NCBI RefSeq assembly: GCF_039634785.1
Contig: NZ_JBBIAB010000026.1
Coordinates: forward strand, 1 to 64,000
Direction of reading: 5' to 3'
Length of the DNA stretch: 64,000 bases
From: Tistrella mobilis
Lineage (GTDB): Bacteria; Pseudomonadota; Alphaproteobacteria; Tistrellales; Tistrellaceae
Shown piece by piece: positions 1-64,000 of the stretch; positions within the stretch are counted from its first letter, which is position 1; each line of letters starts with the position of its first letter. The notes under the pieces were generated by a model. That model searched no databases and was not told the DNA's origin. It worked only from the letters and a program-made list of their open reading frames with translations. Made by a program: the position numbers and the translations under genes.

Positions 1-43
1 GCGGGTCGGGCACTTGGCGCAGGATGGTGATCAGAGATGGCAT
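1..43 (-). CDS. Probable IS transposase, N-terminus only (runs off the left edge)
   Basis: An ATG at 43 reading leftward gives MPSLITILRQVPDP before the window ends. It is preceded by a strong AAGGAGG ribosome site. The VPDP stretch near the N-terminus resembles ISAs1-type (DDE_Tnp_1-associated) transposases, recalled by eye from 14 residues only. The start lies just inside a sequence that recurs, inverted, at the other edge of the window, which fits a multicopy insertion sequence. It could instead be an unrelated gene that shares a leader; only the sequence beyond position 1 would settle it. Confidence 0.5.
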   Translation of the reverse strand, partial: MPSLITILRQVPDP

Positions 44-44
44 C

Positions 45-61
45 GGTTCCTCCTTGGAACC
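45..61 (-). promoter_or_regulatory. Hairpin covering the transposase ribosome-binding site
   Basis: On the minus strand GGTTCC-AAGGA-GGAACC is a perfect 6-bp stem with a 5-nt loop. The AAGGAGG Shine-Dalgarno lies in the loop and 3' arm, just before the ATG at 43. Folding in a read-through transcript would hide the ribosome site. IS10 and IS50 are known to use comparable protection against outside transcription; the function here is inference. Confidence 0.55.
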
Positions 62-122
62 GAATAAAGAATCCATCTTTGACCATTCCGCTACCCGGGA
101 TTTTCAAATGCGATTCCCCTGG
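59..122 (-). mobile_element. Left copy of the inverted end sequence (probable IS terminus and leader)
   Basis: These 64 bp match the reverse complement of 63936-64000 except for one substitution (near 83) and one single-base indel in a G run. On the minus strand it begins CCAGGGGAATCGC, runs into AT-rich sequence unlike the flanking 70%-GC DNA, and leads into the ribosome site and ATG at 43. The outer boundary is probably near 121-123, where similarity to the other copy stops. Confidence 0.7.
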
Positions 123-154
123 GGTGATACCAGATTGGTCGGTTTCAAGGCGGA

Positions 155-1408
155 TCAGCTCTTCCTTCCCGCATTTCTCGCCCCCACCGGCAGCAGCTCG
201 ACCAGGGCGGCGGCGATGATGCGGGTGGCGCGGCGGAGGTCGTCGAGGGTGATGCGTTCATCGGCGCGGTGGCCGTGGGCGTCCTCGGGGTCGCGGGGGC
301 CGGCGCCATAGGTGACGGTGGGGATGCCGGCGGCGGCGTAGTGGCGGGCATCCGAATAGAGGGCCGAGCTGCTCTCGACCACCTCTTCGCCCATTTCCCG
401 CGTGGCGGCGCGGCGGATCGCTGCCGACAGCCGGGCGATGTCGCCCACGGGGGTGAGGGGGCGGGCGAGCAGCAGGCGCGTGCAGTGGGTCTTGAGCGCA
501 CCGGCCCCGGCGCCGGTCCGTTCGACCAGGCGGATCAGCTCGGCCTCCACCGCTTCGGGATCTTCATCGGGGGTGATACGGCGGTCGATCACGAAGCGGG
601 CGCGGTCGGCGACCATGTTGGGGTTGGTGCCGGCGGCAAGGCTGCCGATCACCAGCGGCGGACCGCCGTCGGCGGCGAGCCGGTCGCGCAACTCGTAGAC
701 CGCCTGCATGATCCGCAGCGCCGCCTCGATCGCATCTGCGCCGCTTTCGGGCCGGGCGGCATGGGCGGAGCGGCCCTCCACCGTCACCTCCAGATGCAGA
801 CAGCCGTTCTGCCGGGTGCCGACCGCGTAAGAGCCGCCCGAGCAGATCGCGAAATCGGGCCGGGTTTTCCGCCGCTCCAGGATCAGCGGCGGCCCGACCT
901 CGCCGCCGCTTTCCTCGTCCCAGGTCAGATGCAGCTCGATCGTGCCGCCGAGGCTGAGGCCGGCCTGTCTGATCGCCCTGAGCGCCAGCGCATAGGCGAC
1001 GATGTCGGATTTGGCGACCGCGGCGCCCCGGCCATACATCCGCCCGCCGCGGACCACGGCGGCATAGGGTTCGACCGACCAGCCATGGCCCGGCGGCGGG
1101 ACGTCGCCATGGGCCACGAGCGCGATGGTGGGGCCGGGGCCGAATTCCGCGCGCACGATCAGGTTGGGGGCGGCGGCGACGCCGACGGCCCCGAAGGCCG
1201 CTTCGGGCACGGGCACGCGCTCCACCTCGAAGCCCAGCGTCTCCAGCCAGCCGGCGGTGACCTCGGCGATGGCGGTGCAGTCGCCGGGCGGCGCGTCGGA
1301 GGGCGTGCGCACCAGTTCGGAGAGGAAGTCGATCGCGGTCTCGTGGTTGCGGTCGACGATCCCGGCGAGGCGGGCGGTATCGGTGCTGGGACTGGCTGGC
1401 ACGCTCAC
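155..1408 (-). CDS. M20 family metallopeptidase (ArgE/DapE/carboxypeptidase G2 type)
   Basis: This is a cytoplasmic zinc hydrolase of 417 residues, the usual length for M20 amidohydrolases that remove acyl or amino-acid groups from small peptides or N-acyl amino acids. The first metal ligand is in HGDV (H100, D102) and the catalytic and metal glutamates are E165-E166 in WDEESGGE. A conserved C-terminal metal region reads SDARHYAAAGIPTVTYG. I chose the GTG at 1408 because AAGGAG sits nine bases upstream; the frame stays open to 1714, but only through the coding region of the next gene. It lies 32 bp after the EamA transporter gene on the same strand, so the two probably form an operon, with the transporter moving a substrate or product. 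The substrate cannot be read from sequence. Confidence 0.88.
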   Translation of the reverse strand: MSVPASPSTDTARLAGIVDRNHETAIDFLSELVRTPSDAPPGDCTAIAEVTAGWLETLGFEVERVPVPEAAFGAVGVAAAPNLIVRAEFGPGPTIALVAHGDVPPPGHGWSVEPYAAVVRGGRMYGRGAAVAKSDIVAYALALRAIRQAGLSLGGTIELHLTWDEESGGEVGPPLILERRKTRPDFAICSGGSYAVGTRQNGCLHLEVTVEGRSAHAARPESGADAIEAALRIMQAVYELRDRLAADGGPPLVIGSLAAGTNPNMVADRARFVIDRRITPDEDPEAVEAELIRLVERTGAGAGALKTHCTRLLLARPLTPVGDIARLSAAIRRAATREMGEEVVESSSALYSDARHYAAAGIPTVTYGAGPRDPEDAHGHRADERITLDDLRRATRIIAAALVELLPVGARNAGRKS

Positions 1409-1440
1409 GGCTCGGGGCTCCTTGAAGATGGCCTGCCCCT

Positions 1441-2376
1441 TCAACGCCGGCGCAGCCTGAGCCGTTCCCCGAAAGCGAGATAGAGCCCGGCCGCGACCAC
1501 GATCGCGGCCCCGGTCAGCGTCCACTGATCGGGCAGATGGCCGAAGATCACGAAGCCGACCGCGGTCGCCCAGATCAGCTGGGTGTAGCTGAAGGGCGAG
1601 ATCAGCGAGGCAGGGGCGAGGCGGAGCGCCGAGATCAGCGCCAGATGCCCCAAGGCGCCGAACAGGCCGAGCAGCGCCATCATCACCCAGGTGCGGGCAT
1701 CCACCGGCGCCCAATAGAACGGCACCGCGATCGAGGTGAGCGTGAAGCCGAACAGGGCGGCATAGAACAGCCCGACCAGCGGCCCGTCATAGGGCGAGAT
1801 CTGGCGGGTGATGATCTGATAGACCGCGAAGCTGAGCGCCATGGCGAAGGCATAAAGAATGCCGGGGTCGAGATTGCCCGGATCGGGGCGCACGGCGATG
1901 AGCGCGCCCCCCAGCCCGAGCAGCACCGCCGCCCAGCGCTTCGGGCCGATCGCTTCGCCGAGGAGCGGCCCCGACATCAGGGTCACCATCAGCGGCGCCG
2001 TGAAATTCACCGCATAGAGCTGGGTGAGCGGCAGGCGGTGCACGGCCAGATAGGCGAAGACGGTCGACGAGATCAGCAGGGCCGAACGGGCGAGCTGACG
2101 GCCGGGCACGCGGGTGGAGATCATCCGCCTGAGCCCGAAAACCGGGATCAGCGGCAGCATCCACAGCAGATGGAAGCCATAGCGCGCCCAGACCAGCTGC
2201 GGCACCGGCTGGGTTTCCGAGAGCAGTTTGGCGATGGTGTCCATGGCCACGAACTGGCCCACCGCCACGATCATCAGGCCGATGCCCTTCAGACGGTCTA
2301 GCGACGGGTTGGAGGCCGCGAGCGACTGCGTTCCGACCGGCTCCGGGCCGGCGGGCGGGGTGGGGGTCGTGGTCAT
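1441..2376 (-). CDS. EamA/DMT-family transporter
   Basis: This 311-residue inner-membrane protein has about ten hydrophobic segments in two EamA (DUF6) halves, the standard drug/metabolite transporter layout. Examples are GIGLMIVAVGQFVAMDTIAK near the N-terminus and the second-half core around SLISPFSYTQLIWA. Paralogues export amino acids, nucleobases or other small metabolites; the substrate here is unknown. The ATG at 2376 is the first Met before the hydrophobic part and follows a short soluble N-terminus rich in Pro and Thr; no strong ribosome site is visible. It is the first gene of the leftward pair with the M20 peptidase and diverges from the cytochrome gene across about 250 bp that must hold both promoters. 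Confidence 0.9.
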   Translation of the reverse strand: MTTTPTPPAGPEPVGTQSLAASNPSLDRLKGIGLMIVAVGQFVAMDTIAKLLSETQPVPQLVWARYGFHLLWMLPLIPVFGLRRMISTRVPGRQLARSALLISSTVFAYLAVHRLPLTQLYAVNFTAPLMVTLMSGPLLGEAIGPKRWAAVLLGLGGALIAVRPDPGNLDPGILYAFAMALSFAVYQIITRQISPYDGPLVGLFYAALFGFTLTSIAVPFYWAPVDARTWVMMALLGLFGALGHLALISALRLAPASLISPFSYTQLIWATAVGFVIFGHLPDQWTLTGAAIVVAAGLYLAFGERLRLRRR

Positions 2377-2628
2377 TGTCGGAACCGATCTGGCGCAGGG
2401 TCCGCAGTGCGGAGAAAGATGGTCCGCCAAGCTTGCCGGGGATCGGCGGCCAGGTACAGCGCTTCGTCCGCAAGGGTCCATGATCCGACACCGGACCGGC
2501 ATCCACCGGTGTTTACGCAGGATCTTCAATCCACGCGCCGACAAAGCCGGACTGGTGCATACTGCATCCCAACCGGTCGCACGGGATGACGACGGCCGGA
2601 AAGGGGATGTGATGGGTGGGGTGATGTG

Positions 2629-3522
2629 ATGGCACATGTGACGAGACGCGTGCGGGCGGGTGTCGCGGCGATCGCCGTGGCGCTGGCTCTGGTGAGCCTG
2701 CCGCCGGTGGCGGCCAGGCTGAATGCCGCCGAGGTGCCGGCGGTGAGCTTCACGATCGAGGGCCGGGCGTTTTCGCTGGATCGCGAGGCCCTGCTGAAGC
2801 GGCCCGATCTGACCGTGATCGATGTGCCGGACGATGTCTCCTATCACCGGCCCATGCGCTACAAGGCGGTGCCGCTGGCGCCGATCCTGGCCGATCACGG
2901 CCTGGCGGCCGACGACCATCTGGAGGTGGCGGCGCTGGACGGTTTCGTAGCCCAGCTGCCGGCGGCCCTGGTGCTGGAAACCCGCCCCGACCGCGCCCGG
3001 GCCTGGCTGGCGCTGTCCACGGCGGATGGCCCCACGGCGGGTGGTGATTGGCCGACCCTGCCCGACAAGGATGCCGATCCGGGCCCGTTCTATGTGGTGT
3101 GGACCAATGCGGCGGCGAGCGGGGTGACCCAGGAGCAATGGCCCTATCAGGTGGCGAGCTTCACCGCCACCGTGCCGCTGCTGGACCGTTTCCCGCCGAT
3201 GCGGGTGGCGGAGACGCTGCCGGCCGATGCGCCGGAGCGGAAGGGCGAGCAGGTCTTCGCGGTGCAGTGCGCCGCCTGCCACAAGATCAACGGTGCCGGC
3301 CCGGCCGAGCTGGGCCCCGATCTGAACCTGCCGATGAACCCGACCGAGTACGTCCAGCCGGCAGCGCTGAAGAAATTGATCCGCAATACGAAATCGGTGC
3401 GCAGCTGGCCGGGATCGGTGATGCCGGCCTTTTCTGCCGACGAGCTGAGCGATGCCGATATCGACCATATCGTGGCCTATCTGACCCATATGGCCGGCCG
3501 CAAGGCCGGGCCCGCGAAGTGA
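2629..3522 (+). CDS. Periplasmic c-type cytochrome with N-terminal molybdopterin-oxidoreductase-like domain
   Basis: The 297-residue precursor starts with a clear Sec signal (VRAGVAAIAVALALVSLPPV). Residues about 40-190 resemble the small Oxidored_molyb fold (phrases like LKWPD-type loops, FYVVWTNA), but I see no obvious cofactor cysteine. The C-terminal 90 residues are a cytochrome c: haem attachment C214-A-A-C217-H218 and a likely axial methionine at M265 in VMPAF. Two-domain proteins of this kind carry electrons in the periplasm, often for a dehydrogenase encoded elsewhere. ATG 2629 is preferred over the overlapping GTG at 2626. It lies 107 bp before the exporter operon on the same strand and could share transcripts with it; a functional link is not evident. 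Confidence 0.85.
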   Translation: MAHVTRRVRAGVAAIAVALALVSLPPVAARLNAAEVPAVSFTIEGRAFSLDREALLKRPDLTVIDVPDDVSYHRPMRYKAVPLAPILADHGLAADDHLEVAALDGFVAQLPAALVLETRPDRARAWLALSTADGPTAGGDWPTLPDKDADPGPFYVVWTNAAASGVTQEQWPYQVASFTATVPLLDRFPPMRVAETLPADAPERKGEQVFAVQCAACHKINGAGPAELGPDLNLPMNPTEYVQPAALKKLIRNTKSVRSWPGSVMPAFSADELSDADIDHIVAYLTHMAGRKAGPAK

Positions 3523-3629
3523 CCATGGCGGCCGAGGGGCGTGGCGCGCCTGCGCCAACAGGCGTAGGCTGACCCGGCGCGCGGGCGACAGGGACGGCGC
3601 CGGAATAACAGTCAGGGGCGGTTGAGGGA

Positions 3630-4583
3630 ATGCAGCTTCGGAACGCAATGCGGGCCCGTCGGATGGTGGCCGGAGCCGCGGTGGCGGCGGCTCTGGTGAC
3701 GATGGCAACCCTTGCGGCGGCACAGACCGGGCTGCCGCCCCTTTCTGCGGGTGGGGCGTCTTCGGGTGGGGGCGAAACCACGGCCGCGCCCCGCCAGCTG
3801 CCGCCGATCCTGTCGGCCGCCCCGGTGCCGGGGCCGGTAAAGACCGGGCCGGATGCGCCGTCGCCCGAAGCCGCGCGCGGCGTGCTGGAGCCGGCGGCGG
3901 AGGCGGTGATTTCGGCCGAGATCGCCGGGCGGATCGTCGATCTGCCGGTGACCGAAGGCGCGGACTTTGCCAAAGGCGCCCTGCTGGTGCGGTTCGACTG
4001 CACGCTCTACGAGGCCCAGCTGGCCCAGGCCCGTGCCCAGGCGGCAGGGGCCAAGGCCGCACTCGACAACGCCCGCAGCCTGGCGAAGCTTCAGTCGATC
4101 GGCGTGCTGGACGTGCAGCTGGCCGAGGCGAAGCTGGCCGAGGCATCGGCCGCCATCCGGCTGAGTTCCGCCACGGTGGAACGCTGCCGGATCGAGGCGC
4201 CCTATGCCGGCCGGGTGGTGCGCCGCCTGGCGCAGCCGGCCGAAGGCGTCGCCGCCGGTGACGACCTGCTGGCGATCGTCTCGGACGGGCTGCCGCGCAT
4301 CCGGCTGATCGTGCCCTCCACCTGGCTGGCCTGGCTGGTGCCCGGCATGCCGTTCGATTTCGCGGTCGACGAGACCGGCGGCACGGTCAAGGCGCAGGTC
4401 ACCGCCATCGGTGCCCGGGTCGATCAGGTGTCGCAGACCGTGCCGGTGCTGGCGGCGATCGAGGGGAAACCGACCGATCTGCTGCCGGGCATGAGCGGGA
4501 CCGCCCGTTTCGACCCTGCCGCACGGCCCGCCGGCCCCGCCGAGCCCGTACCGCAGGCCAAGCCGCAAGGGACGCCGAAATGA
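3630..4583 (+). CDS. Periplasmic adaptor (HlyD/RND membrane-fusion protein)
   Basis: This 317-residue protein has an N-terminal signal or anchor (MVAGAAVAAALVTMATLAAA) followed by a Pro/Gly-rich linker. It then has a split lipoyl/barrel-sandwich domain with a helical hairpin between (YEAQLAQARAQAAGAKAALD; return strand IEAPYAGRVVRR), the plan of membrane-fusion proteins. It is short for the family, with little C-terminal membrane-proximal domain. Such proteins bridge an inner-membrane exporter to a TolC-type channel. Its stop overlaps the next start by four bases (ATGA), so the gene is translationally coupled to 4580-6130. It is the first gene of a three-gene operon dedicated, by context, to exporting the giant surface protein. 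Confidence 0.88.
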   Translation: MQLRNAMRARRMVAGAAVAAALVTMATLAAAQTGLPPLSAGGASSGGGETTAAPRQLPPILSAAPVPGPVKTGPDAPSPEAARGVLEPAAEAVISAEIAGRIVDLPVTEGADFAKGALLVRFDCTLYEAQLAQARAQAAGAKAALDNARSLAKLQSIGVLDVQLAEAKLAEASAAIRLSSATVERCRIEAPYAGRVVRRLAQPAEGVAAGDDLLAIVSDGLPRIRLIVPSTWLAWLVPGMPFDFAVDETGGTVKAQVTAIGARVDQVSQTVPVLAAIEGKPTDLLPGMSGTARFDPAARPAGPAEPVPQAKPQGTPK

Positions 4584-6130
4584 ACGCCGATCCCCGGCCG
4601 CAGCCGCCCAAGATCGATCTGCAGAAGCTGGCCGCCGCGGCGGCGAAGCCGGGTGCATCTGCCGCCGGTGGAGTGGCCGCCGGGGGAGCGGCAGCCGATC
4701 CGGCGCGCGGCCGGTCGGCGATCCTGTTCTCGATCATGCTGTCGCTGGAACGCGCCGCCCGGCGCGCGCCGGATGTGCAGAGCCTGCGCTATGTGATCGT
4801 CAACGAAACCCGCCGTCTGCTGCCCTATCGCCAGGCGGCGCTTGCCGAGGGCGCGATCCGCCCGAAACCCGTCGCCCTGTCGGACGTGCCGGGGGTGGAG
4901 CGCACGGCGCCCTATGTCACCTGGCTGGAACGGGTGCTGGGCCATCTGGCCGCCGCCCATCGCGACCAGGTGAAGGCGCTGAAGGCGGCGCCGGCGCCTG
5001 CACCGGCGGCACAGCCGCTGGCCGGAGCCGCACCGGCGCCGGCGCCCGAGGCCGAGCTGCTGAAGCCGCGGCTGGTGACGCCCGCCGATCTGCCGCAGGA
5101 ACTGGCCGAGGCCTGGCCGGAGCTGGCCGCCCCCCATGCGCTGCTCTGCCCGCTAGCCGATCGCGAGGGCCAGGTGCGCGGCTGGCTGTGGCTGGCCCGC
5201 GATACCGGTTTCGCCCCCGCCGATCAGGTGCTGGCCGCCCAGCTGGCCGATGCCTATGCCCATGCCTGGCTGGCGCTGGCCGGCCGCGGTGCCGGTCGGC
5301 GGCGGCTGCCGCGGCCGCGCTGGCTGGTGCTGGGGCTGGTGGCGGCCGCCGTTGCCGCCGGCTTCATTCCGGTGCCGCAAAGCGTGCTGGCGCCGGCCGA
5401 GGTGTCGGCCAGCGATCCGGCGACCGTCGCCTCGCCGCTGGACGGGGTGGTGCAGGCGATCGAGGTGCAGCCCAACCAGCGGGTCGAGGCCGGCGACCTG
5501 CTGCTGACGCTTGATCCGACCAATCTTCAGGCCGAGGTGGCGGTGGCACGGCGCACGCTGGAAATCGCCGAGGCCGAACTGCGCCGCGCGCGCCAGGGTG
5601 CCTTCAACGACCGCGATGCCGGCGCACAGATCGCCCTGCTGGAAGCCCGCGCCCGGCTGCGCCAGGCGGAGCTGGAGTATGCCGAACAGCGCCTGGCCAG
5701 GGTGGAGGTGCGTGCCGAACGCCCGGGCATCGTGCTGTTCACCCGCGCCGACGACTGGATCGGCCGGCCGGTGCAGACCGGCCAGCGGATCATGACCATC
5801 GCCGATCCGTCCCGGGCCGAGATCCGCGTGGAACTGCCGGTGGGCGAGGCGATCCGGCTGGAGCCGGGCGCGCCGGTGCAGCTGTTCCTGGATGCCCGGC
5901 CGCTGGAGCCGGTGGCCGGGCGGATGACCAGCCTGAGCTATACGGCTGAGCAGACCCCGGGCGGCATTCTGGCCTATGAGCTGAAGGCCCGGCTGGACCA
6001 GCCGGCGGGGGAGGCCCTGCCCAGGGTGGGGCTGCGCGGCACCGCCAAGGTCTATGGCGCGGATGTGCCGCTGGCCTTCTATCTGTTCCGCAGGCCGCTG
6101 GCGGCGCTGCGCCAGCATACCGGGTTCTAG
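4580..6130 (+). CDS. HlyD-type adaptor with a GAF-like cytoplasmic N-terminus
   Basis: The 516 residues fall into three parts. Residues 1-240 are soluble and look like a divergent GAF-like domain: RRLLPYRQAAL near residue 80 and the closing strand GQVRGWLWLAR near 200, split by an Ala/Pro-rich insert at about 135-160. One membrane span lies at about 246-262. A periplasmic HlyD portion follows: lipoyl half TVASPLDGVVQAIEVQPNQ, coiled helices, then RPGIVLFTRADDWIGRPV. The cytoplasmic domain suggests that ligand, partner or redox status could gate the exporter; that is inference. It overlaps the upstream adaptor by 4 bp and is 3 bp from the M50 gene. Relatives are often annotated simply as HlyD or efflux adaptor proteins. 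Confidence 0.85.
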   Translation: MNADPRPQPPKIDLQKLAAAAAKPGASAAGGVAAGGAAADPARGRSAILFSIMLSLERAARRAPDVQSLRYVIVNETRRLLPYRQAALAEGAIRPKPVALSDVPGVERTAPYVTWLERVLGHLAAAHRDQVKALKAAPAPAPAAQPLAGAAPAPAPEAELLKPRLVTPADLPQELAEAWPELAAPHALLCPLADREGQVRGWLWLARDTGFAPADQVLAAQLADAYAHAWLALAGRGAGRRRLPRPRWLVLGLVAAAVAAGFIPVPQSVLAPAEVSASDPATVASPLDGVVQAIEVQPNQRVEAGDLLLTLDPTNLQAEVAVARRTLEIAEAELRRARQGAFNDRDAGAQIALLEARARLRQAELEYAEQRLARVEVRAERPGIVLFTRADDWIGRPVQTGQRIMTIADPSRAEIRVELPVGEAIRLEPGAPVQLFLDARPLEPVAGRMTSLSYTAEQTPGGILAYELKARLDQPAGEALPRVGLRGTAKVYGADVPLAFYLFRRPLAALRQHTGF

Positions 6131-6133
6131 GCC

Positions 6134-8326
6134 ATGGTCGCATCCGTTCAGGGCAGCGCGCCGGGGGGGCCGACCATCTCGTTCGGGGGCGGCGCGGGCG
6201 GCCAGCAGCAGGCCAAGCCGGTACCGCGGCTGCGCGAGGATCTGAAACTGCTGCCGGGCCCCACCGATCTGGACGGCAGCCCCAGCTGGACGATCCTGGA
6301 TCCGGCGCGCGGGCGCTATTACAGCCTGTCGCCCCAGGCGGTGGCGCTGCTGGGCGCCTGGGATCAGGGCATGCCCGACAGGGTTCTGGCCCGGGCCATG
6401 GCCGCCTCTCGCCTGCCGCTGGAGCTGAGCGATGTGGACGAGCTGGCCCGTTTCCTGATCGCCAACAATCTGGTCGCGGGCGACGAGCCGGGGATGAGCG
6501 GCAGCTATCTTCGCCAGCGCAAGGCCGCGAAGCGCAGCGCCTTTTCCTGGATGCTGCACAATTATCTGTTCGTGCGCGTGCCGCTGGTCCGCCCCGATAT
6601 GTGGCTGGACGGGCTGACGCCGCTTGGCCGGATGATGTTCTCCAAAGGGGCGGGGCTTACCCTGCTCACTCTGGTCGCCGTCGCGCTTTATCTGGTCGGG
6701 CGGCAGTGGGATGTGTTCCTGCACACCTTCACCAGCTTCCTGACGCTTGAAGGGGCGGTGTGGTTCGGCCTGGCGATGGTCGTGGCCAAGGTGCTGCACG
6801 AAATGGGCCACGCCCTGGCCGCCAAGCGCTTCGGCTGCCGGGTGCATTCCATGGGCGTCGCCCTGCTGGTGATGATGCCGGTGCTTTATACCGATGTCAG
6901 CGACGCCTGGCGGCTGCCGGAACGCCACCGGCGGCTGATCATCGGTGCCGCCGGCATGGCGGTGGAGCTGGGCATCGCCGCAATCGCCACCATTCTTTGG
7001 ACGATGATGCCCGACGGGCCGGCACGCTCGGCGGTGTTCTTTCTGGCGGCGGTGTCGTGGTTCATGACCCTGCTGGTCAATCTGAATCCGCTGATGCGCT
7101 TCGACGGCTATTACCTGCTGTCGGATCTGATCGGCGTGCGCAACCTGCAGGGCCGCGGCTTCGCGCTGGCCCGCTGGCATCTGCGCGAAACCCTGTTCGG
7201 CCTGGGGCGCGAGCCGCCGGAAGTGCTGCCGCCGCGCACCCGCCACGCCGTGCTGCTTTATGCCTATGGCGCCTGGATCTGGCGGTTCTTCCTGTTCCTG
7301 GGCATCGCGGTGCTGGTCTATCACGCCTTCTTCAAGGTGCTGGGCATCATGCTGGCGGCGGTGGAGGTGTGCTGGTTCCTGGCGATGCCGGCGCTGCGCG
7401 AAATCGGCGAATGGTGGAAGGCGAGGGACGAGATGCGGATGAACCGGGCCATGGCCCGCAGCCTGGCGGTGCTGGCGCTGCTGATCGGGCTCGCCTTCGT
7501 GCCCTGGCAGGGCGATATCGGCCTGCCGGCGATGCTGGAGGCATCGGCCAGCCCGCGGCTGCATCCGCCGGCACCGGCACGGGTGGTGGAGGTGCCAGTG
7601 GCGGCAGGGGCGCGCGTGACCGCCGGCCAGCCGGTGGTGGTGCTCGACAACCCCGATCTGGACCGGAAGATCGAGATGATCCGCCTGGAGCTGGACGTGA
7701 CCCAGAGGCTGATCCAGCGCCAGGCCGCCAGCGCCGCCACCGCCGCCGAGGTGGGTGTGCTGGAAGGGCGGCTGGCCGCCCGGCTGGCGGAGCTGGACGG
7801 GCTGATGGCAGAGCGCGCCCGGCTGGTGGTGCGCGCGCCGCAGGACGGCATCTTCCGCGACCCGCCGGCCGATCTGATGCCGGGATTGTGGGTGTCCCCC
7901 GCACGGGTGCTGGGGCTGGTGGTCGCCGCCGAGGGCGGGCGGATCGAGGCCTATGTCCGGGGCGAGGATCTGCCGCGGCTGCAGGTCGGCGCCCGCGGCC
8001 GGTTCGTGACCGACGACCCCGCGCGCGACCCGCTGCCGGTGGTGGTGACGGCCGTGTCCGAAACGGCCGTCGATGCCCTGGATCAGCCGGCCCTGGCCAG
8101 CCAGAATGGCGGGCCGATCGCCACCGAGCTGGATCACGAGCGCCGCCCCGTGCCGCGCGGCGCAGTCTATCGGGTGTGGCTGGAACCCGATGCCGGCGCC
8201 GGGCTGCCCGCCGGCCAGACGCTGGCCCTGCGGGGCATGGTGCGGATCGACGCACCGGCGGAAAGCTTCGCCGCCAGCCTGTGGCGCCGGGTGATCGCCG
8301 TCGCCATCCGCGAAAGCGGCTTCTGA
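6134..8326 (+). CDS. PqqD-like / M50 site-2-protease-like / HlyD fusion membrane protein
   Basis: This is a 730-residue inner-membrane protein. Residues about 35-110 resemble a PqqD-like peptide-binding domain. A multi-span M50 region follows with an intact zinc motif H222-E-M-G-H226 and a downstream N318-P-L-M-R-F-D324-G that supplies the third ligand in site-2 proteases. More membrane spans run to about residue 455. From about 480 onward there is a periplasmic lipoyl/HlyD module with a helical hairpin (EMIRLELDVTQRLIQRQA) and return strand RAPQDGIFRDPPADLM. This domain order is known from uncharacterised putative peptide zinc metalloproteases. With two further adaptors before it and no ABC ATPase anywhere near, it is the likely inner-membrane core of the export machine and may also process the cargo. 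ATG 6134 follows the previous stop after 3 bp. Confidence 0.87.
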   Translation: MVASVQGSAPGGPTISFGGGAGGQQQAKPVPRLREDLKLLPGPTDLDGSPSWTILDPARGRYYSLSPQAVALLGAWDQGMPDRVLARAMAASRLPLELSDVDELARFLIANNLVAGDEPGMSGSYLRQRKAAKRSAFSWMLHNYLFVRVPLVRPDMWLDGLTPLGRMMFSKGAGLTLLTLVAVALYLVGRQWDVFLHTFTSFLTLEGAVWFGLAMVVAKVLHEMGHALAAKRFGCRVHSMGVALLVMMPVLYTDVSDAWRLPERHRRLIIGAAGMAVELGIAAIATILWTMMPDGPARSAVFFLAAVSWFMTLLVNLNPLMRFDGYYLLSDLIGVRNLQGRGFALARWHLRETLFGLGREPPEVLPPRTRHAVLLYAYGAWIWRFFLFLGIAVLVYHAFFKVLGIMLAAVEVCWFLAMPALREIGEWWKARDEMRMNRAMARSLAVLALLIGLAFVPWQGDIGLPAMLEASASPRLHPPAPARVVEVPVAAGARVTAGQPVVVLDNPDLDRKIEMIRLELDVTQRLIQRQAASAATAAEVGVLEGRLAARLAELDGLMAERARLVVRAPQDGIFRDPPADLMPGLWVSPARVLGLVVAAEGGRIEAYVRGEDLPRLQVGARGRFVTDDPARDPLPVVVTAVSETAVDALDQPALASQNGGPIATELDHERRPVPRGAVYRVWLEPDAGAGLPAGQTLALRGMVRIDAPAESFAASLWRRVIAVAIRESGF

Positions 8327-8353
8327 TCCGCATATCCGAGGGGCGACGAAAAA

Positions 8354-8382
8354 AGCGCGGCAGGACGCATGTCCGCCGCGCT
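8354..8382 (-). terminator. Hairpin with T-run on the minus strand
   Basis: AGCGCGG and CCGCGCT pair, with an inner GGAC/GTCC stem and a GCAT loop. Read leftward, the stem is followed by a run of six T. Read rightward, it lies just after the exporter operon stop (8326) but without a T-run. It probably stops convergent or antisense transcription and may also protect the 3' end of the operon mRNA. Confidence 0.55.
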
Positions 8383-9231
8383 CAAGTCGGTGTCGCATCT
8401 ACACCACACAAGTTCGGGTAAACCTGTACGGTGGGGCCGGCGGCATCGCGTCATGCCCTCCGTCCCATACATCCCCCCGCGCCATCGCACGACCGGGCTG
8501 CGACCCCGACTATAGGGTGCCTGCCCGGAGATGTCCATCGCGTTTCGATGGTGTGGGTGATGATGTTCGCGCCCAGGGTGGGGCATGGCGATCCGGGCGG
8601 GAGAACCCCGACGAGCCCTGACCGAAAGGGTGGGGCGGGGATGGGTGAATATTGCACCGCATTCACCGGAAGCCGGGCCCGTCCGGCCCAGTCCGGGCGA
8701 TCGCCCCGGCATTCTGCACCGGTCGGACCGTCGCTTGCGGATGCGGCGTTAACCATGATGTGACGCCGTCCTTTTCCGGATATGTTCCCGTTTCATACGA
8801 AACGACTACAACCATAAGGAGAGTAATTACAACCGGACTTGGAACATATCAGGGGTATATCAGGAAAATCAGGCCGGCCGGGGGCTTGCAGCCTGCGGCT
8901 GTCGATCACAGTGCGATGATATGTCACTCAGCATCCGGCCGGTTGCGGTGCGGGCGTTTACCTTTTGTAAATGTTGCAATGCAGCATGGCGCCGAGACAT
9001 GTTTCTTGTTCTTGTGAATTGTGCAGTTTCATGTGAGGTATAGCACACGGGATGTCAGGCGCTTTAAGGAAATTTAAATAAAATGTTCAATGCTTGCCCC
9101 TGCTCCGATGCCGATTGCCCCGAAAACACGCCGAAAACGTGTATGATTCTGTGCCTGTACGCGCCTTGTTCCGATGGTTTTGCGGCGCAAGACGAAACCG
9201 TTATGTTCTCGTCGGGCAGAGCAGGGCAGGC
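8383..9231. other. Long non-coding interval between exporter operon and collar operon
   Basis: No open frame here has a convincing composition. From about 8770 to 9110 the DNA becomes distinctly AT-richer than its surroundings, with stretches such as AAGGAAATTTAAATAAAATG at 9067-9085. It lies between a rightward operon and the end of a leftward one, so a conventional promoter is not required. It could hold a small RNA or regulator-binding DNA. I cannot name an element. Confidence 0.4.
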
Positions 9232-9258
9232 GGGCGCGCGACCAGGAATCGCGCGCCC
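9232..9258. other. Perfect 10-bp inverted repeat
   Basis: GGGCGCGCGA and TCGCGCGCCC are exact complements around a 7-nt loop. No T-run follows on either strand. It lies about 100 bp beyond the collar-operon terminator in that operon's direction, and could be a second stop or an mRNA-stabilising hairpin. Confidence 0.45.
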
Positions 9259-9349
9259 GAAGGGGGCGGGGGTGACGGTCGGGCAGGGCGAAATCGGTGA
9301 CGCCGTCGTCGCCGAAACGGCTGCTGATGGCGGCGAACAGCTCGGCCCG

Positions 9350-9385
9350 AATAAAAGGGGCACGCGGATCGTCTCCGCGTGCCCC
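9350..9385 (-). terminator. Rho-independent terminator of the tail-collar operon
   Basis: A perfect 12-bp stem (GGGGCACGCGGA / TCCGCGTGCCCC, loop TCGTC) is followed on the minus strand by TTTTATTCG. It starts 30 bp after the last collar gene, so it ends the leftward transcript. Confidence 0.88.
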
Positions 9386-9415
9386 CTGATGCGTCGTTGA
9401 CGGTGTGGCGCCCGA

Positions 9416-10015
9416 TCAGCCCTGCGGCGGATAAATGCCGTAGAGCGGGGTGATGTATTGCAGCACCGCGTAAGGCTGCATGATCTGGACCGGGACGTTC
9501 ATGCCCGACGAGCCGACGGCGACCTGGCCGTTCATCTGCACCGGCAGGGTCGCTTCCGGGTCCTGTTTGGCGACGAACAGATTGGCGGGCCGGGTGGGGG
9601 AACCGGGCGCATTGGTCTGCACGAAATTACCATTGCCCAGGACGACGTTATTGGCCGGCTCGGACTCGGTCGCGTCGGTGGTGGCGACCGGAATTGCGCC
9701 CTGCAGCTCTGCCGTAACGGTATGGGTGTGATGGGCCAGATTATTGCCGGTCAGCGTGACGGTCTCGCTGCCGCCGGTCTGGCCCAGGGCATAGTTCGAC
9801 AGGCCGGGCCCCTGGCCCGCGCCCAGGGGCGTGCGGCCGATCAGGTTGGGCAGGGCAAAGGTGGTCTGGCCATCGCCGCCGAAAGTCGTACCGATCAGGC
9901 CGAACAGGGCGTCGTTCTGCGCGATCGACAGCAACTGGCCGTTGCAGAAGGTATAGCCGCGCGGTGCAAAGCTCGGCGCCCAGAGGAACACGGCCCCCAG
10001 ATAAACTCCGTCCAT
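9416..10015 (-). CDS. Phage tail-collar domain protein (third of three)
   Basis: This 199-residue protein has an N-terminal collar domain: FAPRGYTFCNGQLLSIAQN, then GTTFGGDGQTTFALPNL and a His-rich LAHHTHTV. A variable middle follows, and it ends in the shared QPYAVLQYITPLYGIYPP motif. Proteins of this type (also annotated microcystin-dependent protein, MdpB) are beta-rich, resemble the tips of phage short tail fibres and occur in bacteria outside prophages, usually as tandem triplets. There is no signal peptide. AGGAG eight bases upstream supports ATG 10015. It is the last gene of a four-gene operon divergent from the giant surface protein and ends at a strong terminator. The molecular role is unknown. 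Confidence 0.85.
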   Translation of the reverse strand: MDGVYLGAVFLWAPSFAPRGYTFCNGQLLSIAQNDALFGLIGTTFGGDGQTTFALPNLIGRTPLGAGQGPGLSNYALGQTGGSETVTLTGNNLAHHTHTVTAELQGAIPVATTDATESEPANNVVLGNGNFVQTNAPGSPTRPANLFVAKQDPEATLPVQMNGQVAVGSSGMNVPVQIMQPYAVLQYITPLYGIYPPQG

Positions 10016-10047
10016 CGGTTCTCTCCTGTTTTCGCGTCGGGGGCCGG

Positions 10048-10641
10048 TCAGCTGCGCGGCGGGAAAATGCCGTACATGGCGATGATGATGTTCAGGCCCA
10101 GATAGGGCTGGGTGATCGGGGTCTGGGCCGTATGGCCGGTCACCCCGAAGGTGACCGTGCCGCCGGACGCCCCCGCCGCCGAGGTGACATCCCCCGGGCC
10201 GGCTGCATAGGCGTTGACCGGGGCTGAAATCTCGCTGCCTCCGTTGTCGAAGATCGTGTGCGCCGTGCCGAAGGCGAGCCCCGTGGCCGGCCCGTTGGTA
10301 TCGGCCTGGGTGGCGGTGGCCGGCAGGGTGCCGGTGACCGGGCTGACCGCATGGGTATGGGCCGGCATATTGGTCATCAGCAAGGTGGTCTGGTCGGTGC
10401 CGGCGACTTCGCCTTCGACATAGATGGTGCCGGTGGTCGAGCGGCCGGCGGCCAGGCCGGCGCGGCCGCGCAGATCGGGCAGGGCGAAGGTCTGGATGCC
10501 GTTACCGCCATAGATGGTGCCGATCAGCGAAAACAGTGCGGTGTTCTGGCTGATCGCCATCAGCTGATTGGCGCAGTAGGCCCAGTTGCGGGGGGCGAAA
10601 TTCGGCGCCCAATGCATGCAGAGTCCGATATAGGGGTTCAT
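10048..10641 (-). CDS. Phage tail-collar domain protein (second of three)
   Basis: This 197-residue paralogue of its neighbours has the collar core APNFAPRNWAYCANQLMAIS, the GTIYGGNGIQTFALPDLRGR strand region, PAHTHAV in the middle and a C-terminal QPYLGLNIIIAMYGIFPP. The central 70 residues (AYAAGPGDVTSAAGASGG) differ from both paralogues, as expected if the middle is the variable head and the ends the conserved scaffold. There is no signal sequence, so export or assembly must rely on another route. It sits 32 bp before the third collar gene and 100 bp after the first. Confidence 0.85.
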   Translation of the reverse strand: MNPYIGLCMHWAPNFAPRNWAYCANQLMAISQNTALFSLIGTIYGGNGIQTFALPDLRGRAGLAAGRSTTGTIYVEGEVAGTDQTTLLMTNMPAHTHAVSPVTGTLPATATQADTNGPATGLAFGTAHTIFDNGGSEISAPVNAYAAGPGDVTSAAGASGGTVTFGVTGHTAQTPITQPYLGLNIIIAMYGIFPPRS

Positions 10642-10673
10642 CTTTCCGAAACCTTATGGATGGTGGAGACCAT

Positions 10674-10707
10674 GTGGATGGCGACCGGGCCCGTGGATGG
10701 CGACCGG
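10674..10707. repeat. Short direct repeat between collar genes
   Basis: GTGGATGGCGACCGG occurs twice with a 19-bp period in the 100-bp gap between the first and second collar genes. No function is suggested. Confidence 0.6.
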
Positions 10708-10741
10708 AGCAGTGCCGGCCCGGCTGCGCAGCGGAAACCGG

Positions 10742-11335
10742 TCAGCTGCGCGGCGGATAGATGCCCTGCATCGCAAAGATGAAGTTGAGCGCCGTATAGG
10801 GCTGCATGATCGAAAAGGGCTGGGAGTTGCCGGTGGGGGTCGCGGTCAGATCCCCCGGCATGGTGACCGGCAGCACGGCATTGGCCTGAGCGGTGGTGAA
10901 ATTCGACACCGGAAAGGTCTGGGCGGCCGGGCCGCTGCCGATGCGGACCGATCCGGTGGCGAGCACGCCGGTGGCCGGATCGGGCGCCGTGGCCGGGGCG
11001 GTCGACAGCGGCAGGGCCGGGCGCAGCTCGGGCAGGGCGAAATGGGTATGGGCCGGCAGGGTCTGATCGGTCATGGTCTGGGTTTCGCTGCCGGCCGCCT
11101 GGCCCAGAGAAACCGGTGACAGGCCGGGGCCGTTGCCGGTACCGACGGGGATGCGGCTGCGCAGGTCGGGCAGGGCGAAGGTGGTGCTGCCGTTGCCGCC
11201 ATAGGTGGTGCCGATCAGCGCGAACACCGCCTGATTCTGGGCGATCGAGAGGATCTGGCCGTGGCAGAAGGCCCATCCCTTGGGCGCGAAATTCGGCATC
11301 CAGGTCACGATGCTGGCGATGAAGGGTGAGTCCAT
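10742..11335 (-). CDS. Phage tail-collar domain protein (first of three)
   Basis: This 197-residue collar protein has the same order of elements as its two paralogues: MPNFAPKGWAFCHGQILSIA, GTTYGGNGSTTFALPDLRSR, a GSETQTMT loop, PAHTHFALPEL, and the closing QPYTALNFIFAMQGIYPP. The Cys in the CxGQ/CxNQ position is present in all three proteins. The variable middle is Pro/Ala/Thr-rich. The gene follows the DUF6916-like gene after 143 bp on the same strand. Tandem collar triplets with a small partner gene recur in proteobacterial genomes; here the set faces away from the giant surface-protein gene. Confidence 0.86.
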   Translation of the reverse strand: MDSPFIASIVTWMPNFAPKGWAFCHGQILSIAQNQAVFALIGTTYGGNGSTTFALPDLRSRIPVGTGNGPGLSPVSLGQAAGSETQTMTDQTLPAHTHFALPELRPALPLSTAPATAPDPATGVLATGSVRIGSGPAAQTFPVSNFTTAQANAVLPVTMPGDLTATPTGNSQPFSIMQPYTALNFIFAMQGIYPPRS

Positions 11336-11478
11336 ATCCGGTCTCCGTCCTCGTCCTGTTCCGTCTTGTTGTCGACATGGCTGTCGTCGCGACGTGGCGA
11401 TGCGGTCGCCCGGCCGGGCCGCAGCCGGTGGTTTCGGCAGGCGTTGGTATCAGTGGGCCTTGGTATCAGTGGGGGGCG

Positions 11479-11802
11479 TCAATTGAAGATCGCTTCGTAG
11501 TGATTGCCCGGCACCGGCCGCCCGGTCGACGGATCGACCGGTGCGATCACCGGGCAGATGAACATCATCTTCAGCAGCCCCAGCCGGGGATGGGCGATGT
11601 CGTAGCTGTTGGCCGGCAGGTAGATCTGGGGGGGGCCGCGGAAGATCAGGCTGAAGCCCAGGCGGCGCTGGCCGGTCAACATGGCCTGGATACCGGGCTG
11701 GGCGGACACCAGGGTCAGCGGCAGATTGCCCTGGGGCAGGCGCACATGGAATTCGGTGCCCACATGCGGCGCGAAGGTTTCAAAGGTGAAGTTCTCGAAC
11801 AT
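11479..11802 (-). CDS. Small DUF6916-like protein, first gene of the collar operon
   Basis: The protein is 107 residues: MFENFTFETFAPHVGTEFHV at the N-terminus, then alternating beta-strands including RRLGFSLIFRGP and a hydrophobic LLKMMFICPVIAP near the C-terminus. It resembles the small DUF6916-type proteins that accompany tail-collar triplets; I recall this family only loosely. The ATG at 11802 is preferred: the open frame continues upstream to 11916, but that part would be translated from a 14-bp tandem repeat and looks non-coding. Its role could be a scaffold or chaperone for the collar proteins, which is inference. Confidence 0.75.
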   Translation of the reverse strand: MFENFTFETFAPHVGTEFHVRLPQGNLPLTLVSAQPGIQAMLTGQRRLGFSLIFRGPPQIYLPANSYDIAHPRLGLLKMMFICPVIAPVDPSTGRPVPGNHYEAIFN

Positions 11803-11852
11803 CCCACATCCCGATGGTTGACCGGCGGCAGACCCCGCGGGATGCAGCCCCG

Positions 11853-11905
11853 CACCAGCCTGGCCGCACCAGCCTGGCCGCACCAGCCTGGCCGCACCAG
11901 CCTGG
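11853..11905. repeat. 14-bp tandem repeat in the divergent promoter region
   Basis: The unit CACCAGCCTGGCCG is repeated nearly four times (starts at 11853, 11867, 11881 and 11895; the last is incomplete). It lies 51 bp upstream of the DUF6916-like start and about 400 bp upstream of the giant gene. The unit length is not a multiple of three, so copy-number change would alter promoter or leader spacing. The arms can also pair locally. Confidence 0.8.
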
Positions 11906-11965
11906 ATTGTATGCATCTGCGGCGCATTCCCGCCGTTTCGCTTGGCGGTTGCCGTGCGTGATTAA

Positions 11966-11984
11966 TGTCGCATGGTTTGCGACA
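11966..11984. promoter_or_regulatory. Candidate operator between collar operon and giant gene
   Basis: TGTCGCA and TGCGACA form a perfect 7-bp inverted repeat with a 5-nt spacer, a typical dimeric-regulator site. It lies in the 505-bp divergent intergenic region (11803-12307) that must contain promoters for both operons. The regulator is unknown. Confidence 0.5.
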
Positions 11985-12307
11985 GGAGTCTTGCCCGTCA
12001 TGTGAGGGCGAGGTTAATGGCCGTTGATATAGCTCAAATGCTTGGGATCGTTGAAAAACGCGCCGAATCAATCTTCTGGAGCACCGCTTCGTCGGGCGCA
12101 CGCCCCGAAAGCCGCTTTTCGGGTCAGTAAGGTTCAGCTAGGTTAACCAAAACCCGACGAAGGTACGCTGCGTCCGGCCGGACGGGTGTATCGTTGCGAT
12201 ATGCGGCACTTCGTGAAGAAGAACCGCCGGCGCCGCGGGAATGACAGTCAGACCGGGTGCGGAGATCACGTCGCCCGGTCGTCACGGGGTTTCGGGGGAC
12301 GGGTATC

Positions 12308-15300
12308 ATGCGCCGCTTTCGTCGTCGGGGAGATCATGCCAGCCGTCACATCACCGGGCCGCGCCGCCCGGGCCGGCGGGGGGCGCTGGCCCAGGCGCTT
12401 GAACCACGGATGATGTTCGATGCCGCCGGTGTCGCCACCGCGGCAGAGGCGCTGCAGGATCAGGCCGCCCAGGATGCCGCGCAGGAACTGCACCCCGATA
12501 CCGCGGGCGACGGCAGTGCGGCCGATACCGGCCATCAGGCCGATGCCCATGACGCTGCCGCCCTGGTGGAGACCGCCGCCCAGGGCGGCGATGACGGATC
12601 GGATGTGACGGCGGCCCCCGCCGCGGCGGGCGACCGGCGCGAGGTCGCCTTCATCGACACCCGCGTCACCGACTGGCAGACCCTGGCCGCCGGCCTGGCC
12701 CAGGATGTCGAAATCGTGGTGCTGGATGCCGGCCGCGACGGGCTGGAACAGATCGCCGACTGGATGGCCGAACAGTCGGGGGCAGTGGATGCCATCCACA
12801 TCATTTCGGAAGGCAGTGTCGGCGAAATCTGGCTGGGATCTTCCACCCTCTCGGACAGGAATATCGATGACCGGGCCGGCGACCTGGCGGTGATCGGCGC
12901 CGGCCTGGCCGAGGATGGCGACATCCTGCTTTACGGCTGCGACGTAGCCGGCGGCAGCGACGGCCTGGCCTTTCTGGGCCGGCTGGCAGAGCTGACCGGC
13001 GCCGATGTCGCCGCCTCGGACGATGCCACCGGCAGCGTCGCCGCCAATGGCGGTGGCCGTTTCGGCGACTGGGATCTGGAAGTGTCGATCGGCCGGGTCG
13101 ACACCACCATCGCGGTGACCGAGGACACCCGCGCCGGCTATGACGGCCTGATGGCGACCTTCACCGCCGGCACCGAGGCCCAGCTGGAAACCGCGATCGT
13201 CAATGCCAATGCGGCGGCCGGCACCGACCAGATCGACATCACCGCCGATATCACGCTGGGCAGCGGCGCCACCGGTTTCACCACGATCACCGACAATGTC
13301 GTGATCCAGTCCAGCACCGCGGCGACCCGCGACATTCTGGCCGCCAACATCACCGATGGCAGCGTGTTCACGGTCAGCGATGCCACGGTCACCTTTGCGC
13401 GGCTGGCGATCGATGGTGCGGCGAAGACCTCGGGCGGCGGTGCCGGCATCAATTTCTCGTCCACCGGCTCGGACACGCTGACGCTGACCGACATGACCAT
13501 GACCGGTCTGCATGCCACCCAAGGCGGCGCGATCTTTATCAGCGGCGGTCAGCTGGCGATGACCGGCACCAACAGCTTCGTCGACAACCAGGCGACCAGC
13601 GGCGCCGGTGGCGCGATCTATATTTCCGGCGGAAATTTCATTCACACGGTCACCGGCCAGTTCACCACCAACACCGCGACCACCCAGGGCGGTGCGATCT
13701 ATCAGACCAGTGCGGCCGGCGCCACGCTGAATGTGACCGACAGCAGTTTCGATCAGAACAGTGCGACCCAGGCCGGTGGTGCGATCCGCATTGAGGGGAA
13801 TACCTCCGGCAACATCACCTTCTCCGTGGCCGATAGCAGCTTTAGTGGCAATACGGGGGGCTTGGGTGGCGCGATCTCGACGCGAACGGGCGGTGGGTCG
13901 ACCACAATCGAGCGGTCGACCTTCACTAGTAATGAAACGACTAACGGCAGCGGTGGCGGCGGCGCTGTCGAGTTGGGCGGCACAGCTACGGCTTCCGAGG
14001 CCTTCATTACTGATAGCACGTTTACACAGAACACGGCTAGCGGCACTGGGGGGAGTGGCGGTGCTGTCCTCATTGCGTCTAATGCCTTGGTTGATCTTGA
14101 TATTGTTCGATCTACCTTCGATCGCAATGTTGCGACCAGCAGCGGTAGTGGTGGCGCCGTCGCACTACTCGGCACCAGCAGCACCGTTTCTGTGGTCAAT
14201 TCTACCTTTTCCGGGAACACAGCGACCTTCGGCAGCGCGATCGAAAGCACCTCGGCGCTCACCGTGGCGCACAGCACCTTTTCGGGCAACAGCGCGACCA
14301 ACGGCATGAATAACGGCACGATCGATTCCTATGGCGGCTCGGTCAGTGTCAGCCATACGATTCTGGCCAACAACACCGGCTGGGGCGTGAACGTCACCGG
14401 CGGCAGTGCGACCAATGTCGGCTGGAACATCTATTTCGGCAACAGCCTTGACAATAACGGCTTGGATGCGGGTCCCGGTACCGATCTGACCACCGATCCC
14501 AATCTGGGGGCGCTGGCGGATAATGGCGGCTATACCCAGACGATGAAGCCGGGCACCGGCAGCTCGGCGATCGATGCCGGCAATGCCTCGATCACCGGCC
14601 AGCCCGCCACCGACCAGACCGGCGCCACCCGCATTTCCGGCAGCGCCATCGATATCGGTGCGGTCGAAGCTGTGAACGACACCACCCCGGTGCTGGGCGG
14701 CCCGCGGACCGTGAGCTGGACCGAAGGCGACGCGCCGGTCATCCTGCTGCCCGATATCACGGTCGCCGATGACGACGGCGACCTGATCACCTCGGCGCGG
14801 GTCTGGATCTCCAACCCGCATGATGGCGATGTGCTCGCGATCACCTCGCCCGGGCCCTACAGTGCCAGCGTGGCGATGGAAGGCGGCCTTCTCGTCCTGA
14901 CGCTGACCGGCAGCGGCACGGCGGCGCAGATGCAGGCGGCGCTGCGGACGGTCACCTATTCGTCCACCTCCGACGCCCCCACCTGGGGCAATACCGGATC
15001 GGCCTATACCCCCGATGCCGCCGGCTCGCGCATCCTCCGCGTCACCGTCACCGATGCCGACGGCGCCACCTCGGACGAGTTGGTCGGCAGCGGCGTCCAG
15101 GTTACCAGTGTGGACGACGATCCACCGGCGATTTCCGCCGACACCTTCGTCTATACCCCTGGTGCCTATGGGTCAGACGGCTATGCGAACTTCGCGCCGG
15201 ACCTGTTCCTCATCGACGACACGGCGATGATAAAATCGGTGACGGTGCAGCTGGTCGCCTCCCCGGACGGGTCCTTGGAGCGCCCGCGCATTCAGGGAAC

Positions 15301-18300
15301 CTATGCTGGTATCAATATCGCTTGGGATGCGGATAGCAAAAAGTATACCTTTACCGGCACCTCGCCCACCGGCACCGCGTCGCTCAATGCCTTCCAGGAG
15401 ATTCTCCGCAATCTCGACTACAAGAACCTGTCGTCGGGGGCCACTGTCGATACGACCGACCGCATCATCCGCTATACGGTCACCGATGCCAATGATCAGG
15501 TCGGCACCTTCGATCTGACGATCGAGATCGACAAGACCCCGACGGTCGCCACCAATACCGGCACCACGGTTGCCGAGGGTGGATCGGGCAGCATCACCAC
15601 CGCGATGCTGGAAGCCTCCGACGATTACGCCACCGGGGCGGATCTGATCTATACGGTGGCGGCGCTCAGTCATCTGACCGTGTCGCTCAACGGCAGCACG
15701 CTGTCGACCGGCGGGACCTTTACCCAGCAGGATATCGACGACGGGCTCGTCACCTTCCAGCATGACGGCGGGGAAACTGCCGGCACCCTGACCTTCACGC
15801 TGAAGCAGTCGTCCGCAAACTATTCGGACTCGGTGCAGCATAGCTTCACCGTCAACACGACGCCGGTGAACGATGCGCCGGTGGTGAACGACACCTCGGC
15901 GTCGCCGCTCTTCAGTGCCGGCGGCTCGCCGGTGGCGGTGGCCGAATCCGCTACCATCGTCGACGTCGACTCCGGCAATCTGACCAGCGTGGTCCTGACC
16001 CTGACCACCCGCCCGGGCGGGACGTCGGATCGTATCGCCATGTCGACCATCGGGGCGGACAATGCAAGTAACTACGGCATCAACGTCGACCCAGACAACG
16101 CCACGGGCACGCTGACCCTTTCGGGCACGGCCTCGGTCGCCCAATATCAGACCGTGCTGCGGGGCGTGGTCTATGCCTATACCGGCGCCACTGCCTCCAT
16201 GCCCGGCGGCGACCGTGTGGTTTCGATCGTCGCGACGGATGACAGCGGCGACAGTGCGACCCAGGCCAGTGCCGCCTTCGAACGCACGGTCGAGGTCGAT
16301 GCCCCGCCGAAGGTCGACACCAATACCGGCACGACGCTGGACGAGGGCGGCTCCACCACCATCACCTCGGCGATGCTGTCGTCGTCGGATACCGAAGACA
16401 CCGATCCGGCCGATGTCACCTATACCCTGACCACGGCGCCGGCTGTGGGCACGCTGAAGCTCAACGGTACGGCGCTGTCGGTGAATGACACCTTCACCCA
16501 GAAGGATATCGACGACGGGCTGCTGACCTACGAGCATGACGGCTCGCAAACCACGTCGGGCAGCTTCGGCTTCTCGGTGAAGGATACGACCAACCACACC
16601 GTCAGCGGTCAGACCTTCGCGATCACCGTAACGGCCGTGAACGACGCGCCCGAGATTACGGCGCCCGGGTCGATCGCCGTGACCGAAGACACCGAGACTG
16701 CGTTGACCGGCATTTCGATTTCGGATGCCGATGCCGGCACCAGCGATGTGACGGTGACCTTCACGGTGGGCGAGGGTGAGCTGGCTGCGACCAGCACCGC
16801 CGATGTCACGGTGGGCGGCACGGCGACCGCGCTGACGCTGACCGGCTCGGTGGCCGACATCAATGCTTTCATCGCGGCCAGTGCGCTGACCTTCACGCCC
16901 GCCGCCGACGCCACCGGCAATGTGACCCTGACCGTCGATGTCGACGACGGCGGCAATACCGGCTCCGGCGGGGCGAAGACCGACACGGCCACGGTGACGC
17001 TGGCGGTCTCTGCGGTGAACGACGCGCCGACCATCGACGGATCGCAGGTCGTGCTGACGACCACCAATGAAAACACCATGTCGACGACCTATTCGGTCAG
17101 CGACTGGCTGACCGATGTGAATTATGCCGATCCCGACAGCGGCGCGGTTTCGGGCATCGCGATCACCGGTATCGTCGGCAACGGCGCCTGGCAGTACACG
17201 ACCGACGGCGACAACTGGTACGGGCTGGGCACGGCGGCATCCGACAGTGCGGCCCTGCTGTTCGCAGCGACCACCCAGTTCCGTTTCGTGCCCGACAACA
17301 ACCGCGGCGGCCCGGCATCGCTGACCTTCCGGGGCTGGGACCAGACCTCGGGCACGGCCACCAGCGGGTCCACGCTCCGCACGGGGGATGCGTCCAGCAC
17401 GGGCGGCAGCACCGCCTATTCCGTGGAAGATTCCCGCGCGGCGATGGTCGTCACCCAGATCAACGATGCGCCGACGCTGTCGACCACCGACATCACGCTG
17501 GATCCGGTGGATCGCAATGACGTGTCGACCCCCATCACCGTCAGCGACCTGCTCACCGATGGCGGCTATGGCGATGTCGATGCCAACCCCGAATCGGGTA
17601 TCGCGATCACCGCGCTGACCGGCACCGGCCGCTGGGAATATTCGACCGACGGCACCAACTGGCATGCGGTCGGCACCGTGTCGGTGAATGCCTCGCTTCT
17701 GCTGGCGGCCGGTGCCCAGCTCCGCTACGACCCGGCCGGCGACACGGCCGAGACCGCGACCATCTCGTTCCGCGCCTGGGACCAGACGATCGGCACCGCC
17801 ACCAACGGTTCCACCCGCGGCACCGCCGACACCACCATCACCGGCAGCTCCAGCGCCTATTCTTCGGCGCTCGCCACCGGCAGCATGGAGGTGACGGTGG
17901 TGAACGAGGCACCGGTGCTGACCGTGCCGGGCTCGCTGACCGTGAACGAGGACACCGATCTTCAGATCACCGGCATTTCGATCGCCGACACCGACGATCT
18001 CGGCCAGGATTACGTGCTGACGATCACCGCCCCGGGCGGTTCGTTCACCGCCACCGGCACCGCCGACGTCACCGTTGCCGCCGGCGGCCAGACCCTGATC
18101 CTCACCGGCAGCCGGGCCGACATCAACGCCTTCATTTCGGGCGGCAATGTGACCTACCGGCCGGGGGTGAACGTCACCGGTACGGTCGATCTCTCGGTCA
18201 GCGTCAGCGACCAGGACGCGGCCTTGCCGGGCACCGATGCCGACACGGTGACCGTGACCGTCGATCCGGTCAACGACGCGCCGGATGTCTACACCATCAA

Positions 18301-21300
18301 TGACGGCGTCGATGTGGTTGCCGCGCCCGAGCCGCTTTCCACCCCGACCTGGATGCTGGATGCGCCCGGCGGCGGCCATTATGTGGTCAGCAGCCGCACC
18401 ACCGGTGGGGATGCGTACCAGAATGTGCTGGTCTATCGCTACAACGCCGATGGCAGCATCGATACCAGCTATGGCACGGATGGTGCGGCCTATTTCGCCG
18501 GCACGGTTCCGAACGCGGTGAAGGTGCTGGCCTCGGGTGAGCTGATCATTGCCGGCCGCGCGGTGTCCGACAGCTCGCTGGTGGTGACGCGTCTTGCGAC
18601 CGATGGCAGCGTGGTGTCGGGCTTCCCGATCACCGTCTCCCAGGCCCCGTCGAGCTTCGGCCCGGTCGATATCGAAATCGACGGCAGCGACCGGATCTAT
18701 GTCACGGCGACGCTGACGCCCACCTCGGGCGATACCAGCACCGTCGTGTTCCGCTTCACCGCCGACGGCACCGCGGACGGCGTGTTCAATGTCGGCGCCA
18801 GCATTCCGGGCAGCGAGCAGGCCCTCGATTCGGTCATCCAGCCCGATGGCAAGGTCGTGACGCTGGCGGCCCAGGGCCGCGATCTGATCGTCTATCGTCA
18901 CAATGCCGATCGCACGCTGGATACCAGCTTCGGAACCGGCGGTTATCTGATCATCGATACCGATCTCCTCGGCGGCGCTGGCGCCCAGGGGGTCAGCGTG
19001 CAGGCCGATGGCAGCATTCTGGTGGCGTCGGCCACCGAGGATTCCGGCTTCCCCGGCCAGCAGGTGCCGGTGATCTGGCGGCTGACCGCCGATGGCGCGC
19101 TGGATACCGGCTTCGGTGTGAACGGTGCCGTGACGGGCGAGGCGGCGCACACCGTCTCCTTCGCCTTCGCCCCGGATGGCGGCATCATCGTCGTCGGCAC
19201 CATCTCCTTCGCCGCGGATATTTCGACGACGGTTCAGCGCTTTACCCCTGATGGCGTGCTCGATGCCGGTTTCGGCCGGGATGGCGGGTTCACGATCGGC
19301 GGCACCGAATTCCCGCTCAATCACACCTCGGTCCGGATCGACGCCGACACCGGCGAAATCCTGCTGGGTGGCAACCATTACGACTCGGCATTGCAGCCGG
19401 CCGATATCTACTTCGCCCGCTATGACGCGACCGGTCAGCCGGTATTCGATGCCGATCCGGCGGCCTATACCGAAAACGGCGCGCCGGTGGTGATTGCACC
19501 GACGATTGCGGTCGACGATGTCGATCTGGGCGATGCCGACACGCTCGACGGTTTCACCGTCAGCCTGACGCGCGACGGCGGTGCCGACGGCCAGGATCAG
19601 TTTTCGGCGGCCGATGGCGGCACGCTCGATGCCCTGACCGAGGGCCAGGCCCTGGTCGTCTCGGGCACCACCATCGGCACGGTGGTGACCAACTCGGCCG
19701 GCGCGCTGGTGCTGTCGCTCAATGCCGCGGCGACCCGTGCGCTGGTGAACGAGGCGCTGCGCCAGATCTCCTATGTCAATTCCAGCGACGCGCCGCCGGC
19801 CTCGGTCGATCTGGTCTGGACGGTGAATGACGGCAATAGCGGCACGCAGGGGACCGGCGGTGCGACCGAGGGCACGCTGACGACCACCGTCGCCATCACC
19901 ACCGTCAACGACACGCCGGTGATCACCGTGCCGGCTGGTGCCGCGATCACGGTCACCGAAGACACGGCCACGGCGATCACCGGCATTTCCTTTGCCGACG
20001 CCGATGCCGGCAGTGGCACGGTCGAGGTGACGCTGAGCGTCGACAAGGGCACGATCACTGCCACCAGCGGGGCGGGGGTGACGGTCACCGACGGCACCAA
20101 CGCGATCACGCTGTCCGGCACGATCGCCGACATCAACGCCTTCATCGCCGCCCAGGGCGTCACCTTCCAGACCGATACCGACGATACCGGCGATGTCACC
20201 CTGACCGTCGATATCGACGATCTGGGCAATAGCGGCGGCGCCTCTGAAACCGCCAGCGAGACGGTGACGATCACGGTCACGCCCGTGAACGATGCGCCTG
20301 ACGTGACCACCATGCCCGACGGTGTGGTCGTCGTCGACGGGCCCGGGGACATGGACAGTGTCGGCGGGATCGTCGGCCTGCCTGACGGCAGTTACTACCA
20401 GTTCGGCGTGGATACCGATGTCGCGTCGAATATGATCGTGGTCGCGCGCTATGACGCCGACGGCAAGCTCGACACCAGCTTCGGCACCAATGGCATCGTC
20501 ACCCTGGACAGCTTCGGCACGTTCAGGCCTGGGACCGCCCTGCTGCAGAGCAACGGCAAGCTGTTGATCTCGGGCACGGTCAGCCCGTCCGGTGGTGGGG
20601 GCAACGCCGGCATGCTGATCAGCCTGAACGATGACGGCTCGCTGGATGAGGGCTTCGGCACGAGCGGCGTCGTCGTCTTGAGCGACACCGGGGTGGAGTT
20701 CTCGCTGTTCAAGGTGACGGCGGACGCCACCGGCCGCCTCCTGGTGGCGGGCATGAATTTCACCGGCGCCGCCGGCACCACCGATGGCCTGCTGTACCGG
20801 CTGCTTGACGATGGCAGTATCGACACCGCGTTCAACGGCGGTGCGCCGCTTGCGATCGATCTTGGCGGCAACGAGACGCTGCTGAGCGTCGCGGTCCAGG
20901 ATGACGGCAAGATCGTCGTTGCCGGCGCCAATGACGACGGTGCCATCCTTCAGCGCTACAACGCCGATGGCACGCTGGATACCGGCTTCGGCAGCAGCGG
21001 CACCGTCACGATCGACGATCCCGATATCCTGGAGAGCAGCCAGATCGTGCTGCCCCAGTCTGCCGGCGGCATGATCGTCGTGAACATGCATGTCGATGCG
21101 GATACCGGCCTGCCCGTCACCACGCTTGTGCGCCTGACCGATGACGGTTCGGTGGACGGCAGCTTCGGCAGCGGCGGCAGCCTGGTCTTCACCGGCAATC
21201 TGACCACCGATGCGACCCTGCTGGCCGATGGCAGCATGGTCTTCGTCGGTACCCATATGACGATCGGCGGGGGCACCCCGTCCGCCACGGCCTCGATCAT

Positions 21301-24300
21301 CAAGATCGGCGCCGACGGGCAGCTGGATACCAGCTTCGGGACCAATGGCGAAGTCACTTTCGGTGATGATCTGCGCAGCTTCACGATCTCGTCGCTCACC
21401 ATCGACGACAATGGTGATCTGCTGCTGGGCGGCAGCTATCTGGGGTGCGGCTGCGGTGGCGACGAGATTTTCGCGGCGCGCTTCACAACCGATGGTACGC
21501 CCGTCACCGGCTTCAACATGGATCCGACCCATGTCGAGGATGGCGGCTTCACCGCCATCGATCCCGAGATCGACATTTACGATCCCGAGCTGTGGCTGGC
21601 CGATGATCATGACGGCATGGTCATCACCATCACCCGCGACGGCGGGGCCGATGCCGACGATCTGTTCGGGGCGATCAGCGGCGGCACGCTCGGCGACCTG
21701 ACCGAGGGTGGGGATCTGACCGTCGGCGGCATCGTCATCGGTACCGTCACCACAAATGCGGGCGGCACGCTCGTCCTCACGCTCAACGCCGATGCGACCT
21801 ATGATCTTGTGAACGAGGCCGCACGTCAGATCGGCTACGCCACGGCGAACGACACGCCGCCGGCCTCGGTCGATCTGCTCTGGTCGGTCGATGACGGCAA
21901 TACCGGTGCCCAGGGTTCGGGCGGTGCGCTCATCGGCACGCTGGTGAGCACCGTGAACATCGAGGCCGCGAACGACGCGCCGACGGTGACCGACCTGTCG
22001 GCCTCGCCGGTCTACACGGCCGGTGGTGCCGCCGTAAATGTCGTCGGCTCCGCGGTGCTCGACGACATCGACTCGACCATGCTGACCAGCGTCGTCTTGA
22101 CCCTGACGACGCGCCCGGGTGGCACCTCGGACAATATTAGTCTGTCGTCGTCGGCGGCGACCTATGCAGATGGCCACGGCATCAGCTACGCCAGCTATGA
22201 CCCGGCCACCGGCACGCTGACCCTGTCGGGTACGGCGTCGGTCGCCGATTATCAGGCCGTGCTGCAGGGCGTGGTCTTCGCTTACACCGGCGCCACGGCC
22301 TCGATGCCCGGCGGCGACCGGGTGGTTTCGATCACCGCGACGGACGACAGCGGCGATACGGACACGCAGACCAGTGTCGCTTTCGAGCGCACCATCGAGG
22401 TCAATGCGCCGCCGAAGATCGATAGCAACGCCGGCACGACGCTGGACGAGGGCGATTCCACCACCATCACCTCGGCGATGCTGTCGTCGTCGGATATGGA
22501 AGACACCGATCCGGCCGATGTCACCTACACGCTGACCACGGCGCCGGCTGCCGGTACGCTCAAGCTCGACGGCACCGTCCTCGGCGTGGGCGATACCTTC
22601 ACGCAGAAGGATATCGACGACGGGCTGGTGACCTACGAGCATGACGGCTCGGAAGGGGCGTCGGACAGCTTCGGCTTCTCGGTGGCGGACGCGACCAACC
22701 TCACCGTCAGCGAGCAGAGTTTTGCGATCACGGTGACGGCCGTGAACGACGCGCCGGAGATCACGGCGCCTGCGTCGATCGACGTGACCGAAGACACCGA
22801 GACCGCGTTGACGGGCATCTCGATCAGTGATGTCGACGCCGGCACCGGCGAGGTGACGGTGACCTTCACGGTGGGCGAGGGTGAGCTGGCCGCGACCAGC
22901 ACCGCCGATGTCACGGTGGGCGGCACGGCGACCGCGCTGACGCTGACCGGCACGGTGGCCGATATCAACGCCTTCATCACGGGCAGTGCGCTGACCTTCA
23001 CGCCGGTCGCCAATGCCAGCGGCGATGTCACGCTGACCATCGATGTCGATGACGGCGGCAATACGGGTTCCGGCGGGGCGAAGACCGACACGGCGACGGT
23101 GACGCTGGCGGTGTCGGCGGTGAACGACGCGCCGGAGATCACGGCGCCGGGCTCGATCAGCGTGACCGAGGATGTGGAAACGGCGCTCACCGGCATCTCG
23201 ATCAGTGATGTCGATGTCGGCAGCAACGACGTGACCGTCACGCTGGACGTCGCCACCGGGACCCTGTCCGCGACCAGCGGCTCGGGTGTTGTGGTCGGCG
23301 GCACGGCGGCCAGCCTGACGCTGACCGGCACGGTGACCGCGATCAATGCCTTCATCGCCGCCAGCGGTGTCGGCTACACCACGGCCGAGAATGCGACTGC
23401 GGATGTCACCCTGACCGTGACCGTCGATGACGGCGGCAATAGCGGCTCGGGTGGGGCAGAGACCGACACGACCACGGTGACGCTGGATGTGACGGCGGTG
23501 AACGATGCGCCCGTCGTGACCGACCTGTCGGCCTCGCCGGTCTATACGGCCGGCGGTGACCCTGTGCTGATGGTCGGGTCTGCGGCGCTCAGCGATGTCG
23601 ACTCGACCATGTTGACCGGCGTGGTGGTGACCTTCACCACCCGTCCTGGCGGCACGTCGGATTCTATTCTCCTGGCTGTGGATGCGGGGCTTCACGCCGA
23701 CGAACACGGTATTACCCGCATCTACGATGAGACCTCCGGCACGCTGACCTTTTCGGGCACGGCGTCGCTCGCCGACTACCAGACGGTATTGCAGGGCGTC
23801 GCCTTCGCCTATATGGGCGAGGCGGCGACAATGCCTGGCGGCGACCGGGTCGTGTCGATCGTCGCGACCGACGACAGCGGCGACACGGCGACCCAGACCA
23901 GTGTGGCTTTCGAGCGCACGATCGAGGTCAACGCCATGCCGAAGGTCGACACCAACACCGGCACGACGGTGGACGAGGGCGGTTCGACCACGATCACCTC
24001 GGCCATGCTGTCGTCCTCGGACAGCGAGGATACCGATCCGGCGGATGTCATCTACACGCTGACCACGGCGCCGGCGTCGGGCACGCTGAAGCTGGACGGC
24101 ACCGCGCTTGAAGTGGGCGATACCTTCACCCAGAAGGATATCGACGACGGGCTGCTGACCTACGAGCATGACGGTTCGGAAGGGGCGTCGGGCGGCTTCG
24201 GCTTCTCGGTCGAGGACACGACCAATCTGACGCTTAGCAGCCAGAGCTTCGCGATCACGATTTCGGCGGTGAACGATGCGCCGGAGATCACGGCGCCTGC

Positions 24301-27300
24301 GTCGATCGACGTCACCGAAGACACCGAGACCGCACTCACCGGCATCTCGATTTCGGATGTGGATGCCGGCACCGGCGAGGTGACGGTGACCTTCACGGTG
24401 GGCGAGGGTGAGCTGGCCGCGACCAGCACGACCGAGGTCACGGTGGGCGGCACGGCAACCGCGCTGACGCTGACCGGCACGGTGGCCGACATCAACGCCT
24501 TCATCACGGGCAGTGCGCTGACCTTCACGCCGGTCGCCAATGCCAGCGGCGATGTGACGCTGACCATCGATGTCGATGACGGCGGCAATACGGGTTCCGG
24601 CGGGGCGAAGACCGACACGGCGACGGTGACGCTGGCGGTGTCGGCGGTGAACGACGCGCCGGAGATCACGGCGCCCGCGTCGATCGACGTCACCGAAGAC
24701 ACCGAGACCGCACTGACCGGCATCTCGATCAGTGATGTCGACGTCGGCAGCAACGATGTGACCGTCACGCTGGACGTCGCCACCGGCCAACTGTCCGCGA
24801 CCAGCGGTTCGGGTGTTGTGGTCGGCGGCACGGCGACCAGTCTGACGCTGACCGGCACTGTGACCGCGATCAATGCCTTCATCGCCGCCAGCGGCGTCGG
24901 CTATACCACGGCGGCGAATGCGACCACCGATGTGACGCTGACGGTGACCGTCGATGACGGCGGCAACACGGGCTCCGGCGGGTCGCAGACCGACACCGCG
25001 ACGGTGACGCTGGATGTGACGGCGGTGAACGATGCGCCGGAGATCACGGCGCCTGCGTCGATCGACGTCACCGAAGACACCGAGACCGCGCTCACCGGTA
25101 TTTCGATTTCGGATGTGGATGCCGGCACCGGCGAAGTGACGGTGACCTTCACGGTGGGTGAGGGTGAACTGGCCGCGACCAGCACCGCCGATGTCACGGT
25201 GGGCGGCACGGCGACGGCGCTGACGCTGACCGGCACGGTGGCAGACATCAACGCCTTCCTCTCGGGCGGCGCGCTGACCTTCACGCCCGTGGCCAACGCC
25301 AATGGCGATGTCACGCTGACCGTCGATGTCACCGACAGCGGCAATACCGGCTCCGGTGGCGCGCAGACCGACACGGCGACGGTGACGCTGTCGGTCTCTG
25401 CCGTGAACGATCAGCCGACGGCACCCGCTCTCGACAATGACGAGGTGGACGAGAACGACGCCGGCGCGGTCATCGGCCGCGTGACCGCGACCGATGCCGA
25501 TGGCGACACGCTGACCTATACGGTCGACGATGCGCGCTTCGAGATCGTCAGCGTCGACGGCGTCCAGCTGCTCCGGCTCAAGGAGGGGGTCAGCCTCGAC
25601 TACGAAACCGAGCCGACCGTCGATCTGGTGCTGACGGTCACCGACCCGGACAACGCCTCCAACACCACCAATGTGACCATCACCATCCGCGATGACGGCG
25701 TCGTCACGCCGCTGCCGGTGCTGACCGGCGGCAATGTCACCGAGAACGATGCCGGTGCGGTGGTCGGCACCCTGCCGACCCTCGACGGCATCAGCTATAC
25801 CGTCGACGACACCCGCTTCGAGATCGTCGAGAGCGACGGCCGGACCGTGCTGAAGCTGAAGGACGGCACCTCGCTCGACCGCGAGGCCGCCGCCGAGGTG
25901 ACGGTCACGATCACCGCGACCGATGCGGATAACGAGACCCGCACCGCCGATGTGCTGATCCGGGTTGCGAATGTGAACGAGGCGCCGTCGCAGCCGGTGC
26001 TCACCGGCGGCACCGTGGCCGAGAATGCCGCGGGGGTTGCCGTCGGCACCCTCGCCTCCACCGATCCCGATGCCGGCGACACCCTGACCTATACCGTCGA
26101 CGACAGCCGGTTCGAGGTGGTGGGCAATGTCCTGAAGCTGAAGGACGGTGTCAGCCTGGATCGCGAGGCGGCGGCGACCATCGACCTTGTGGTGACGGTG
26201 ACCGATGGCGACGGGCTGACCGCAGAGCGGACGGTGACCGTGACGGTCTCCAACGTCAACGAGGCGCCCTCGGTGCCGGTGTTCACCGGCGACGGGACGG
26301 TGGCCGAGAATGACGCCGGCGCGGTGATCGGCACGGTCACGACCTCCGATCCGGATGTCGACGACCTGGCTGGCCTGTCGGTCGACGACGCCCGGTTCGA
26401 AATCGTCGATGGCCAGCTGAAGCTGAAGGATGGCGTCTCGCTCGATCACGAGTCCGAGCCGACCATCACCCTGGTGCTGACCGCAACCGATGGTGGCGGC
26501 CTGACCGCGACCCGGCTGCTGACGCTGACGGTGACCGATGTCAACGAGGCACCGAATGCCCCGGTGCTTGATGGCAATGTGGTCGTCGAGAACGACATCG
26601 GCGCGGTGATCGGCAATGTCAGCGGCGGCGACCCGGATGACGGGGACAGCGTCACCTATACCGTCGACGACGCCCGTTTCGAGATCGTCGGCGGCCAGCT
26701 GAAGCTGAAAGATGGCGAGTATCTCGATTACGAGGCCGCAACCTCGGTCGATCTGGTGATCACCGCCACCGATGTGGCGGGGCTCCAGACCCAGAGCACG
26801 GTTTCGGTCAAGGTGCTCGACGACACCAACAGCGCGGCCACGCCTGTTCTCAGCAACACCACCGTCACCGAGAACGAGGCCGGGGCCGTCGTCGGCACCC
26901 TGCCGGTGGCGACGCTCAACGGCTATATCGTCGATGATGCCCGCTTCGAAGTGGTCTTCATCGGCATCACGCCGACCCTGAAGCTCAAGGACGGCATTTC
27001 GCTCGACCACGAGGCCGAGCCGACGGTGACGCTGCAGATCACCTCGATCTACGTCAACGACGATGCCAAGACCGGCACCTTCGTGATCACGGTCGCCGAT
27101 GCCAATGAGCAGGTCGGCGCACCGGTGCTCGATAACGACAGCGTGGCCGAGAATGCCGAAGGTGCGGTGATCGGCCGGGTGAGCGCGACCGATCCGGATG
27201 ATGCCTCGACCAGCTTCGGCCAGAAGACCTTCACTGTCGACGATGCCCGCTTCGAGATCGTGGACGGCCTCCTGAAACTGAAGGACGGCATCAGCCTCGA

Positions 27301-30300
27301 TCACGAGACCGAGGCGACGGTGACCCTCAACATCCAGGTCACCGATGGCGGCGGTCTGAGCGACAGCCTGGTCGCCACGATCAATGTCACCGACCTGAAC
27401 GAAACCCCGTCCACCCCGGTGGTGTCGGGTGCGACGGTGGCGGAGAACGCGGCAGGGGCCGTGATCGGCACCGTCACCTCCACCGACCCGGATGCCGGCG
27501 ACGACCTCACCTACACCGTGAACGACGATCGCTTCGAGATCGTCGATGTCGCGGGCGACATGGTGCTGAAGCTGAAGGACGGCGTGTCGCTGGATCACGA
27601 GGCCGCGGGCTCCGTGGCGCTGGTGATCACCGCCACCGACACCGGCGGGCTTTCGGCCGAGCGCGTGATGCTGGTCACGGTGACCGACGTCAACGAGGCC
27701 CCGACCACGCCGGTGCTGTCCTCCGACACCGTCCAGGGCGGTGATGCCGGCGCGATCGTCGGCCGGGTGACCGCGACCGATCCGGATGATGCGACCACGC
27801 AGGAAGGCCGTCTGACCTTCAGCGTCGACGACAGCCGGTTCGAGATCGTCGGCGACATGCTGAAGCTGAAGGCGGGCGAAAGCCTGTCGGTGGGCGACGA
27901 GCCGACCGTCAGCCTGGTCATCACCGCAACCGACGGGCTTGGCCTCGCCTCGACGCAGACGGTCGTGCTGACCGTGCTGCCCGATGCCACGCCGCCGGTG
28001 CCGGCCCTGCCCGATGGCATCGTCTCTGAAAACACCCCCGGCGGGGTGATCGGGCCGGTGCGGTTCACCGATCCGGTCGATCCGGGTGTGGATGTGTCTC
28101 TGACGGTCGATGATGCCCGCTTCGAGATCGTCGACGTCGATGGTGTGCCGACCCTGAAGCTGAAGGACGGTATCAGCCTCGACCGCGAGGCGGAGGCCTC
28201 GGTCACGCTGGTGATCACCGCCACCACCATCGAGGGCAGCCGCTCCAATGTCGTGGTGATCGCCGTCGACAATGTGAACGAGACCCCGACCCAGCCGGTT
28301 CTGACCGGCTCGACTGTGGCTGAGAACGCGGCTGGTGCCGAGATCGGGACCGTGACCGGGTCCGACCCCGATGTCGGCGACACGCTGACCTTCACCGTCG
28401 ACGACGACCGGTTCGAGATCGTCGACGGCAGCCTGAAGCTGAAGGACGGCGTTTTCCTCGACCACGAGGCGGAAGCCTCGGTCGATCTGGTGATCACCGC
28501 GACGGATGCGGACGGCCTGACGGCCACCCGCAGCGTGACGATCACCGTCACCGATATGAACGAGGCGCCGACGCAGCCGGCGCTGACCGGCTCGACCGTG
28601 GCCGAGAATGCGGCGGGTGCCGTGATCGGAACCGTGACCGGCAGCGATCCGGATGATGGCGACAGCGTCACCTTCACGGTGGATGACGACCGGTTCGAGA
28701 TCGTCGACGGCAGCCTGAAGCTGAAGGACGGCGTCAGCCTCGATCACGAGACGGAAGCCTCGGTCGATCTGGTGATCACCGCCACCGACGGGGACGGGCT
28801 CACCGCCACCCGCAGCGTGACGATCACCGTCACCGATGTGAACGAGGCGCCGGCGCAGCCGGTGCTCTCGGGCTCGACCGTGGCCGAGAATGCGGCCGGT
28901 GCCGTGATCGGCACCGTGACCGGGTCTGATCCGGATGATGGCGATACGCTGACCTTCACCGTCGACGACGATCGGTTCGAAATCGTCGACGGCAGCCTGA
29001 AGCTGAAGGACGGCGTCTCCCTCGACCACGAGACGGAAGCCTCGGTCGACCTCGTGATCACTGCGACCGATGCGGACGGCCTGACGGCCACCCGCAGCGT
29101 GACGATCACCGTCACCGATGTGAACGAGGCACCGGCGCAGCCGGCGCTCTCGGACTCGACCGTGGCCGAGAATGCGGCCGGTGCCGTGATCGGGACCGTG
29201 ACCGGGTCGGATCCGGATGATGGCGACAGCGTCACCTTCACGGTGGATGACGACCGGTTCGAGATCGTCGACGGCAGCCTGAAGCTGAAGGACGGCATCA
29301 GCCTCGACCACGAGGCCGAGCCGACGGTCGATCTGGTGATCACCGCGACCGACGGGGACGGGCTCACCGCCACCCGCAGCGTGACGATCACCGTCACCGA
29401 CGTGAACGAGGCCCCGACGCAGCCGGCGCTGACCGGCTCGACCGTGGCCGAGAATGCGGCGGGTGCCGTGATCGGCACCGTGACCGGCAGCGATCCGGAT
29501 GATGGCGATAGCGTCACCTTCACGGTGGATGACGACCGGTTCGAGATCGTCGACGGCAGCCTGAAGCTGAAGGACGGCGTCAGCCTCGATCACGAGGCGG
29601 AAGCCTCGGTCGATCTGGTGATCACCGCGACCGACGGGGACGGGCTCACCGCCACCCGCAGCGTGACGATCACCGTCACCGATGTGAACGAGGCGCCGGC
29701 GCAGCCGGTGCTCTCGGGCTCGACTGTGGCCGAGAATGCGGCGGGTGCCGTGATCGGCACCGTGACCGGGTCGGATCCGGATGATGGCGATACGCTGACC
29801 TTCACCGTCGACGACGATCGGTTCGAAATCGTCGACGGCAGCCTGAAGCTGAAGGACGGCGTTTTCCTCGATCACGAGGCGGAAGCCTCGGTCGATCTGG
29901 TGATCACCGCCACCGATGCGGACGGGCTTACCGCCACCCGCAGCGTGACGATCACCGTCACCGATGTGAACGAGGCGCCGACGCAGCCGGCGCTCTCGGA
30001 CTCGACCGTGGCCGAGAATGCGGCGGGTGCCGTGATCGGCACCGTGACCGGGTCTGATCCGGATGATGGCGACAGCGTCACCTTCACGGTCGACGACGAC
30101 CGGTTCGAAATCGTCGACGGCAGCCTGAAGCTGAAGGACGGCATCGCGCTCGACTACGAGACCGAACCGAGTGTCGATCTGGTGATCACCGCCACGGACG
30201 CGGATGGGCTCACCGCCACCCGTGCCGTGACCATCACCGTCGTCGATGACGGCATCGTCGCGCCGACCCCGGTGCTGGATGGCGGCATCGTGGCCGAGAA

Positions 30301-33300
30301 TGCGGCCGGTGCGATCATCGGCTCGTTGCCCGATATCGGCGACGGCAGCTATGCGGTTGACGATGCCCGCTTCGAAATCGTCGAGCGCGACGGCGTCCAG
30401 CTTCTGAAGCTGAAGGACGGCATCTCGCTCGACCATGAGGCGGCGGCCGAGGTCGTGGTGCGCCTGACCGCCACCGGCGGCGATGGCGGCACGGCCGAGG
30501 GTGACGTCACCATCCGTGTCACCGATGTCAACGAGGCCCCGGCCCAGCCGGTGCTCGATGCCGCGACCGTGGCCGAGAATGCGGCAGGTGCCACGATCGG
30601 CCGGGTGACCGCGACCGATCCGGACGATCCGGCGGTGAGCTTCGGCCAGAAGACCTTCACCGTCGACGATGCCCGGTTCGAGATCGTGGGCGGCGTGCTG
30701 AAGCTGAAGGACGGTGTGTCCCTCGACCACGAGGCGGAAGCGACGGTCGATCTGGTGCTGACCGTCACCGATGGCGGCGGGCTCACCGCCAGCCGCACCG
30801 TCACCATCACGGTGTCGGATGTGAACGAGGCGCCGGCAGCCCCGTCGCTCTCGGGCACGACGGTTGCCGAGAACGCGGCCGGCGCCGCGGTCGGTGTGGT
30901 CACCTGCACCGATCCGGACGGTGACGCGCTGACCTATACGGTGGACGATACCCGCTTCGAAATCGTCGATATCGACGGCGCGCAGACCCTGAAGCTGAAG
31001 GACGGCATCGCCCTCGACCACGAGGGTGAGCCCGAGGTGACGGTGGTCATCACCGCCCGTGACCCGGGCGGCCTTTCGACCCCGATGATCGTGACCCTGA
31101 CGGTCGGCGACGTGAACGAGGCGCCGGCGGCACCGGTGCTGTCTGGCACGGTGCTGCCCGAGAACACGGCCGGCGCGGTGGTCGGCACCGTCACCGGCAG
31201 CGATCCGGATGCCGGCGACAGCGTCACCTTCACGGTGGATGACGCCCGCTTCGAGATCGTGGACGGCCAGCTGAAGCTGAAGGATGGCGTCTCGGTCGAT
31301 TTCGAGACCGAGGCCAGCATCGATCTGGTCATCACCGCCACCGATGGCGACGGGCTGACCGCGACCCGGGCGGTGACCATCACCGTGGTCGATGATGCCG
31401 TCACCCCGGTGCCGCCGGTGCTGACCGGTGGCAGCGTGGCCGAGAATGCGGCCGGCGCGGTTGCCGGCACCCTGCCGGACCCGGCGGGCGGCAGCTTCTC
31501 GGTGGATGATGCCCGCTTCGAGATCGTAGATCTGGACGGCACCTGGACGCTGAAGCTGAAGGATGGTGTGGCGCTCGACCACGAGGCCGCGGCCAGCGTC
31601 ACCCTGACCCTTACCTCTACCGGCTCCGACGGCGGCACGCTCACCTCCACGGTCGTGATCACGGTCGGCGACGTCAACGAGGCGCCGGCCCAGCCGGTGC
31701 TCGACGCCGCGACCGTGGCCGAGAATGCGCCGGGAGCCACCATCGGCCGCGTGACCGCAAGCGATCCGGACGACCCGTCGGTGAGCTTCGGCCAGAAGAC
31801 CTTCAGCGTCGACGATGCCCGCTTCGAAATCGTCGGCGGCGTGCTGAAGCTGAAGGATGGTGTGTCCCTTGACCACGAGGCCGGGGCGAGCATCGACCTG
31901 GTGCTGACCGTCACCGATGGCGGCGGGCTCACCGCCAGCCGCACGGTTACCATCACCGTGACCGATGTGAACGAGGCGCCGGCCCAGCCGGTGCTCTCGG
32001 GTGCGACGGTGGCCGAGAATGCGGCCGGTGCCGTGATCGGCACGGTGACCGGCAGCGATCCGGATGCGGGTGACACGCTGACCTTCTCGGTCGACGACAG
32101 CCGCTTCGAGATCGTCGACGGCACGCTCAAGCTGAAGGACGGCATCGCGCTCGATCACGAGGTCGAGGCGTCGGTGCAGCTGACCATCACCGCGACCGAT
32201 GCGGCCGGACTTGCCGCCAGCCGCAGCGTGACCATCACGGTCGGCGATGTGAACGAGGCACCGACGGCACCGGCGCTCGACGGCAACTCGGTGGTCGAGA
32301 ACCTGCCCGGGGCGGTGATCGGCGTGGTGTCGGCCGGCGACCCGGATGCCGGCGACACGCTCACCTACACGGTCGACGATGCCCGCTTCGAGATCGTGGG
32401 CGACGTGCTGAAGCTGAAGGCCGGCATCTCGCTCGACTTCGAGACCGAACCCTCGGTCGATCTAGTGATCACCGCCACCGATGCGGGCGGCCTCACCACC
32501 AGCACCACGGTGCAGGTGACGGTGATCGACGACGGCGTGACCGCACCGCTGCCGGTGCTGAGCGGCGGCGTGGTGGCCGAGAATGCCGCCGGCGCCCTGA
32601 TCGGCACGCTGCCGGGCGGAGCTGGGGTCTCCTACACCGTCGACGATGCCCGCTTCGAGATCATCGACCGCGACGGCGTGCCGACGCTGAAGCTGAAGGA
32701 TGGGGTCTCTGTCGACCACGAGGCCGAGGCGAGCATCACGCTCCGCATCACCTCGCAGGTCAGCGAGGGCGACACCGCAACCGCAGAGGTGCTGATCCGG
32801 GTTACCGACGTCAACGAGGCGCCGGCGGCACCGACCGTCGGCGGCTCCAGCCTGCCCGAGAACACCGCCGGTGCGGTGGTCGGCCGGGTGAGCGCGGTTG
32901 ATCCCGATGATGCGGCAACCTCTGCCGGGCAGCTGACCTATACGGTCGACGATGCCCGCTTCGAGATCGTCTCGGGCGTGCTGAAGCTGAAGGACGGCAT
33001 CACCCTCGATCACGAGGCCGAGCCCTCGGTCGATCTGGTGCTGACCGTCACCGATGGCGGCGGGCTTACCGCCAGCCGCACGGTCACGATCACGGTGACC
33101 GACGTGAACGAAGCCCCGGCCCAGCCGGTGGTGTCGGGCACGACCGTCACCGAGAATGTGGCGGGCGCGGTGGTCGGCACCGTCAGCGGCACCGATCCGG
33201 ATGCCGGTGACACGCTGACCTTCACGGTCGACGACGCCCGGTTCGAGATCGTCTCGGGCGTGCTGAAGCTGAAGGACGGCGTGTCGCTCGACCACGAGAC

Positions 33301-36300
33301 GACCGCCGAGCTGACGCTGGTCATCACCGCAACCGATGCAGGCGGTCTCACCGCCTCGCGGCTGGTGACGGTGGCGGTGGCCGATGTGAACGAGGCCCCG
33401 GCTGCCCCCACCCTCGACGGGTCGGTGGTGCCGGAGGGTGTGGCCGGTGCCGGCATCGGCACGGTGACGGCGACCGACCCCGATGACGATGTGCTGACCT
33501 ACACGGTCGACGATGCCCGGTTCGAAATCGTCGATGGCGTACTGAAGCTGAAGGACGGCATCAGCCTGGATGCCGAGACCGAGGCGTCGGTCGATCTGGT
33601 GATCACCGCGACCGATCCGGACGGGCTGTCGGCATCGGCCACGGTGACGATCACCGTGCTCGACGACGGCGTCACGCCCACCGTGCCGGTGCTGACCGGG
33701 CGGACGGTGGCCGAGAATCTGGCCGGCGGTGTGATCGGTACCCTGCCGGACCCGAATGGCGGCAGCTTCTCGGTCGATGACGCCCGGTTCGAGATCGTTG
33801 ATCTGGACGGCACCTGGACGCTGAAACTGAAGGACGGTGTGGCGCTCGACCACGAGGCTGCGGCCTCGATCCGCCTGGTCATCACCTCGACCGCGGTCGA
33901 CGACACCACGTTGTCGAGCACGGTGACGATCACCGTCAGCGATGTGAACGAGGTGCCGGGCGCGCCTGCGCTCGATGCCGCCACGGTGGCCGAGAATGCT
34001 GCCGGCGCGGTGATCGGCCGGGTGACCGCAAGCGATCCCGACAGCGGCAGCACGGCCAATGGCCGGCTGACCTATACGGTCGACGATGCCCGGTTCGAGA
34101 TCGTGGGCGGCGTGCTGAAGCTGAAGGACGGCGTCTCCCTCGACCACGAGGCCGCGGCGACCGTCGATCTGGTGCTGACCGTCACCGATGGCGGCGGGCT
34201 CACCGCCAGCCGCACGGTCACCATCACGGTCTCGGATGTGAACGAGGCCCCGGCGGCGCCGTCGGTTTCGGGCACCGGGGTGGCAGAGAACGCGCCCGGT
34301 GCCGTGGTCGGGGCAGTGACCTGCACCGATCCGGATGGCGATGCGCTGACCTTTACGGTCGACGACAGCCGCTTCGAGATCGTCGATATCGACGGTGTCC
34401 AGACCCTGAAGCTGAAGGACGGCATTGCGCTCGACCATGAGAGCGACCCGACCGTGACCCTGGTGGTCACCGCCCGCGATCCGGGCGGTCTGGCGACGGC
34501 GATGATCGTGACGCTGGCGGTCGGCGATGTGAACGAGGCGCCGACGGTGCCGGTGGTGACCGGCGATGCGGTGCAGGGCGGTTCGGAAGGTGCGATCGTC
34601 GGTCGGGTGTCGGCGAGCGATCCGGATGATCCGCTCACCGCCAACGGCCGGCTGACCTATACGGTCGACGATGCGCGGTTCGAGATCGTCGGCGGCGTGC
34701 TGAAGCTGAAGGATGGTGTGGTCATCTCCGCGGCCGACGAGGCTTCGGTGAGCCTGGTGATTACGGTCACCGATGGCGGCGGGCTTTCGGCCTCGACGAC
34801 CGTCGATCTGACCGTGCGTCCCGACACCACCCCGCCGGTGCCGGTGATCGCCGATGGCCGGGTGCCCGAGAATGCGCCGGGTGCCGTGGTCGGCGTGATC
34901 GGCTTCCTCGAGGATGTCGATCCGGGGGTGGATGTCACCGTCTCGGTCGACGATGCCCGCTTCGAGGTCGTCACACAGGATGGCAGCTTCGTGCTGAAGC
35001 TGAAGGACGGCGTGGCGCTCGATCACGAGGCGGCCGACCGGGTCACCCTGCTGCTGACCACCACCACCATCGAGGGCACCCGCTCGTCGGTCGTGACCAT
35101 CGCGGTCGGCGATGTGAACGAGGCGCCCTCGGCCCCGGTGCTCTCCGAGACCGTGGTGCCCGAGGATGCCCAGGTGATCGGCCGGGTGACCGCGACCGAT
35201 CCGGATGCGGCCGAGGCTCTGACCTTCTCGGTCAACGATCCGCGCTTCGAGATCGTGGGCGGCGAGCTGCGGCTGGTGGCGGGTGAGACCCTGGATCACG
35301 AGGGCGAACCCTTCGTCGACCTGGTCATCACCGTCACCGACAAGGGCGGGCTCACCGCCTCGACCGCGGTGCGGCTGACGGTGACCGATGTGCCGGAAGC
35401 GCCGACGACACCGGTTCTGGAGGGTGGCGACATCCCCGAGAACGAGCCGGGCGTGGCGATCGGCACGGTCACCGCGGATGATCCGGACGGCAAGGGCCTG
35501 ACCTTCACCGTCGATGACGACCGCTTCGAGGTCGTGGCCGGCGTGCTGAAGCTGAAGGACGGGGTGTCGCTGGACTACGAGACCGAAGGTTCAGTGAGCG
35601 TCGTGATCACGGCGACCGCGGCCAACGGCTTCTCGGCCTCCGGGACCTATGTCCTGCAGGTGCTGGACGGCAACGACGCCCCGACGGCGCCGGTGCTGGA
35701 TGGCAGCACGGTGCCCGAGAACCAGGCCGGTGCCGTGATCGGTACGGTCACCGCCACCGATCAGGATGCCGATGACGAGCTGACCTTCACGGTCGACGAC
35801 GACCGGTTCGAGATCGTGGACGGCCAGTTGAAGCTGAAGGATGGTGTCTCGCTCGACTACGAGACCGAGCCCACGGTGACGCTGGTGCTGACGGTCACCG
35901 ACCGCGAGGCGATCTCGGCCTCCACCACGGTCACCATCGGGGTGATCGACGACGGCATCGTGCCGCCGACGCCCGTGCTCGACGGCACCACGGTGCCCGA
36001 GAATGCGGCAGGCGCGGTGGTCGGGACCCTGCCGGATGTGGCGGGGGCCAGCTACACGGTCGACGATGCCCGCTTCGAGGTCGTCGAGCTGGACGGCAGC
36101 TGGACGCTGAAGCTGAAGGACGGCATCGCCCTCGACCACGAGGCGGCGGCGGAGATCACGCTCCGTATCACCGCCAGCGGTGCCGATGGCGGCACGGCCT
36201 CTGCCCTGGTGCTGGTGCGGGTGCTGGATGTCGACGAGGCCCCGGCCGCACCGGTGCTGGATGGCGACACGGTTGCCGAGAATGCCGCAGGCGGCGTGAT

Positions 36301-39300
36301 CGGCCGGGTGACTGCCACCGATCCGGATGGGGCCGACACCGGCAATGGTCGTCTGACCTATGGTGTCGACGATGCCCGGTTCGAGATCGTGGGCGGCGTG
36401 CTGAAGCTTAAGGATGGCGTCGCGCTCGACCATGAGGCGGAGCCCGTCGTCGATCTGGTGATCACCGTCACCGACGGCGGCGGCCTGAGCGCCACCCGCA
36501 GCGTGACCATCACCGTCACCGATGTGAACGAGGCCCCGGCGGCGCCGGTGGTCTCGGGCAGCACGGTTGCCGAGAATGCGGCCGGGGCCGTGATCGGCAG
36601 CGTGACCGCCGGCGACCCCGACGGCGATGCGCTGACCTTCATGGTCGACGATGCCCGGTTCGAGATCGTCGACGGCCAGCTGAAGCTGAAGGACGGTATC
36701 GCGCTCGATCACGAGGCCGAACCCTCGGTGACGCTGGTGCTGACCGCAACCGATGCCGGGGGGCTGTCGGCCACCCGGGTGGTCGTGGTGACCGTGACGG
36801 ATGTCAACGAGGCCCCGGCGCAGCCGGTGCTCTCGGCCAGCCTGGTGGGTGAGAACCAGCCGGGGGCGGTGATCGGCGATGTCTCGGCCGGCGATCCGGA
36901 CGGTGATGCGCTGACCTTCAGCGTCGACGACGCCCGGTTCGAGATCGTGGACGGTCAGCTGAAGCTGAAGGATGGCGTCGCACTCGACTTCGAGACCGAA
37001 CCCACGGTCGATCTGGTCATCACCGCGCAGGATGCGGGTGGTCTGACCGGCAGTCTGACCGTGACCATCACCGTGGTCGATGACGGCATGCAGCCGGTGG
37101 TGCCGGTACTGACCGGCAGCACGGTCGCCGAGAACGCGGCCGGGGCCGTGATCGGAACGCTGCCCGACCCCGAGGGCGGCAGCTTCACGGTCGACGATGC
37201 CCGGTTCGAGATCGTCGAGGCCGATGGCAGCTTCGTGCTGAAGCTGAAGGACGGCATCGCGCTCGACCACGAGGCGGCGGCCACCATCGATCTGGTCATC
37301 ACCTCGACCGATATCGAAGGCCATAGCCTCGACGCCCCGATCACCATCCGGGTCACCAATGTGAACGAGGCTCCGGCGGCGCCGGTGCTGGCGGGTGACA
37401 CGGTCGCCGAGAATGCCGCCGGCGGCGTGATCGGCCGGGTGACGACCACCGATCCGGATGCGGGCGACACGGCGAGCTATGCCGTGGACGATGCCCGGTT
37501 CGAAATCGTGGGCGGTGTGCTGAAGCTGAAGGACGGGGTCTCCCTCGACCACGAGGCGGAGCCTGTCGTCGATCTGGTGATCACCGTCACCGATGCGGGC
37601 GGGCTTGTCGCCACCCGCAGCGTGACCATCACCGTCACCGATGTGAACGAGGCCCCGGCGGCGCCGGTGGTCTCGGGCAGCACGGTGGCCGAGAATGCGG
37701 CCGGGGCCGTGATCGGCACGGTGACGGCGACCGACCCCGACGGCGATGCGCTGAGCTATGCGGTCGACGATGCGCGGTTTGAGATCGTCGACGGCCAGTT
37801 GAAGCTGAAGGACGGCATCGCGCTCGATCACGAGGCCGAACCCTCGGTGACGCTGGTGCTGACCGCAACCGACGGTGACGGCCTTGCCACCACCAGCCTG
37901 ATCACCCTCACCGTGACCAATGTCAACGAGGCGCCGACCGCGCCTGCGGTTGCGGGGGATGCGGTGCAGGGCGGCGAGGCCGGTGCGGTGGTCGGCCGGG
38001 TGACGGCCGGCGATCCCGACCAGGGCGACGCGCTGACCTATACGGTGGACGACGCCCGCTTCGAGGTCGTGGACGGCGTGCTGAAGCTGAAGGACGGCGT
38101 CACCCTCGACGCCGGCGATACGACGAGCGTCGATCTGGTGGTGACGGTTACCGACCGCGGCGGGCTTTCGGCCGCCACGGCGATCACCGTCACCGTGCGG
38201 GCCGATGCCACCCCGCCGGTGCCGGTCCTGGCCGATGGCCGGGTCGACGAGAACACCCAGGGCGGCATCGTCGGCGCGGTGGGCTTCCTGGAAGATGTCG
38301 ATCCGGGGGTCGAGGTCACGCTGTCGGTGAACGACGCCCGGTTCGAGATCGTCGAGATCGACGGCCAGGCGGTGCTGAAGCTGAAGGACGGCGTCTCCCT
38401 CGACCACGAGGCGGCCGACCGGATCACGCTGGTGATCACGGCGACCACCATCGAGGGCAGCCGCAGTGCCGCGGTGGTGATCGCGGTCGGCGACGTGAAC
38501 GAGGCGCCGGCGGTGCCGGTGATCGACAACCGCACCGTCGCCGAGAACGCGCCGGGGGCGGTGGTCGGCACCATCACCGTCAGCGACCCGGATGCGGCGG
38601 CGAGCGATTTCGGCAGCCTGGAGGTCTCGGTCGACGATGCCCGCTTCGAGGTGGTGGAACGTGACGGCGCGCTGGTTCTGAAGCTGAAGGATGGCGTGTC
38701 GCTCGACCACGAGACCGGGCTTGGGGTGACGCTGACGCTCACCGTCACCGATGGCGGCGGTCTCTCCACCAGCCGGACGGTCGAGATCCTGGTCACCGAC
38801 GTGCCCGAGGCGCCGACGGCGCCGGTGCTGGATGGCGCGACCGTGGCCGAGAATGCCGCCGGTGCGGTGATCGGCACGGTTACGGCCGGGGATCCGGATG
38901 TGGGCGAGGCGCCGGTCATCACCGTCGACGATGCCCGCTTCGAGATCGTCGACGGCCAGCTGAAGCTGAAGGACGGCCTTGCGCTCGATCACGAGGGCGA
39001 GCCGACCGTGACGCTGGTGCTGACCGCAACCGACGCCACCGGCCTTGCCACCAGCACGACCGTGGTGATCACGGTCGGCGACGTGAACGAGGCGCCCTCG
39101 GCGCCGGTGCTGCTCGACGATCGGGTCGGTGAGAACGAGCCCGGCGGCGTGGTCGGCGGCATCTCGGTCGACGATCCCGATCTGGGCGACACCGTCACCG
39201 TCACGGTCGACGATGCCCGCTTCGAGGTAGTCGAGGTCGACGGCGCGCTGGTCCTGAAACTGAAGGACGGCGTGGCGCTGGACTACGAGACCGACGGCAC

Positions 39301-40774
39301 CATCGATCTTGTCCTCACCGCCACCGATGCGGGCGGGCTGACCGCAAGCCGCAGCGTGACCATCACGGTCGGCGACGTGGACGAGAGCCCGAGCGCGCCG
39401 GTGCTGGATGGCGGCAGCGTGGCCGAGAACGCGGCCGGCGGCATCATCGGCCAGGTCTCGGTCGACGATACCGGCGTGCCCGGCGAGGTCACCTGGACGG
39501 TCGACGACGATCGCTTCGAGATCGTCGAGGTGGATGGTGTCCGGACGCTGAAGCTGAAGGACGGCGTGTCTCTCGACCACGAGGCCGAGGGCTCGGTGCG
39601 GCTGGTGATCAGCGTCACCAATGCCGGCGGTATCACCGCCCGCAGCGTGGTCGACATCGCGGTCACCGACGTCAACGAGGCACCGGTTCTGGCCGAACCC
39701 GGTACCGTCCGGATCCTTGCCACCGGCCAGGTGGTGATCGACGGGTCGGTGCTGGAGGCGACGGATCCGGATGGCGATGCGCTGGTCTTCCGCTTCGACG
39801 GCGAGACCCGCTACGGCACTTTCTATCTGAACGGCGTGGCGCAGAGTGCGGGCTTCACGGTGTCGGCCGCCGACATCGCCGCGGGCCGGCTGGTCTATCG
39901 ACCGAGTGTCGACACCGCCGCGGCCGGTGCGCCCGGCCGGCCGGACTTCGTCGAGACGGTGACCGTGACGGCAGGCGACGGCGCGCTGGAGAGCGCATCG
40001 GTCACCCTGACCGTCGCGATCGAGCCGATCCCGATCGACGTCCTGCCGGAAGAGAACGAGGTGCCGGTTGCGGTGGTCATCCCGATCCCGCCGGACGTCA
40101 CCCTGGCCGACTCGTCCTTCGGCCGCATCGAGCTGGTGTTGCGCGATCGCTTCTATGAAACCGCGATCGTCGAATATGCCCGCGAGGCCCATCGTGCCGC
40201 TTCGGGCTTCGAGCGCGAGCGGATCCTGGGCGACTACACCGCGCTGATGGCCCGCAGCCTGATCTCGGATCTCGCCATCGACACCACCTTCGACAGCGAA
40301 CTGGTCACCACCTTCTTCGGTGATCTGCTGCGGCGGGTGGATGCCATCGCGGCGACCGGCGTGTCGGTCGACAGGGTGGTGGTCAATGTGGTGCGCGAGG
40401 GTGAGCCGGTGCCGGCCGAGGCCGGTCCGCCGGTCGTCTTCCCGGCCGAGGCGCTGCCGCAGCCGCCGGCACCCGCCGGCGATGGCGAAGGCCAGCAGGG
40501 CGATGCCCCTGAGGGCCAGACCTCCGAGGAGAATGGCCAGCAGGGGGCGGATCTTCGCGGCCAGACCGCGGACGATACGCTGGCCTGGATCGAACCCGAT
40601 CTGGTGCTGCTGGCCCGGCTGATCGATGGTGACGACGCCGCGACCGATGCGGTCTTGGCGGAGGCCGGCTTCTCTGCCAGCCTGCGCCAGGCTGCAACCA
40701 GCTTCGACCGCGAGGTCGAGGCCCTGGCCGGGGCACTGGGACAGGGGCCTGCGGTGAGGGTGGCGCGTGGCTGA
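12308..40774 (+). CDS. Giant LEPR/DUF4347 cadherin-like surface protein, about 9,488 residues
   Basis: One open frame of 28.5 kb. Layout by residue: Arg-rich leader with LEPRMMFDAAG at 31-41; DUF4347 about 112-275 (IHIISEG, LLYGCDVAGG); right-handed beta-helix about 281-790 ending in a choice-of-anchor-Q-like ADNGGYTQTM...IDAG segment; cadherin/CSPG-like beta-sandwiches; two delta-60 blocks (about 1995-2390 and 2665-3075); more CSPG/VCBS-like modules; about 50 cadherin-like repeats (about 4,370-9,130); a final sandwich; and an acidic, Gln-rich, helical C-terminus. Repeats carry acidic calcium-type motifs (DPD, DVNEAP), so an extended, calcium-stiffened, secreted adhesin is likely. There are no RTX nonapeptides, no LPXTG and no ordinary signal peptide. 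ATG 12308 is chosen over GTG 12257 because GGGGGACGGG precedes it. A TolC gene follows directly and adaptor genes lie upstream. Confidence 0.93.
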   Translation: MRRFRRRGDHASRHITGPRRPGRRGALAQALEPRMMFDAAGVATAAEALQDQAAQDAAQELHPDTAGDGSAADTGHQADAHDAAALVETAAQGGDDGSDVTAAPAAAGDRREVAFIDTRVTDWQTLAAGLAQDVEIVVLDAGRDGLEQIADWMAEQSGAVDAIHIISEGSVGEIWLGSSTLSDRNIDDRAGDLAVIGAGLAEDGDILLYGCDVAGGSDGLAFLGRLAELTGADVAASDDATGSVAANGGGRFGDWDLEVSIGRVDTTIAVTEDTRAGYDGLMATFTAGTEAQLETAIVNANAAAGTDQIDITADITLGSGATGFTTITDNVVIQSSTAATRDILAANITDGSVFTVSDATVTFARLAIDGAAKTSGGGAGINFSSTGSDTLTLTDMTMTGLHATQGGAIFISGGQLAMTGTNSFVDNQATSGAGGAIYISGGNFIHTVTGQFTTNTATTQGGAIYQTSAAGATLNVTDSSFDQNSATQAGGAIRIEGNTSGNITFSVADSSFSGNTGGLGGAISTRTGGGSTTIERSTFTSNETTNGSGGGGAVELGGTATASEAFITDSTFTQNTASGTGGSGGAVLIASNALVDLDIVRSTFDRNVATSSGSGGAVALLGTSSTVSVVNSTFSGNTATFGSAIESTSALTVAHSTFSGNSATNGMNNGTIDSYGGSVSVSHTILANNTGWGVNVTGGSATNVGWNIYFGNSLDNNGLDAGPGTDLTTDPNLGALADNGGYTQTMKPGTGSSAIDAGNASITGQPATDQTGATRISGSAIDIGAVEAVNDTTPVLGGPRTVSWTEGDAPVILLPDITVADDDGDLITSARVWISNPHDGDVLAITSPGPYSASVAMEGGLLVLTLTGSGTAAQMQAALRTVTYSSTSDAPTWGNTGSAYTPDAAGSRILRVTVTDADGATSDELVGSGVQVTSVDDDPPAISADTFVYTPGAYGSDGYANFAPDLFLIDDTAMIKSVTVQLVASPDGSLERPRIQGTYAGINIAWDADSKKYTFTGTSPTGTASLNAFQEILRNLDYKNLSSGATVDTTDRIIRYTVTDANDQVGTFDLTIEIDKTPTVATNTGTTVAEGGSGSITTAMLEASDDYATGADLIYTVAALSHLTVSLNGSTLSTGGTFTQQDIDDGLVTFQHDGGETAGTLTFTLKQSSANYSDSVQHSFTVNTTPVNDAPVVNDTSASPLFSAGGSPVAVAESATIVDVDSGNLTSVVLTLTTRPGGTSDRIAMSTIGADNASNYGINVDPDNATGTLTLSGTASVAQYQTVLRGVVYAYTGATASMPGGDRVVSIVATDDSGDSATQASAAFERTVEVDAPPKVDTNTGTTLDEGGSTTITSAMLSSSDTEDTDPADVTYTLTTAPAVGTLKLNGTALSVNDTFTQKDIDDGLLTYEHDGSQTTSGSFGFSVKDTTNHTVSGQTFAITVTAVNDAPEITAPGSIAVTEDTETALTGISISDADAGTSDVTVTFTVGEGELAATSTADVTVGGTATALTLTGSVADINAFIAASALTFTPAADATGNVTLTVDVDDGGNTGSGGAKTDTATVTLAVSAVNDAPTIDGSQVVLTTTNENTMSTTYSVSDWLTDVNYADPDSGAVSGIAITGIVGNGAWQYTTDGDNWYGLGTAASDSAALLFAATTQFRFVPDNNRGGPASLTFRGWDQTSGTATSGSTLRTGDASSTGGSTAYSVEDSRAAMVVTQINDAPTLSTTDITLDPVDRNDVSTPITVSDLLTDGGYGDVDANPESGIAITALTGTGRWEYSTDGTNWHAVGTVSVNASLLLAAGAQLRYDPAGDTAETATISFRAWDQTIGTATNGSTRGTADTTITGSSSAYSSALATGSMEVTVVNEAPVLTVPGSLTVNEDTDLQITGISIADTDDLGQDYVLTITAPGGSFTATGTADVTVAAGGQTLILTGSRADINAFISGGNVTYRPGVNVTGTVDLSVSVSDQDAALPGTDADTVTVTVDPVNDAPDVYTINDGVDVVAAPEPLSTPTWMLDAPGGGHYVVSSRTTGGDAYQNVLVYRYNADGSIDTSYGTDGAAYFAGTVPNAVKVLASGELIIAGRAVSDSSLVVTRLATDGSVVSGFPITVSQAPSSFGPVDIEIDGSDRIYVTATLTPTSGDTSTVVFRFTADGTADGVFNVGASIPGSEQALDSVIQPDGKVVTLAAQGRDLIVYRHNADRTLDTSFGTGGYLIIDTDLLGGAGAQGVSVQADGSILVASATEDSGFPGQQVPVIWRLTADGALDTGFGVNGAVTGEAAHTVSFAFAPDGGIIVVGTISFAADISTTVQRFTPDGVLDAGFGRDGGFTIGGTEFPLNHTSVRIDADTGEILLGGNHYDSALQPADIYFARYDATGQPVFDADPAAYTENGAPVVIAPTIAVDDVDLGDADTLDGFTVSLTRDGGADGQDQFSAADGGTLDALTEGQALVVSGTTIGTVVTNSAGALVLSLNAAATRALVNEALRQISYVNSSDAPPASVDLVWTVNDGNSGTQGTGGATEGTLTTTVAITTVNDTPVITVPAGAAITVTEDTATAITGISFADADAGSGTVEVTLSVDKGTITATSGAGVTVTDGTNAITLSGTIADINAFIAAQGVTFQTDTDDTGDVTLTVDIDDLGNSGGASETASETVTITVTPVNDAPDVTTMPDGVVVVDGPGDMDSVGGIVGLPDGSYYQFGVDTDVASNMIVVARYDADGKLDTSFGTNGIVTLDSFGTFRPGTALLQSNGKLLISGTVSPSGGGGNAGMLISLNDDGSLDEGFGTSGVVVLSDTGVEFSLFKVTADATGRLLVAGMNFTGAAGTTDGLLYRLLDDGSIDTAFNGGAPLAIDLGGNETLLSVAVQDDGKIVVAGANDDGAILQRYNADGTLDTGFGSSGTVTIDDPDILESSQIVLPQSAGGMIVVNMHVDADTGLPVTTLVRLTDDGSVDGSFGSGGSLVFTGNLTTDATLLADGSMVFVGTHMTIGGGTPSATASIIKIGADGQLDTSFGTNGEVTFGDDLRSFTISSLTIDDNGDLLLGGSYLGCGCGGDEIFAARFTTDGTPVTGFNMDPTHVEDGGFTAIDPEIDIYDPELWLADDHDGMVITITRDGGADADDLFGAISGGTLGDLTEGGDLTVGGIVIGTVTTNAGGTLVLTLNADATYDLVNEAARQIGYATANDTPPASVDLLWSVDDGNTGAQGSGGALIGTLVSTVNIEAANDAPTVTDLSASPVYTAGGAAVNVVGSAVLDDIDSTMLTSVVLTLTTRPGGTSDNISLSSSAATYADGHGISYASYDPATGTLTLSGTASVADYQAVLQGVVFAYTGATASMPGGDRVVSITATDDSGDTDTQTSVAFERTIEVNAPPKIDSNAGTTLDEGDSTTITSAMLSSSDMEDTDPADVTYTLTTAPAAGTLKLDGTVLGVGDTFTQKDIDDGLVTYEHDGSEGASDSFGFSVADATNLTVSEQSFAITVTAVNDAPEITAPASIDVTEDTETALTGISISDVDAGTGEVTVTFTVGEGELAATSTADVTVGGTATALTLTGTVADINAFITGSALTFTPVANASGDVTLTIDVDDGGNTGSGGAKTDTATVTLAVSAVNDAPEITAPGSISVTEDVETALTGISISDVDVGSNDVTVTLDVATGTLSATSGSGVVVGGTAASLTLTGTVTAINAFIAASGVGYTTAENATADVTLTVTVDDGGNSGSGGAETDTTTVTLDVTAVNDAPVVTDLSASPVYTAGGDPVLMVGSAALSDVDSTMLTGVVVTFTTRPGGTSDSILLAVDAGLHADEHGITRIYDETSGTLTFSGTASLADYQTVLQGVAFAYMGEAATMPGGDRVVSIVATDDSGDTATQTSVAFERTIEVNAMPKVDTNTGTTVDEGGSTTITSAMLSSSDSEDTDPADVIYTLTTAPASGTLKLDGTALEVGDTFTQKDIDDGLLTYEHDGSEGASGGFGFSVEDTTNLTLSSQSFAITISAVNDAPEITAPASIDVTEDTETALTGISISDVDAGTGEVTVTFTVGEGELAATSTTEVTVGGTATALTLTGTVADINAFITGSALTFTPVANASGDVTLTIDVDDGGNTGSGGAKTDTATVTLAVSAVNDAPEITAPASIDVTEDTETALTGISISDVDVGSNDVTVTLDVATGQLSATSGSGVVVGGTATSLTLTGTVTAINAFIAASGVGYTTAANATTDVTLTVTVDDGGNTGSGGSQTDTATVTLDVTAVNDAPEITAPASIDVTEDTETALTGISISDVDAGTGEVTVTFTVGEGELAATSTADVTVGGTATALTLTGTVADINAFLSGGALTFTPVANANGDVTLTVDVTDSGNTGSGGAQTDTATVTLSVSAVNDQPTAPALDNDEVDENDAGAVIGRVTATDADGDTLTYTVDDARFEIVSVDGVQLLRLKEGVSLDYETEPTVDLVLTVTDPDNASNTTNVTITIRDDGVVTPLPVLTGGNVTENDAGAVVGTLPTLDGISYTVDDTRFEIVESDGRTVLKLKDGTSLDREAAAEVTVTITATDADNETRTADVLIRVANVNEAPSQPVLTGGTVAENAAGVAVGTLASTDPDAGDTLTYTVDDSRFEVVGNVLKLKDGVSLDREAAATIDLVVTVTDGDGLTAERTVTVTVSNVNEAPSVPVFTGDGTVAENDAGAVIGTVTTSDPDVDDLAGLSVDDARFEIVDGQLKLKDGVSLDHESEPTITLVLTATDGGGLTATRLLTLTVTDVNEAPNAPVLDGNVVVENDIGAVIGNVSGGDPDDGDSVTYTVDDARFEIVGGQLKLKDGEYLDYEAATSVDLVITATDVAGLQTQSTVSVKVLDDTNSAATPVLSNTTVTENEAGAVVGTLPVATLNGYIVDDARFEVVFIGITPTLKLKDGISLDHEAEPTVTLQITSIYVNDDAKTGTFVITVADANEQVGAPVLDNDSVAENAEGAVIGRVSATDPDDASTSFGQKTFTVDDARFEIVDGLLKLKDGISLDHETEATVTLNIQVTDGGGLSDSLVATINVTDLNETPSTPVVSGATVAENAAGAVIGTVTSTDPDAGDDLTYTVNDDRFEIVDVAGDMVLKLKDGVSLDHEAAGSVALVITATDTGGLSAERVMLVTVTDVNEAPTTPVLSSDTVQGGDAGAIVGRVTATDPDDATTQEGRLTFSVDDSRFEIVGDMLKLKAGESLSVGDEPTVSLVITATDGLGLASTQTVVLTVLPDATPPVPALPDGIVSENTPGGVIGPVRFTDPVDPGVDVSLTVDDARFEIVDVDGVPTLKLKDGISLDREAEASVTLVITATTIEGSRSNVVVIAVDNVNETPTQPVLTGSTVAENAAGAEIGTVTGSDPDVGDTLTFTVDDDRFEIVDGSLKLKDGVFLDHEAEASVDLVITATDADGLTATRSVTITVTDMNEAPTQPALTGSTVAENAAGAVIGTVTGSDPDDGDSVTFTVDDDRFEIVDGSLKLKDGVSLDHETEASVDLVITATDGDGLTATRSVTITVTDVNEAPAQPVLSGSTVAENAAGAVIGTVTGSDPDDGDTLTFTVDDDRFEIVDGSLKLKDGVSLDHETEASVDLVITATDADGLTATRSVTITVTDVNEAPAQPALSDSTVAENAAGAVIGTVTGSDPDDGDSVTFTVDDDRFEIVDGSLKLKDGISLDHEAEPTVDLVITATDGDGLTATRSVTITVTDVNEAPTQPALTGSTVAENAAGAVIGTVTGSDPDDGDSVTFTVDDDRFEIVDGSLKLKDGVSLDHEAEASVDLVITATDGDGLTATRSVTITVTDVNEAPAQPVLSGSTVAENAAGAVIGTVTGSDPDDGDTLTFTVDDDRFEIVDGSLKLKDGVFLDHEAEASVDLVITATDADGLTATRSVTITVTDVNEAPTQPALSDSTVAENAAGAVIGTVTGSDPDDGDSVTFTVDDDRFEIVDGSLKLKDGIALDYETEPSVDLVITATDADGLTATRAVTITVVDDGIVAPTPVLDGGIVAENAAGAIIGSLPDIGDGSYAVDDARFEIVERDGVQLLKLKDGISLDHEAAAEVVVRLTATGGDGGTAEGDVTIRVTDVNEAPAQPVLDAATVAENAAGATIGRVTATDPDDPAVSFGQKTFTVDDARFEIVGGVLKLKDGVSLDHEAEATVDLVLTVTDGGGLTASRTVTITVSDVNEAPAAPSLSGTTVAENAAGAAVGVVTCTDPDGDALTYTVDDTRFEIVDIDGAQTLKLKDGIALDHEGEPEVTVVITARDPGGLSTPMIVTLTVGDVNEAPAAPVLSGTVLPENTAGAVVGTVTGSDPDAGDSVTFTVDDARFEIVDGQLKLKDGVSVDFETEASIDLVITATDGDGLTATRAVTITVVDDAVTPVPPVLTGGSVAENAAGAVAGTLPDPAGGSFSVDDARFEIVDLDGTWTLKLKDGVALDHEAAASVTLTLTSTGSDGGTLTSTVVITVGDVNEAPAQPVLDAATVAENAPGATIGRVTASDPDDPSVSFGQKTFSVDDARFEIVGGVLKLKDGVSLDHEAGASIDLVLTVTDGGGLTASRTVTITVTDVNEAPAQPVLSGATVAENAAGAVIGTVTGSDPDAGDTLTFSVDDSRFEIVDGTLKLKDGIALDHEVEASVQLTITATDAAGLAASRSVTITVGDVNEAPTAPALDGNSVVENLPGAVIGVVSAGDPDAGDTLTYTVDDARFEIVGDVLKLKAGISLDFETEPSVDLVITATDAGGLTTSTTVQVTVIDDGVTAPLPVLSGGVVAENAAGALIGTLPGGAGVSYTVDDARFEIIDRDGVPTLKLKDGVSVDHEAEASITLRITSQVSEGDTATAEVLIRVTDVNEAPAAPTVGGSSLPENTAGAVVGRVSAVDPDDAATSAGQLTYTVDDARFEIVSGVLKLKDGITLDHEAEPSVDLVLTVTDGGGLTASRTVTITVTDVNEAPAQPVVSGTTVTENVAGAVVGTVSGTDPDAGDTLTFTVDDARFEIVSGVLKLKDGVSLDHETTAELTLVITATDAGGLTASRLVTVAVADVNEAPAAPTLDGSVVPEGVAGAGIGTVTATDPDDDVLTYTVDDARFEIVDGVLKLKDGISLDAETEASVDLVITATDPDGLSASATVTITVLDDGVTPTVPVLTGRTVAENLAGGVIGTLPDPNGGSFSVDDARFEIVDLDGTWTLKLKDGVALDHEAAASIRLVITSTAVDDTTLSSTVTITVSDVNEVPGAPALDAATVAENAAGAVIGRVTASDPDSGSTANGRLTYTVDDARFEIVGGVLKLKDGVSLDHEAAATVDLVLTVTDGGGLTASRTVTITVSDVNEAPAAPSVSGTGVAENAPGAVVGAVTCTDPDGDALTFTVDDSRFEIVDIDGVQTLKLKDGIALDHESDPTVTLVVTARDPGGLATAMIVTLAVGDVNEAPTVPVVTGDAVQGGSEGAIVGRVSASDPDDPLTANGRLTYTVDDARFEIVGGVLKLKDGVVISAADEASVSLVITVTDGGGLSASTTVDLTVRPDTTPPVPVIADGRVPENAPGAVVGVIGFLEDVDPGVDVTVSVDDARFEVVTQDGSFVLKLKDGVALDHEAADRVTLLLTTTTIEGTRSSVVTIAVGDVNEAPSAPVLSETVVPEDAQVIGRVTATDPDAAEALTFSVNDPRFEIVGGELRLVAGETLDHEGEPFVDLVITVTDKGGLTASTAVRLTVTDVPEAPTTPVLEGGDIPENEPGVAIGTVTADDPDGKGLTFTVDDDRFEVVAGVLKLKDGVSLDYETEGSVSVVITATAANGFSASGTYVLQVLDGNDAPTAPVLDGSTVPENQAGAVIGTVTATDQDADDELTFTVDDDRFEIVDGQLKLKDGVSLDYETEPTVTLVLTVTDREAISASTTVTIGVIDDGIVPPTPVLDGTTVPENAAGAVVGTLPDVAGASYTVDDARFEVVELDGSWTLKLKDGIALDHEAAAEITLRITASGADGGTASALVLVRVLDVDEAPAAPVLDGDTVAENAAGGVIGRVTATDPDGADTGNGRLTYGVDDARFEIVGGVLKLKDGVALDHEAEPVVDLVITVTDGGGLSATRSVTITVTDVNEAPAAPVVSGSTVAENAAGAVIGSVTAGDPDGDALTFMVDDARFEIVDGQLKLKDGIALDHEAEPSVTLVLTATDAGGLSATRVVVVTVTDVNEAPAQPVLSASLVGENQPGAVIGDVSAGDPDGDALTFSVDDARFEIVDGQLKLKDGVALDFETEPTVDLVITAQDAGGLTGSLTVTITVVDDGMQPVVPVLTGSTVAENAAGAVIGTLPDPEGGSFTVDDARFEIVEADGSFVLKLKDGIALDHEAAATIDLVITSTDIEGHSLDAPITIRVTNVNEAPAAPVLAGDTVAENAAGGVIGRVTTTDPDAGDTASYAVDDARFEIVGGVLKLKDGVSLDHEAEPVVDLVITVTDAGGLVATRSVTITVTDVNEAPAAPVVSGSTVAENAAGAVIGTVTATDPDGDALSYAVDDARFEIVDGQLKLKDGIALDHEAEPSVTLVLTATDGDGLATTSLITLTVTNVNEAPTAPAVAGDAVQGGEAGAVVGRVTAGDPDQGDALTYTVDDARFEVVDGVLKLKDGVTLDAGDTTSVDLVVTVTDRGGLSAATAITVTVRADATPPVPVLADGRVDENTQGGIVGAVGFLEDVDPGVEVTLSVNDARFEIVEIDGQAVLKLKDGVSLDHEAADRITLVITATTIEGSRSAAVVIAVGDVNEAPAVPVIDNRTVAENAPGAVVGTITVSDPDAAASDFGSLEVSVDDARFEVVERDGALVLKLKDGVSLDHETGLGVTLTLTVTDGGGLSTSRTVEILVTDVPEAPTAPVLDGATVAENAAGAVIGTVTAGDPDVGEAPVITVDDARFEIVDGQLKLKDGLALDHEGEPTVTLVLTATDATGLATSTTVVITVGDVNEAPSAPVLLDDRVGENEPGGVVGGISVDDPDLGDTVTVTVDDARFEVVEVDGALVLKLKDGVALDYETDGTIDLVLTATDAGGLTASRSVTITVGDVDESPSAPVLDGGSVAENAAGGIIGQVSVDDTGVPGEVTWTVDDDRFEIVEVDGVRTLKLKDGVSLDHEAEGSVRLVISVTNAGGITARSVVDIAVTDVNEAPVLAEPGTVRILATGQVVIDGSVLEATDPDGDALVFRFDGETRYGTFYLNGVAQSAGFTVSAADIAAGRLVYRPSVDTAAAGAPGRPDFVETVTVTAGDGALESASVTLTVAIEPIPIDVLPEENEVPVAVVIPIPPDVTLADSSFGRIELVLRDRFYETAIVEYAREAHRAASGFERERILGDYTALMARSLISDLAIDTTFDSELVTTFFGDLLRRVDAIAATGVSVDRVVVNVVREGEPVPAEAGPPVVFPAEALPQPPAPAGDGEGQQGDAPEGQTSEENGQQGADLRGQTADDTLAWIEPDLVLLARLIDGDDAATDAVLAEAGFSASLRQAATSFDREVEALAGALGQGPAVRVARG
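13150..14680 (+). other. Beta-helix segment of the giant protein
   Basis: Short turns repeat motifs such as GGAIYISGG, GGAIYQTSA, GGAIRIEG and NSTFSGNTA, as in Pmp/CSLREA-type right-handed beta-helices, closing with LGALADNGGYTQTMKPGTGS and SAIDAGNA. Between about 13790 and 14230 codon choice is much less GC-biased (many AGT, ACT, AAT, GTT, CTT codons) than on either side. Confidence 0.75.
18290..19470 (+). repeat. First delta-60-type block
   Basis: Roughly 50-60-residue units carry the phrase RYNADGSIDTSYGTDG, then RHNADRTLDTSFGTGG and LTADGALDTGFGVNG, alternating with VQPDGKVV/VQADGSIL-type strands. Units of this type are thought to fold as a beta-propeller-like domain. It is embedded between cadherin-like modules. 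Confidence 0.75.
20300..21530 (+). repeat. Second delta-60-type block
   Basis: The same unit type as the block at 18.3 kb: RYDADGKLDTSFGTNG, LNDDGSLDEGFGTSG, RYNADGTLDTGFGSSG and IGADGQLDTSFGTNG. It is preceded and followed by VTEDT- and GLAxxDxD-type sandwich modules that are also paralogous to those around the first block, so the two blocks probably arose by duplication of a module group. Confidence 0.75.
21985..25040 (+). repeat. Tandem 1.53-kb module duplication
   Basis: A four-module unit beginning VTDLSASPVYTAGG occurs at about 21985 and again exactly 1,530 bp later at about 23515. Each holds a TTRPGGTSD module, a CSPG-like module (TLDEGDSTTITSAMLSSSD / TVDEGGSTTITSAMLSSSD) and VTEDTETALTGISISD modules. 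A partial, more diverged version lies at 15.88-17.03 kb. Confidence 0.8.
25420..39690 (+). repeat. Array of about 50 cadherin-like repeats (about 95 residues each)
   Basis: Each repeat has the order PVLSGxTVAENAAGAVIG, DPDxGD, VDDxRFEIV, LKLKDGxxLDxE and TDVNEAP. I count 50 RFEIV/RFEVV cores by eye. Every fourth repeat is a variant joined by a DDG or TPP linker and lacking the DPD loop. Confidence 0.85.
28300..30260 (+). repeat. Homogenised block of seven 282-bp repeats
   Basis: Seven consecutive cadherin-like units with the core RFEIVDGSLKLKDG are spaced exactly 282 bp apart (cores at about 28411, 28693, 28975, 29257, 29539, 29821 and 30103) and are nearly identical in DNA, unlike the rest of the array. 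Confidence 0.9.
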
Positions 40775-40880
40775 CAGGACGACTGCGACGGCGGGCTGCG
40801 ACCGGCCCGCCGGCCATTTCGGGACGGTATCGACGATCATGACGCGCGGCAGAACGACCGCGGACAGACGGGGTGAGCAT

Positions 40881-42449
40881 ATGCGGGGGCAGGCAGCAAT
40901 GAACGGGATCGGGCGGCACGGCCGCAAGGCGGTGGCGGGCGTGCTGGCCGCGGCGCTGCTCGCGGGGTGCACCGTGACGCCGGAGCCGATCGCGCCGGAG
41001 ATGACCCAGGCGCGGATTTCGGCCGATCTTGCGCGGATGTTCTCGAACCAGGAGCCGGTGAGCGGCCGGTTGAGCCTGCACGAGGCCATGGCGCGGGCCA
41101 TCCTCTACAATCTGGACGGCCGGCTCCGCACCATGGAACAGGCGCTGAGCCAGCGGCAGCTGGATCTGTCGCGCTGGGACATGCTGCCCTCGCTGGCCGC
41201 CTCGGCGGGCTTCGTCGGGCGTGACAACGTTTCGGCGTCGAGCAGCGAGAACGTCGCGACCGGCACCGAATCGCTGGTGCCCTCGACCTCGACCGAGCGC
41301 AACCGCCGGGTCGCCGACCTCAATATGTCGTGGAACATCCTCGATTTCGGCGTCTCTTACGTCACCGCCCAGCAGAATGCCGACCGGTCGCTGATCGCCG
41401 CCGAACAGCGCCGCCGGGTGGTGCATACCATCATCCAGGACGTCCGTTCGGCCTATTGGCGGGCGGTGGCGGCGGAGCGGGTGCTGTCGCGCATCGACCC
41501 GCTGATGACCCGGATCGAGAGTGCGCTCGCCTCGTCGGCCCAGATCGAGCGCCAGCAGCTGAGGGCGCCGACCGAGGCGCTGACCTATCGCCGCGGCCTG
41601 CTGGATGCCCTGCGCCAGCTTCAGGCGCAGAAGCGCGAACTGCGTCTGGCCAAGACCGAGCTGGCGGCGCTGATCAATCTGCGCCCGGGCGAGGACTTCA
41701 CGCTGGAGGCGCCCGAGACCCAGGCCGCCCTGCCGCCGGTGACCTCGTCGGCCGAAGACCTGGAAGTGCTGGCCCTGGCCAACCGGCCCGAGGTGCGCGA
41801 GCTGGACTATCAGACCCGCATCTCGCAGAAGGAAACCCGCAAGGCGCTGCTGCGGCTGCTGCCGGGCATCGAGCTCGATCTCGGCGCCCATTACGACAGC
41901 AACAAGTATCTGGTGAACAACGACTGGGCCGATTACGGCGTCAAGGTCACCTGGAACCTGCTCAACATCCTGCGCATCCCCGGCGCCATGGCGGTCGCCG
42001 AGGCGAACGAAGAGGTGGTCGACGCCCGGCGCATGGCGATCAGCATGGCGGTGCTGGCCCAGGTGCATGTCGCCCAGACCAATTACGACGAGGCGCGGAT
42101 CCAGTATCAGACCGCCCGCGAACTGGCCGATCTGGATGCCCGCATCCTGGACCAGGCCAAGGCCGCGGCCGGTACCAGCATGGGCGAACTGCAGGTCATC
42201 CAGACCGAGCTTGCCTCGGTGCAGAGCCAGCTGCGCCGCGATCTGGCCTTTGCCGACGCCAACAACGCCTTTGGGCGCCTGTTCCTGTCGATCGGCGCCG
42301 ACCCGCTGCCCGAGGCGCTGGAGGCGCCCACGGTCGCGACGCTGACCCAGGCGATCGACCGGACCGAGACCAACTGGCGCGAGGGCCGGCCGACTTTTGC
42401 GCCCGTGCCGCCGGCAGTGGACAAGCCGAAGCTCGCTTCCGCCGACTGA
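40881..42449 (+). CDS. TolC-family outer-membrane efflux lipoprotein
   Basis: The protein is 522 residues from ATG 40881. A lipoprotein signal ends in LLAGC and is followed by two OEP halves with long coiled helices. Sequences such as HTIIQDVRSAYWRAVAAERV and VLAQVHVAQTNYDEARIQYQ match TolC/OprM helices, and ADLNMSWNILDFG and KVTWNLLNIL match the membrane beta-strands. It would form the outer-membrane channel for the exporter. The frame is open back to a GTG at 40767 that overlaps the giant gene's stop; ATG 40899 is an alternative start that gives a textbook lipoprotein signal. Its position directly after the giant gene and before a terminator suggests co-transcription with the cargo. Confidence 0.92.
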   Translation: MRGQAAMNGIGRHGRKAVAGVLAAALLAGCTVTPEPIAPEMTQARISADLARMFSNQEPVSGRLSLHEAMARAILYNLDGRLRTMEQALSQRQLDLSRWDMLPSLAASAGFVGRDNVSASSSENVATGTESLVPSTSTERNRRVADLNMSWNILDFGVSYVTAQQNADRSLIAAEQRRRVVHTIIQDVRSAYWRAVAAERVLSRIDPLMTRIESALASSAQIERQQLRAPTEALTYRRGLLDALRQLQAQKRELRLAKTELAALINLRPGEDFTLEAPETQAALPPVTSSAEDLEVLALANRPEVRELDYQTRISQKETRKALLRLLPGIELDLGAHYDSNKYLVNNDWADYGVKVTWNLLNILRIPGAMAVAEANEEVVDARRMAISMAVLAQVHVAQTNYDEARIQYQTARELADLDARILDQAKAAAGTSMGELQVIQTELASVQSQLRRDLAFADANNAFGRLFLSIGADPLPEALEAPTVATLTQAIDRTETNWREGRPTFAPVPPAVDKPKLASAD

Positions 42450-42485
42450 TCACCGTCGTCGGATCGAACCATCCGATCCAAACGG

Positions 42486-42523
42486 AAACCGCCGGCATCC
42501 TGGGGGAAGGATGCCGGCGGTTT
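42486..42523 (+). terminator. Strong terminator after the TolC gene
   Basis: A perfect 15-bp stem (AAACCGCCGGCATCC / GGATGCCGGCGGTTT, 8-nt loop) ends in TTTT on the plus strand, 37 bp after the TolC stop. It closes the giant gene-tolC transcript. Confidence 0.9.
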
Positions 42524-42601
42524 TGCGTTCCGGTGCCGGGCATTGGCCGCGCGGAGGGAGAACGCGGCGGTGCGGCAGCCGGAACGCTGCAGGCCGTGGC
42601 C

Positions 42602-42631
42602 GGATCACCGGTCGGTGGATCACCGGTCGGG
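42602..42631. repeat. 15-bp direct repeat
   Basis: GGATCACCGGTCGGT is followed at once by GGATCACCGGTCGGG, in the 210-bp gap between the TolC terminator and the end of the E1 beta gene. The gap holds nothing else recognisable. Confidence 0.6.
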
Positions 42632-42733
42632 CAGGGAGGGGCTCGGGGGAGAGCGTCGGGCCTGCCCGGGGGAGGTACCGGGGATCGATATCCGGCCACC
42701 GCCTGAGCGGGGGCTGCGGAAGGGTGGGGGGGA

Positions 42734-43705
42734 TCAGGCCGCCATGGCGGTGATCGCCCGGGCGATGTTGTCGGGGCCGACCCGATAGGCGGCTTCAAGC
42801 GGCGCCGAATAGCCGACCGGGATGCGGGGTGCGCCCAGGCGGACCGGTTTCGCCTCCAGCCGGTCGCCCAGCGCCTCGGTGACGGTGGCGACGATCTCGG
42901 CTCCGAAGCCGGCATCGCGCACGGCCTCCTGCGCCACGATCAGCCGGCGGGTACGGGCCACCGATGACAGCACGCAATCGGCATCCCAGGGCCAGAGGCT
43001 GCGCAGATCGATCACCTCGGCCTCGACGCCCTCCAGCGCCGCCAGGCGGGCCGCTTCAAGTGCTTCATGCACCGCTGCCGACCAGGCGACGATGGTGACG
43101 TCGCGGCCGGGGCGCCGGATCGCCGCCCGTCCGAGTTCCGCCGGGGCGTCGCTTTCGGGCGCCGCCCCCGACAGCGGCCAGAGCGCCTTGTGCTCCAGAT
43201 GCACCACCGGGTCGTCGCAGCGGATCGCCGCCTTGAGCAGGGCATAGGCATCGGCCGGGGTGGCGGGTGCCGTCACCACCAGGCCCGGGATATGCACCCA
43301 CCAGCTTTCCAGCGACTGCGAATGCTGGGCGCCCGAGGATCGCCAGACGCCGATCGGCTGGCGGACAACCAGCGGCACCCGGCCCTGGCCGCCGAACATG
43401 AAGCGGTTCTTGGCCGCCTGATTGACCAGCTCGTCGACCGCGCAGAGGGCGAAATCCGAGAAGCGCATCTCGACCACGGGCCGGCTGCCGACCAGGGCGG
43501 CCCCGACTGCAGCGCCCATGATCGTCGCTTCCGAGATCGGCGTGTCGACCACCCGGGTCTCGCCGAAGCGGGCCTGCAGGCCGTCATACTGCCTGAACAC
43601 GCCGCCGCGGCCCAGATCCTCGCCCAGCGCCCAGACCCTGGGGTCGCGCTCCAGCTCTTCCGCCAGCGCCCGGCGGGCGCCCTCGATATAGGTGAAGCCG
43701 CTCAT
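42734..43705 (-). CDS. 2-oxoacid dehydrogenase E1 component, beta subunit
   Basis: This 323-residue transketolase-like protein pairs with the E1 alpha subunit upstream to decarboxylate a 2-oxoacid (pyruvate, acetoin or branched-chain type) on thiamine diphosphate. Family landmarks are visible: ALGEDLGRGGVF at the N-terminus, RVVDTPISEATIMGAAVGAA, FSDFALCAVDELVNQAAKN, the C-terminal VIDLRSLWPWD and the cofactor-side RLGAPRIPVGYS. Its ATG overlaps the alpha-subunit stop by four bases. No E2 or E3 gene is adjacent, so the partner acyltransferase must be elsewhere or the pair acts in an acetoin-type complex encoded apart. It is likely controlled by the divergent IclR protein. Confidence 0.92.
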   Translation of the reverse strand: MSGFTYIEGARRALAEELERDPRVWALGEDLGRGGVFRQYDGLQARFGETRVVDTPISEATIMGAAVGAALVGSRPVVEMRFSDFALCAVDELVNQAAKNRFMFGGQGRVPLVVRQPIGVWRSSGAQHSQSLESWWVHIPGLVVTAPATPADAYALLKAAIRCDDPVVHLEHKALWPLSGAAPESDAPAELGRAAIRRPGRDVTIVAWSAAVHEALEAARLAALEGVEAEVIDLRSLWPWDADCVLSSVARTRRLIVAQEAVRDAGFGAEIVATVTEALGDRLEAKPVRLGAPRIPVGYSAPLEAAYRVGPDNIARAITAMAA

Positions 43706-44760
43706 GCCAGATGCTCCGCCGGAAGGGTGTGGGCAAGGCCGCGTTCGGCCCCGGCGACCGGGCGGCCGACATCCTGGACGTCGTCGAAGGCGGCAGCGGT
43801 TTCGGGGAAGGGGGCGGCGAGGGCGGCTGCGACCACATCGGCGATGCGCCGCGTTTCGGCCGCCTCGATGGCCGCGATCTCGTCCTCGTCCAGGCCCAGC
43901 GCCTTCAGCTCGGCGGCATTGCGGGCGATGGGATCGTCTTCCCACCGTGCCGCCACCTCTTCCGCCGGGCGATAGGGGGCGGGGTCGGTGACGGTATGGC
44001 CCTTCAGCCGGTAGGTGCGGGCATGCAGCAGCCGCGGCCCGCCGCCGGCGCGGATATCGGCAATCAGCCGGCCGGCGGTTTCATCCACGGCCTCGACATC
44101 ATTGCCGTCGATGCTGACGGCCGGCACGCCCAGCGCCTCGGCCCGGGCGGCGATGCCGGGGCCGGCGCTCATGGTCGCGGTGCGGGTCGTGGCCGACCAG
44201 TTGTTGTCCTCGCAGACGAACAGGACCGGCAGGCGAAACACCGCCGCCCAGTTGAGCGATTCCAGGAACGGTCCGCGATTGGCCGCGCCGTCGCCGAAAT
44301 AGCAGACCGCGATGGCGTTGCGGCCCAGCAGGCGCAGCCCCTGCGCCGCGCCCACGGCGATCGGCAGGCCGGCCCCGACCACGCCATTGGCCCCCAGCAT
44401 GCCGACATCGAAATCGGCGATGTGCATGGAACCGCCCTTGCCGGCGCAGGAACCGCCCGCCCGGCCATAGAGTTCCAGCATCATGCCGTGAAGATCGGCG
44501 CCCTTGGCGATGCTGTGGCCATGGCCGCGATGGGTGGATGCGATCACATCCGCCTTGATCAGATGGGCGGAAACGCCCGCGGCCACGGCTTCCTGGCCGA
44601 TGGACATGTGCACGGCACCCGCCACATGGCCGTCGGCGAGCCCCGCTTCGGCGGCCCGTTCGAAGGCGCGGATGCGCCACATCATGGCGTGATGGTCAAC
44701 AAGGCGCCGACGCCTGCCGTTGTCTGCGGCAGGCGGCGCCGATACGGGATCGGTCGTCAC
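43702..44760 (-). CDS. 2-oxoacid (pyruvate/acetoin-type) dehydrogenase E1 component, alpha subunit
   Basis: This 352-residue thiamine-diphosphate enzyme has the TPP motif from YFGDGAANRG to CEDNN. It also has the alpha-subunit landmarks AVHMSIGQEAVAAGVSAHL, THRGHGHSIAKG, GKGGSMHIAD and RLKGHTVTDPAPYR. The overall pattern is closest to acetoin or pyruvate dehydrogenase alpha chains; exact specificity cannot be read. It starts with GTG at 44760, supported by GGGGAGGAAA upstream, and ends in a 4-bp overlap with the beta gene. It is transcribed away from the IclR gene over a 370-bp operator-rich region. Confidence 0.92.
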   Translation of the reverse strand: MTTDPVSAPPAADNGRRRRLVDHHAMMWRIRAFERAAEAGLADGHVAGAVHMSIGQEAVAAGVSAHLIKADVIASTHRGHGHSIAKGADLHGMMLELYGRAGGSCAGKGGSMHIADFDVGMLGANGVVGAGLPIAVGAAQGLRLLGRNAIAVCYFGDGAANRGPFLESLNWAAVFRLPVLFVCEDNNWSATTRTATMSAGPGIAARAEALGVPAVSIDGNDVEAVDETAGRLIADIRAGGGPRLLHARTYRLKGHTVTDPAPYRPAEEVAARWEDDPIARNAAELKALGLDEDEIAAIEAAETRRIADVVAAALAAPFPETAAAFDDVQDVGRPVAGAERGLAHTLPAEHLA

Positions 44761-44901
44761 CGGATTTCCTCCCCGGAAGCGCCCTTGGCCCGCGTCTCGG
44801 GCGACGCAGGCCGGGCAGCATGTTCTGCTCGTTATCCAGGCCGCAGGCTGTTCGCCCGCGTTTTGAGCGTGTGCCGGCGTTGCTCCCGGCGGGGTCCTTC
44901 A

Positions 44902-45034
44902 TGTGGACGTCGCGTTTCGGTCCATCATGTGGATTGGCTTTTCGCTCAAGACCAAGCTACAAATCATCTGTTACGTTGTCAAATCGACGTAACAGAGACA
45001 TCATTCGACAAGAGGATCGGCAAGACGTCCACAT
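44902..45034. promoter_or_regulatory. Operator region between E1 operon and IclR gene
   Basis: A perfect 10-bp inverted repeat, TCTGTTACGT (44967-44976) / ACGTAACAGA (44987-44996), lies between an 11-bp pair, ATGTGGACGTC (44902-44912) and GACGTCCACAT (45024-45034). Extra GGTCCAT/ATGGACC half-sites lie next to the outer pair. This is what one expects for a regulator binding several sites over two divergent promoters. Confidence 0.65.
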
Positions 45035-45132
45035 AATGGACCATCGTGGACGACTTGGCGCACCCTCGCGACCTTCCCCGTGAGCAGCCCGTTCGAAGGC
45101 AGCCCGGAGACCACCGGAGGAAACGTGTCACC

Positions 45133-46038
45133 ATGCCCGAGACCCTGACGGGCGGACCCGCCCGTGGTGCCGCCCCCGCCCGCCGTGGACCCGCGGTCCC
45201 CGCCGCGGCACCTGCCGCCCCCACCGGAACCCAGTCGGTGGAACGTGCGATCAGCCTGTTGCGCATCCTGGCCCGGCGCGATGCCGGCGGGGCGCGACTG
45301 GTCGACGTGGTCGCCGACAGCGGCCTGAACAAGCCGACCGTGCGCCGCCTGCTGCTGGTGCTGATGCGCGAAGGCCTGGTCGACCAGGACCCGGGCAGCC
45401 GCCGCTATCATCTGGGGGTGGAGACCTTTGCGCTGGGCTCGGTTGCGGCCGAACGCTTCGGCATCCGCAAGATCGCGGCCCCGGCGGTGCTGCGCATCGC
45501 CGAAGCCTCGGGCGATACGGCCTATCTCTCGGTCCGATCAGGCTTCGATGCGATCTGCGTGGAGCGGCAGGAAGGCGCCTTCCCGATCCGCACGCTGACG
45601 CTTGCGGTGGGCGACCGGCGGCCGCTGGGCGTGGGCGCCGGCAGCCTGGCGCTGCTCGCCTTCCAGCCCGATCTGAACGAGGTCCGCTCGATCATCGACG
45701 TGAATGCCGGGCGGGTGAATTCCTACGCGCCGCGCTTCGAACCCCAGCGCCTGCTGGCCCTGGTCGACCAGACCCGCAGCCAGGGCTATGCCTTCAATGA
45801 CGGGCTGATCGTGGCGGGAATGAGCGCCGTGGCCGTGCCGATCCTGAACCGGCGCGGGGAGCCCGAGGCGGCGTTGAGCATCGCCGCGATCGACAGCCGG
45901 ATGACGCCCGAGCGCCGCGCCCAGCTGGTCGCCCTGCTGCAGCGGGAGCGGGAGCGGATCGAACAGCAGCTGGGCCGCACCCAGTCGCCGGGGGCGCGGG
46001 ATCTGGCGCTTCGGGCGCGGAACCGCATGCGGGCCTGA
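45133..46038 (+). CDS. IclR-family transcriptional regulator
   Basis: This 301-residue protein has a Pro/Ala-rich N-terminus, a winged-helix domain (TQSVERAISLLRILAR, then LNKPTVRRLLLVLMREGLV) and an IclR effector domain (YLSVRSGFDAICVERQEG, GAGSLALLAF, AVAVPILNRRGEPEAALSIA). Such regulators act as dimers or tetramers that sense small organic acids. The ATG at 45133 has GGAGGAAA ten bases upstream; an in-frame Met at 45046 would add 29 residues lacking family resemblance. It is divergent from the 2-oxoacid dehydrogenase operon and probably controls it and itself through the inverted repeats between them. Confidence 0.9.
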   Translation: MPETLTGGPARGAAPARRGPAVPAAAPAAPTGTQSVERAISLLRILARRDAGGARLVDVVADSGLNKPTVRRLLLVLMREGLVDQDPGSRRYHLGVETFALGSVAAERFGIRKIAAPAVLRIAEASGDTAYLSVRSGFDAICVERQEGAFPIRTLTLAVGDRRPLGVGAGSLALLAFQPDLNEVRSIIDVNAGRVNSYAPRFEPQRLLALVDQTRSQGYAFNDGLIVAGMSAVAVPILNRRGEPEAALSIAAIDSRMTPERRAQLVALLQRERERIEQQLGRTQSPGARDLALRARNRMRA

Positions 46039-46112
46039 TCGGGTGACGCCTGCGCGGGTGGGGCCTGATCGGGTGGCCTTGACCGGCGCGCGGGCCTGGG
46101 CTGCATCAGGAA

Positions 46113-46149
46113 CGTTAGTGACCTAATGGAATGATTTGCTAGGCTAACG
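46113..46149. promoter_or_regulatory. Candidate MarR operator
   Basis: TTAG-TGAC-CTAA (46115-46126) is a small palindrome of the kind MarR dimers bind. A wider pair CGTTAG (46113-46118) / CTAACG (46144-46149) encloses it. It sits about 35-65 bp upstream of the MarR start, overlapping the likely promoter, which fits autorepression. Confidence 0.55.
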
Positions 46150-46180
46150 GTCTCGTTCGTTCCGTGAGGCCCTGCAGGTC

Positions 46181-46714
46181 ATGCTGCCCGTCATCGATCC
46201 GGTCAATGCCACCGTTCCCGTTCCCACCACCGGCCCGGACGCGCCGCCCAGGGCGCGCCTGGGCTGGACCGTCGCGCGGCTGGCGCGCAGCTGGCGGGCG
46301 CTGCTCGACCAGCGTCTGGCACCGCATAATCTGACCCAGTCGCGCTGGCGGGTGATGAATGTGGTGGCGACCGAGCCCCGCGCCCTGACCCAGCGGGAAC
46401 TGGCCGAGCGCCTGGCGATCGAGGCGCCGACCCTGGTGCGGCTGCTGGACCGGCTGGAGGCGGACGGGCTGGTGACGCGCTGCGCCGACCCCGACGACCG
46501 CCGGCGCAAGGTGATCCGGTTGGGGCCGAATGCTGCCCCGGCCACCCGGACGATCAGCCAGGCGATCACCGAGGTGCGCGACGATCTGCTGGGCGACATG
46601 CCCGAAGAGCGCATCGTCGAGGCGCTGGCCCTTCTCGACATGATCCAGGCCCGCACCGACCGCCTGCTGTCGGGGGCCACGGCCGCCGATGACGATCAGG
46701 GAGGCGCCCGGTGA
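46181..46714 (+). CDS. MarR-family transcriptional regulator
   Basis: The protein is 177 residues with a central winged helix: WRVMNVVATEPRALTQRELA, AIEAPTLVRLLDRLEADGLV and the wing DPDDRRRKVIRL. Dimerisation helices flank it. The N-terminus has about 25 extra residues rich in Pro. Its last codons overlap the GTG of the following MFS exporter, a classic repressor-exporter pair in which a toxic compound releases the repressor. A MarR-like palindrome lies just upstream. Confidence 0.9.
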   Translation: MLPVIDPVNATVPVPTTGPDAPPRARLGWTVARLARSWRALLDQRLAPHNLTQSRWRVMNVVATEPRALTQRELAERLAIEAPTLVRLLDRLEADGLVTRCADPDDRRRKVIRLGPNAAPATRTISQAITEVRDDLLGDMPEERIVEALALLDMIQARTDRLLSGATAADDDQGGAR

Positions 46715-48144
46715 CGGCCCCCCGCGACGGATCCGACGACGAGACGCGGCTGCCCGAACCCGCCGTGACCGCAGGCCCCGCGATCACGGCGACCGAACGC
46801 CGGCTCGCCATCGCGGCGCTGATGTGCGGCACCATCGCCACCGTGCTCTCGGCCACGCTGATCAATGTGGCGCTCGCCACCTTCATGGCCGATATGGGCG
46901 TCGGCCATACGGTCGCCCAGGGCCTCTCCACCGGCTTTCTGGCCGCCAACACCATCGCCATGCCCGTGGCGCCCTGGATGATGGGGCGGCTGGGCTTTCG
47001 CAAGCTCTACATCCTGGCGATCGCGGTCTTCGTGGCCGCGGCGCTGCTGGGCGGCTTCGCGCCCGGCGCCCATGCCGCCATCGCCGCCCGGGTCATCCAG
47101 GGGGCGGCGGCGGGCATGATCCAGCCGCTGGCCATGGTGGTGATTTTCCGCATGTACCCGCCCGACAAGCGCGGTGCCGCCATGGGGCTCTACGGCCTGG
47201 GCGTGGTGCTGGCGCCGGCGCTGGCGCCCAGCCTGGGCGGTGCGCTGGTCGAATTCGCCGGCTGGCGGTCGGTGTTCTTCGTGGCGATCCCGGTCTGCCT
47301 GGTCGGCATGGGGCTGGCCATGAAGGCCCTGCCCGATGCCCGGCCGGCCGGGGCGGGGGGCCGGTTCGACGGGCTTGGCTTCGTGCTGCTTGCAACCGCG
47401 CTCGTCTCGCTGATCGGGGTGTTGAGCCTGGGCAAGTCGCAGGGCTGGGTGTCGCTGCCGGTTCTGGGGCTGGTGGTGCTGTGCGTGGCGGCGGCGACGG
47501 CCTTCCTCGCCTGGGAAAGGCGGGTGACCCGGCCGCTGATGGATCTGAAGATCTATCGCGCGCCGGGCTTTGCCGCGGCGGCGCTCTGTTCCATGACGCT
47601 CGGCCTCGGCCTGTTCGGCTCCACCTATCTGCTGCCGCTGCTGCTGGAAACCGCGCGGGGGATGAGCCCGGCCGAGGTGGGGCTCGCCATGGCCCCCGGC
47701 GGCTTCGCCATGGCGGCGATGTTCCCGATCGCCGGGCGCCTGGCCGACCGCATGCCGGCGCGGCCGCAGGTGATGATCGGCCTCGGCTGTTTTGCGCTGC
47801 ATGCGGTGCTGATCACCTGGGCCGAATTTTCGGCCGGCTTCTGGGTGATCGCCGGCATCATGGCCTTCGGGCGGATGTCGCTGGCCCTGGTGATGCCGGC
47901 CCTGTCGGCCGGCGGGCTCAGGCTGCTCGGCGAAAGCCAGGTGGCGCAGGGGGCGGCTGCCCTGAATGTCGGGCGCCAGTTCGGCGGCGCGGTCGGTGTC
48001 GCCATCCTGGCGGTGGTGCTGGAAACCGCCGAGGCGGCGCTGCCCGGCCAGACCATGGAGGCCTTCGCGATCACCCTGATGGTGATGGCAGGCTTCGGGC
48101 TGACCGCCATGTTCGTGGCCCTGCGCCTGCCCGGCCGGGTATAG
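46711..48144 (+). CDS. DHA2-type MFS multidrug exporter
   Basis: This 477-residue inner-membrane transporter is probably of the 14-span EmrB/QacA type. Motifs include the first-span LSATLINVALATFMADM, motif A-like GRLGFRKLYI, the RVIQGAAAGMIQPLAMVVI region and motif C-like GLGVVLAPALAPSLGGALVE. Membrane spans run to the C-terminus. The start is GTG 46711, overlapping the MarR stop (GTGA), so the two are translationally coupled. Family members export hydrophobic drugs or toxic metabolites by proton antiport; the substrate is unknown. No EmrA-type adaptor gene is adjacent. Confidence 0.9.
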   Translation: MTAPRDGSDDETRLPEPAVTAGPAITATERRLAIAALMCGTIATVLSATLINVALATFMADMGVGHTVAQGLSTGFLAANTIAMPVAPWMMGRLGFRKLYILAIAVFVAAALLGGFAPGAHAAIAARVIQGAAAGMIQPLAMVVIFRMYPPDKRGAAMGLYGLGVVLAPALAPSLGGALVEFAGWRSVFFVAIPVCLVGMGLAMKALPDARPAGAGGRFDGLGFVLLATALVSLIGVLSLGKSQGWVSLPVLGLVVLCVAAATAFLAWERRVTRPLMDLKIYRAPGFAAAALCSMTLGLGLFGSTYLLPLLLETARGMSPAEVGLAMAPGGFAMAAMFPIAGRLADRMPARPQVMIGLGCFALHAVLITWAEFSAGFWVIAGIMAFGRMSLALVMPALSAGGLRLLGESQVAQGAAALNVGRQFGGAVGVAILAVVLETAEAALPGQTMEAFAITLMVMAGFGLTAMFVALRLPGRV

Positions 48145-48247
48145 GCGGGGCGGCTCGTCTGCAGGGTGTGCGGAAGATGGGCGCATCAACCTTGATATGA
48201 TAGTGTCGGATGGCTGACCCGGGCGCCCCCGCCGGAGGCCATCCGCC

Positions 48248-49174
48248 ATGCTCGTCCGTCATCTCTCGTATTTCGTGACCCTGGCCGGCGAGAAGCATTT
48301 CGCCCGGGCGGCGGCGCGCTGCAACATCACCCAGCCCACGCTCTCGGCCGCGATCCGCAAGCTGGAGCAGGATCTGGAGGTGCGGCTGGTGGTGCGCGGC
48401 CACCGCTTCACCGGGCTGACCGCCGAGGGCGAGAAGCTGCTGGTCTGGGCCCGCCAGATCCTGCGCGATTACGACAGCCTGCGCGAGGATCTGGGCGGCG
48501 GCAGCGGGCTGACCGGCACGCTCAGACTGGGGGTGATCCCCGCGGCCATGCCCTCGGTGGCGTTTCTGAGCGCACGCTTCATGGCCGCCCATCCCGCCGC
48601 CCGCATCGCCATTCAGTCGCTCACCTCCCGCGCTATCCAGCGCGGGCTCGACGCCTTCGAGCTGGATGGCGGCCTGACCTATCTTGAGAACGAGCCGCCG
48701 GAACATGTCCGGCTGCTGCCGCTATATCAGGAGCGCTATGTCTTCGTGACCGGCCCCGATCATCCCTTCGCGGGCCGCGACCGGCTGGGCTGGGCCGAGG
48801 CCTTCACCCAGACGCTGTGCCTGCTCAGCGAGGACATGCAGAACCGCCGGATCCTGAACAAGGTCGCCTCAGGGCTGGGGGTGACGGTCGATGCGCCGGT
48901 CGTGAGCAATTCTTTCCTCGGGGTCTGCGCCCATATCCGCCAGGGCGGCTGGTCCAGCATCGTGCCGCATACGTTTCTGCATGTGCTGGGCGCGACGCCC
49001 GATCTGGTCTCGATCGATCTGGTCGATCCGGTCCACACCCAGTCGGTGGGGCTGGTGCTGTCGGATCGTGACCCGCCGTCGCCCATGGCTGCGGCCCTGC
49101 TCACCTGTCTGCGCGGCGCGGATTTCGAGCGGGATTTCGCCCGGGAAAACGCCCGGGTTGATAGAGGACGGTGA
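48248..49174 (+). CDS. LysR-family transcriptional regulator
   Basis: The 308 residues hold an N-terminal helix-turn-helix (YFVTLAGEKHFARAAARCNI, TQPTLSAAIRKLEQDLEV) and a periplasmic-binding-like effector domain (GTLRLGVIPAAMPSVAFLSA, then VFVTGPDHPF and LLSEDMQNRRI). This pattern resembles the CynR/CbbR-like branch often found beside anion or carboxylate transporters. GGAGG precedes the ATG by nine bases. The transporter gene downstream on the same strand, with a palindrome between them, is the most likely target. Confidence 0.91.
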   Translation: MLVRHLSYFVTLAGEKHFARAAARCNITQPTLSAAIRKLEQDLEVRLVVRGHRFTGLTAEGEKLLVWARQILRDYDSLREDLGGGSGLTGTLRLGVIPAAMPSVAFLSARFMAAHPAARIAIQSLTSRAIQRGLDAFELDGGLTYLENEPPEHVRLLPLYQERYVFVTGPDHPFAGRDRLGWAEAFTQTLCLLSEDMQNRRILNKVASGLGVTVDAPVVSNSFLGVCAHIRQGGWSSIVPHTFLHVLGATPDLVSIDLVDPVHTQSVGLVLSDRDPPSPMAAALLTCLRGADFERDFARENARVDRGR

Positions 49175-49202
49175 TCAAACGTTCATTCGTTTCGATTTGA
49201 TC
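49173..49202. promoter_or_regulatory. Nested inverted repeats after the LysR stop
   Basis: GATCAAA (49173-49179) pairs with TTTGATC (49196-49202), and inside it AAACG (49177-49181) pairs with CGTTT (49188-49192). The site begins at the LysR stop and lies 220 bp before the OFA transporter start. A LysR operator is plausible. Confidence 0.5.
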
Positions 49203-49422
49203 CAGGGCGCGGGATGACCCAGCGTTGTTCGACCGGAGGTGAAAGAGGCCGAAAAGGTCACCACCGCCGGGCGGGGAAGCTTTCAGGCAGATCGGTCGGC
49301 ATGTCGGGGCCGGATGACGGGTCGTGGGCGCGCGCCATCGCGCATCGCCAGCCCGTTTCCCCGCTGTGCCAGGGCAGCCGGGCCCCCCGCAGATCCGCGT
49401 CGCTGGGGAGGAATTCGACGCC

Positions 49423-51075
49423 ATGGTCCAGATCGCCGCCACCGACGGCCCGGGCGCCCGCCCCGGGCTGCTCGATCGCGAACGCATCATCGCCCGTCCG
49501 GGCTTCAATCGCTGGCTGGTGCCGCCGGCGGCGCTTGCCATCCATCTCTGCATCGGCATGGCCTATGGGTTCAGCGTCTTCTGGCTGCCGCTGTCGCGCG
49601 CGATCGGCGTGACCCAGCCGGTCGCCTGCGCCGATCTCACGCTCCTGTCGGCGCTGACCACCACCAGCTGCGACTGGCGGATCAGCGATCTGGTCTGGAT
49701 CTATACCCTGTTCTTCGTGGTGCTCGGCACCTCGGCCGCGGTGTTCGGCGGCTGGCTGGAACGGGCCGGCCCGCGCAAGGCCGGTGTCGTGGCCGCGATC
49801 TGCTGGTGCGGCGGCATGGCGGTGTCGGCGCTGGGCATCGCCAGCCATCAGCTCTGGCTGATGTGGCTGGGCTCGGGCGTGATCGGCGGCGTCGGTCTGG
49901 GGCTCGGCTACATCTCGCCGGTCTCCACCCTGATCAAATGGTTCCCCGACCGGCGCGGCATGGCCACCGGCATGGCGATCATGGGCTTCGGCGGCGGTGC
50001 GATGATCGGCAGCCCGCTCGCCAACATGATGATGAACCACTTCCGCACGCCTGATTCGGTGGGGGTATGGGAAACCTTCCTGGCGCTGGGCGCGATCTAT
50101 CTGGTGTTCATGCTGGCCGGCGCCTTCGGCTACCGCGTGCCGCCGGCCGGCTGGCGCCCGGATGGCTGGACGCCGAAACCGGCGTCCAAGGCCATGATCA
50201 CCCATGGCCATGTCCATCTGCGCGACGCCCATAAGACGCTGCAATTCTGGCTGATCTGGGCGGTGCTGTGCCTGAACGTCTCGGCCAGCATCGGCATCAT
50301 CGGCGTGGCCGCACCCATGCTGCAGGAAATCTTCGGCGGCGCGCTGGTCGGGGCCCCCGATGTCGGCTTCCTGGAATTCGACGAGCAGCAGAAACTTTCG
50401 GCCGCGGCGATCGCCGCCGGCTTCGTGGGGCTGATCTCGCTGTTCAACATCGGCGGCCGCTTCTTCTGGGCCTCATTGTCGGATCATCTGGGCCGCAAGG
50501 CCACCTATGCGGTGTTTTTCGTGCTGGGGGCCGGCCTCTATCTGGCGGCGCCGATGCTGGCGGGCAGCCATGCGCTGGCGTTGTTCGTGCTCGCCTTCTG
50601 CGTCATCGCTTCGATGTATGGCGGCGGCTTCGCGACCATCCCGGCCTATCTGGCCGACATCTTCGGCACCCAGTTCGTCGGTGCTATCCACGGCCGCCTG
50701 CTCACCGCCTGGTCGACCGCGGGCATTCTGGGGCCGCTGGTGGTCGCCTATATGCGCGACGCCCAGATCGCCGCCGGCGTGCCGCGGCCGCAGATCTACG
50801 ACACGATCATGATCGTGCTGGCGGTGATGCTGGCCGCAGGCTTCCTCTGCAACCTGGCGATCCGGCCCCTGGCCGAGCGCTGGTTCATCGGCAAGGCGGA
50901 ACTGGCCGAGATCCAGGCGAAGCTCCGCCCGGTGGATGCCGCGCATGAAGGCTCGTTCGGCATCGGCCGTGGCGGCATCGACGCCCGCGCCGCCATCGCC
51001 TGGGCCGCCGTCGGTCTGCCGATCCTCTGGGGTGTGTGGATCACCCTCGACAAGGCGCTGGTGCTGTTCCGGTAA
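49423..51075 (+). CDS. OFA-type MFS transporter (oxalate/formate antiporter family)
   Basis: The protein is 550 residues with twelve or so spans. MAYGFSVFWLPLSRAIG opens the first span, followed by GGWLERAGPRKAGVVAAICW and the central motif GGVGLGLGYISPVSTLIKWF with PDRRGMATGMAIMGFGGGAM, characteristic of the OFA family. An unusual loop of about 60 residues (residues 60-90, with CADLTLLSALTTTSCDW, and 300-325) adds to the usual 420-450 length. The ATG at 49423 has GGGGAGG eleven bases upstream; the open frame extends to 49324 without support. Substrates in the family are small carboxylates such as oxalate or formate; specificity is unknown. It is probably regulated by the preceding LysR protein. 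Confidence 0.88.
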   Translation: MVQIAATDGPGARPGLLDRERIIARPGFNRWLVPPAALAIHLCIGMAYGFSVFWLPLSRAIGVTQPVACADLTLLSALTTTSCDWRISDLVWIYTLFFVVLGTSAAVFGGWLERAGPRKAGVVAAICWCGGMAVSALGIASHQLWLMWLGSGVIGGVGLGLGYISPVSTLIKWFPDRRGMATGMAIMGFGGGAMIGSPLANMMMNHFRTPDSVGVWETFLALGAIYLVFMLAGAFGYRVPPAGWRPDGWTPKPASKAMITHGHVHLRDAHKTLQFWLIWAVLCLNVSASIGIIGVAAPMLQEIFGGALVGAPDVGFLEFDEQQKLSAAAIAAGFVGLISLFNIGGRFFWASLSDHLGRKATYAVFFVLGAGLYLAAPMLAGSHALALFVLAFCVIASMYGGGFATIPAYLADIFGTQFVGAIHGRLLTAWSTAGILGPLVVAYMRDAQIAAGVPRPQIYDTIMIVLAVMLAAGFLCNLAIRPLAERWFIGKAELAEIQAKLRPVDAAHEGSFGIGRGGIDARAAIAWAAVGLPILWGVWITLDKALVLFR

Positions 51076-51153
51076 GGCTCTCTGCGACGTCTTGTGTTTC
51101 ATGACCTGGGTCCATACATCGCCAGACCCTGACGTCGCCGCAGAAGATCGTGT

Positions 51154-51182
51154 ATGCGAGGCGCTCTCAGAACGCCTCGCAT
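51154..51182. other. 10-bp stem hairpin between convergent genes
   Basis: ATGCGAGGCG and CGCCTCGCAT are exact complements with a 9-nt loop, lying between the transporter end (51075) and the antitoxin end (51273). No T-run follows on either strand; it may be a bidirectional, factor-assisted stop. Confidence 0.5.
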
Positions 51183-51272
51183 GCCGGCCAGTGGAATCTC
51201 TCGGCGGTTCCGTGCTGGTGGAGATCTTTTATACGGGGCGCGCCCCCGTCGGGGACCGGGGCGTCGATCGCC

Positions 51273-51590
51273 TCAGGTGATGGCCTCCAGGCCCTTCTTC
51301 CTGATTACCGTCAACAGGCGAAGCGCGGGGCCGCCAGGTTTTTTGACGCCACGTTCCCAGTCTGACACGAGATTCCGACTGACATTCAGATAGCGGGCGA
51401 ACACTGGCTGGGACAAGCGTTCCCGTTCACGGAGTGCTCGTATGTCATCTGGTGACATGCTTTCGACTGGTGTCAGGCATGCATCATCGAAATCACGCAT
51501 CGTCTTCTTGTCGATGGCGCCAATATCGTGCAGCGCTTCCATCGTCTCGTGGATCGCTGCGAGAGGATCACTGCGATATCTCTTCATCAT
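51273..51590 (-). CDS. HigA/NadS-type antitoxin (XRE helix-turn-helix)
   Basis: The protein is 105 residues. The N-terminal half is the toxin-binding part; the C-terminal half is an HTH with the phrase SPDDIRALRERERLSQPVFA and LNVSRNLVSDWERGVKKP, typical of HigA-2/NadS antitoxins. It follows the toxin gene and overlaps it by 23 bp, so translation is coupled. The toxin-first order is the rule for higBA-type modules. The neutral codon use and lower GC of the pair, compared with its neighbours, suggest acquisition by transfer. Confidence 0.88.
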   Translation of the reverse strand: MMKRYRSDPLAAIHETMEALHDIGAIDKKTMRDFDDACLTPVESMSPDDIRALRERERLSQPVFARYLNVSRNLVSDWERGVKKPGGPALRLLTVIRKKGLEAIT

Positions 51591-51945
51591 CGTGTGCGAT
51601 CTCCAGGAAGTCGCCCCTTCGAACGAGTTCTGTCAGCTCTTTCCCTGTCAGGGCAAGGACGCGACGGGCTGCCTCTTTGAACTGCCGTTCTTCAGACTCA
51701 GTCAGATTAGCCAGATCACTCTTGGAAAAGCCGTAAATGAAGAACGCACGATCATGATGCCTGAAGAATATGATCGTCCGATAACCTCCGGATTTCCCCT
51801 GGCCGGGGCGCGCAATCCTTTGTTTGATTACCCCGCCACCGAGGTCTGCATCAATCTGGCCGGCGTTGGCCCGCCTTACGGCATCCACCAATGGGGACAG
51901 TGGTAGCCGCTGTTTGCGAACGAAGCGGGCAAACCAGGCATTCAT
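51568..51945 (-). CDS. RelE/HigB-type toxin (PF06296-like)
   Basis: This 125-residue protein begins MNAWFARFVRKQRL. It contains GGVIKQRIARPGQGKSGGYR followed by IIFFRHHDRAFFIYGFSKSD and the C-terminal helix RRVLALTGKELTELVRRGDF, a pattern of the RelE/ParE-fold family whose members cleave mRNA at the ribosome. ATG 51945 is preceded by GAGG; an in-frame Met at 51981 is possible but sits inside the promoter palindrome. It is the first gene of a leftward toxin-antitoxin operon. Confidence 0.88.
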   Translation of the reverse strand: MNAWFARFVRKQRLPLSPLVDAVRRANAGQIDADLGGGVIKQRIARPGQGKSGGYRTIIFFRHHDRAFFIYGFSKSDLANLTESEERQFKEAARRVLALTGKELTELVRRGDFLEIAHDDEEISQ

Positions 51946-51974
51946 GAACAGCCTCAAAGCTTCGCACCCCATTA

Positions 51975-52003
51975 ATATCACACATGGCGTGATACTTTAT
52001 CAA
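51975..52003 (-). promoter_or_regulatory. Toxin-antitoxin promoter with embedded operator
   Basis: On the minus strand TTGATA (52003-51998) and TGATAT (51980-51975) are 17 bp apart, a sound sigma-70 arrangement. Between and overlapping them is the palindrome TATCAC-7-GTGATA (51976-51994), placed where the antitoxin's HTH would repress the operon. Confidence 0.65.
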
Positions 52004-52017
52004 GCAATGCTGCCCTC

Positions 52018-52512
52018 TCAATCGCTCCCCGCCACCCAGATCGCAGCCAGGCGTTCCAGGCCGGCCTGGTCCTCGGTGTCGAAGCGGGCGGGGTGGGGGC
52101 TGTCCAGGTCGAGCACACCCAGGATCCGGCCGTCGCGGATCAGCGGCACGACGATTTCCGAAGCCGAGGCGGCATCGCAGGCGATATGGCCGGGGAAGGC
52201 ATGGACGTCTTCGACCAGCTGGGTGCGGGCCTCCGCGACCGCCGTGCCGCAGACGCCGCGGCCGCGGGCGATGCGCACGCAGGCCGGCCGGCCCTGGAAG
52301 GGGCCGAGCACCAGCTCGTCCGGGCTTTTCAGGAAGTAGAAGCCGGCCCAGTTCAGGCCGGGCAGCGACATCCAGATCAGGGCCGACATGTTGGCGGCAT
52401 TGGCCACCGGGTCGCGCTCGCCCGCGATCAGGGCGTCGAGCTGGCGGGCGAGCAGGCGGTACAGCTCGGGCTTGGGGGTCGCGTCGGTATCGATGGGGGC
52501 GGCGTCGAACAT
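52018..52512 (-). CDS. msrC: Free methionine-(R)-sulfoxide reductase (GAF-fold fRMsr)
   Basis: This 164-residue cytoplasmic enzyme reduces free methionine-(R)-sulfoxide. The fRMsr signature is intact: GPFQGRPACVRIARGRGVCG supplies two of the active-site cysteines and AFPGHIACDAASASEIVVPL the third, in a GAF fold starting LNWAGFYFL. Length and ending (LDLDSPHPARFDTEDQAGLE) are normal for the family. It lies between the toxin-antitoxin promoter and the GGDEF gene and may be co-transcribed with the latter, whose stop is 20 bp upstream. Confidence 0.93.
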   Translation of the reverse strand: MFDAAPIDTDATPKPELYRLLARQLDALIAGERDPVANAANMSALIWMSLPGLNWAGFYFLKSPDELVLGPFQGRPACVRIARGRGVCGTAVAEARTQLVEDVHAFPGHIACDAASASEIVVPLIRDGRILGVLDLDSPHPARFDTEDQAGLERLAAIWVAGSD

Positions 52513-52532
52513 GGGGGCGCGGGCTCCGGCCG

Positions 52533-54122
52533 TCAGGCGGTGGGCGGGGTGGCTGTGGCCCCGATCATGCCCAGGCTTTCGGCCGCCGTCACGCTTCGAC
52601 CGCGGGTGGAGGCGTTGCGGATGCCGCTCGCCATCAGCCGGTCGGCGGCGGCAGCGCCGGTTTCCGCCCCAAGGCCTTCGGCGCCGACATCTAGGCCCAG
52701 CCCTTCGCCCAGCCCGGCCAGCGCCTGGACCAGCCGGGCGGTTTCGGCCTCGTCGATGCGCTGGATGAAGCTGCGGTCGATCTTGACCCGGTCGAGCTCC
52801 AGATCGCGCAGATGGTAGAGGCTGGAATAGCCGGTGCCGAAATTGGCCAGCGCCACCCGGGCGCCGGCGGATCTGAGATCGCCGACCAGGGTGCGGACGA
52901 TATCGGGGTCGCCGACCAGCGTGCTCTCGGCGATGTCGAATTCCACCCGGCCGGCCGGCAGCCCGGCCTCGGCCAGGATGCGGATGGCGTCGGCGGTGAA
53001 GGTCGGGTCCTTGGCCTGGCCGGGCAGCAGGTCGATCGACAGCATCACGTCCGCCGGCCAGCCGGCGGCGGTACGGGCCGCCTGATCCAGCATCCAGCGG
53101 CCCAGGCCGTGGATCAGCCCGGTATCCTCGGCGATCGGCAGGAAGCGCTCGGGCGGGATGTCGCCATGGATGGGGTGGTGCCAGCAGAGCATCGCCTCGA
53201 AGCCCGTCACCCGGCCGTTGCCCAGATCGATCGACGGCTGGTAGAGCAGGTCGAGCCCGCCCCTGGCCACGGCCGCCCTGAGGTCGATCTCCAGCGCCTC
53301 GCGCACACGGACGGCATCGTCCATCTGGGTTTCGAAAAAGCGGAAGGCGGTGCGGCGCTCGGTCTTGGCGCGGTAGAGCGCCACATCGGCGCGCCGCAAT
53401 GCCTCCACCGGGTCATCGGCATCCTGGGGCAGAAGTGCGATGCCGATGCCGGTGCCGACATCATGCCGGCCGCGGCCGCTGGCGATCGGGTCGGCGAAGG
53501 CGCGGGTCAGGCGCAGCGCCACGCTGGTCGCGGCTTCCGGCCCCATCAGATGCGGGGCGAGCACGGCGAATTCGTCGCCGCCCAGCCGGGCGACCAGGTC
53601 GCTGTCGCGCACCGCGCCCATCAGGCGGTTGGCGACCACCATCAGCACCTCGTCGCCGGTGCCGTGGCCATAGACGTCGTTGACCTGTTTGAAGCCGTTC
53701 AGGTCCAGCAGGAACAGGCCATGGGTGGCGCCCGCGGCCGGCGGGGCGGCGATCGCGGCCGCGAGGCGCTCCTCGAACCGGCGCCGGTTGGCAAGGCCGG
53801 TCAACGGATCCTGATAGGCCAGGCGCCGGGCCTCGGTTTCCGCCGCCCGCCTGCGGGCGATCTCGCGGCTCTGCTCGCGGTACTGGCGCAGCGCCACCCC
53901 CAGCATGATCAGGGCCAGCAACACCCCCAGCGCCAGCGCCTCGTCGAGCTCCAGCATCGCGGTCGCCGTGTCGGCGGCATGTTCACTCGCTTCGAACAGG
54001 TCGAAGGCAACCGCCACATAGCCGGCCACGACCATGACCACGGCGATGATGCCGGCATCCCTCAGGCAGATGCGCCGGCGAACCAGGCGGCGCAGAATGC
54101 GGCGGGGCCGCGACGTCGACAT
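52533..54122 (-). CDS. GGDEF diguanylate cyclase with a degenerate EAL domain
   Basis: This is a 529-residue inner-membrane protein. Two N-terminal spans (about 20-40 and 63-85) flank a very short acidic periplasmic loop. A GGDEF domain carries an intact signature G181-G-D-E-F185, so it can probably make c-di-GMP. The EAL domain follows but reads FEAMLCWHHP in place of EAxLRW and ANFGTGYSSL in place of DDFGTGYSSL. It also has SIDL for the metal-binding xNxS strand and EGLG for EGVE. The substitutions remove metal ligands, so hydrolysis is unlikely. AAGGAGG nine bases before ATG 54122 fixes the start. Confidence 0.92.
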   Translation of the reverse strand: MSTSRPRRILRRLVRRRICLRDAGIIAVVMVVAGYVAVAFDLFEASEHAADTATAMLELDEALALGVLLALIMLGVALRQYREQSREIARRRAAETEARRLAYQDPLTGLANRRRFEERLAAAIAAPPAAGATHGLFLLDLNGFKQVNDVYGHGTGDEVLMVVANRLMGAVRDSDLVARLGGDEFAVLAPHLMGPEAATSVALRLTRAFADPIASGRGRHDVGTGIGIALLPQDADDPVEALRRADVALYRAKTERRTAFRFFETQMDDAVRVREALEIDLRAAVARGGLDLLYQPSIDLGNGRVTGFEAMLCWHHPIHGDIPPERFLPIAEDTGLIHGLGRWMLDQAARTAAGWPADVMLSIDLLPGQAKDPTFTADAIRILAEAGLPAGRVEFDIAESTLVGDPDIVRTLVGDLRSAGARVALANFGTGYSSLYHLRDLELDRVKIDRSFIQRIDEAETARLVQALAGLGEGLGLDVGAEGLGAETGAAAADRLMASGIRNASTRGRSVTAAESLGMIGATATPPTA

Positions 54123-54179
54123 ACGGTTGTCCTCCTTCCGATCACCGGGGCAGGCGGTCGTGCATGGCCCGAAATGCGA

Positions 54180-54212
54180 CCGCCGCCCGGATCGTCCGAT
54201 CCTGGGCGGCGG
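54180..54212 (-). terminator. Strong hairpin after the ABC-importer operon
   Basis: CCGCCGCCC-GGATC and GATCC-T-GGGCGGCGG pair around a GTCC loop, with one bulged base. It lies 59 bp after the binding-protein stop in the direction of transcription. The following sequence has only a short T stretch. Confidence 0.6.
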
Positions 54213-54270
54213 CGTAAGAGGACGCAAGTGTTTCGACGTGACCTGGCGGATCACATCACATGGAACATGA

Positions 54271-55284
54271 TCACATGGCCTTGTCGTAGACCGCGTGGGT
54301 CCAGGCGGCCTCGCCCGGATCCTTGGTGATGACCGGGGCGGATTTGGCCCCCAGCAGCACCTTCACCGTGCGCTGGAAATCCTCGGGCGCCAGATAGCCC
54401 ATGCCCTTCTTCGAACCGTCGAGCAGCTTGGCCACCTCCTGCATCATCCGGGTCTGATGCTCTTCGGTCTGGGCGCCGGTGGTGTCGTTGTCGAGCACGA
54501 TCTCCACCGCCTCGTCCTGGTGGGCGGCGGCGTATTCCCAGCCCTTGACGCTGGCCTTCACGAAGCGGCCCAGCTTCTCGACCATCGCCGGATCCTGAAG
54601 GCTCTTCTCCAGCGTGTAGAGGCCGTCTTCCAGCGTGGCGACGCCCTGATCCTGATACTTGAAGGTGATCAGCTCGTCGGCCGGCATGCCGGCATCCAGG
54701 ATCTGCCAGTATTCGTTATAGGTCATGGTCGACACGCACGAGGCCTGCTTCTGCAGGATCGGGTCGACGTTGAACCCCTGCTTCAGCACGGTGATGTCGG
54801 CATCCGGGCCTTCGGTCTTGTAGCCCAGCGTCGACATCCACGACAGGAAGGGATACTCGTTGCCGCCGAACCAGACGCCCAGGGTATGGCCCTTGAAATC
54901 GGCCGGGGTCTTGATGCCGCTGTCCTTGCGGCAGGTCAGCATCATGCCCGACTGCTGGAAGATCTGGGCGATGTTGACCAGCGGCACGCCCTTTTCACGC
55001 GTGGCCAGCGCCGAAGGCATCCAGTCGACCACGACATCGGCGCCGCCGCCGGCGATCACCTGCGACGGGTTGATGTCGGGACCGCCGGCCTTGATGGTCA
55101 CGTCGAGCCCGGCTTCGTCGTAGAAGCCCTTTTCCTTCGCCACGTAATAGCCGGCGAACTGCGCCTGGGTGACCCATTTCAGCTGCAGGGTCAGCGCATC
55201 GGCGGCAAGGCCGGGGCCCGTCGCGGCCAGTGCCAGGGCAATCCCGGCGACCGAACCGGTCAGGAGGGTCTTGAGCGTCCTCAT
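54271..55284 (-). CDS. ABC-importer substrate-binding protein (NMT1/THI5-like)
   Basis: The 337-residue precursor has a signal peptide (LLTGSVAGIALALAATGPGLAA) and a two-lobe binding fold that opens LTLQLKWVTQAQFAGYYVAK, the usual start of THI5/NMT1-like proteins for pyrimidine precursors and related nitrogen compounds. The further landmarks DINPSQVIAGGGADVVVDWM and the MTYNEY region agree. It lies last in the operon behind two permeases, separated by a 170-bp gap with a hairpin. The ligand is not evident; family members bind hydroxymethylpyrimidine derivatives, riboflavin, nitrate or sulfonates. AGGGAG precedes ATG 55284; the upstream in-frame Met is less likely. Confidence 0.9.
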   Translation of the reverse strand: MRTLKTLLTGSVAGIALALAATGPGLAADALTLQLKWVTQAQFAGYYVAKEKGFYDEAGLDVTIKAGGPDINPSQVIAGGGADVVVDWMPSALATREKGVPLVNIAQIFQQSGMMLTCRKDSGIKTPADFKGHTLGVWFGGNEYPFLSWMSTLGYKTEGPDADITVLKQGFNVDPILQKQASCVSTMTYNEYWQILDAGMPADELITFKYQDQGVATLEDGLYTLEKSLQDPAMVEKLGRFVKASVKGWEYAAAHQDEAVEIVLDNDTTGAQTEEHQTRMMQEVAKLLDGSKKGMGYLAPEDFQRTVKVLLGAKSAPVITKDPGEAAWTHAVYDKAM

Positions 55285-55387
55285 TCTCGTCTCCCTCGTC
55301 ATCATCTGTCCCGGACCGGCCGCCGGCGGGGTTTGCCCCCGTTGTGGGGCGGCGGCGGATCGCGGGGTCTCCCCTCAAAATCATCCA

Positions 55388-55420
55388 CGGGCGGGCCGAA
55401 GCCTCCGATGGTCCCGCCCG
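55388..55420 (-). other. Intercistronic hairpin before the binding-protein gene
   Basis: CGGGCGGG (55388-55395) and CCCGCCCG (55413-55420) pair exactly across 17 nt. Hairpins at such sites often protect upstream mRNA ends or separate expression of the abundant binding protein from the permeases. Confidence 0.45.
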
Positions 55421-55454
55421 GGACGCCGTCTCCGCATCAGCTGGCCGGGCGCCG

Positions 55455-56609
55455 TCAGCGCCCGCGCATCGCGGGATGCCAGAAGGTCACGCGCCGCTCG
55501 ATGAACGACAGCGCGGCATAGGTGCCGGAGCCGGCAATGGCGGCTACCAGGATCGTCGCCCAGACCACGTCGACATTCATCCGCGCGACCTCGGTGCTGA
55601 TCCTGAAGCCCATGCCGACCACGGGCGTGCCGAAGAATTCCGCCACGATGGCCGCGATCAGGGCCAGCGTCGCACTGATTTTCAGCCCGTTGAACAGGAA
55701 GGGCAATGCGTTCGGCAACCGGGCGACCAGAAGCGTGGTGGCATGGGATGCGGCATAGGATCGCATCAGGTCCAGTTCCTGCCGCGAGGTGGCGGAAAGC
55801 CCCGCCAGCGTGTTCACCAGCATCGGGAACAGCGTGGTCACCACCACCACCGCCGCCTTGGACGGCCAGTCGAAGCCGAACCACATCACCATGATCGGTG
55901 CGACGCCCACGATGGGGGCGGCGCTCATCAGATTGGCGACCGGCAGCAGGCCGCGGCGCAGGAAGGCGACGCGATCGGCCGCCACACCCAGCAGGATGCC
56001 GGCGGTGCAGCCGATCAGATAGCCGCGCAGCGCCCCCTTCCACACGGTCTGCACGAAATCCTGCCACAGTACCGGCAGGTTGGCGGCAAAGGCGGCGCCG
56101 ATCGCCGATGGCGGCGGCAGCAGCACCGCCGGCACGCCGAAGCCCAGGCAGCCGCCCTCCCAGGCATAGAGCAGCGTCAGGCCCAGGGCGGCCGGCGGCA
56201 GCAGCCGCACCGGCAGCGAGGTCTCGGGCAGGCGCGCGACCAGGGCGATGCCGCGAAAGGCCGCGGCCATCGCAGCGAGCCCGGCAAGGGTGTAGCCCGC
56301 ACCGCCTTCGCCGAAGCCGACCGTGCCGCTGCGCAGCGCCACGAGCGTGGCGATGGCGGTGAGGGCCGCCCCTGCCAGCACCAGCGGCCCGCGCATGCCG
56401 CTTCGCCGGGGCCGAAGCCCCGCCAGCGCAAAAAGCAGGATGCCGGCGATCATCAGCAGAACGGTCAGATCGGCATTGCCGATCCAGGTGCCGCCCGTGG
56501 TGGACAGGGGCAGCAGCAGGGCGACGAGCCCCATCAGGCCCCAGACGGCATCCAGACCGCGGGAGACGGGCTGGAGAGGGGCAGAGGGTGCGGTGGATGC
56601 CGTGGTCAT
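55455..56609 (-). CDS. ABC-importer permease with extra N-terminal membrane region
   Basis: The protein is 384 residues, about 120 longer than standard NMT1-system permeases. The first 160 residues add four or five hydrophobic segments (LMGLVALLLPLSTTGG, VLLMIAGILLFALAGL and others). The C-terminal part is the BPD_transp_1 domain with the ATPase-contact loop near SYAASHATTLLVARLPNALP. It overlaps the preceding permease by 4 bp (ATGA). The role of the added spans is unknown. Confidence 0.9.
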   Translation of the reverse strand: MTTASTAPSAPLQPVSRGLDAVWGLMGLVALLLPLSTTGGTWIGNADLTVLLMIAGILLFALAGLRPRRSGMRGPLVLAGAALTAIATLVALRSGTVGFGEGGAGYTLAGLAAMAAAFRGIALVARLPETSLPVRLLPPAALGLTLLYAWEGGCLGFGVPAVLLPPPSAIGAAFAANLPVLWQDFVQTVWKGALRGYLIGCTAGILLGVAADRVAFLRRGLLPVANLMSAAPIVGVAPIMVMWFGFDWPSKAAVVVVTTLFPMLVNTLAGLSATSRQELDLMRSYAASHATTLLVARLPNALPFLFNGLKISATLALIAAIVAEFFGTPVVGMGFRISTEVARMNVDVVWATILVAAIAGSGTYAALSFIERRVTFWHPAMRGR

Positions 56610-57538
56610 CGCGCACCTCCGCTCTGGCGGACCACGATCCGCTCGGCCAGCGCCACCGCCTGGACCAGCAGGGCCGAAAGCAGCGAAGCCACGATCAGCG
56701 CCGCCCAGATCTGGGTGGTCTGGCCGTAATAGGATCCGGCGAGCAGCCGGGTGCCGAGCCCGGCCTGGCCGCCGGTCGGCAGCTCGCCCACGATCGCCCC
56801 CACGAGTGCGGCGGCGATCGCCACCTTCAGGCTGGCGAAGAGATAGGGCAGGGCGGCCGGCAGACGCAGCTTCAGGAAGACCTGCAGCGGCGTCGCGTTA
56901 TAGGAATGCATCAGATCCATATGCAGCGGATCGGCGGAGCGCAGCCCCTTGGTCATGCCGATCGCGACCGGGAAGAAGCACAGATACATCGAGATCACCG
57001 CCTTGGGCAGCAGGCCGGTGAAGCCCAGATTGCCCAGCACCACCACCACCATCGGCGCGATCGCCAGGATCGGCACCGTCTGCGAGGCGACGATCCAGGG
57101 CAGCACGCCGCGTTCCAGCGGCCTGAGTGCGGCCATGCCGACCGCAAGGCCCAGGCCCAGAAGAGAGCCCAGCACGAAGCCGGCCAGGGTCGATTGCGCG
57201 GTCGCGATCACATGGGTGATCAGGTTGCGGACATTGCCGACCGGCCGCTCGGTCGACGAGGTGACGATCTCCACCACCACCTGATCGGGTGTGGGCAGAA
57301 CCGGCCGCCGCTGGGTGAAAGCCTCGGTCATCAGCTGGGAAAAGCCGGGCTCGGTGATGCCCTTGCGGGCCAGCTGTTCCGCCGCCTGGGGGGTGTTGAG
57401 CAGATAGGCCGCGGCATACCAGATCACGATCACCAGAAGGGCGACCGTCGTCACCGGCAGGATGTCGGCGCCTCTTTCGGCCAGCGCGCGGCCCAGGCGG
57501 CCGGAGCGCGGGGCAGGCCCGGCTGCAAGCTCAGTCAT
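56606..57538 (-). CDS. ABC-importer permease
   Basis: The protein is 310 residues with a BPD_transp_1 domain, six or so spans after a 40-residue soluble N-terminus, and a contact loop near SYNATPLQVFLKLRLPAALP. A periplasmic stretch of about 50 residues between the first two spans (AEQLARKGITEPGFSQLMTE) is longer than usual. Paired with the second permease it forms a heterodimeric channel. It overlaps the ATPase gene by 8 bp. Confidence 0.91.
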   Translation of the reverse strand: MTELAAGPAPRSGRLGRALAERGADILPVTTVALLVIVIWYAAAYLLNTPQAAEQLARKGITEPGFSQLMTEAFTQRRPVLPTPDQVVVEIVTSSTERPVGNVRNLITHVIATAQSTLAGFVLGSLLGLGLAVGMAALRPLERGVLPWIVASQTVPILAIAPMVVVVLGNLGFTGLLPKAVISMYLCFFPVAIGMTKGLRSADPLHMDLMHSYNATPLQVFLKLRLPAALPYLFASLKVAIAAALVGAIVGELPTGGQAGLGTRLLAGSYYGQTTQIWAALIVASLLSALLVQAVALAERIVVRQSGGAR

Positions 57539-58364
57539 AGGAATGGCCCTTGGCGAGGCCCGCCCTGACCAGGGCCGCGACCCGCTGGAATTCGGCGCTC
57601 TCGCGCATCTCCAGCGTGCGCTCCGCCGGCAGGTCGCAGACGATCTCTTCCAGGATCCGGCCCGGGCGCGGGCTCATCACGATGATCCGGTTCGACAGGA
57701 ACACCGCTTCGGAAATCGAATGGGTCACGAAGACGCAGGTCAGCCCGGTCTGCCGCCAGAGCGCATTCAGCGCCAGGTTCAGATGGTCGCGGGTGATCTC
57801 GTCGAGCGCACCGAAGGGTTCGTCCATCAGCAGCAGTTCGGGCGCGAAGGACAGTGCGCGGGCGATGGATGCCCGCTGTTGCATGCCGCCCGACAGCTGC
57901 CAGGGGTATTTGCGGGCGAAACCGTCCAGCCCCACCAGGGCCAGCTTTTCGCGCGCGATCGCCTGGCGCTCGGCCTTGGGGCGGCCTGAAAGCTCCAGCG
58001 GCAGCATGACGTTGCGTTCCACATTGCGCCAGGGCATCAGCGCCGGCGCCTGGAAGACATAGCCATAGGCATGGGCGCGGCGCGCCTCGTCGGGCGTGCG
58101 GCCGGTGACGGTGATGCTGCCGCCGGTCGGCTGCTCCAGGTCGGCGATCACCCTGAGCAGCGTGGTCTTGCCGCAGCCCGACGGGCCGATCAGCGACACG
58201 AAATCCCCCGGGCGAATGTCGATATCGACGTCGCTGAGTGCATGAACCGGCTGATCGGCGGTCTGGTAGACCAGCGACAATCCGCGTGCGGACACCGCCG
58301 CCATCCCCGTCTTCCCCGTCATCCCGGCACTCCGTCCCCCCCGTTTCCCGGTCGGTTTGGTCAT
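57531..58364 (-). CDS. ABC-importer ATPase
   Basis: The protein is 277 residues. Walker A is GPSGCGKTTL, the Q-loop lies in YVFQAPALMPWRNV, the signature is LSGGMQQRASIARAL, Walker B is LLLMDEPFGALDE and the switch histidine is in FVTHSISEAVFLSNR, as in TauB/SsuB/ThiZ-type ATPases. It is the first gene of the importer operon. ATG 58364 is chosen with AAGGG about ten bases upstream; Met at 58322 or 58304 would drop a Lys/Arg/Gly-rich N-terminus. Confidence 0.92.
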   Translation of the reverse strand: MTKPTGKRGGRSAGMTGKTGMAAVSARGLSLVYQTADQPVHALSDVDIDIRPGDFVSLIGPSGCGKTTLLRVIADLEQPTGGSITVTGRTPDEARRAHAYGYVFQAPALMPWRNVERNVMLPLELSGRPKAERQAIAREKLALVGLDGFARKYPWQLSGGMQQRASIARALSFAPELLLMDEPFGALDEITRDHLNLALNALWRQTGLTCVFVTHSISEAVFLSNRIIVMSPRPGRILEEIVCDLPAERTLEMRESAEFQRVAALVRAGLAKGHSYD

Positions 58365-58850
58365 CGGCGGTCCACCCTTCGCGGGTGCCGACCGGTGCGC
58401 GCGCCTGTCATCGCGCGTCCTGTCGATGGTCATCGGTCCTGCCATGCGTCTCGGCCTCACGAGCTGGCCCGCGGCGATGTCGGCACCGGTCTCCCTCCGC
58501 TGCCGCCCGCCACTCTTTGTCTCTGCTGGTGCAATCCCCGGGCCAAGGGCGCACCTTATTTTACGATCGGGGTTCAACCCATTGTCCGCAAGAGGTTTTT
58601 GCCTGACCGATCGGATAGGTTTCGGCGGATTTTCCCCAGAAGAACAGTCACGGCCGTGCAGGCACGGTCGCGGATGGTTTGCGTAAACTTTGGACAATTC
58701 GCCGGCCATGCATAATTGTTGTGCACGTATCCTGGCCGGCCGATCGATCCTCCCGTTTCGGATCGTAACCCGCGCGTCGCGGGGAGGCGAGGGGGAAGCC
58801 GGATGTCGCGGGTTGAACCCCGCCCTCCGGAACAGCTTGCGCGAAACGAA
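58365..58850. promoter_or_regulatory. Non-coding region upstream of the ABC importer
   Basis: No credible gene lies between the importer start and the XRE terminator. The importer promoter should be here. I looked for a thiamine-pyrophosphate riboswitch (CTGAGA and the CCTGATCTGGAT-type arm) because of the THI5-like binding protein, and found no match. Confidence 0.4.
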
Positions 58851-58884
58851 GGGGGCCGCACCGACGATCGTCGGTGCGGCCCCC
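58851..58884 (-). terminator. Terminator of the XRE regulator gene
   Basis: A perfect 15-bp stem (GGGGGCCGCACCGAC / GTCGGTGCGGCCCCC) with GATC as loop, 41 bp after the regulator's stop in its direction of transcription, followed on the minus strand by CTTCGTTTCG. Confidence 0.8.
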
Positions 58885-58925
58885 GGCTTGCCATCAGGGA
58901 TGGCCGGCAGTGCGGACGGGAGGGA

Positions 58926-59393
58926 TCAATGCATGGCGCTGGTCTGATCGAGATCGAGATCGTCATCCCCCGCTTCGGCACCCTCGGCTGCGGCAGCGCT
59001 GCTCAAGGCGGCGATCAGGTCGGTGATCGCCCGGCGCGCGGTGGCATCCGAAATCGAGGCGAGCCGGGTGCTGGCCTCGATCATGCCGCGGCTGATCCGG
59101 TTGCGGCGGAGCACCTTGGGTCCGTCGTCCAGCCGGTCGAGCAGCGCCGAGGGCGGGACATCCAGGATTCCGGCCAGACGATAGAGCGCACAGGCGCTGA
59201 TCCGGTTCTGCCCCTTTTCGTATTTCTGCAGCTGCTGGAAGCTGATGCCCAGCTGGGTGGAGCAGGCTTCCTGACTGAGGCCGCGTGCCAGCCTGAGCGT
59301 CCGGATCCGCCGGCCGATGGCGCGGTTGATCTCGGTTTCGATGTCGCGCCGGTTCGTGCCCGGGGCGGTTTCGGGTGCAGCGGGGTCTGGCAT
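58926..59393 (-). CDS. XRE-family helix-turn-helix regulator
   Basis: The protein is 155 residues from ATG 59393. The HTH_3 domain reads IGRRIRTLRLARGLSQEACS then LGISFQQLQKYEKGQNRISA, the form common in alphaproteobacterial SinR-like regulators, followed by a helical domain and an acidic tail (GDDDLDLDQTSAMH). The open frame reaches 59579; ATG 59531 has a weak GAGG upstream and would add 46 low-complexity residues, so the start is uncertain. Its own terminator lies downstream. Targets are unknown. Confidence 0.85.
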   Translation of the reverse strand: MPDPAAPETAPGTNRRDIETEINRAIGRRIRTLRLARGLSQEACSTQLGISFQQLQKYEKGQNRISACALYRLAGILDVPPSALLDRLDDGPKVLRRNRISRGMIEASTRLASISDATARRAITDLIAALSSAAAAEGAEAGDDDLDLDQTSAMH

Positions 59394-59875
59394 GGCCGAT
59401 GCCGGCGTAACGGCACCGGGCGGGGCGGTTGTCGGGTGACCGGGGGCGCAATGAGCGGAACGAAGGTCCGGCGCGGCGGCCGCCCCACCGGGCGACCGGC
59501 CGCCCGCAGGCGGGGTGATGTGATGACGCATCTTCGACGACCTCGTCTTGGCGACTGGTTTCGGCGTGATCCTGTGCATCCGCGTGAGTGGGCTGCGGCA
59601 GCTTTCAGGTTCTTATCCGGCAACTCATCCGGCGGATGGCCTCTTCTCGGGCTTCAAACGTCATGATAGTGCAATGGCGGCAAAAATCCCGCATTTTCGT
59701 CGGGATTGGCGCGTTATACGCTTATTTAATACACGTATTTAACGTTTTAGGTGGTAAACGCGTTGCGTGTTGCACCACCTGATCACTTCCTGTTGCAGGC
59801 GTGGGAAAGGTCGGCGAGGGTGCAGACGATGGGCGGCATGATCCGGCCCGATGGCGGCAAGGGGGCGTCGGCAAG
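59394..59875. promoter_or_regulatory. AT-rich promoter region between XRE and PAS genes
   Basis: After about 59640 the DNA is clearly AT-richer, with TATTTAATACACGTATTTAACG near 59722-59743, the likely location of divergent promoters. A 7-bp inverted repeat AATCCCG (59685-59691) / CGGGATT (59701-59707) is followed by TTTTT on the minus strand, resembling a small terminator or attenuator in the XRE leader. Nothing in it looks coding. Confidence 0.5.
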
Positions 59876-60391
59876 GTGTCCTATATCGTCGAAGCGACAC
59901 TCGATGGTCTTGACCAGCGGCTGATGCCGGTGCTGGCTATCTGGCAACGGGCGATCGCGGCCGGACGGCCCCTTCGGCGGCGGGATCTGGATCCACTCGC
60001 CTTTCCTCATCTGCTGGCCACCAGCTATCTGATCGATGTGGTTCCACAGGAGCAGGACGGCGCCGAAGGCCACCCCGCGATCCGCTATCGCTACCGGCTG
60101 ATCGGCTCCACGATCGTCGAGCGGCTGGGCCGCGACCGGACCGGATGGTGGTTGGACGAGGTCTACCCGCCCGAGACCTTCCGGATGGTGGCGGGCAGTT
60201 TCGATGAGGTCCTCCGCCGTCGTGCGCCGGTGCGGTCGCATGGCGACACGGGCTTTGCCAATTCGCGGGCGCATTATCTGTTCGACGCGCTGGAACTGCC
60301 GCTGGTAGGGGACGGCATGGACGACCCCGACCGGATCACCGCCATTTTCGGGGTGCTGTGTCTGACCCTGTGGCCGGCGATTGAACCCTGA
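59876..60391 (+). CDS. PAS_5-type (PF07310-like) sensor protein
   Basis: This 171-residue soluble protein opens LDQRLMPVLAIWQRAIAAGR then LDPLAFPHLLATSYLIDVV and continues IRYRYRLIGSTIVERLGRDRTGWWLDE, the pattern of the short alphaproteobacterial PAS_5 proteins. These have a single PAS fold and no output domain. GTG 59876 is chosen because AAGGGGG precedes it; the frame is open to 59801. It is convergent with the EAL gene, with 23 bp between stops. Its ligand and partner are unknown; proximity to the EAL protein is suggestive only. Confidence 0.78.
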   Translation: MSYIVEATLDGLDQRLMPVLAIWQRAIAAGRPLRRRDLDPLAFPHLLATSYLIDVVPQEQDGAEGHPAIRYRYRLIGSTIVERLGRDRTGWWLDEVYPPETFRMVAGSFDEVLRRRAPVRSHGDTGFANSRAHYLFDALELPLVGDGMDDPDRITAIFGVLCLTLWPAIEP

Positions 60392-60414
60392 CGGGGTGCC
60401 GGCGGATGAACCGC

Positions 60415-62034
60415 TCAGGCCCGCCGCCGGTTCGCCAGCGGTGCTGCCGGCAGATGGCCGTCGACATAGCTGCAGAAGGCGTTGCCGTCCATCGCGCGCG
60501 CATAGAGCCAGCCCTGGCCGTAGGTGACGCCGCGGGCGATCAGATAATCCGCCTGGGCCTGATGTTCGACGCCTTCCGCCGCGACATCCAGGCCGAGTGT
60601 CGCCGCCAGCGACAGGATATGGCCCATCACGTCGTCGGCGGCAGACCCGCTGCCGATGCCGTCGACGAAGGTCTTGTCGAGCTTCAGCCCGTCCACCGGC
60701 AGGGTGGCAAGATAGGCGAGGCTGGAATAGCCGGTGCCGAAATCGTCGATGGTCAGCCGGTAGCCGGCATCGCGGAAGCTGCGCATGGAGCTTTGGGCGC
60801 GTCTGGCATCGATCAGGGTGCGTTCCGTCGCCTCCAGCACGATCTGGGCGGCCGCCACGCCGTGGGTCTTGCGCAGCCGGTCGAGCCGGCCGCGGACCCG
60901 GTCGCTTTCCACATCCGAAGCCGACAGGTTGATCGCGATCCAGACCGAGGGGCGCGCCGCCAGAAATTTGCCGAGATCGGCGAAGACGTGCTCGATGATC
61001 TCGTCGGTCAGCCGCTCGATCAGCCCTTCGGCCTCGGCAACCGGAATGAAGCGGTCGGGCGAGATCATGCTGCCGTCGCGCTGCTGCCAGCGGACCAGCG
61101 CCTCGCCCCCCAGGCAGGCGCCGTCGGCCAGGCGCACGATCGGCTGATAGACCACCCGGAACTCGCCGCGCGCCAGCCCCCGGCGGATGCGGGCGCCCAT
61201 GGTGTCGCCGCGCCGGACAAGGGTGATGATCAGCCAGAAGATGATGCCGCCGCTGGCGAGCCCGGGCAGCCCCATCAGCAGGGCCTGTTCCCGCCAGGTT
61301 TCGATCACCACGCTGACGGGTTCCGAGGCGAGCGCCATGGCGGAGCCGTCGCGGGCGATGGCCGCCACCACCAGCCGGTCGCCCAGGCGGATGGCCTCTG
61401 GTTCGTTCTGGTTGCGGAACCGGTCGACCATATCCGACAGGATGGCGCGTTCGGGGCGGGTACGCACGCCCAGCACCTGGCCGGTGCCGAGGGCGACCAT
61501 GCTCAAGACGACGCGCGGTTCCGCCAGGACCAGATCATAGATCTGTTCGGTATCCAGAAACACGGCATAGGGGCCGCGGGCGATCACCGTGGTGCGGCTG
61601 GCGGCGCGGGCGCTGTCGTCCAGACCGGGGGGCAGGCGGTCATACCAGATCCGCATGTCGCCTACCGACATGTCGGGCAGGGGCAGGGGCATCGGGCTGT
61701 CGAGCCGGCCCGCCCCCGTGCAGACCACGCGCCCCTCGTCCACCACCCCCACCTCGCGAACGCCGCGACTGGCGAAGGCGGCAGTGCGAAGGCGCGCAAG
61801 GCCCGCGGGCGTACAAGCGTCGGCGACGGGAACGGCCGCCATGGCGGCAAGGGCGCGGGTGGCATCCTCCTGCAGGCGTTCCGATCGGGTGAGCATTTCC
61901 CGGGTGGCCCGGATCAGCAGATCGGTTTCCACCCGGCGGGCGTTTTCCCAGGCGATCCACAGGCTGCCTGCCACCGGCAACGCCCCGATGAGCGTCGCCA
62001 GCGTCAATGTCACCGCAAGCACCCGTCCGCGCAT
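60415..62034 (-). CDS. Membrane c-di-GMP phosphodiesterase with CSS-type periplasmic sensor and EAL domain
   Basis: The 539 residues start with a membrane span (VLAVTLTLATLIGALPVAGS). A periplasmic CSS-type domain of about 200 residues contains two cysteines (ADACTP, VVCTGAG). A second span lies near 265-285 (LLMGLPGLASGGIIFWLIIT) and a cytoplasmic EAL domain follows. All catalytic motifs appear intact: GGEALVRW, AINLSASD, LEATERTL, TIDDFGTGYSSL, KLDKTFV and AAEGVE. It should therefore hydrolyse c-di-GMP, with activity set by the redox state of the periplasmic cysteines, as in known CSS-EAL enzymes. AGGGTGA before ATG 62034 supports that start. Confidence 0.92.
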   Translation of the reverse strand: MRGRVLAVTLTLATLIGALPVAGSLWIAWENARRVETDLLIRATREMLTRSERLQEDATRALAAMAAVPVADACTPAGLARLRTAAFASRGVREVGVVDEGRVVCTGAGRLDSPMPLPLPDMSVGDMRIWYDRLPPGLDDSARAASRTTVIARGPYAVFLDTEQIYDLVLAEPRVVLSMVALGTGQVLGVRTRPERAILSDMVDRFRNQNEPEAIRLGDRLVVAAIARDGSAMALASEPVSVVIETWREQALLMGLPGLASGGIIFWLIITLVRRGDTMGARIRRGLARGEFRVVYQPIVRLADGACLGGEALVRWQQRDGSMISPDRFIPVAEAEGLIERLTDEIIEHVFADLGKFLAARPSVWIAINLSASDVESDRVRGRLDRLRKTHGVAAAQIVLEATERTLIDARRAQSSMRSFRDAGYRLTIDDFGTGYSSLAYLATLPVDGLKLDKTFVDGIGSGSAADDVMGHILSLAATLGLDVAAEGVEHQAQADYLIARGVTYGQGWLYARAMDGNAFCSYVDGHLPAAPLANRRRA

Positions 62035-62110
62035 GCCATCACCCTGGAATGCCGCTCCGCCGGCTGTCACCGCCGTCCGGACGAGAGCGCCGGCCATCGC
62101 GCCCGCCCCC

Positions 62111-62147
62111 CGCAATCCGGCCGTGCCCGCCCGCAATCCGGCCGTGC
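62111..62147. repeat. Direct repeat upstream of the EAL gene
   Basis: CGCAATCCGGCCGTGC occurs at 62111-62126 and 62132-62147, a 21-bp period, about 80 bp upstream of the EAL start. It could be a regulator's double site or a simple duplication. Confidence 0.6.
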
Positions 62148-62301
62148 ATCGTATGAACCCGGGATTGATCGATCACCGGACAGCTTGCCGGATGCCCGAT
62201 TGTAGACGGCTCAGGGGGATGGCGTCCACATGCAGCCGACGCGACCCCCCGATTCCCGGGATGCAAGACCCCGGCATGTTAAGAGCATGCAAAGGCGGGC
62301 G

Positions 62302-63144
62302 TTATCCTTCCCTCACCCGGGTGGATTGGCGGCCCAGGCCTTCGACTTCCAGTACCATGTGATCGCCCGGCTTCAGGAAGCGCCAGGGCCTGGCGCCCAT
62401 GCCGACGCCGGCGGGCGTGCCGGTGGTCACCAGATCGCCCGGCTCCAGCGTCATGAAGCGGCTGAGATAGGACAGAACCTCGGCCACGCCGAAGACCTGA
62501 TCGGCGGTGGTGCCGTCCTGCCGGCGCTCGCCGTTCAGCTCCAGCCACAATTTCAGCGCCTGCGGGTCGGGGATCTCGTCGGCGGTGACCAGCCAGGGGC
62601 CGACGGGACCGAAACCGTCGGCCGACTTGCCCTTGGTCCACTGGCCGCCGCGGTCCAGCTGGAAGCTGCGCTCGGAGATGTCGTTGACCGTGCAATACCC
62701 GGCGACGCCGGCCAGCGCCTCTTCGGGGCTCACCCGCTTCAGCACCCGGCCGATCACGACGCCGAGTTCGACCTCCCAGTCGGTCCTGGCGGCATCCGTC
62801 GGCAGGATCAGATCGTCTTCCGGGCCCGCAATGCACGAGGTGGCCTTGTGGAAGATCACCGGTTCGGTGGGCAGGGCCATGCCGGCTTCGGCCGCGTGGT
62901 CACGATAGTTGAGCCCGATGCCGATGAACTTGCCCGGCCGCGCGATGCAGGCACCCAGGCGGACCGGGCCGTCGACCGCCGGCAGGCTGGCCGGGTCGAT
63001 GGCCTTCAGCCGGTCCAGGGTGGCAAGGTCGAGCGTGGCGGGGCCGAGATCGGCGATCCGGCCTGAAAGGTCGCGCAGGCCGCCATCGGGGCCGAGAAGA
63101 CCGGGGCGTTCCTGGCCGGGCAGGCCGTAACGGACGAGACGCAT
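62302..63144 (-). CDS. Fumarylacetoacetate-hydrolase-family protein
   Basis: This 280-residue cytoplasmic enzyme has an N-terminal FAH_N-like region and the FAH barrel with IGIGLNYRDHAAEAGM, VIFHKATSCI, the metal-binding DWEVELGVVIG and the closing TGTPAGVGMG. The length and motifs match the HpcE/2-hydroxyhepta-2,4-diene-dioate isomerase or acylpyruvase group rather than true fumarylacetoacetase. Such enzymes open or isomerise ring-cleavage products. It is divergent from the 2-hydroxychromene-2-carboxylate isomerase gene (159 bp between starts), which also serves aromatic breakdown. Confidence 0.9.
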   Translation of the reverse strand: MRLVRYGLPGQERPGLLGPDGGLRDLSGRIADLGPATLDLATLDRLKAIDPASLPAVDGPVRLGACIARPGKFIGIGLNYRDHAAEAGMALPTEPVIFHKATSCIAGPEDDLILPTDAARTDWEVELGVVIGRVLKRVSPEEALAGVAGYCTVNDISERSFQLDRGGQWTKGKSADGFGPVGPWLVTADEIPDPQALKLWLELNGERRQDGTTADQVFGVAEVLSYLSRFMTLEPGDLVTTGTPAGVGMGARPWRFLKPGDHMVLEVEGLGRQSTRVREG

Positions 63145-63302
63145 CGGAAAGTCCTGTGATCATGGGGTGGGTCCGGGGGCATCCTGCCACGAAATCTCCC
63201 GAGCGCGATGCTTCGGGTCCACGGGGTGGGCAGTCTGCCGGCAACTTTGCGCAGGGCGTGTTCTCCATGATAGAAGAATGTCCGACGGCATCACCCCAGG
63301 CG

Positions 63303-63917
63303 ATGGAAAAGCCCATGACCGCCCCGATCGAGTTCTGGTTCGACTTCAGTTCCGCCTATGCCTATTTCGCATCGCACGAGATCGAGGCCCTGGCCGCCCG
63401 CCATGGCCGGCAGGTGATCTGGCGGCCCTATATGCTGGGCGTGGCCTTCAAGGCCACGGGCATGCGCGGGCTGAGCGGCACGCCGCTGAAGGGGGATTAT
63501 GCCCGCAACGACTGGCGGCGCATTTCGCGGGAGACCGGCATTCCCTTCACCCTGCCGCCCGGCCACCCGATCGTGGCGCTGCCCGCCTCGCGCGCCTTCT
63601 ATTGGATCGAGGCGCGCGATCCCGCGGCGGCGGTGGTCTTCGCCCGGGACGCCTTCCATGCCTATTACGTCGAACAGGCGGACATGACCGATCCTGCCGT
63701 CGTGGCCGGCGTGGCTGCCCGCCGCGGGCTGGATGCGGAAGAGGTTCTGGCCGGCATGGCCGATCCGGCGATCAAGGAGAAGGTGAAGACGATTTCGGAA
63801 GAGGGGGTCGCCAGGGGCGTGTTCGGATCGCCTTTCGTGCTGGTGGACGGCGAACCGTTCTGGGGCTGGGACCGGCTGGCGATGGTCGATCGCTGGCTGG
63901 CGCGCGGCGGCTGGTGA
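63303..63917 (+). CDS. 2-hydroxychromene-2-carboxylate isomerase-like protein (DsbA/GST-kappa fold)
   Basis: The protein is 204 residues. The N-terminal FWFDFSSAYAYFASHEIEAL has serine in place of the CxxC of DsbA, as in HCCA isomerases and kappa-class glutathione transferases. A helical insert follows and the C-terminus is GVFGSPFVLVDGEPFWGWDR with the conserved cis-Pro-type SPF. The reaction is glutathione-dependent isomerisation in naphthalene-type pathways; the substrate here may be different. ATG 63303 is chosen to match family length, with 63267 and 63315 as alternatives. It ends 18 bp before the right-hand IS end. Confidence 0.88.
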   Translation: MEKPMTAPIEFWFDFSSAYAYFASHEIEALAARHGRQVIWRPYMLGVAFKATGMRGLSGTPLKGDYARNDWRRISRETGIPFTLPPGHPIVALPASRAFYWIEARDPAAAVVFARDAFHAYYVEQADMTDPAVVAGVAARRGLDAEEVLAGMADPAIKEKVKTISEEGVARGVFGSPFVLVDGEPFWGWDRLAMVDRWLARGGW

Positions 63918-63935
63918 TCGTCGCGCCGCTGCCGC

Positions 63936-64000
63936 ACCAGGGGAATCGCATTTGAAAATCCCGGGTAGCGGAATGTTCAAAGATGGATTCTTTATTCGGT
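63936..64000 (+). mobile_element. Right copy of the probable IS terminus (cut by the window edge)
   Basis: The inverted counterpart of 59-122, 65 bp with one substitution and one extra G. In the left copy this sequence leads into a ribosome site and a transposase-like start; here it would do so just beyond 64000. Its AT-rich part differs sharply from the flanking DNA. The outer boundary is near 63936, where identity with the left copy stops. Confidence 0.7.

Follow-up and report, generated by a model that had tools for sequence, protein, structure and literature searches.

The locus studied here raises the question of how a giant surface protein might be carried out of the cell by a gene set that contains periplasmic adaptors, an outer-membrane protein and a membrane-embedded protease. 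The window (i.e., the whole stretch of DNA that was analysed, 64,000 nucleotides) encodes at 6134-8326 (+) an open reading frame of 730 aa, the ATG of which lies 3 nt downstream of the stop codon of the preceding HlyD gene. The original prediction had described this protein as a three-part fusion of PqqD-like, M50 and HlyD domains, and all three were recovered in our study, M50 and HlyD by Pfam and the RRE/PqqD part by fold. We refer to it as M50-HlyD; its parts are listed below.

6134..8326, plus strand: M50-HlyD fusion, 730 aa, seven predicted TM helices, N-in/C-out
6221..6487, plus strand: PqqD/RRE-like leader-binding domain (assigned by fold), residues ~30-118; fold match, PqqD HMM sub-threshold
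6644..7420, plus strand: M50 site-2-protease membrane core, residues ~171-429; PF02163, RseP/SpoIVFB/MjS2P folds
6797..6811, plus strand: HExGH zinc motif, HEMGH, residues 222-226; H222, E223 and H226 invariant in 83/83 sequences
7079..7108, plus strand: N316xxPxxxFDG325 motif with D324 as the expected third zinc ligand; N316, D324 and G325 invariant in 83/83
7502..8266, plus strand: HlyD/MFP periplasmic adaptor, residues 457-711; MacA/MexA/EmrA fold, Z up to 15.8
8267..8323, plus strand: C-terminal helix (712-729) ending RESGF, residues 712-730; E727 in 83/83, R726 in 77/83

The Pfam scores for M50 (31.1 bits, cut-off 27.2) and HlyD_3 (PF13437; 29.7 bits, cut-off 22.2) are above threshold. 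PqqD scored 14.0 bits at residues 52-91, below its cut-off of 23.4, and was matched weakly in 4 of 59 homologues. The full-length structure model was built from 59 aligned sequences (mean pLDDT 88.2) and, because its HlyD part filled the fold search, residues 1-433 were also folded separately (pLDDT 87.5, pTM 0.84). In the fold comparison, residues 29-121 resemble lasso-peptide B1 RRE domains with bound leader (6jx3, 5v1u, 5v1v; Z 8.4-9.1 over 80-83 residues) and, at Z 6.0, the sactipeptide enzyme 5wgg; residues 203-336 resemble the site-2 proteases RseP, SpoIVFB and MjS2P (Z 8.1-10.5); and the C-terminus resembles a MacA/MexA/EmrA/HlyD-type adaptor. In RiPP pathways, leader peptides are bound by RRE domains; site-2 proteases cleave inside the membrane. 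The modelled M50-HlyD has the RRE fold and may bind a leader in the same way, and the seven predicted TM helices would place this domain in the cytosol and the HlyD part in the periplasm.

The protein carries both hallmarks of an M50 site-2 protease, i.e., HExxH in a TM helix and a distal zinc-binding Asp in an N..P...DG context. H222, E223, H226, N316, D324 and G325 are identical in all 83 aligned sequences, most of which are only 35-48% identical to the window protein, and with the ORF so strongly conserved chance is excluded. The intact HEMGH at 222-226 is where it had been claimed, as is D324-G325 in the second motif; the asparagine given for the latter was N318, however, whereas the invariant residue is N316, and position 318 holds N in 46 of the sequences and S in the other 37. 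The geometry of the zinc site was read from the fold overlay: the predicted core overlays the site-2 proteases across both motifs, and the widely separated ligands that would have spoken against the original prediction were not seen. Two groups of M50-HlyD proteins can be distinguished: type A, the group of the window protein (>380 bits to it), and type B, a more distant group (<280 bits to it). The zinc ligands are also kept in ten type B proteins, with the Asp present as FDG or FDA. This conservation of all ligands in both types argues for a working zinc site, which does not necessarily imply that the cargo is cleaved; proteolysis by M50-HlyD is, at the level of sequence, plausible. A second M50-like stretch occurs in the genome (L002; G000:C16:29718-30674; 28% identity), with a T1SS-type ABC gene ~17 kb away and no clear operon around it on inspection (in L214).

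M50-HlyD is encoded together with the following features.

3630..4583, plus strand: HlyD1, a short RND_MFP-like periplasmic adaptor with a hydrophobic N-terminal segment; PF13437 61.8 bits, TIGR01730 109 bits (cut-off 94.9)
4580..6130, plus strand: GAF-HlyD, with a GAF-like cytosolic N-terminal domain, one TM and a periplasmic HlyD domain; PF13437 76.8 bits
12308..40774, plus strand: giant cargo with DUF4347 and cadherin/Ig repeats, likely ATG at 12308, about 9,488 aa; the ORF opens at 12257 and spans 9,505 aa
12398..12427, plus strand: LEPR leader motif LEPRMMFDAA (D-form), proposed recognition signal; motif statistics, NF012209 15.0 bits, cut-off 17
12644..13150, plus strand: DUF4347 domain of the cargo; PF14252 178.6 bits, above cut-off
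40767..42449, plus strand: OMF, a TolC-type outer-membrane efflux protein; PF02321 111.8 bits; part of most type A loci

All five genes (HlyD1, GAF-HlyD, M50-HlyD, the giant DUF4347/cadherin protein and the OMF) lie on one strand. The GAF domain of the window GAF-HlyD gave no Pfam match, and its annotation as GAF-like is taken from the literature, in which the GAF-HlyD family is described by Kamneva et al. (2015; PMC4452313). In public genomes, 80 loci with homologues of the machine's four parts were found, the closest (98%; a copy in L084) from Tistrella mobilis, and the module of OMF, HlyD1, GAF-HlyD and M50-HlyD recurs in alpha- and gammaproteobacteria, Nitrospirota and other groups. HlyD1 is present in most type A loci and GAF-HlyD homologues adjoin M50-HlyD in the loci examined. 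Clustering of ORFs of at least 120 aa yielded no further family, an ATPase included, common to most loci, and a scan for promoter and terminator patterns remained at chance level. Between the machine and the cargo of the window lie three phage-tail-collar-domain (PF07484) genes (9416-11335, minus strand), accompanied by a DUF6916 gene (11479-11916). In genomes that lack the machine, collar-domain genes were likewise seen close to DUF4347 proteins (L140:8572-9258, L143:7489-8043, L144:10306-10851, L150:3378-3929).

Our results lend support to the proposed machine for recognising a cargo and passing it on, with the giant protein at 12257-40774 as the likely cargo. It is acidic, with 5 Cys and 0 RTX repeats, and cargos generally are Cys-poor and acidic, with RTX repeats mostly absent. 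The low Cys content, acidity and repeats would fit an extracellular protein that is exported unfolded. Among 397 Pseudomonadota genomes, DUF4347 was detected in 59 of the 64 with a type A M50-HlyD and in 22 of the 333 without one, a comparison that ignores kinship; counted by genus, which guards only partially against kinship, the figures are 33/35 and 18/198. Among the matches listed, a DUF4347 gene lies on the same contig within 40 kb of the type A M50-HlyD gene in at least 38 of the 64 genomes and within 10 kb in at least 29, counts that are lowered by fragmented assemblies. Six type A genomes had no or only a marginal DUF4347; in five of these (G302, G357, G284, G214, G267) a motif-bearing protein of 1,691-4,381 aa adjoins the machine, and in the sixth (G191), with two machines, a cargo was not found. 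In the window, a 5,661-aa open frame runs antisense to the cargo repeats (15173-32158, minus strand), which is probably a by-product of GC-rich repeats. Sulfotransferase-like genes were noted beside DUF4347 proteins that have no LEPR leader (L147:7135-7953, with similar ORFs in L142 and L150; the family assignment was tested for L147).

The N-termini of the cargos carry a motif, LExRxx[FLY]D[AG], that is similar to LEPR-XLL. The pattern was set on the N-termini of 60 DUF4347 proteins, of which 44 matched the first form; a wider pattern, L[EDQ]xRxx[FLYI][DSN][GAPS], written after variants such as LERR and LEQR had been seen, matched 56 of the 60 and 55 of the 57 DUF4347 proteins of type A genomes. 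In a DUF4347 protein of G225 and in one of G229, the motif was not found. It is also absent from all 15 DUF4347 proteins read from genomes that lack type A; these have bare starts or Sec-type signals and no adjoining machine. The LEPR motif follows the machine and not DUF4347. DUF4347 itself was rejected as the signal because LEPR giants without a clear DUF4347 occur in five machine genomes and the 15 DUF4347 proteins elsewhere are motif-free.

The form of the leader also corresponds to the type of machine. Before scoring, the D-form had been forecast for DUF4347 proteins beside a type A machine and the S-form for those beside SecA2. On scoring, all 10 beside a type A machine were of the D-form and all 4 scoreable ones beside SecA2-linked loci of the S-form, with a scoring pattern that allowed M or I at position one (M stands there in two of the four S-forms). 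A fifth near-SecA2 N-terminus (L233) was left out of the S-form score because its upstream stretch contains another DUF4347 fragment. A protein of a type B genome (G182, L249) that had been forecast as S-form reads LEPRMLFAA, neither D nor S, and its adjacency to SecA2 is not established. Both this comparison and that of the six DUF4347-poor genomes used sequences new to the pattern. The match of leader to machine and the RRE fold point to recognition of the leader by the fusion protein. The motif could instead be a sorting or anchoring tag and not an export signal.

We consider it reasonably probable that the locus encodes a type-I-like exporter of giant surface proteins that is gated by a leader and has no dedicated ABC transporter, with M50-HlyD as its inner-membrane core. 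The cytosolic RRE/PqqD-like domain would read the N-terminal LEPR leader (LExRxx[FLY]D[AG]A...) of the giant protein and pass it to the seven-TM M50 core, where it would probably be cut or held at the zinc site, and the fused HlyD domain, HlyD1, GAF-HlyD and the TolC-type OMF would form the conduit outward. Energy might come from the housekeeping SecA/SecYEG, from the proton-motive force or from another ATPase. The computed basis is formed by the domains and folds, the conservation of the zinc site, the gene module, the co-occurrence of the cargo and the form of the leader relative to the type of machine; leader binding, cleavage, translocation through the complex and the energy source are what we infer.

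A central point is the inner-membrane step. A SecA homologue lies beside the type B M50-HlyD in 8 of 10 fetched loci, and the type A loci searched gave no SecA match. A single SecA is present in 46 of the 64 type A genomes, and 11 of 13 type-B-only genomes have at least two SecA_DEAD matches; the genome of the window has one full SecA and one match below the cut-off. An ABC transporter was also searched for in the module and none was found, with ABC genes in the flanks of a few loci. A hidden ABC transporter or SecA2 within the locus was rejected, as these searches of the module came back empty. Searches with T1SS ABC models in the 64 type A genomes revealed eight (G070, G160, G197, G214, G220, G296, G357, G489), some of them draft assemblies, with one SecA and no ABC transporter at T1SS level; this was judged from scores that stay under the curated cut-offs and lie close to general-exporter values. 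A dedicated ABC transporter or a second SecA is, therefore, apparently not required. A still stronger claim would be a distinct secretion system that dispenses with both an ABC transporter and a dedicated SecA, in which M50-HlyD is the inner-membrane translocator and export is signalled by the LEPR leader; in our opinion this is possible and on the doubtful side.

Less probably, M50-HlyD may process or tether the leader, while the inner membrane is crossed via the housekeeping Sec system or an ABC exporter encoded elsewhere and the HlyD and OMF proteins serve the periplasm and outer membrane only. No ATPase is conserved in the type A locus, T1SS-type ABC transporters do occur elsewhere in the genome of the window, and a SecA-driven step is plausible, as type B, which is related, makes use of a protein of the SecA family. 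However, the eight type A genomes that have neither a T1SS-level ABC transporter nor a second SecA argue against such a route, as do the LEPR leaders themselves, which, unlike Sec signals, have charged residues within the hydrophobic stretch (median longest uncharged run 9).

By analogy with the logic of LapA/LapG/LapD, the leader might alternatively be anchored in the M50/HlyD complex and signalling through GAF-HlyD might lead to cleavage and release, so that the locus would act as a switch for surface retention. We regard this as improbable. The partner protein with its GAF-like domain, as named by Kamneva et al. (2015), and the alanine-rich, DAAG-like residues of the leader are consistent with it. 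In L015 (10267-13272), moreover, a PAS/GGDEF/EAL protein directly follows the cargo; it has relatives in other loci, this family occurring in seven loci and a response-regulator-like family in eleven. Yet no such regulator was identified next to the cargo of the window, and export, too, would lead one to expect that leader form and machine correspond. Maturation of a small RiPP-like peptide by the M50 protein, with the giant protein as an incidental neighbour, is rejected as very improbable: the closest named models are indeed the daptide (NF041824) and LiaK/YydH epipeptide (NF058609) maturation proteases, but M50-HlyD scores far below their cut-offs (170.4 against 300 bits and 39 against 225, respectively), LEPR giants co-occur and co-locate with it across 35 genera, and no conserved short precursor gene was found among the clustered ORFs (of 120 aa and above).

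The favoured reading of a leader-gated exporter can be compared with several known systems. The two peptide proteases have a related M50 core, and NF041824 also spans the PqqD-like region (53-418) of M50-HlyD, but their substrates are short peptides and they lack a fused HlyD domain. The type I systems that secrete giant adhesins (LapA/LapBCE and SiiE type) likewise combine an adaptor and a TolC-type OMF with a giant, repeat-rich surface protein. In our case, however, the module contains no cognate ABC transporter, RTX repeats are mostly absent, including at the C-terminus of the window cargo, and the tag is N-terminal in place of a C-terminal signal. The LEPR-XLL domain (NF012209) similarly places an LEPR motif at the N-terminus of very large proteins; the window cargo, below the cut-off of this model, has FDAA instead of LLSA/LLSG, and two cargos from other loci exceed that cut-off (20.6 and 19.0 bits).

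A literature search on LEPR-XLL, on DUF4347 or PqqD together with M50/HlyD and on site-2 protease together with HlyD, with bioRxiv and most subscription papers outside its scope, returned only Kamneva et al. (2015) as relevant. This paper by Kamneva, Poudel and Ward (PMC4452313) reports M50-HlyD and GAF-HlyD proteins in loci that have a secondary SecA_DEAD protein and no ABC transporter, proposes the M50 protein as a membrane pore and terms the broader role completely unknown. That SecA_DEAD locus shares with the window M50-HlyD, GAF-HlyD, HlyD, sometimes an OMF and the lack of an ABC transporter in the locus; it differs from the branch of the window in its secondary SecA, and in the part of the text available a cargo, a leader motif and an RRE domain are not named. 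The view that known families do not explain the combination of domains is not borne out, as M50/HlyD proteins in T1SS-like loci were already described there, and the earlier interpretation as a whole is partly supported. The branch without this secondary SecA is a variant of a described, uncharacterised kind, and the assignment of leader and cargo is the new content. The start motif, an orphan that some of the largest proteins of bacteria carry, thereby gains a candidate reader, and an orphan machine gains a candidate cargo. As two leader forms are paired with two machine forms, the idea is directly testable. If export indeed proceeds without an ABC transporter or a dedicated SecA, the driving force for proteins of ~9,500 residues becomes a mechanistic question. 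Finally, the cargos in L015, L056, L065, L074 and L137, one of which adjoins a type B machine, share a C-terminal segment of the type SLPAWGxFDPLPxLT.
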